Virus record (IMG/VR): IMGVR_UViG_3300031757_000704
Coordinates: 1 to 23,113 of that record
DNA length: 23,113 nt
Strand: one strand, 5' to 3'
Origin: a virus
Shown here: positions 1 to 23,113 of the stretch, one piece after another
Position numbering within the stretch: position 1 is the first letter of the stretch
How the letters are laid out: every line of letters begins with the position of its first letter
Notes under the pieces: model-generated
What the model saw: only the letters and a program-made list of their open reading frames with translations
The model's database searches: none
What the model was told of the DNA's origin: nothing
Position numbers and translations under genes: made by a program

Positions 1-1
1 A

Positions 2-3000
2 ATTCCTGCTGAAGATTGGACAATTCCTTCTGAGCACTTTAGTGTAAACGTTGAGAAGTTCGGTGGACAAATTGGTACTAGACTTGAAGATAAATTGTAT
101 ACAGTTTCTTGGTTGAATGCTGATGTACGATTGGCACTAGGTGCAATTCCTGCAGATACAACACTAGACTTCCTCAATCACCTTAGAGTTCTTCCTATTG
201 AGGAGTTTCCACCTTCAAGAACTGAATTATCAATTGTTGATAACTTGGAAAGGGTAACAGATGGTCGTATGATTACCTGTGACCTTTGGGAGCTTGGTGT
301 ATACAAAGCAATGCGCAGAACTCTTGATTATATTGATTCGTATGTTGCTGAGTCAGAATATGCTCCTGAGAAAACATATGAATACTTTGAATCTAATAGA
401 GAATCTGGTCGCATTCAAAATATTTATGGTAGGACAAATGATGTAATTGATTCAGTTCATATTGGAGCATTCGATGAAGAAGTAAGTCATAGGATTCACT
501 CTCATGGAGAAGAAGATGGATTTGCACCATTGGTTGAAACAGTATTAACAAAAGGACTTGCAATTCCTATTATGGATGTTGGTTCTGCTGCATTCCATGT
601 ACACTACTTTGACGATTCAGAAATTAAAAATCTAAATCGGCATGGTGTAGAAGTTTCTGCTAGAGGAATAACTCATGAGGAAGCAAGGGCACTAATCGAC
701 CGACAGGCATTTGAAATTCCTGAATTTTGTGCAAACCCACATACAACAGCATTCTTACCAGAAGCAACAGGACATCAACATCACTTTGTTAAAGGACAAG
801 TGGTTGACGTACAACGAGGAAGACTTGCAGATCCTCTGTCAAGAGAACAAGCAAGAGAATTAATTGATGGAAACATTTCTTCAGTCACCCTTTATGATAA
901 TCTAGGGTATAACACGAACGGTGTTCCAGAAACAGACGCGAATGGTATTGTAGAAGGTGGGACAACTGCTGCAAACGGTGACATAATTTCTGGTCACTAT
1001 CACGAATATGCCGTCACATATGATGTTGATTGGGAAACTCATACTGATTTTCAAGGAAATGATTTAACTCATGGATTTGTTTATACACCAGTTGCAACTT
1101 GGATATGTTATAACTACCAACCAGAATTACACTTTGATGCAGCAGTTCTTGGTGGATTAGATTATGCTGGAAACACAAATTTACCATTAAACATATTTAA
1201 TACACTAGACGATGCAACGGTTGCAACGTTCTTGAGTGAACCATCATTCACCTTTCATCATCCTCAACTATGGAGTGATACACTAAACCCAAATGTTGAC
1301 TTTGTAGAATTGTATTCCTCAAATCATATTGCACAGGTTCCAGGTGTTGGTGGAACTGGAGACTTAATTGGTCTTGACGAATTAACGGTAGACACGGATA
1401 TAGTTGAGATGCAACCATTCCCTGCAAACGTACAAGCGGATACGATGGGTATCGTCAATCAGTCTGGCATCGTCCAGTTAATGAACGAGAACACTGGAGT
1501 AAAAACAACGTTTTGTGACTTCACGTCATTGCAACACGTAATTGGAATTGGTCCATTCGGTAATTATGATGAACGAGGAGCACTAGGATTAACGTTCCAC
1601 CCCGATTATCTTACTAACGGTAAATTCTATCTATTATATATGACCGAACAAGGTGGTGGTACTGGTTCATTTGGATATCCTTTATCTTCTACAGTTGTTT
1701 CTGAATTTGTTGCTGATACAAATAGGTTGGAATGTACTGATTTATCAACAGAAAGAAACTTACTTACTGTTCCACAACCAGACATGAACCATAACGGTGG
1801 TCAATTAAGATTTGGGCCAGATGGATATCTTTATATCGGTATGGGAGATGGTGGTAACGCAGGAGATACTTCTGCTAGTTCAGGTCACGGTGGACACGGT
1901 GACTATGGTAATGCTCAAAATCCAACAAACCTTTTAGGTGCAATTTTAAGAATTGATGTTACTGAAGATACAGTTAACAACGTACCATATACTATTCCTA
2001 TAGACAATCCATTTATAACTCATAATTATAAAGCAGGAACTATTGACGAAGAACCTTATGCCCCAGAAATATATTGTATGGGTCTTAGAAATCCTTGGAA
2101 GTTCTCCTTCGCTATTAATGGAGATTTGTGGTGTGCTGATGTTGGACAAAACAAATTTGAAGAAATAAACATTATTGAAGCAGGTGGTAACTATGGTTGG
2201 AGAGTGATGGAAGCATATCATTACTACGAAGAAGACCAAGCAATCATCGACCAAATCGCAATAGACCTTGGGTATGCTACAACTCAAGCATATCTATCAG
2301 ACTTAAAGGCACCAATACATGAATATACTCATGGAACTGGAATATCAATCCTTGGTGGATTTGTTTATAGAGGTTCTATTCCTGAATTGGATGGTAAGTA
2401 TATATTCGGTGATTGGAGTTCATCTTGGGCAGGAGATACTGGACATCTTTATAGTTTAACTGAAAACTTTGACGGCAACTCCGCAGACTTTAATATATTA
2501 GCAAATACAAGTGGGTCTCCAATTGCTGACCACGGACACACATTCTCGTTGACTGGTGCACAAGTCACATACTTAAAAGCAAATCCTGGTTCACCAGTTA
2601 CAACTGTTCAAACAGATACTACACACGCTGCATTTTATACTCATACGTTTACTGTAATATGGAGTTCAGCAACTGCTGAATTCTTCGTCATCGGTCAGAC
2701 TAATCCTGAAGGTCATGATGATTTGAATTTCCTTGGATACCAATCTGCTTTAACTTATGATAGAACCCCACTGTCGGTTTGGGATCCAGTAACAGAGATT
2801 GTAAATTTAACCACTATGGATAAGTCTGTATTGACTTTGGGTGAAACGAATGATGGTGAAATACTACTTGCGACTCGTCTAGGAATTAATACTTTCCAAG
2901 GCACAGGTCCAGACAATACAACAATTTATAAAATAGATGCTGCATATGATTCTTCTGGTATATCATCTTCAATACCTCAGATTCCTTCATCAGAAACTGG

Positions 3001-5542
3001 TCACGTTCATGGGTATAAAGTAACGTATGACGAAGTTAACTTATTCCAAACGGTAGAAGTTTCTGATATTGAGATGACCGAATGGGATGCTTTCTGGCCA
3101 GACTGGACTTGGAACGACCCAGTATCTCATGTACACTTGGTTAATACTGCATGGTCAGGGTTGACTGATTCACAAACACTACTTGGTTCTTCTGCTGGTT
3201 GGTATTATGATGCCGAATTAGAAACTTGGCAACCATATGATATTGGTGCGGATACACCATGGGCACCACCTGCTGAAGATGATACACAGTACACGCAAAT
3301 AACATCTAGTCCAGTTGTTAATATTTTAGGTGCAAATGAATATGGAGAAAACACACATATTCATTACTTTGATTCTTCAGTTCTAGATACTTTTGGTGCC
3401 AATGCGGGCAGATTAGCAACTCCATTAACAAGACTTGATGCAGAGTTGCTTGCAAACAATCTACTTACTGAAGTTATTATATACTCTTCTATAGCAAACA
3501 GTGGAACGCATTTACATTATCATAAATTTAAGGTGTTGTGGAGCCCAACCACTCAACAATTCCTGGCCCAAGACGTTGGAGAATTCAGAGACCTGTCGGG
3601 CACTGGTGAATGGACACAGATTGATGAGGTTTTAAAGAACCACGAACATACATTAACTGTTGATGGTATTACAACCAACTTGGGTTGGAATGGTACTCCA
3701 TTATATACTGCACCTGATATTACTTTAGCACTTGCTCATGATTGGGATAACTTTGAGGGAGATGACCCAGACCATCTACACGCCTTCAACGGAACTGTAT
3801 TAGACACAATCGGTGTCAATGCTGGTAGACTTGCTGACGCACTAACGGATGAGCAAACAACAGACTTAATTAACGGCGACCTTGACGAAGTAATGATTTA
3901 TTCTTCAATTGCCAATGGAGACCATTATCACGGAGTCAAAGTAACATACGATGACTTGACTCTTGCTTTCGTTGCAGTAGATGAAGAACAATGGTCTTCA
4001 TCTGACGGAGCTACCTTTTTACCCGAATCACCAAGAACGCATGCGCACACGACATTGGTTTCTAATCAAACTTCTATATTAGGGTTTAATCAAGTATTGT
4101 TATCAAATGATTTACCAGACTTTGCATCTCCAGGTTATCCTTATCCTGGTGGTACTCACCCACACTTCCATAACAATACTGTTGTTGGTCCATTTGCGTG
4201 GAATAATGAAATCGACTATGCAGATGGATTATCAGTATCAGAAGCAATGCAACTTATTAATAATGATGTTGATTTTGTCACGGTTTATGATTCTATTGAG
4301 GGTGCTCACTTTCACGACTATAAAGTAAAATATAATCAAACAACTAACGTGTTCTGGTGTGATGGTTCTACAACTTGGATTAGGGGTGGTATTGAAGATA
4401 TTTATCAAGACACTTCAAAATATTATCCTTCTACTGTACATAACCCATCGGAAGGTCTGCATTGGCACAACCTTACATGTTATTGGAATCCAGATGGTCT
4501 AACAACACCCCAACAAACTGGTGGTATTGTTTATGTAACACAAGTTGTTGTTACACCAGAGGTATTAACTTCTCAACCACAAACGACTGTTACAACCTCA
4601 AGTGTTCCATTAAATCCTGTATCGACTACCTATAACGATACACCGAATGTTGGAGACACTACTGTAATTACAGTGTATTCCGATAATGTAACAACAACCA
4701 CAACGGTTTCAACAACGGTAGTTACAACAATAACAACTGTAACTCATTATTCAGATGGTACAGACAATACTGTTGTCGGGAATCCAGTAACTACTCAAGA
4801 GACAGAAGTAACTACTTCAACTGCTGTGGTCGAAGATGTTGATGCACGACAAACCGAAATTAATAATGTTCTACAGGCAAACTATGCCCCAATTATTTGG
4901 ATTCAAGGAACGTTTATTGATGGTGAAGGAACGCATGACCACTTACTATATACTGGATGTACTCTTGATACTGCAGGAACATATTCAGGTAGAATGTGTG
5001 AACCAATAACACTTACTCAAGCAAATGATTTAATTAATGCTCAGAACGTAAACACTGGAATAGTTTTCTATGATTCCCCTAATGGTGCACTGTCTCACTA
5101 CCACGGATACACATTGAAGTTCAATCCTAATATTGGAACCGAAGGTTCGTTTGTTTGTGATGCCTTGAATCAATTTAACCAAATTCCTGGAACTGGAACA
5201 ACTATTCACAAGTTCTTATTGACTGGTGGTTTCCACCAACATGATTATTGGATTACTGTTGCACAATATGCATCACTTGTTTCAGGAACAAGTATTACAA
5301 CCTCTCAACGGGATACTATTCACGCAACGTTATATACTCACGATGTGACTATTGAATACAGTTCTGGAACATATAATATGACTAATCAAACGAGTGATGT
5401 GGACGGACACAACTTAATTTCATATACTGGGTCTTTGGCAAGTGGTGGTGAGTGGATTATTAGCACTCAGGGTTCTGGTCTTGGTGATCATATCCATACT
5501 ACAGTGATTGATGAGTCTAATATATGGCCGACTAGCATTTAA
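2..5542 (+). CDS. Giant baseplate-associated protein with HxH repeats and an embedded PQQ-type sugar dehydrogenase domain (5' partial)
   Basis: The reading frame is open from the left edge, so the N-terminus lies outside the window; the TTG at 95 is only an internal Leu codon. At least 1846 codons are visible. The first ~150 residues match nothing I recognise. Then come HxH-rich repeat units, a glucose/sorbosone dehydrogenase (GSDH) beta-propeller (about 1380-2945), more HxH units (about 3000-4500), a Thr/Val-rich linker (about 4510-4850) and two last HxH units. I count 22 HxH motifs. No signal peptide or membrane segment is visible. The gene directly precedes gp8, where T4 carries g7 (baseplate wedge), so it may be a hugely expanded gp7-like wedge protein or a fibre attached to the wedge. 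That assignment rests on position only. That it is a virion protein is well supported by context; the enzymatic role of the propeller is inferred. Confidence 0.85.
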   Translation: MPAEDWTIPSEHFSVNVEKFGGQIGTRLEDKLYTVSWLNADVRLALGAIPADTTLDFLNHLRVLPIEEFPPSRTELSIVDNLERVTDGRMITCDLWELGVYKAMRRTLDYIDSYVAESEYAPEKTYEYFESNRESGRIQNIYGRTNDVIDSVHIGAFDEEVSHRIHSHGEEDGFAPLVETVLTKGLAIPIMDVGSAAFHVHYFDDSEIKNLNRHGVEVSARGITHEEARALIDRQAFEIPEFCANPHTTAFLPEATGHQHHFVKGQVVDVQRGRLADPLSREQARELIDGNISSVTLYDNLGYNTNGVPETDANGIVEGGTTAANGDIISGHYHEYAVTYDVDWETHTDFQGNDLTHGFVYTPVATWICYNYQPELHFDAAVLGGLDYAGNTNLPLNIFNTLDDATVATFLSEPSFTFHHPQLWSDTLNPNVDFVELYSSNHIAQVPGVGGTGDLIGLDELTVDTDIVEMQPFPANVQADTMGIVNQSGIVQLMNENTGVKTTFCDFTSLQHVIGIGPFGNYDERGALGLTFHPDYLTNGKFYLLYMTEQGGGTGSFGYPLSSTVVSEFVADTNRLECTDLSTERNLLTVPQPDMNHNGGQLRFGPDGYLYIGMGDGGNAGDTSASSGHGGHGDYGNAQNPTNLLGAILRIDVTEDTVNNVPYTIPIDNPFITHNYKAGTIDEEPYAPEIYCMGLRNPWKFSFAINGDLWCADVGQNKFEEINIIEAGGNYGWRVMEAYHYYEEDQAIIDQIAIDLGYATTQAYLSDLKAPIHEYTHGTGISILGGFVYRGSIPELDGKYIFGDWSSSWAGDTGHLYSLTENFDGNSADFNILANTSGSPIADHGHTFSLTGAQVTYLKANPGSPVTTVQTDTTHAAFYTHTFTVIWSSATAEFFVIGQTNPEGHDDLNFLGYQSALTYDRTPLSVWDPVTEIVNLTTMDKSVLTLGETNDGEILLATRLGINTFQGTGPDNTTIYKIDAAYDSSGISSSIPQIPSSETGHVHGYKVTYDEVNLFQTVEVSDIEMTEWDAFWPDWTWNDPVSHVHLVNTAWSGLTDSQTLLGSSAGWYYDAELETWQPYDIGADTPWAPPAEDDTQYTQITSSPVVNILGANEYGENTHIHYFDSSVLDTFGANAGRLATPLTRLDAELLANNLLTEVIIYSSIANSGTHLHYHKFKVLWSPTTQQFLAQDVGEFRDLSGTGEWTQIDEVLKNHEHTLTVDGITTNLGWNGTPLYTAPDITLALAHDWDNFEGDDPDHLHAFNGTVLDTIGVNAGRLADALTDEQTTDLINGDLDEVMIYSSIANGDHYHGVKVTYDDLTLAFVAVDEEQWSSSDGATFLPESPRTHAHTTLVSNQTSILGFNQVLLSNDLPDFASPGYPYPGGTHPHFHNNTVVGPFAWNNEIDYADGLSVSEAMQLINNDVDFVTVYDSIEGAHFHDYKVKYNQTTNVFWCDGSTTWIRGGIEDIYQDTSKYYPSTVHNPSEGLHWHNLTCYWNPDGLTTPQQTGGIVYVTQVVVTPEVLTSQPQTTVTTSSVPLNPVSTTYNDTPNVGDTTVITVYSDNVTTTTTVSTTVVTTITTVTHYSDGTDNTVVGNPVTTQETEVTTSTAVVEDVDARQTEINNVLQANYAPIIWIQGTFIDGEGTHDHLLYTGCTLDTAGTYSGRMCEPITLTQANDLINAQNVNTGIVFYDSPNGALSHYHGYTLKFNPNIGTEGSFVCDALNQFNQIPGTGTTIHKFLLTGGFHQHDYWITVAQYASLVSGTSITTSQRDTIHATLYTHDVTIEYSSGTYNMTNQTSDVDGHNLISYTGSLASGGEWIISTQGSGLGDHIHTTVIDESNIWPTSI
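560..1045 (+). repeat. HxH type-A repeats, first two copies
   Basis: Two diverged copies of a module of roughly 90-130 residues. It begins with an HxHxF-like segment (HVHYF, HQHHF), continues with a helix-like stretch of the form GRLADPLSREQARELI, and closes with HYHEYAVTYD. The first copy is degenerate and lacks the closing HYH. The later copies in the same protein share the order HxH, GRL, helix, (V/I)xxYDS, HYH. Copies are recognisable in protein but clearly diverged in DNA, so they are old duplications. Confidence 0.7.
1380..2945 (+). other. Glucose/sorbosone dehydrogenase (GSDH, PQQ-dependent type) beta-propeller domain
   Basis: Several family hallmarks appear in the right order: ERGALGLTFHPDY, then NHNGGQLRFGPDGYLYIGMG, GNAQNPTNLLGAILRIDV, APEIYCMGLRNPWKFSF, GDLWCADVGQNKFEEIN, GGNYGW, PIHEYTHGTGISILGGFVYR and a closing blade ending in TIYKID. 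The family (soluble glucose dehydrogenase, aldose sugar dehydrogenase YliI, HHIP-like proteins) is a six-bladed propeller; active members oxidise sugars with PQQ and calcium. The His of NHNGG (codon at 1790) matches the catalytic His144 of soluble glucose dehydrogenase, and the Arg-Asn of GLRNPW (2087-2092) matches Arg228-Asn229. I do not see clear equivalents of Arg406/Arg408. The fold is near certain; activity is open. The last blade is split by an HxH module. Confidence 0.93.
2522..2743 (+). repeat. HxH type-B module inserted in the last propeller blade
   Basis: About 74 residues starting near DHGHTFSLTGAQ, with the signature HxHTF...T.AQ...L...VTT.QTD..HA..YTH.FTV.W and ending TNPEGHDDL. 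The GSDH propeller reads on after it (TLGETNDGEILLAT ... TIYKID), so the module interrupts the blade. The closest relative in the window is at about 18106-18330, which shares the TNPEGHD ending, YTHxFTV and QTD...HA. Confidence 0.82.
3000..4500 (+). repeat. HxH type-A repeat array, three copies plus partial units
   Basis: Three successive units with the pattern HxH-F, LDT.G.NAGRLA..LT, a helix, V.IYSSIAN, then HYH and a strand: HIHYF (about 3358) to HYHKFKV, HLHAF (about 3774) to HYHGVKV, HPHFH (about 4159) to HFHDYKV. Between units lies a linker of the form (E/A)HTxxV...LG(W/F)N. The spacing between the second and third linkers is about 400 bases. Partial units flank the array (HVHGYKV near 3003, HVHLV near 3130, HWHNL near 4461). 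Paired HxH motifs look suited to metal binding, but no ion can be named from sequence. Confidence 0.75.
4510..4850 (+). other. Thr/Val-rich low-complexity linker
   Basis: About 110 residues dominated by Thr, Val and Ser, with runs such as VTTTTTVSTTVVTTITTVT and short echoes of YSDxxxxT. It separates the main HxH array from the C-terminal HxH units. Such segments usually form extended, flexible or beta-rich stalks; no enzymatic motif is present. Confidence 0.6.
4900..5440 (+). repeat. C-terminal HxH units (one type A, one type B)
   Basis: A sixth type-A unit runs from HDHLLYTGCTLDTAGTYSGR to HYHGYTLKFN (about 4920-5180). A type-B unit follows directly from about 5222 (HQHDYWITVAQYASL ... QRDTIHATLYTHDVTIEY ... 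TSDVDGHNL). A final HIH motif lies at about 5492-5500, 14 codons before the stop. The type-B unit aligns with those at 2522-2743 and 18106-18330. Confidence 0.75.
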
Positions 5543-5555
5543 TTGTGTCGTTTAT

Positions 5556-5563
5556 TATAAATA
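5556..5563 (+). promoter_or_regulatory. T4-type late promoter box (upstream of the pair)
   Basis: TATAAATA, an exact match to the T4 late-promoter -10 consensus, in the 86-base gap before gp8. T4 late promoters need no -35 box; they use the gp55 sigma factor and the sliding clamp. A second identical box lies 13 bases downstream. Confidence 0.7.
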
Positions 5564-5568
5564 AGTAG

Positions 5569-5576
5569 TATAAATA
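5569..5576 (+). promoter_or_regulatory. T4-type late promoter box (downstream of the pair)
   Basis: Second exact TATAAATA in the same gap, 53 bases before the gp8 start codon. Either box, or both, could drive gp8 and the genes after it. Confidence 0.72.
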
Positions 5577-5628
5577 GTTTTAGATGAAATAAAATTGAAA
5601 ATTAATATAATCTTTAGGAGTTAGAAAA

Positions 5629-6642
5629 ATGGGTGCTATTGTAACCAGCAAATTCAGAACACAAAACTTGATGGTATTCATTGACCAGTTTAAGACAACT
5701 GGTAACGTGGCTACTGACAATTATCTATACCTCGGATTCGGACGTAGTGATGCATGGCCCGACGATGCTCAAGGCAACAATGAATCTTCAGGTCAATTTA
5801 CACTTCCAGATCCATTAGACGAAGATGAAGCACAATATTGGGTGGATATCGTTGGTGCGAAACGTATCCAGAACGATGACATCTCCCCTGTGCTACCTCG
5901 TGTGGACTGGGCAAACGGTGATGCACTTGCCTTTGATGGTGATACCGCAAATGGTATCGTCGGCATTGCAGAGCCTGGACGATCATTCGTATCAAAAACG
6001 GGATACCATTCTATTGTAATGAATTCAGAATATCGTGTTTACCAATGTGTTGGTGAACCCGCTTCTGGTAAATGTTACGTTGCTGGTACTTACGACGGTG
6101 GAACAGCAAGTTCACGTGCACTTTGTGCGGCAACAACTGGTGGACTTTGGTTGCCGACTGGTGCCTCTGAAGAGCCTGTTGGAAAAACAGGTGACTCTGC
6201 AGGTTTAGTTGCACAGGACATCAGTACGTCTGACAACTATGTTTGGAAATTCTTGTATAAACTAGAATTGAACGACATTATTAACTCAACAACGAATGAC
6301 TGGATGCCAGTTATTACAGGTGCTGCAGTACTTGCGGGATCTGAGCAGATGGATTTTGGTGACGAACTTGCAATCTTTACCGCAAAATGTCATCACGGAC
6401 TAATTCACGTTCGATTAGAAACTTCTGATGGTTTCCCTGAAAATGACGACTTCCGTCAAATCGGATTACTTCGTAACCCAGAACTGACGGGCGGTGGTAC
6501 ACGTGCTCAGGGTTCTGTATATGCCACTGCTGATACGCAGATGGAAGGTGATTCTGGACAGTTAATCTATTTAGAGAATAGACGTGCGATTACTCGTGCA
6601 TCTGACCAGATTGAAGATTTGAAACTTGTAGTTGAATTCTAA
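5629..6642 (+). CDS. 8: Baseplate wedge protein gp8
   Basis: 337 residues, almost the same length as T4 gp8 (334). gp8 is a dimeric subunit of the six baseplate wedges and acts in the virion. Conserved segments recalled from T4 gp8 line up in order: AIVTSKFRT near the N-terminus, FGRSDAWP, PRVDW, YRVYQC, a Cys pair followed by Trp (C149, C166, W174), DNYVWKFLYKL, FRQIGLLRNP, SGQLIYLENR and a C-terminal DQIEDLKLVVEF. The start is supported by AGGAG at 5616-5620, 8 bases before ATG. It follows two tandem late-promoter boxes and precedes the DUF4815 gene by 83 bases. This is the most certain identification in the window and fixes the phage as T4-like. Confidence 0.96.
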   Translation: MGAIVTSKFRTQNLMVFIDQFKTTGNVATDNYLYLGFGRSDAWPDDAQGNNESSGQFTLPDPLDEDEAQYWVDIVGAKRIQNDDISPVLPRVDWANGDALAFDGDTANGIVGIAEPGRSFVSKTGYHSIVMNSEYRVYQCVGEPASGKCYVAGTYDGGTASSRALCAATTGGLWLPTGASEEPVGKTGDSAGLVAQDISTSDNYVWKFLYKLELNDIINSTTNDWMPVITGAAVLAGSEQMDFGDELAIFTAKCHHGLIHVRLETSDGFPENDDFRQIGLLRNPELTGGGTRAQGSVYATADTQMEGDSGQLIYLENRRAITRASDQIEDLKLVVEF

Positions 6643-6701
6643 ATCTGTAATAGACTTTTATTGGGTGGTCTATATGGAGCACCTTTAACGATTTATTTGT
6701 G

Positions 6702-6717
6702 TAGGATAGGATAGGAT
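6702..6717 (+). repeat. TAGGA triplet repeat in the leader of the DUF4815 gene
   Basis: TAGGATAGGATAGGAT is three tandem TAGGA units just upstream of the ATG at 6726. It offers several overlapping AGGA ribosome-binding cores, the nearest about 10 bases from the start. The rest of the 83-base gap (6643-6725) shows no late-promoter box and only a weak hairpin at 6650-6673. Confidence 0.5.
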
Positions 6718-6725
6718 TTAAAACA

Positions 6726-9700
6726 ATGGGTTACAACTTTAATACAGCACCATATTACGATGATTACGATGCAGACAATAGATTCTTAAGGATACTATTT
6801 AATCCTGGTCGTGCAGTACAGGCACGTGAGTTAACGCAAGCACAATCAATACTACAAAATCAAGTATCTTCTGGTGCAGATCACATATGGAAGAACGGTT
6901 CTAACGTATTAGGTGGTGTAGTATCAATTAACCATAGAAACTACATGCAGCTTGCAGCTGTTGATGCTACTTGGTTAAACAGAGTTGTATATGGTCAAAC
7001 ATCTAATGCAGTTGGTATTATTGAACAATTACATGACGACCAAACTCAACCAGTCTATTATTTCAGAATTCTTTCTGGTTCATTCTCCTCAACAGAAGAC
7101 TTAGAAACCTATGATACGGTGTGTAATGGTGGAGTAGACGGTTCTGGAAATTGTTTAGACAACACTTGGTACGATGCAGCTCTTACTCACAAAGCAGGTG
7201 CTATTGTTGGTGTTGGAAAGGCACTAGAAGCAAAGGTTGGTAATGGAATATATTGGATTGATGGTTTCTTTACTCCAGTTCTTGCTCAAACGATTTTCTT
7301 AGACTATACTTCTGCCACTCCAACCACTAGAGTTGGTTTTGACATTGAAGAGTCAATAATTTCATCAACGACAGACCCAAGTCTATTAGACCCTGCATCT
7401 GGTTTCTATAACCAGAATGCTCCTGGTGCAGACAGGTATCAAACATCATTAATTCTTACAAAAGAAGCAGATTCTGCTGAAGCAAATACATGGTTGTGGT
7501 TGATGGATGTTGCTCAAGGTGCTGTCACCACAAAATACGAGTCAACAGATTACTCATTACTTTCAAACGAGATAGCAAGACGTACTGCTGACGAATCGGG
7601 AAACTATACACTAAACCCATTTCCTTTAGAATTAAAAGATAATGCAAACGCAGATAAATACACTGTTAAAATAGAACCTTCAAAAGCATACATCAGTGGT
7701 TACGAACACGAACTATTAGTTCCTGTTGAAGTTGAAGCAGAAAGGGCACGTTCTACACGTGCAGTTTCAAATGACCATGTTGTTCCAGACTTTGGTCCAT
7801 ACTTTGAAGTTGAAGATGAGAATGATTTCCAAGGTGTGTTTGACGTATTTCATAAAGAATACGTTATATTTGTAACAAACTCAAACTATACAACTGCAAT
7901 TGCAACTCCAGACACTATCGGCATTGCAAAACGTATTACTCACGTGACTATGATTGGAACGTCATTTAGGATTTATTTGGAAAATGATGAAGGGTTGGAC
8001 GCTATTTCTCCTGCACGATATATAGTTTCACAATCAGATCCTGCAGTTTATGCTAAATTATATATTCCAACAGGAGTTGCTGTTAAGAAGGGTGTTAATC
8101 TACCATGGTTATATCCACTGTCAGAAGTAACTTCTTCTGTGACTTCTGGTCAGGTAACATTCTCAACTCAAAGAAACTATCAACAAACAATGACTGGTGG
8201 TTTAATGCAAGTTCCTTCTGCATTTACTAACTTACATTGGGAACGTGTTCTATACATATACAATGAAACATCAGGAAGCATGATTCCTAAGAACGGAACT
8301 GTTTCTTCTGGTGATACTTGGACTGCGGACTTATCAGGAAATACCCTTGCGACCATTGAAATAGTAGAACAATCAACTGGAACAATGTCTGGCAACTTAA
8401 ACGGAAACGTTCTTCATATAATGGCAGACATGTATATGTCCGATGCTATTTGGAGAACAATTACAAACTCTGAACAGACAGGTACGTTCACCCTTGCAGG
8501 TGAAGTATTAACTATTCCTCATGGTGTTCAAAGTATAGTTTCAGTAATTGCTCCTGATACAACAACTGTAACCGATTCATTTACCTTCGCATCTGGTGAT
8601 ACTGATACTACATATAAAGACGCAACATTAACTTGGACGGATACAATCAATTCCTCGCAACCTGGAACTTATTCTGTAACATATAATGTAAATACTTTCA
8701 GTGCTATTTCATCTGGAACATACTTTACGGTGAATTCAAGAACTGATTCGGGTGTTAATTATTCTGATATTGGTGTATACCAAGCAGACATTAATAAGGA
8801 AGTATACAGACTTGCAGACCATTTAGACTTCAGAACTTCTGATGAAGATTACTTAATTGGTACATATTTGCCATTACCTCAATCTAATATATCAGTTTCT
8901 CATGAATTTTATTTACCACGTAGAGATAGAGTAACAATAGATGACGATGGTATAATTACAATTAAGCAAGGATTCCCTTCAGAATTTCCAATTCTTTCTA
9001 CAGAATTAGATAATGAAATGACTCTTTATGAATTATATGTTCCGCCTTATACATACAATTCAAAGAATATTAAGGTCAAGCATGTTAAAAACAAACGTTA
9101 TACAATGCATGATATTCGAGGCATAGACGAAAGATTACATAGTCTAGAATATTATACTGCAATGAATTTGCTAGAGCAATCTACATCTGCAATGCAGGTG
9201 GTGGACACTGCTGGGTTACCACGTTATAAAAATGGAATATTAGTAGACGCATTCGTTGACCATGGAATTGGTGATATATCAAATCCTGAATATTATTGTT
9301 CTGTTTACCCAGAAGCAGGTATTCTGTTGTCACCTTTCACAATGACTGGACTGGACTTCGAACCTGGAGTTTCATCTGGGATGAGAAATAATAATTTAAC
9401 GTACACATTAGATTTTAATGTAGTTGAAGGGTGGATATCACAGGACAGTGCTTCTCGAGTAATTAACTTGAATCCATTCGCAAGAAAGTCATGGGTTGGG
9501 TTTGTAACCCTTTCCCCTTCTACAGACACATGGTTTGAAGAACTTTATGCCCCAGACGTTATTGTTCAAAACGGAAATAATAATGCCGTGACCCAAGCAA
9601 GAGTTGATTATGGAACACAAACAAGGTGGAATGCTTGGCAGACTGCTTGGAATGGTTGGGTAGACGTTGGTGGACAATCAAACGAAGCACCTGCAGAGAC

Positions 9701-12116
9701 CAGAGTCATTAGTCAAAACGATTGGCAATGGAATACTGGCACTTTTAGTACTCGAAGACAAGGTATAACAAGACAACGTACAGTTTGGAGAACTCTTCAA
9801 ACAACTGCAGCTTCTTGGGACCAAGGGCAACAAGAACAAACAGGGCAAATTAGATCTGGTGAAAGAAGTTGGATACAAACCAATGATATCAGAACAGAAA
9901 TGAGTGATTTGATTATTGATACTTCTGCTATCGAATGGATGCGTCCTAAAGAAGTAACGATTTCTGCTCACAAATTAAAACCAACTACTCAGTTACATTT
10001 CAGGTTTGATGGCGATGATGTAGATAATTATATTACACCTGATGGTGGTACGATGGGCGACCCTGTTATAAGTGATGAATATGGAAGATTGGACGATTGT
10101 GTATTCTCCATTCCATCTGAAGGTCCAGACGGAGTTAGGTTTAGGACTGGTTCTAAACTTTTACAGGTTGCGGATTATTTTACAGCCGATATGACAACTC
10201 AAGGTAATGCCGTCTTTACTTCTGCAGGTAATTTACATACAAGAGAAAAAACAATACTTTCCACACTTCAAAACGTAACTGTTAATGAAGCATTGTCTGA
10301 AAATCGGACAATTGAAGGTGGAACAAGAACCGTTAGACGTGGTGGTGGTACAAATAATTTCAATCAATCAAGATCGGTAACTGAATGGTTCGATCCAGTA
10401 TCTGAATCTTTCCTAGTTGCTAACTCTGATGGCGGTGTATTTATTGATTCTATTGATGTTTACTTCTGGTCAAAAGACACAGAAGGTAGTCCAGTTCGTT
10501 GTGAAATTAGACCTATGGAAAATGGTTATCCTACTCCATCACCGATTCCTATGGCATCTAAAATGTTGTATCCTTCTGAAGTAGCAACTTCTGCAACAGG
10601 AACTGCAAATACTAGATTCCAATTCGCTGACCCAATTTATCTAATGAATAATACTGAATATTGCTTTGTTTTAATATCAGATTCATTGAATTATAACGTA
10701 TTCATATCCGAACTGGGTGAAAATGACCTTATTAGTGGTGACCGTATTGGTGAACAACCTTATCTTGGTTCTATGTTTACTTCGCAGAACAACACGACTT
10801 GGACTGCTGAACAGAATATGGATATTAAATTTAGAATAAACAAATGTGCTTTTGACACTGGTTCGGTTGGAACATTACAAATTGATATGCAAGGTTTTTC
10901 TGGAACTAAAGACATTACTTCTTTCACACCGAGTTTCTCGCCAATGGTGTTAGCAGGAACAAATATAGCATTTGAGGCAATTATTAATTCCGATACTAAT
11001 AATATATATGATGGATTAGTTGATAAAGAAGACGTGGTACTTGAGACACAGGTAACACTTATTGGTGCAAACACAATTGCTTCTGGTTATCAATATACTC
11101 CTATTTCATATATTGCTACATATTCGTCAACCAATGCTAATATTTCTCCAGTTCTTAATAAAGAGAGAATGAGCACGATTATACAAAACAACGTTATATA
11201 TGATACTGCTCCATTACCTAAAAATCAACAAGGAATTTATGTTTCCAAGTTTGTACAATTAGCAAATCCAGGTGAAGATTTGCTTATGTGGTTATCAATA
11301 CAAGACGTTCCTAACACATATATTAAAGCATATTACGATACTGGTACAGTTATTCCAAGATATGTAGACATTAGGGCAAATGCTAATCTTGTTACACACG
11401 GTGACTTTAATGTTAACGACTATGAAGAAGAATATGCATGGATTTATCCTACTGGCCAATGGTCACCAGAAAATATTGTTACGTCGCAACAGGCACAGCA
11501 ACATAACTGGAATGGTGTTATTGGTGCACTCGGTTCTAATTCAAGTCACGTTTCTACTGCATATGTAGATGGGGACGATGATCCATCTAATACAACTCGT
11601 ATGCATCTTGTAGACATCAGCGATATGAACGCTATTGTTCAGGATTGTTATATTTCTAAATATGACCTTGATGGTGTTTCGCATGATATAACTTCTTCTG
11701 GTAATGGTACTGACATATCAAACTATGAAGTCGGTGATATTTGGTTCGGTGTTTATGATAATGATTTGGATAGACAATTCTGGAGAAAGATACTATTACC
11801 TGACGGTACATTTGCCAAAGAAGCAGTTCCAGTATTGCCAATTGATTCATTAGTAGACTCAAACCACCCTCAGTATGCAGCAGATCTTGCTGTTATTGAA
11901 GAATCAGCAGTGACTTGGAGAGAATTCAAAGATTCTGGTGTTGCAATTAGCAATAATGTCATATCTACTAATATGGAATTTGTTGAACATACATTCAAAC
12001 CTTTGAAGAAAGTGGTTGATGAATTTGACTCTTTTAGGGTTAAACTTGAATTGCATACAACAAACCCATGTTATTTGCCTGCGGTTAGAGAAATGCGTGT
12101 ACTGGCAATGACATAA
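6726..12116 (+). CDS. DUF4815-type large virion structural protein
   Basis: 1796 residues. The N-terminus (NFNTAPYYDDYD, FNPGRAVQARELTQAQSILQ, ADHIWKNGSNVLGG) is the typical start of the DUF4815 virion protein of marine T4-like phages, and that region ends near YRLADHLDFRT (about residue 700). Later come a Trp-rich stretch (about 960-1050), a conserved WMRPKEVTISAHKLKPTT...FDG segment (about 1071), and a tail-protein segment running from DPVSESF (about 1223) through SKDTEGSPVRCEIRPMENGYP to QPYLGSMFTSQN. The C-terminal third is less recognisable. Immediately after gp8, T4 has g9 and g10 (tail-fibre socket and wedge pin), so it probably occupies the gp9/gp10 role connecting baseplate to fibres; this is inferred from position. 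A small Cys-Cys-Trp motif (C133, C143, W148) interrupts the N-terminal domain. No HxH motifs. Confidence 0.9.
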   Translation: MGYNFNTAPYYDDYDADNRFLRILFNPGRAVQARELTQAQSILQNQVSSGADHIWKNGSNVLGGVVSINHRNYMQLAAVDATWLNRVVYGQTSNAVGIIEQLHDDQTQPVYYFRILSGSFSSTEDLETYDTVCNGGVDGSGNCLDNTWYDAALTHKAGAIVGVGKALEAKVGNGIYWIDGFFTPVLAQTIFLDYTSATPTTRVGFDIEESIISSTTDPSLLDPASGFYNQNAPGADRYQTSLILTKEADSAEANTWLWLMDVAQGAVTTKYESTDYSLLSNEIARRTADESGNYTLNPFPLELKDNANADKYTVKIEPSKAYISGYEHELLVPVEVEAERARSTRAVSNDHVVPDFGPYFEVEDENDFQGVFDVFHKEYVIFVTNSNYTTAIATPDTIGIAKRITHVTMIGTSFRIYLENDEGLDAISPARYIVSQSDPAVYAKLYIPTGVAVKKGVNLPWLYPLSEVTSSVTSGQVTFSTQRNYQQTMTGGLMQVPSAFTNLHWERVLYIYNETSGSMIPKNGTVSSGDTWTADLSGNTLATIEIVEQSTGTMSGNLNGNVLHIMADMYMSDAIWRTITNSEQTGTFTLAGEVLTIPHGVQSIVSVIAPDTTTVTDSFTFASGDTDTTYKDATLTWTDTINSSQPGTYSVTYNVNTFSAISSGTYFTVNSRTDSGVNYSDIGVYQADINKEVYRLADHLDFRTSDEDYLIGTYLPLPQSNISVSHEFYLPRRDRVTIDDDGIITIKQGFPSEFPILSTELDNEMTLYELYVPPYTYNSKNIKVKHVKNKRYTMHDIRGIDERLHSLEYYTAMNLLEQSTSAMQVVDTAGLPRYKNGILVDAFVDHGIGDISNPEYYCSVYPEAGILLSPFTMTGLDFEPGVSSGMRNNNLTYTLDFNVVEGWISQDSASRVINLNPFARKSWVGFVTLSPSTDTWFEELYAPDVIVQNGNNNAVTQARVDYGTQTRWNAWQTAWNGWVDVGGQSNEAPAETRVISQNDWQWNTGTFSTRRQGITRQRTVWRTLQTTAASWDQGQQEQTGQIRSGERSWIQTNDIRTEMSDLIIDTSAIEWMRPKEVTISAHKLKPTTQLHFRFDGDDVDNYITPDGGTMGDPVISDEYGRLDDCVFSIPSEGPDGVRFRTGSKLLQVADYFTADMTTQGNAVFTSAGNLHTREKTILSTLQNVTVNEALSENRTIEGGTRTVRRGGGTNNFNQSRSVTEWFDPVSESFLVANSDGGVFIDSIDVYFWSKDTEGSPVRCEIRPMENGYPTPSPIPMASKMLYPSEVATSATGTANTRFQFADPIYLMNNTEYCFVLISDSLNYNVFISELGENDLISGDRIGEQPYLGSMFTSQNNTTWTAEQNMDIKFRINKCAFDTGSVGTLQIDMQGFSGTKDITSFTPSFSPMVLAGTNIAFEAIINSDTNNIYDGLVDKEDVVLETQVTLIGANTIASGYQYTPISYIATYSSTNANISPVLNKERMSTIIQNNVIYDTAPLPKNQQGIYVSKFVQLANPGEDLLMWLSIQDVPNTYIKAYYDTGTVIPRYVDIRANANLVTHGDFNVNDYEEEYAWIYPTGQWSPENIVTSQQAQQHNWNGVIGALGSNSSHVSTAYVDGDDDPSNTTRMHLVDISDMNAIVQDCYISKYDLDGVSHDITSSGNGTDISNYEVGDIWFGVYDNDLDRQFWRKILLPDGTFAKEAVPVLPIDSLVDSNHPQYAADLAVIEESAVTWREFKDSGVAISNNVISTNMEFVEHTFKPLKKVVDEFDSFRVKLELHTTNPCYLPAVREMRVLAMT

Positions 12117-12130
12117 GAGGAGATAATGGA

Positions 12131-12337
12131 ATGGCAATAGAACAACGATATACAAAAGACCCACTGACTGGTGCAGTAGTATTTACTGATACTGATGGGT
12201 ATGCAGCACGAAAGAAAGTCCTTGAAAACCAAAAAACTACTACCTTAACAGCAGAACATTCTAAAAAAGTTATAAATAGTTTAAGAAATGAAGTTTCCGA
12301 ATTAAAGAAATTAGTGCAGGGATTAATAGATGGCTAA
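12131..12337 (+). CDS. Small structural-region protein, 68 residues
   Basis: Short protein with a polar N-terminal half (RYTKDPLTGAVVFTDTDGYAAR) and a C-terminal heptad-like helix (EHSKKVINSLRNEVSELKKL) that could form a coiled coil. AGGAG at 12118-12122, overlapping the end of the previous gene region, stands 8 bases before the ATG and supports this start. It sits 14 bases after the DUF4815 gene and overlaps the next gene by 8 bases, so the two are probably translated together. I do not recognise a T4 counterpart; a small coiled-coil linker or assembly factor of the baseplate/fibre is a guess. Confidence 0.82.
   Translation: MAIEQRYTKDPLTGAVVFTDTDGYAARKKVLENQKTTTLTAEHSKKVINSLRNEVSELKKLVQGLIDG
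12271..12278 (+). promoter_or_regulatory. Possible internal late promoter
   Basis: Exact TATAAATA inside the 68-codon gene, 52 bases before the start at 12330. In frame it encodes part of VINS, so chance is possible. If real it would drive the 67-residue protein and the 2656-residue protein separately from the upstream genes. Confidence 0.4.
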
Positions 12338-12533
12338 CACCGATATAGGATTTACTCAAATTCCTTATGTAAGGAAAGACGATACGTTTAAAGAGTGGAG
12401 AGAACGTACTAACCTGATGATCCAACAGCAAAACAATTTCGTTCTGATGCAAGAGTTTGATATGCTTGGTGTTAGTGACCCATGGGTCAAAACATCAATG
12501 CAATTGAATTATCTAGGCGAAACGGAAACTTAA
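12330..12533 (+). CDS. Small structural-region protein, 67 residues
   Basis: Starts with ATG inside the previous gene (8-base overlap) and has AGGGA at 12318-12322 as ribosome-binding site. The sequence has a DDTFKEWRERTNLMI segment followed by a Gln/Asn-rich helix and VSDPWVKTSMQLNYLGE. From memory, a Dxx(F/L)xxWRxxxN segment is a common N-terminal element in fibre and neck proteins of marine T4-like phages, so this may be a stand-alone version of such an attachment element; that link is tentative. It ends 28 bases before the 2656-codon gene. No homologue named. Confidence 0.8.
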   Translation: MANTDIGFTQIPYVRKDDTFKEWRERTNLMIQQQNNFVLMQEFDMLGVSDPWVKTSMQLNYLGETET

Positions 12534-12561
12534 CAATAATATTTAAGGAAAGGCACAGAGC

Positions 12562-15500
12562 ATGGCACACTACACTGGACATACATTTACTTTAACGGAG
12601 CTCAACACGATTGAGCAACAAAAGTCTGATTTCTTAGATTCTTTAAATATTAAACTCGCTTCTCCTGATTTACTTGTTAAGGATATGGCATTGATGTTAA
12701 AGTCTCTAGAAGTAATGGAGAATTTAGAGCATCTACCAGAATATAAAACCTTTATTCTTAATGTTGCGCAACGTTCGGCACAATTTGTTAATCCTACAGA
12801 ATTAATTACAAACGGTGGGTTTGATGTTACATATAACACTGCCAACCTTGTACAAAACTCAGACTTCGGCACAGATGCTTTTGAAGTAGAATTAGTTAAA
12901 AACTCAGGTTTTGATACACCAGTTGATTTAGCACGTCCATGGGCAAACGGTATTGCATATCTATTTGATATTTTCACTACTGAAGGCACAAAAGTTATTA
13001 GAGCATACTCAGACGGACTACAAACAGCAGTAGCATGGTTTGAGACACAACTAAAACCAAATACTCAATATAAATTCGCATATGACTTAGATGTTGCAGC
13101 TGTTAACTGGGATCTATCCAGCGGTGGTTTCAACATGGTTGATATTCCTTCAGTAGACGAGACAATCTTCTCAGAAACTGGTGGTGGTCCTGTTGCGCAG
13201 ACAATCGTAATTTCTATCATTGAGGATGGAGATTTAGTTCTTCCTACTTGTGATGGCACAATTGTTCCATGGGATGATACTGTAGATTATAACCTTGCAC
13301 TTGCTGCAATGGAAGCAACTTGTAAAGCAAACGATGCTGTATGGAATTGGTCTCCACCGAACTCTGCATTCTATTGTGATGTTGGTGCTGGTTATCCTGG
13401 AGATGGAAGTGCGACTGAAGCGATTTGTTATGCAAATAACGCAGTTTGGGATGAAGGTGCTCTAACAGACCCACTTACACAAGAACACACAATTGTACCT
13501 TATCACGTTGAAGCACGTGAAGGTGATACTCTTGTTTTCACAAACCCAGTTGGTAATTATCTAGTACACAATGCTGTATCAGATGATAATATATCCTTTG
13601 CTTCTCCTGACTTAAATCCTGGAGACGTTTGGAATTGGGTTGTAGACGGTTATCATGACGTATACTTCCATTGTACATTCCACCCTCTAGAAGAAGGTCG
13701 AATGACAACTAAAACTAATCATAGATATGTTTATAACGTAGACCACGGACTAAACCCAGGCGATACTGTTAAGATACCAATCAACTATGGTTCAATGGTT
13801 GCATTGCCTTCGTTATCAACTTCATACTTTATTAACTTATTGCTACCTAATCAAATGGAAACGACTGGTGGTGCTCCATATACTTCTGTAGAATCGCTTT
13901 ACCATGATTTATCAATCAGTAACGTAGTTACAATGCAGTCTGGTGCAGTTGAAACTAATCCAAATGCTGGTGTTCCAATGACTGTTGCCTTCACTGGTGG
14001 GGTTGACGCAAACACCATTCCTGCTACTGCTGAGGCAATTGTTGCTGCAGGAACAGTTAGTCAACTAAACCTAACAGCGAATGGTCAAAACTATACTACC
14101 GCACCAACAATATATATCACTGGTGGTGGCGGTGCTGGTGCAACTGGCACATTAGAATTTAACGGATCGGTGACATCTGCAACAGTATCTGATGCTGGTG
14201 CTGGTTATGGATCGGTTCCAACTGTACAAATCTCGGCACCTGATGTTGCTAGACTTGGTCCAGCATCTTTTTGTACTGATCCAGCATATACTACACAATC
14301 ATCATGTGTTGCTGCAACTGAAACTTGGTATGAAGAAATACCAACCGTTCAAGCAGAAGCAACCGTTTCGTTATCAGGATCGGCACTTGACCAAATATCA
14401 ATGACTAATGTGGGATCTGGTTATCACTCTCCTCCTACAATTACTTTCCTTGGTGGTTCACCAACGGTTGCTGGAGCCGCAACTTCTGAAATTGATGGTA
14501 CGATCTATTCTGTAACACTTACTGCTGGTGGTTCTGGTTATGGATCTGGTGACGGTTCCGTACCTGTTGGCGAAAGACAATGGGAAGAATACTTAATTAC
14601 TGCCGTTGCTAAAGGTGATGAGAGGGTTGACGTATTCTTTGATGATGCAAACGCAATTGGACACGTTCATACTGCAACGATTACTCCTGCTGAATGGGTA
14701 TTGATTCAAGGAAGTACTGCTACAATGATTGTAACAGATACTGATGATACTGGACACACCCATACTGCTACATTCGATTGGGATGCTGCATTAAACAACG
14801 GCGCAGGAGGAATGTATCTAGTTGGAATGACAGGCGGACATACGCATGGTATAGACGAATATTTTGAACTTACTGGTGGAACAAAAGTAGAACTCGTTAA
14901 CTTCGGTCACTATCACGAAATCTTAATTTCTGAAGTAGATGAAGCAACCCTTAAAGCAAGTGTTCTGACGGGCACTTCACAAGATCCAGACGGAACTTGG
15001 AGTGCTACAGGCGGTGCCACATTAATCAGAACTTCTGACCACGGTACTTCAGACCCACAGCATTTCCACACTGTTGAATTTGGTTGTTTAGATGCTGCAA
15101 ACGATATTTATTTAATTATTGAAATTGACCAGCATATTCATGACATGGGTCGTGTTTGGTATCCTGGTTCAAACCAATTCACAGTAGGTAAATATGACTT
15201 TGCTGCTGGTGGTGATGATTTAAACCCATCTTCCATCGCCTTAGCATTTGCAGACCTTAACGGTTATGTTAAGAAAGAAAAAGGAATTGAATCTGATTCT
15301 CATGGACTGATTCCTGGAGATCGTGTTCACTTTGAAAACGTATACAACGGAATTCACCATGGTAACACAAACTATTATGTTGATTATGTTGTCGATGCAG
15401 ACAACTTTGTACTCACAGAAACAGTTGTTTATCCATTAGGAAGTGCTGCAGGTACTACACCTACAGTTCACAATGTAATTGAAGAATACACTGTCACTGC

Positions 15501-18500
15501 GGACTTGGCATCATATAGGTTCCAAGTTGAACGTGATATAACCAACCACGTCGGTGACGCTACTGCAGGAACTGGTGTACAAATTGAATGGTCAAGACCA
15601 ACAACTGTTAAGTCTGTTGGTCACGGTTTAACTGTTGGTGATATAGTTCAATTACCTTCTGGTGCTCAACCTTACACCCCATCTGAACTTCCTGGTGCTT
15701 TTGTAGACCATACAGTTACTGCATTGGGTGATGGTTATGGACCAACTGATAATATGGAAATTACAGTTGATACAAATACTACAGTCACATGGGCAGATCC
15801 AAATATCACTACTGTTGAGGGTGCTCAAGACTCTCCATGGTTGTGGTCATGGTGGGACCATAGTGCTGCTTCATATTATCCTTATCAAATTGCTGGTGCA
15901 ACCCATGACAACTTTGGTGGTAATGACGGAACTAATGGTGGATTTGACTTATATCGTGGTGGTACATACAAATTTATAAACAATGCATGGAGTCCTTCTG
16001 GACATATAACATTAGTCGATCCAGTTACTGGTCTCGACCAACCATTGTATATGCACGCTGCAGGAATTAAAGCAATACTTGGTGCAGGTTGGGACAACCT
16101 TGTTACTGCTGGTTTTGCTGATAATGACGGTAATAACTGTGTTTCAATGCGAGCAAATCATGGTCTTACAATAACTGCTGGTGACCATAACGACTTTGTG
16201 AACCTTGAAGAAGAGCCAGGTACTTGGGTTGGACCAGAAGTATTCCCAGAATGTACTGCTCTAGCTGGGTGGTGTGAAGAAATTGATGTTGGTGGTTGGT
16301 ACTACAATGGTGAAGATGATGAGGCAACTTGTCTTGCGTTGAACCCAACGGAAGACCCTGGACTCGCTCAATGGAGAGGACCACAATTTATTGGTAACTT
16401 TGCTAAAGAATTTACTTGGCATGTTCCTGAAGACTTCGGACTAACTGGTTCGGACGGTAATTCTGGATATGGACCATTCAATGCTCCTGGTCAATACAAT
16501 GGTGCATACCATGTAACTCATGATGGTGGACTATATCGTTTCGATAAATCAGGAATGATTGAAGGAACGAACCGTACAATTAATTTATATCGTGGTGGTA
16601 CTTACAGATTTAAGATTAACTCTGCAGGACACCCAATATACATTACAACAGATGATGGTTCCCACTTTACTCCTGGTGCTTACTTTGGTGAGTATCTATT
16701 AGGTGTTCAAAACTCTCGTGCTGAAGAAGGTCCAGGTGTTCAATCTGAAGGTCCAGCTGAAGATTTGTGGGGTTATGATGATTCTGGTGTAGCAAAATAC
16801 GAAATATTGGAATGGACTGTACCTGAAGTGTCACCAAACACAATGTATTATCAATGTGGTTGGCATGCTTCTATGATGGGCACGTTTAATATTCTAGACT
16901 TGCCAGTAGTTAATGCTGGTGAGAACGTTGTGGTTTACTTCCACCACGGACAGGATAATATGTACACTCCATTGCATATTAGAGATAAAATTCTTGTTGA
17001 TAATGGAACGTCTGACGACTACTTCCAAGTTCTACCAATTCCTGCGAATCCTTTCCCAGTACCTGGAACTCAAGCAGACTTACTAGGAACTAACAATGCC
17101 TTGACCGCAACTGGTCCTGGTGACATTCCTTACATTCAGGCAATGAATATTGAATTAGGAACTGTTTCTTATATTGACCCATTACAAATGATTCCTGGTA
17201 TTGGTTCTGAGCAATTCCTTGTAACAAATTCTGTCGGTGGTCTTGCTAAAGTTTACTTTAGTGTTGATGTTGACAAACGTTCTGATATTACATTAGATAA
17301 TGTTACATTTAAAGAAGTTGTTTGGACAGAGACAGGATCTTGGTCTGTTAGTGGTGGTACTGCACATAACGAAACCACAGATGCTGCATATATTGAACAA
17401 ATAGTTTCTGGTTCATTAACTGCTGGAACTACTTATGAAGTCCAATATGATATTATAGAATCGTTTAAAGATAACTATGGTGCTGAGAATGGTTCAATAA
17501 CTACGGAATTACGTGGTGACACAGTAGTGTCTGGAACTGCTAATACTCTTGTTGGTCATTACACGGAAACATTAACTGCTCCTGTAAATACTACGTTGTT
17601 GAGATTAGTTAACACTGGACGAGGAAAGATTGACAATGTGTCAATCAGAGAACGTGTTACTGGTCAAAATGCATGGTCAATTGGCGAAGGTTGGAACACT
17701 GATGCTGCAAAAGCATACATCAATGGTTCAATCGCATCTTCCACTGAAGTTTCTCAAACTCTTGCTATAGACACAGGTAAACTTTATGAAGTTAAATACC
17801 TATTAGGTAATGTAGATGATGATAATAACGGCATGACTGGACGTATGCGTGTTGCATTAGGAACTAATCCTAACCAATTGATTTCTAACTGGAATTTTGA
17901 TATTGCCGACCCTGCATTGGTTAATTGGGTTAACTCGGATTCAAGTGTTTCTATAAATGGGGAACGTTTGTATTTCAACTCTTCAGTTGATGGTACTTCG
18001 ACTTACACATTATCTAATGCGTTGGTGAATGGTGTTAAATATGAAGTGACGTTTGATACTGATCTTCTGACTGAGAATATTCTTAACTTCACTGCTGGAC
18101 CAGGTCCAACTGGAACGCATAGTCACACCTTCCAAATGACTGAGGCACAAGGTCTATGGTTACAAGAATCAACTAATAACTCGTTAACGGTTACACAAAC
18201 AGACGGTTATCATGCTGAGACTTATACTCATGACTTTACAGTCAAATGGTTGAACATTGGTGGTACTGACCAATATACAATAACTGAACAGACAAATCCT
18301 GAAGGACATGATGAATTAGCATTAGTTTCTACTACTATTAATACTCCAACTGTTGATTTTATTATCAATGGAGTTACATTAGGAACTGTCAGTACATCAG
18401 GCATACATCATATTGACTTTACTGGACTTGCTTCTAATACTTTAATTTTAAAATTAAATGGTACTGGAGCTGTCAATTCTATTAAGTTAGTCGAAGAAAC

Positions 18501-20532
18501 CATTCCTATTATTGATTATAACACTACTGGTTTAAATCAAGATGGTGAAAAGGTTTATCACGTTCGTGCGGGTTCACATGACCAAAAGATCCACTTTATT
18601 GGAGAAGTTGATGACAATCCTGCTGAGGAGAATAACCCATACTATTCAAATGTTGGTTTTGAGGGTTCTATTGACGATGTTTCAGTACGTGAAATTATTG
18701 AAAATTGGACTTTTGCTCCGCAAGAAGGTGGTGTTGCTTATGTAGACCAAAACACTAAACAGATATATACTTCAGGTGCTGGCCCAGATGCTCGTGGTAT
18801 TGCCCATATCACTTTTGAGATGGAAGATGAAATGAGTTATAAAGTTGCTCTTAAAGTTGATAGACCAACTGATTCAGTTCTTAAATTAGGTCCAACACCA
18901 GATAGTGATACATATGGTTCATTATTGATTGAAGATACATTAACGGGCGGTGTCTATGATGAGGCTCGTGACTTTACGTTTAAGGCAACTGTATCTGGTA
19001 CTTGCTACTTGACTCTTTCTACTACTGGAACTGGATTTACTTATTGGGACGATATATCAGTTAAGACAATTCCTAAACTTTCTTCTGATGAGTATTTATT
19101 ACTTGCCAGATCTATGAACGTTATGGGTGTTCCAATTGGTGGAGAAGATAGATGGAATGCAAATCATCATGATAATGAGAACTTAGACTACGTTGGACAA
19201 CCAATTGCTGGCATGAGGACAATGGAATCGTTTGGTGAATCTGTTATTGAAGATTACTATGACGTTAATAGACGTGGTAATGAAATTCTCAACCCACCAA
19301 TAACTTTAATTTCTACGGATGTTACCACAGGACACAGAAGTGTTGCTGAAATTGTTCCTTCATGTACAACTAACTTTGGAACTGAAACTTACACTATCGA
19401 AACCCAATGTGAAACAATAGTTGGTGTATGGACTCCTACAGTAGTTGCGCATTGTAGTAATGTTAACTACCCATTACAGGTTGATTGTGAAACCGATTTC
19501 GGTTGGTGGACTCAACCAACATTAGGATCTTGTTCTAATGCCCTATATTCTTCTGAATATGGTTGTTTGGGTGCAGGAACTTGTTCTAATGTAACCTATT
19601 CGTTTGAATATACGTGTATTGCGGCAGGAACTTGTTCCGATCCAGTATATAACGATAATGAATTGGGTTGTATAGACTCTGGTGGTTCTTGTTCTGATGG
19701 CTCATCGCAGACTTCTGGAGCATGTTATGAAAGTGATGGTACTTGTACTGATGGCACAAGCACAAATAGAACTGACTGTCTAAACGCTAGTGGTACTTGG
19801 ACTCCAACTCATACGTGGACTCCTGTTAATACATGGACTAATGCTGGACATACATGGACTTCTGCTGGACATACATGGACTCCTGGACTTCCAGGTTACT
19901 GTTCTGATGGTGTGCAAACAACTGAAGAGGCATGTGAAGGTCCACGAGGAACTTGGATTCCAACTGTGAACGAATATTGTACTACTGATATTGCGTTCTT
20001 AACGGTTAATAATCAAGGTGATTGTGAGAGTCCTAGAGGTTCTTGGGATGCAACTGTTGTTGATTCTATAGATGGTCAGTGGGTAGAAATACTCGGTGAC
20101 GGTATTGACTTTAATTACACAATAGAGTTAGGTGGTGTAGCACAACCAGTGTATCAAGCAATAAACTTACCATATAAGGTTAAGTTTATGGTCGCACCGA
20201 CAACACCTCTTGGTGCTCAGGTGTTGAGTGTTACTAACTCTGATGGAGATACTGCATCATTCGTAGATAACGACTTTACGGTTACTGACCGACTTCGTAT
20301 AATTACTGTTGTTGACATAAATACAATTACTGGAGCAGGTTTTGTTACTGCGGATACTGTGGTTGAGTTTATATCTACTGGTACTACGACTATTGTTGAT
20401 ACACCTGCTGTAACTGTAGTTGACGCAAATAACATAACTGTCGCACCAACCTTAACTGCAGGAAATTATGATGTTAGGGTTACAAACTTAGACGGTCAAA
20501 CGTTTACTGAGGTGAACTGTTTAACAGTATAA
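12562..20532 (+). CDS. Giant mosaic virion protein (2656 residues) with cupredoxin, HxH, jelly-roll and Cys-repeat modules
   Basis: The start is supported by AAGGAA at 12545-12550. Residues 1-85 are helical and probably attach to the particle. Then, in order: jelly-roll-like NGGFD/NSDFG/NSGFD segments (about 86-190), Cys-Trp motifs, cupredoxin 1 (about 309-383), HGLxxGD units, GSGY Gly-rich repeats (about 500-667), HxH units (about 691-870), LYRGGTY domains with cupredoxin 2 (about 1127-1445), four jelly-roll-like domains (about 1580-2170), a conserved-looking linker (about 2173-2255), a nine-unit Cys array (about 2267-2507) and two IPT/TIG-like domains to the C-terminus. The make-up suits a host-surface-binding fibre or baseplate appendage. 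No peptidase, lyase or lysozyme motif was seen. It is followed by a hairpin terminator. I recognise modules, not the whole protein; the specific receptor is unknown. Confidence 0.9.
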   Translation: MAHYTGHTFTLTELNTIEQQKSDFLDSLNIKLASPDLLVKDMALMLKSLEVMENLEHLPEYKTFILNVAQRSAQFVNPTELITNGGFDVTYNTANLVQNSDFGTDAFEVELVKNSGFDTPVDLARPWANGIAYLFDIFTTEGTKVIRAYSDGLQTAVAWFETQLKPNTQYKFAYDLDVAAVNWDLSSGGFNMVDIPSVDETIFSETGGGPVAQTIVISIIEDGDLVLPTCDGTIVPWDDTVDYNLALAAMEATCKANDAVWNWSPPNSAFYCDVGAGYPGDGSATEAICYANNAVWDEGALTDPLTQEHTIVPYHVEAREGDTLVFTNPVGNYLVHNAVSDDNISFASPDLNPGDVWNWVVDGYHDVYFHCTFHPLEEGRMTTKTNHRYVYNVDHGLNPGDTVKIPINYGSMVALPSLSTSYFINLLLPNQMETTGGAPYTSVESLYHDLSISNVVTMQSGAVETNPNAGVPMTVAFTGGVDANTIPATAEAIVAAGTVSQLNLTANGQNYTTAPTIYITGGGGAGATGTLEFNGSVTSATVSDAGAGYGSVPTVQISAPDVARLGPASFCTDPAYTTQSSCVAATETWYEEIPTVQAEATVSLSGSALDQISMTNVGSGYHSPPTITFLGGSPTVAGAATSEIDGTIYSVTLTAGGSGYGSGDGSVPVGERQWEEYLITAVAKGDERVDVFFDDANAIGHVHTATITPAEWVLIQGSTATMIVTDTDDTGHTHTATFDWDAALNNGAGGMYLVGMTGGHTHGIDEYFELTGGTKVELVNFGHYHEILISEVDEATLKASVLTGTSQDPDGTWSATGGATLIRTSDHGTSDPQHFHTVEFGCLDAANDIYLIIEIDQHIHDMGRVWYPGSNQFTVGKYDFAAGGDDLNPSSIALAFADLNGYVKKEKGIESDSHGLIPGDRVHFENVYNGIHHGNTNYYVDYVVDADNFVLTETVVYPLGSAAGTTPTVHNVIEEYTVTADLASYRFQVERDITNHVGDATAGTGVQIEWSRPTTVKSVGHGLTVGDIVQLPSGAQPYTPSELPGAFVDHTVTALGDGYGPTDNMEITVDTNTTVTWADPNITTVEGAQDSPWLWSWWDHSAASYYPYQIAGATHDNFGGNDGTNGGFDLYRGGTYKFINNAWSPSGHITLVDPVTGLDQPLYMHAAGIKAILGAGWDNLVTAGFADNDGNNCVSMRANHGLTITAGDHNDFVNLEEEPGTWVGPEVFPECTALAGWCEEIDVGGWYYNGEDDEATCLALNPTEDPGLAQWRGPQFIGNFAKEFTWHVPEDFGLTGSDGNSGYGPFNAPGQYNGAYHVTHDGGLYRFDKSGMIEGTNRTINLYRGGTYRFKINSAGHPIYITTDDGSHFTPGAYFGEYLLGVQNSRAEEGPGVQSEGPAEDLWGYDDSGVAKYEILEWTVPEVSPNTMYYQCGWHASMMGTFNILDLPVVNAGENVVVYFHHGQDNMYTPLHIRDKILVDNGTSDDYFQVLPIPANPFPVPGTQADLLGTNNALTATGPGDIPYIQAMNIELGTVSYIDPLQMIPGIGSEQFLVTNSVGGLAKVYFSVDVDKRSDITLDNVTFKEVVWTETGSWSVSGGTAHNETTDAAYIEQIVSGSLTAGTTYEVQYDIIESFKDNYGAENGSITTELRGDTVVSGTANTLVGHYTETLTAPVNTTLLRLVNTGRGKIDNVSIRERVTGQNAWSIGEGWNTDAAKAYINGSIASSTEVSQTLAIDTGKLYEVKYLLGNVDDDNNGMTGRMRVALGTNPNQLISNWNFDIADPALVNWVNSDSSVSINGERLYFNSSVDGTSTYTLSNALVNGVKYEVTFDTDLLTENILNFTAGPGPTGTHSHTFQMTEAQGLWLQESTNNSLTVTQTDGYHAETYTHDFTVKWLNIGGTDQYTITEQTNPEGHDELALVSTTINTPTVDFIINGVTLGTVSTSGIHHIDFTGLASNTLILKLNGTGAVNSIKLVEETIPIIDYNTTGLNQDGEKVYHVRAGSHDQKIHFIGEVDDNPAEENNPYYSNVGFEGSIDDVSVREIIENWTFAPQEGGVAYVDQNTKQIYTSGAGPDARGIAHITFEMEDEMSYKVALKVDRPTDSVLKLGPTPDSDTYGSLLIEDTLTGGVYDEARDFTFKATVSGTCYLTLSTTGTGFTYWDDISVKTIPKLSSDEYLLLARSMNVMGVPIGGEDRWNANHHDNENLDYVGQPIAGMRTMESFGESVIEDYYDVNRRGNEILNPPITLISTDVTTGHRSVAEIVPSCTTNFGTETYTIETQCETIVGVWTPTVVAHCSNVNYPLQVDCETDFGWWTQPTLGSCSNALYSSEYGCLGAGTCSNVTYSFEYTCIAAGTCSDPVYNDNELGCIDSGGSCSDGSSQTSGACYESDGTCTDGTSTNRTDCLNASGTWTPTHTWTPVNTWTNAGHTWTSAGHTWTPGLPGYCSDGVQTTEEACEGPRGTWIPTVNEYCTTDIAFLTVNNQGDCESPRGSWDATVVDSIDGQWVEILGDGIDFNYTIELGGVAQPVYQAINLPYKVKFMVAPTTPLGAQVLSVTNSDGDTASFVDNDFTVTDRLRIITVVDINTITGAGFVTADTVVEFISTGTTTIVDTPAVTVVDANNITVAPTLTAGNYDVRVTNLDGQTFTEVNCLTV
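13480..13710 (+). other. Cupredoxin-like domain 1
   Basis: Plastocyanin-like pattern: HVEAREGDTLVFTNPVG, VHNAV, SPDLNPGDVW, then YFHCTFHPLEEGRM. Candidate type-1 copper ligands are H336, C371, H374 and M381. The Cys-x2-His spacing is canonical; the Met is 7 residues after the His against 5 in plastocyanin and 3 in amicyanin, so copper binding is likely but not certain. Confidence 0.75.
14059..14560 (+). repeat. GSGY Gly-rich repeats with an inserted Cys motif
   Basis: Repeats of the form V.(N/D).G.(G/N)Y...P(T/V)(I/V)...GG(G/S).....A: GQNYTTAPTIYITGGGGAGA, GAGYGSVPTVQIS, GSGYHSPPTITFLGGS, GSGYGSGDGS. Between the second and third unit lies CTDPAYTTQSSCVAATETW, a Cys-Cys-Trp motif that splits the repeat. 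The next gene carries the same repeat type (TITNAGSKYS, MAPGTGYVG, VTNQGTGYTD). Confidence 0.7.
14641..15160 (+). repeat. HxH modules of the giant protein
   Basis: A type-B module (GHVHTATITPAEWVLI ... TDDTGHTHTATFDW ... GGHTHG) spans about 14653-14870. It is followed by a second HxH block with GHYHEIL, QHFHTVEFG and QHIHDMG. This gives six HxH motifs within about 520 bases. Confidence 0.72.
15283..15720 (+). repeat. HGLxxGD repeat units
   Basis: Units with SHGLIPGDRVHF ... NYYVDYVVDADNFVLTE (about 15298) and GHGLTVGDIVQL (about 15619). An earlier copy, DHGLNPGDTVKI, is at about 13741 and a degenerate NHGLTITAGD at about 16156. The layout resembles small beta domains repeated in phage virion proteins; function unknown. 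Confidence 0.55.
15940..16890 (+). other. LYRGGTY beta domains ending in cupredoxin-like domain 2
   Basis: Two similar openings, DLYRGGTYKF (about 15949) and NLYRGGTYRF (about 16585), begin cupredoxin-like folds. The first leads to no Cys-His-Met ligand set. The second reads GHPIYITT, then YYQCGWHASMMGTFNI, giving candidate ligands H1357, C1432, H1435 and M1438. The C-x2-H-x2-M spacing is that of amicyanin-type type-1 copper sites. This is the better of the two copper candidates in the protein. Confidence 0.8.
17300..19080 (+). other. Tandem jelly-roll (carbohydrate-binding-module-like) domains
   Basis: Four domains each follow the order: opening (G)xW, strands, AGxxYEVxY/F, a strand, LxLxxTGxGxxDNVSxxE. 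The closing strands are TGRGKIDNVSIRE, (second domain cut short), TGAVNSIKLVEE and TGTGFTYWDDISVKT. The pattern is that of CBM4/9-type and related carbohydrate-binding jelly rolls, so glycan binding is plausible. The third domain (about 17881-18500) is split by an HxH module. Confidence 0.65.
18106..18330 (+). repeat. HxH type-B module inserted in a jelly-roll domain
   Basis: About 75 residues from THSHTFQMTEAQ through QTDGYHAETYTHDFTVKW to TNPEGHDEL. The jelly-roll strands continue on both sides (KYEVTFDTDLL before; VDFIINGVTLGTV after). It is the closest relative of the module inside the propeller at 2522-2743. Confidence 0.8.
19361..20080 (+). repeat. Cys-Cys-Trp repeat array, nine units
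   Basis: Nine units of the form C(S/T)(D/N)......(E/T)xxC....G(G/T).W. Examples are CSNVNYPLQVDCETDFGWW, CTDGTSTNRTDCLNASGTW and CSDGVQTTEEACEGPRGTW. Units 3 to 6 lack the Trp and are the shortest. The two Cys per unit suggest one disulfide each, if the site becomes oxidised outside the cell. Single copies occur earlier in this protein, in gp8 (C149/C166/W174) and in the DUF4815 protein (C133/C143/W148). Confidence 0.82.
19796..19890 (+). repeat. TWT tandem mini-repeat
   Basis: Five TWT peptides lie within the Cys array (GTWTPTHTWTPVNTWTNAG, then HTWTSAGHTWTP). At the DNA level TGCTGGACATACATGGACT occurs perfectly at 19842-19860 and 19863-19881, a 21-base (7-codon) period, so this duplication is recent compared with the other repeats. 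Confidence 0.8.
20086..20529 (+). other. C-terminal IPT/TIG-like Ig domains
   Basis: Two Ig-like units: WVEILGDGIDF ... GAQVLSVTNSDGDTASF, and ITGAGFVTADTVVEF ... ITVAPTLTAGNYDVRVTN followed by LDG. The order (G.GF, V.F, I.V.P.L..G.YDV.VTN.DG) is that of IPT/TIG domains, which are common at the tips of phage and bacterial surface proteins. Confidence 0.65.
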
Positions 20533-20540
20533 ATTAGGAA

Positions 20541-20572
20541 AAAACAGGGGGATTAACATTCCCCCAATATTG
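20541..20572 (+). terminator. Hairpin terminator after the giant gene
   Basis: GGGGGA at 20547-20552 pairs with TCCCCC at 20560-20565 around a 7-base loop. It is preceded by an A-run and followed by AATATTGTATAC. The 6-base-pair stem is strong in this AT-rich DNA, but the U-tract is poor, so termination may be partial. Confidence 0.65.
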
Positions 20573-20595
20573 TATACATAAAGCAAAATAACTAT

Positions 20596-20603
20596 TATAA
20601 ATA
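20596..20603 (+). promoter_or_regulatory. T4-type late promoter box
   Basis: Exact TATAAATA, 31 bases after the hairpin and 48 bases before the ATG at 20644. Terminator followed by promoter marks a transcription-unit boundary. GGAG at 20630-20633 is the ribosome-binding site of the next gene. Confidence 0.72.
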
Positions 20604-20643
20604 GTTGTAATGATAAGAAATTAATTTTTGGAGATAACGAACA

Positions 20644-23113
20644 ATGTCTGTCACACTATCAACCATTTCAACGCAAGTTGACCAATTTAACGATATTCCT
20701 GATATCAGCTTTACAGGTATCGACATCACCGAGTTCGTTGAAGAAGTAGAGATTTATACAAACACCCCTGCGGTGATGATTCCAACCAAGTTGAATGCTA
20801 TGGCAGCAAATATGAAGACTTGGTTAAATTCTAATGTAACTACTCCTCTAGAGAACCAACAAAACACATTCAAAGATGAAGTCGTTGTAAGAACTAATAC
20901 TGCTATGAATGCAGTTGAGACTTATATGAACGATGAAGTTGCTGCATTTGTTAATACGGTATTCGTGCCTTGGGCAAACACTGCTGGTACTGAACTATCT
21001 ACTGCTTCAAATTTATTGGAAGCAAATGTTACTACGCAAATGAGTCAGTTACAAACTGATTATACTATTCACGTACAAAATCAGGATGCTATCATCCAGC
21101 AAGCAATTGCTGATATGATTACACAATTGGCACAATACACTACTGGTGCTGCTAACTCTGGTTATTCTATTCACCAAACTAACTTGTTGATGGGTGATTT
21201 AACAATGACTCGTGAAATTGGTTTTGATGATTTCATGTACACGAAAGATGATCAAATTTCCTTTGCTGAAGAAGGTATTAACACAACCCACCATATTGCA
21301 TATGATAGACTAGGTGGAATTAGTTCATTCGGTGAGTCTATGCTTATCTCTGGTGAACCACGTCCATTCTACCAACATCTTAGACTACAGAACGAAGCTG
21401 CTACTGGTTCTACTTCTATTGAAAAAATTAAAGCATATAACATATTCAAATCGGTATCACAAACTAATATTAACTCTTTCCGTGCTACTGCCCATGAGGC
21501 GGATGGTACTCCAGGAGTTGATTTAACCATTCTTAATAACACATCAATTGCAGATGTTGATAACCCAGAACTAATCCTTCGTCGTGGTTCTTCTAACGCA
21601 TTGATGTTTGATGGAATTGATGATGGTGACCTTATTAAAATTTCTACCCTTGCAGGAGCAATATATAACACTGGTGTTGAAGGGCAGTATGCAGAAGATT
21701 ACGAAACAATTATGTTTACTCCAAGTTCTTCTTATTGCCATGATGGTTTATCATCGGTGACTGGTTGGGGTGTAACTGCTGATATGAATGCTTCTGGTAT
21801 TGACTCTGATGGTGGTGATTTTGAAACACCACTTTTATGTGAGAACTATGCAACGGCTGCTGTTGCCCTCTTAGATGATTTCTCAAGAACATACGAAACG
21901 CAAGTTTCTGGTGAATCTTATGATGCCGATTTATCGGACGGTCTTACTTATGTTGTAGAAATAACAGACGACACGGGTGTTGTAGACACATATTCCTATA
22001 CTATCGATGCAAATACTACATTAGGCACAGGAGCAATCATTAATGCTATTTATGATGATGGTGTTTCTGATGTAACAATAACTAATGCTGGTTCAAAATA
22101 CTCAGAATCTACTTTTGCTAGGGCATTCGATTTAGGTGCCGTAGATGTAGCAGGTTCAAGTGAAACTAAAGCAGAAGCCACGTTTACACTAAGAGACGGT
22201 ATGATAGATTCAGTTGCTGTAATGGCACCTGGAACTGGTTATGTCGGTTATTGGAATATCGCTCTTATGGACAATGGAAATGGTCACGTTCATAATCTTC
22301 AACTAACACAAGCAGAAATTAATCTTGTTAAAACTGGAACATCTGTAGTTTCTACTACGATAGAAGCAGGTCACTCGCATGACATCACGGTTTCTTGGAA
22401 CGCATTTACTGAAAAGTTTGAGTTTGCAAGAGATCCTGCTGATGCTCATGACCACGGTCCAGTCGAAGATTCTCACACAATTAACCCATCAATTACTGTT
22501 GGTTTCACTACTTCTACTGGTTCTGGTGCTGCAGGGTATGTATTACTTAACGAAAGTGATGAATTAGACAAAGTCATTATCACTGCTGGTGGTTCGTTGT
22601 ATGTAATTGGTGACGCTGTTACGATTTCAGGTGGTGGTGAATCAGTTTCGGGTGCGGTCCAACATACTATCGCTGATGGTGGTATTGATGCTGTATCAGT
22701 AACTAATCAGGGAACTGGATACACAGATACTACTGCCAAAACAGTTAGTGTAGCAATTCAAAATAATGCTTTTGCTCCTTCTGAGATAACAGCTAATGTT
22801 GGTGATTCTATTGCATTTACTAACCTAGATATCGGTGCTCATACAGTACAAAGTGCTGCGTTTGATTCTGGTGATATTCCTCAAAATGCTGTATTCACCT
22901 ATGTAGTTACACAAGACACAGAATTAACTAGAAAATATGAAATAACAGATTCCTATTCTGGTGCAGGTGCAAATCTATGGGTTCGGGAGAACACTGTATA
23001 TGTTGATGTTGAAACATCAACAGGTGGTGGAATGAGGGGTGTTGCCACGGTAAATGCTTCTGGTAATATTATTGACATTGCAGTTGACCGACCTGGAAAG
23101 GGTTATGTTGCTA
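20644..23113 (+). CDS. Fibre-like virion protein with HxH and cupredoxin-like modules (3' partial)
   Basis: The frame is open from ATG at 20644 (GGAG 10 bases upstream) to the right edge, giving 823 visible codons with no stop. Residues 1-170 are mostly alpha-helical, with Gln/Asn/Thr-rich segments (NAMAANMKTWLNSNV, MSQLQTDYTIHVQNQDAII) like the attachment ends of T4-like fibre proteins. Residues 170-400 are not recognised. Then come GSGY-type repeats, a type-B HxH module (about 545-610), more GSGY repeats and a plastocyanin-like domain (about 700-785). The same modules occur in the upstream giant gene. It has its own late promoter after a terminator, so it is probably expressed separately. 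A tail-fibre or baseplate-appendage role is inferred from composition and position. Confidence 0.88.
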   Translation, partial: MSVTLSTISTQVDQFNDIPDISFTGIDITEFVEEVEIYTNTPAVMIPTKLNAMAANMKTWLNSNVTTPLENQQNTFKDEVVVRTNTAMNAVETYMNDEVAAFVNTVFVPWANTAGTELSTASNLLEANVTTQMSQLQTDYTIHVQNQDAIIQQAIADMITQLAQYTTGAANSGYSIHQTNLLMGDLTMTREIGFDDFMYTKDDQISFAEEGINTTHHIAYDRLGGISSFGESMLISGEPRPFYQHLRLQNEAATGSTSIEKIKAYNIFKSVSQTNINSFRATAHEADGTPGVDLTILNNTSIADVDNPELILRRGSSNALMFDGIDDGDLIKISTLAGAIYNTGVEGQYAEDYETIMFTPSSSYCHDGLSSVTGWGVTADMNASGIDSDGGDFETPLLCENYATAAVALLDDFSRTYETQVSGESYDADLSDGLTYVVEITDDTGVVDTYSYTIDANTTLGTGAIINAIYDDGVSDVTITNAGSKYSESTFARAFDLGAVDVAGSSETKAEATFTLRDGMIDSVAVMAPGTGYVGYWNIALMDNGNGHVHNLQLTQAEINLVKTGTSVVSTTIEAGHSHDITVSWNAFTEKFEFARDPADAHDHGPVEDSHTINPSITVGFTTSTGSGAAGYVLLNESDELDKVIITAGGSLYVIGDAVTISGGGESVSGAVQHTIADGGIDAVSVTNQGTGYTDTTAKTVSVAIQNNAFAPSEITANVGDSIAFTNLDIGAHTVQSAAFDSGDIPQNAVFTYVVTQDTELTRKYEITDSYSGAGANLWVRENTVYVDVETSTGGGMRGVATVNASGNIIDIAVDRPGKGYVA
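22276..22470 (+). repeat. HxH type-B module in the fibre-like protein
   Basis: GNGHVHNLQLTQAEINLV ... TTIEAGHSHDITVSW ... DAHDHGP. It has three HxH motifs and the same strand order as the modules at 2522, 5222, 14653 and 18106. Gly-rich GSGY-type repeats flank it on both sides. Confidence 0.75.
22738..22995 (+). other. Cupredoxin-like domain without a full copper site
   Basis: VAIQNNAFAPSEITANVGDS, IAFTN and AHTVQS AAFDSGD are close to the plastocyanin family, including the first copper ligand (H733). The region where Cys-His-Met should be reads RKYEITDSYSGAGANLWV and has none of the three. So the fold is kept and the type-1 copper site is lost. Confidence 0.7.

Follow-up and report, generated by a model that had tools for sequence, protein, structure and literature searches.

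Phage baseplates carry hydrolases, esterases and lectin-like domains. Carbohydrate-binding domains have also been reported in structural proteins of marine T4-like phages related to those described here (PMC7029224). Among proteins with the six-bladed propeller of soluble glucose dehydrogenase (sGDH), HHIP is a non-enzymatic binder, which binds Hedgehog via a loop inserted in its propeller and also binds heparin (PMC8660895). In viruses, a paper on mangrove samples dealt with genes of the PQQ-dependent AA12 pyranose dehydrogenases as auxiliary metabolic genes only, and in the literature on phage sorbosone dehydrogenase and on PQQ in virions or among auxiliary metabolic genes we found no description of such a baseplate fusion. 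Within the reach of this search, no earlier account was found of a domain with the PQQ sugar dehydrogenase fold as a fixed baseplate component throughout a phage lineage.

The window analysed here is a stretch of viral DNA of 23,113 bases. Its first ORF (2-5542, plus strand; 1846 aa, open at the 5' end) corresponds to the C-terminal ~1846 aa of a giant gp7-position baseplate protein, the 5' end of which lies outside the window. A GSDH-type six-bladed propeller, including an inserted module, occupies positions 1391-2956 of the same strand (ORF residues 464-985), as delimited by PF07995, an AF2 model and fold matches. PF07995 (GSDH) is the sole Pfam family in this ORF; it matches residues 521-803 (nt 1562-2410) with 98 bits against a cut-off of 25 (E=8.4e-28), far beyond chance, and scores 106-122 bits in eight of nine large related contigs. 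An independent phmmer search against the PDB returned HHIP at the top (E=2.6e-23), followed by soluble quinoprotein glucose dehydrogenase (E ~7e-12) and aldose sugar dehydrogenases, and HHIP was also matched by a profile search (E=2e-30). The claim of the initial annotation that a GSDH-type propeller is built in frame into a giant baseplate-region protein is thus confirmed. The limits it gave, 1380-2945, are off by no more than a few bases, although reading from base 1380 gives stops and the best limits in the frame of ORF 2-5542 are 1391-2956. Its description of the GSDH motifs as complete and in order holds only in part: of the 332 profile positions the Pfam match takes in 45-276, and an 82-residue His-x-His module splits the final part of the propeller.

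The giant ORF does adjoin gp8, as first proposed. ORF 5629-6642 (plus strand) matches PF09215 (Phage-Gp8, E=4.2e-31), phrog_977 and phrog_438, and is assigned as the gp8 baseplate wedge protein; a VrlC/DUF4815 baseplate protein lies at 6726-12116 on the same strand (PF16075, E=3.4e-59; tblastn matches to proteins annotated VrlC). Between VrlC and the giant protein that follows (ORF 12562-20532), two short ORFs that share 8 bases, 12131-12337 (68 aa) and 12330-12533 (67 aa), look like genes. A scan of IMG/VR with the propeller returned 22 contigs and a profile scan 11 more, making 33 contigs with the same fusion, and scans for more distant viral relatives returned the same contigs only. Wherever a contig reads on to gp8, the propeller is found in one ORF between gp6 and gp8. 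A pattern-based scan for gp7 relatives that read through to gp8 without a propeller found none, with 12 contigs stopping inside the repeat region. At loci uncut by a contig end, relatives of the giant protein are 2280-3088 aa long, with the exception of L019, where it is split after the propeller in overlapping frames (6206-11986 and 11934-14219); it is intact in the near-identical L020, and the split looks like a frameshift or a sequencing error.

Upstream of the giant protein in the complete relatives lies gp6 (PF21379, E=6e-25; phrog_219, E=8e-159). The giant protein itself has an N-terminus with matches to PF23786 Baseplate_wedge (30.5 and 33.4 bits vs a cut-off of 27) and phrog_17744 'baseplate wedge subunit' (E=2e-46). 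It is these relatives that provide the gp7 match, the window protein starting downstream of that N-terminus. By tblastn, the N-terminus finds Sinorhizobium phage and cyanophage P-SSM4 proteins that carry a baseplate wedge or gp7 annotation, and a gp7 profile run against the PDB matched no gp7 chain. The wedge-family matches suggest that the giant protein is a diverged gp7, yet in pelagic and cyano T4-like phages T4 gp7 is stated to be absent, with VrlC taking over its place (PMC7029224), so that 'gp7-position protein' is the safe name. Its gene position and gp7-like N-terminus lead us to infer that it is present in the virion.

Five large contigs contain gp23-type capsid genes and the lineage is therefore T4-like, its nearest gp6 matches, from Desulfovibrio phage 7757 and pelagiphage HTVC008M, reaching only 34-37%. 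When cultured phages were searched (INPHARED, tblastn), the propeller was found in none, the only matches being yliI-like genes in four Acinetobacter records; the propeller-bearing T4-like lineage is known only from environmental sequences. The INPHARED records named 'Acinetobacter phage MD-2021a' (CAKLQH020000008.1, CAKLQF020000012.1), with yliI-like aldose dehydrogenase genes, look bacterial in sequence.

A first AF2 model, built from 15 phage sequences, had a pLDDT of 64 and already matched HHIP and PQQ dehydrogenases with Z of 26-30. The second, built from 23 sequences including three bacterial ones, reached a pLDDT of 77.9 and a pTM of 0.79. In VIA-align 2 the top match was HHIP (7PGN; Z 37.1 over 336 residues, 2.6 A, 30% identity), followed by 7CGZ and 3A9G (both 34.3), E. 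coli Asd (2G8S, 33.8), 3DAS (32.5) and sGDH (1C9U, 30.2), with AA12 structures at 23-24 (best 24.4). A six-bladed sGDH-type fold of the phage domain is well supported as a prediction, because HHIP scores Z 37 and the PQQ glucose dehydrogenases and Asd score 30-34, compared with about 21 and below for the next families. By both sequence and fold, the nearest solved protein is the non-enzymatic HHIP and not sGDH or YliI, the two references suggested at the outset. Among predicted viral structures, Foldseek gave good matches only to GSDH proteins from metagenome viruses that resemble pithoviruses and marseilleviruses (E=3e-25 to 3e-14).

Residues were assigned after the sGDH reference sequence had been verified against the PDB, and all motifs named here lie on the plus strand. 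The YDERG motif (1565-1579) places Glu at the sGDH Gln76 position, as in 15/15 phage and 20/22 cellular sequences. In the NHNGG motif (1787-1801), ORF residue 597 is the equivalent of the catalytic His144 and is His in every phage (15/15) and cellular (22/22) sequence, while residues 696-697 in the RNPW motif (2087-2098) are the equivalents of Arg228-Asn229; the Arg is found in 15/15 phage and 22/22 cellular sequences, the Asn in 15/15 and 18/22. The Gly of the DVGQ motif (2138-2149) corresponds to Gly247, a calcium ligand, with Gln in place of Pro248. Overall, sGDH H144, D143, D163, R228-N229, G247, P248 and Q76 correspond to phage His, Asn, Asp, Arg-Asn, Gly, Gln and Glu, each in all 15 sequences. 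The HEYTHG loop (2318-2335), the second His of which is retained in 17 of the 22 cellular relatives, falls in the region of the sGDH substrate/PQQ residues Tyr343-Thr348, to which its residues are putative equivalents. The FGDW motif (2405-2416) lies at sGDH 374-376 and is followed by Ser where sGDH has Lys377. In a profile alignment (hhalign), Lys377, Arg406 and Arg408 become Ser, Ser and Leu in phage, the last blade being the least certain part of this alignment.

Both halves of the original reading of the pocket were borne out: the catalytic His and the Arg-Asn pair are kept, and equivalents of Arg406 and Arg408 are missing, with Lys377 gone as well. The further step, which took the missing arginines as an argument against catalysis, fares less well, since the absence is real but common to most bacterial relatives and so is by itself no sign of decay. 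The 22 distinct bacterial relatives, taken mostly from a sample of Verrucomicrobiota, the phylum of G011, have Gly, Val or Ala at the Lys377 position, Gly at that of Arg406 (Arg in 3/22), and Val or Ala at that of Arg408 (Lys in two and Arg in another two of the 22). In half of them (11/22) the ORF also contains haem or copper motifs, namely a CxxCH pair in nine and a cupredoxin ligand motif in two, and the cupredoxin of L056 was confirmed by PF00127 (E=3e-15). Because most of these relatives, including ones with haem or copper motifs, also lack the three residues, their loss, on the alignment, characterises the subfamily and does not mark out the phage copy as the dead one. The two CxxCH or cupredoxin ligand motif in 11 of the 22 further imply that this bacterial HHIP-like GSDH subfamily is probably redox-active even without equivalents of Lys377, Arg406 and Arg408. 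The cut-off of NCBIfam TIGR03606 is failed by the phage propeller (65.5 bits vs 434.6) and also by the bacterial proteins L056 and L057.

In a tree, all 15 propellers from phages group in a single clade (support 1.0) within the bacterial HHIP-like set, which points to a single capture of the propeller by the phage lineage. Distinct phage sequences are 59-94% identical to each other. Invariance among phages is concentrated at sites conserved in bacteria (53/73, compared with 81/268 other sites; p=1e-10). This shows that the ancestral pattern is still selected for, in a site test that cannot tell pocket from fold.

The His-x-His module (2516-2761, plus strand; 82 residues, 839-920) is inserted before the last strands of the propeller, at the same place in 15/15 aligned phage sequences, and is absent from the bacterial relatives. 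Compared with residues 1850-1925 of ORF 12562-20532 it shows 31/65 identities (shuffle Z 21.5), and it aligns more weakly with later modules in ORF 2-5542 and in ORF 20644-23112. A His-x-His module of ~70 residues thus recurs in three neighbouring virion-region proteins, with further copies at 5219-5446, at residues 698-770 and 1850-1925 of ORF 12562-20532 and at residues 545-620 of ORF 20644-23112. The copy tested matched no Pfam family, and the module is possibly a metal-binding unit. Cys-rich repeats of the form C-S-D-x-x-x...C...G-x-W occur at roughly residues 2260-2480 of ORF 12562-20532 and in the propeller region of L002, L015-L017 and L019, and sit at differing insertion places across several virion-region proteins. 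Two stretches of ORF 12562-20532, 13462-13731 and 16510-16914, have a cupredoxin look with possible type-1 copper ligands (His...Cys-x2-His...Met), with no support from Pfam or the PDB; we considered cupredoxin-like stretches of this ORF as an electron partner and rejected them for want of Pfam support. A weak cupredoxin-like match at 22732-22968 (PF13473, E=5e-4, below the cut-off) lacks the copper-ligand Cys.

Our preferred reading, held tentatively and at a little short of an even chance, is that the captured dehydrogenase propeller serves as a host-contact domain, the pocket of which is still under selection, probably for sugar binding. In an ancient single event, a bacterial HHIP-like GSDH domain would have entered the T4-like lineage and been fused behind the wedge core of the gp7-position protein. 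One module among many, the propeller would be displayed outward on the baseplate and touch the host envelope, and its central pocket would most likely hold a host-surface sugar, perhaps with calcium, without turnover. Binding is preferred over oxidation because the three grips on the PQQ carboxylates are gone, the phage protein encodes no electron carrier, and HHIP is a non-enzymatic binder of the same fold. At the places of Lys377, Arg406 and Arg408, moreover, no residue substitutes for them. Against this, exact retention of the His and of the Arg-Asn pair exceeds the needs of mere binding, and the known binder HHIP has lost Arg-Asn; the loops or the His-x-His modules, rather than the pocket, could also be what binds.

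Less probable, though a real contender, is an active quinoprotein-type oxidoreductase of the virion, which would take PQQ and calcium from outside, hold the scavenged PQQ by residues other than those of sGDH, oxidise a sugar of the host envelope or capsule at adsorption and pass the electrons to an outside acceptor. The equivalents of the catalytic His, Arg-Asn and calcium-ligand Gly are present in 15/15 phage sequences, and the 11 bacterial relatives with two CxxCH or a cupredoxin motif also lack Lys377, Arg406 and Arg408. Furthermore, the fungal AA12 enzyme CcPDH is PQQ-dependent despite missing several of the PQQ residues of sGDH (PMC4133262; PMC6881789). However, CcPDH itself retains an equivalent of Arg406 (Arg621), which the phage does not (PMC6881789), and the phage has none of the three basic residues by which sGDH holds the PQQ carboxylates. 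The cofactor would have to come from outside, a CxxCH or cupredoxin ligand motif was found in 0/20 phage giant proteins, leaving the phage protein without an electron carrier, and we found no characterised enzyme of the subfamily.

An unlikely alternative makes the propeller no more than a rigid spacer or a platform for assembly, where the conserved residues keep the fold and no function of the pocket is selected. Such a role would fit the build of the giant protein, a series of repeated modules, and the placing of the invariant motifs, which are found in the pocket but also in the family's blade core. The HHIP fold, however, outlives the loss of Arg-Asn, yet the phages never lose this pair, and the phage-invariant residues concentrate at sites conserved across the bacterial family. 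To all readings other than binding, oxidation and a spacer we give, taken together, a very small share of the probability. Bacterial genes can occur on marine viral contigs, but the reading of the propeller as a product of chimeric assembly, as bacterial contamination or as a free metabolic gene, the last already rejected in the initial annotation, is refuted and has practically no likelihood left, because one open frame carries the fusion, which recurs in 33 contigs with distinct sequences 59-94% identical, in the same gp6-gp8 setting, behind a gp7-type N-terminus and with the His-x-His module inside the propeller.

If the propeller is inactive, it would be a second case, after HHIP, of a propeller turned binder, here with the catalytic residues retained; should it be active, a phage tail would contain a redox enzyme. 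A further outcome is an uncharacterised subfamily of bacterial HHIP-like GSDH proteins without the textbook PQQ ligands and often with haem or copper motifs. These bacterial proteins (Verrucomicrobiota, Planctomycetota and Phycisphaerae; L056, L057, L142-L166) are 37-48% identical to the phage domain, share YDERG, NHNGG, RNP, DVGQ, GG-VYRG and FGD with it and, like it, lack equivalents of Lys377, Arg406 and Arg408; unlike it, they are cellular, half of them have cytochrome c or cupredoxin motifs, and they have no His-x-His insert. HHIP (7PGN, 7PGM, 2WFT, 3HO3), the closest solved relative by sequence and fold, retains DERG and H-GG and has propeller inserts, but His-Asp replaces Arg-Asn and EGF repeats stand behind its propeller, whereas the phage domain retains Arg-Asn, DVGQ and NYGW, sits in a baseplate protein and shows no EGF domain in Pfam scans. 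With sGDH and the aldose sugar dehydrogenases (1C9U, 2G8S, 3A9G, 7CGZ, 3DAS) it shares the predicted six-bladed fold, the catalytic His, Arg-Asn and the calcium Gly, and it differs from sGDH in Glu for Gln76, Gln for Pro248 and Ser/Ser/Leu for Lys377/Arg406/Arg408. The AA12 PQQ pyranose dehydrogenases (6JT5, 6H7T) likewise have six blades, the His, the Arg and the Asn, and neither they nor the phage have a Lys377 equivalent; unlike the phage, they have Arg621 (Arg406 of sGDH, Ser in phage), and they use Arg273 and His560 as PQQ ligands, for which no phage counterparts were identified. Finally, the GSDH proteins of giant viruses (Pithovirus LCPAC104 and LCPAC202, Marseillevirus LCMAC102) are viral and of the same fold, but belong to large DNA viruses of eukaryotes, lie outside phage baseplate proteins and are only 15-24% identical to the phage domain.
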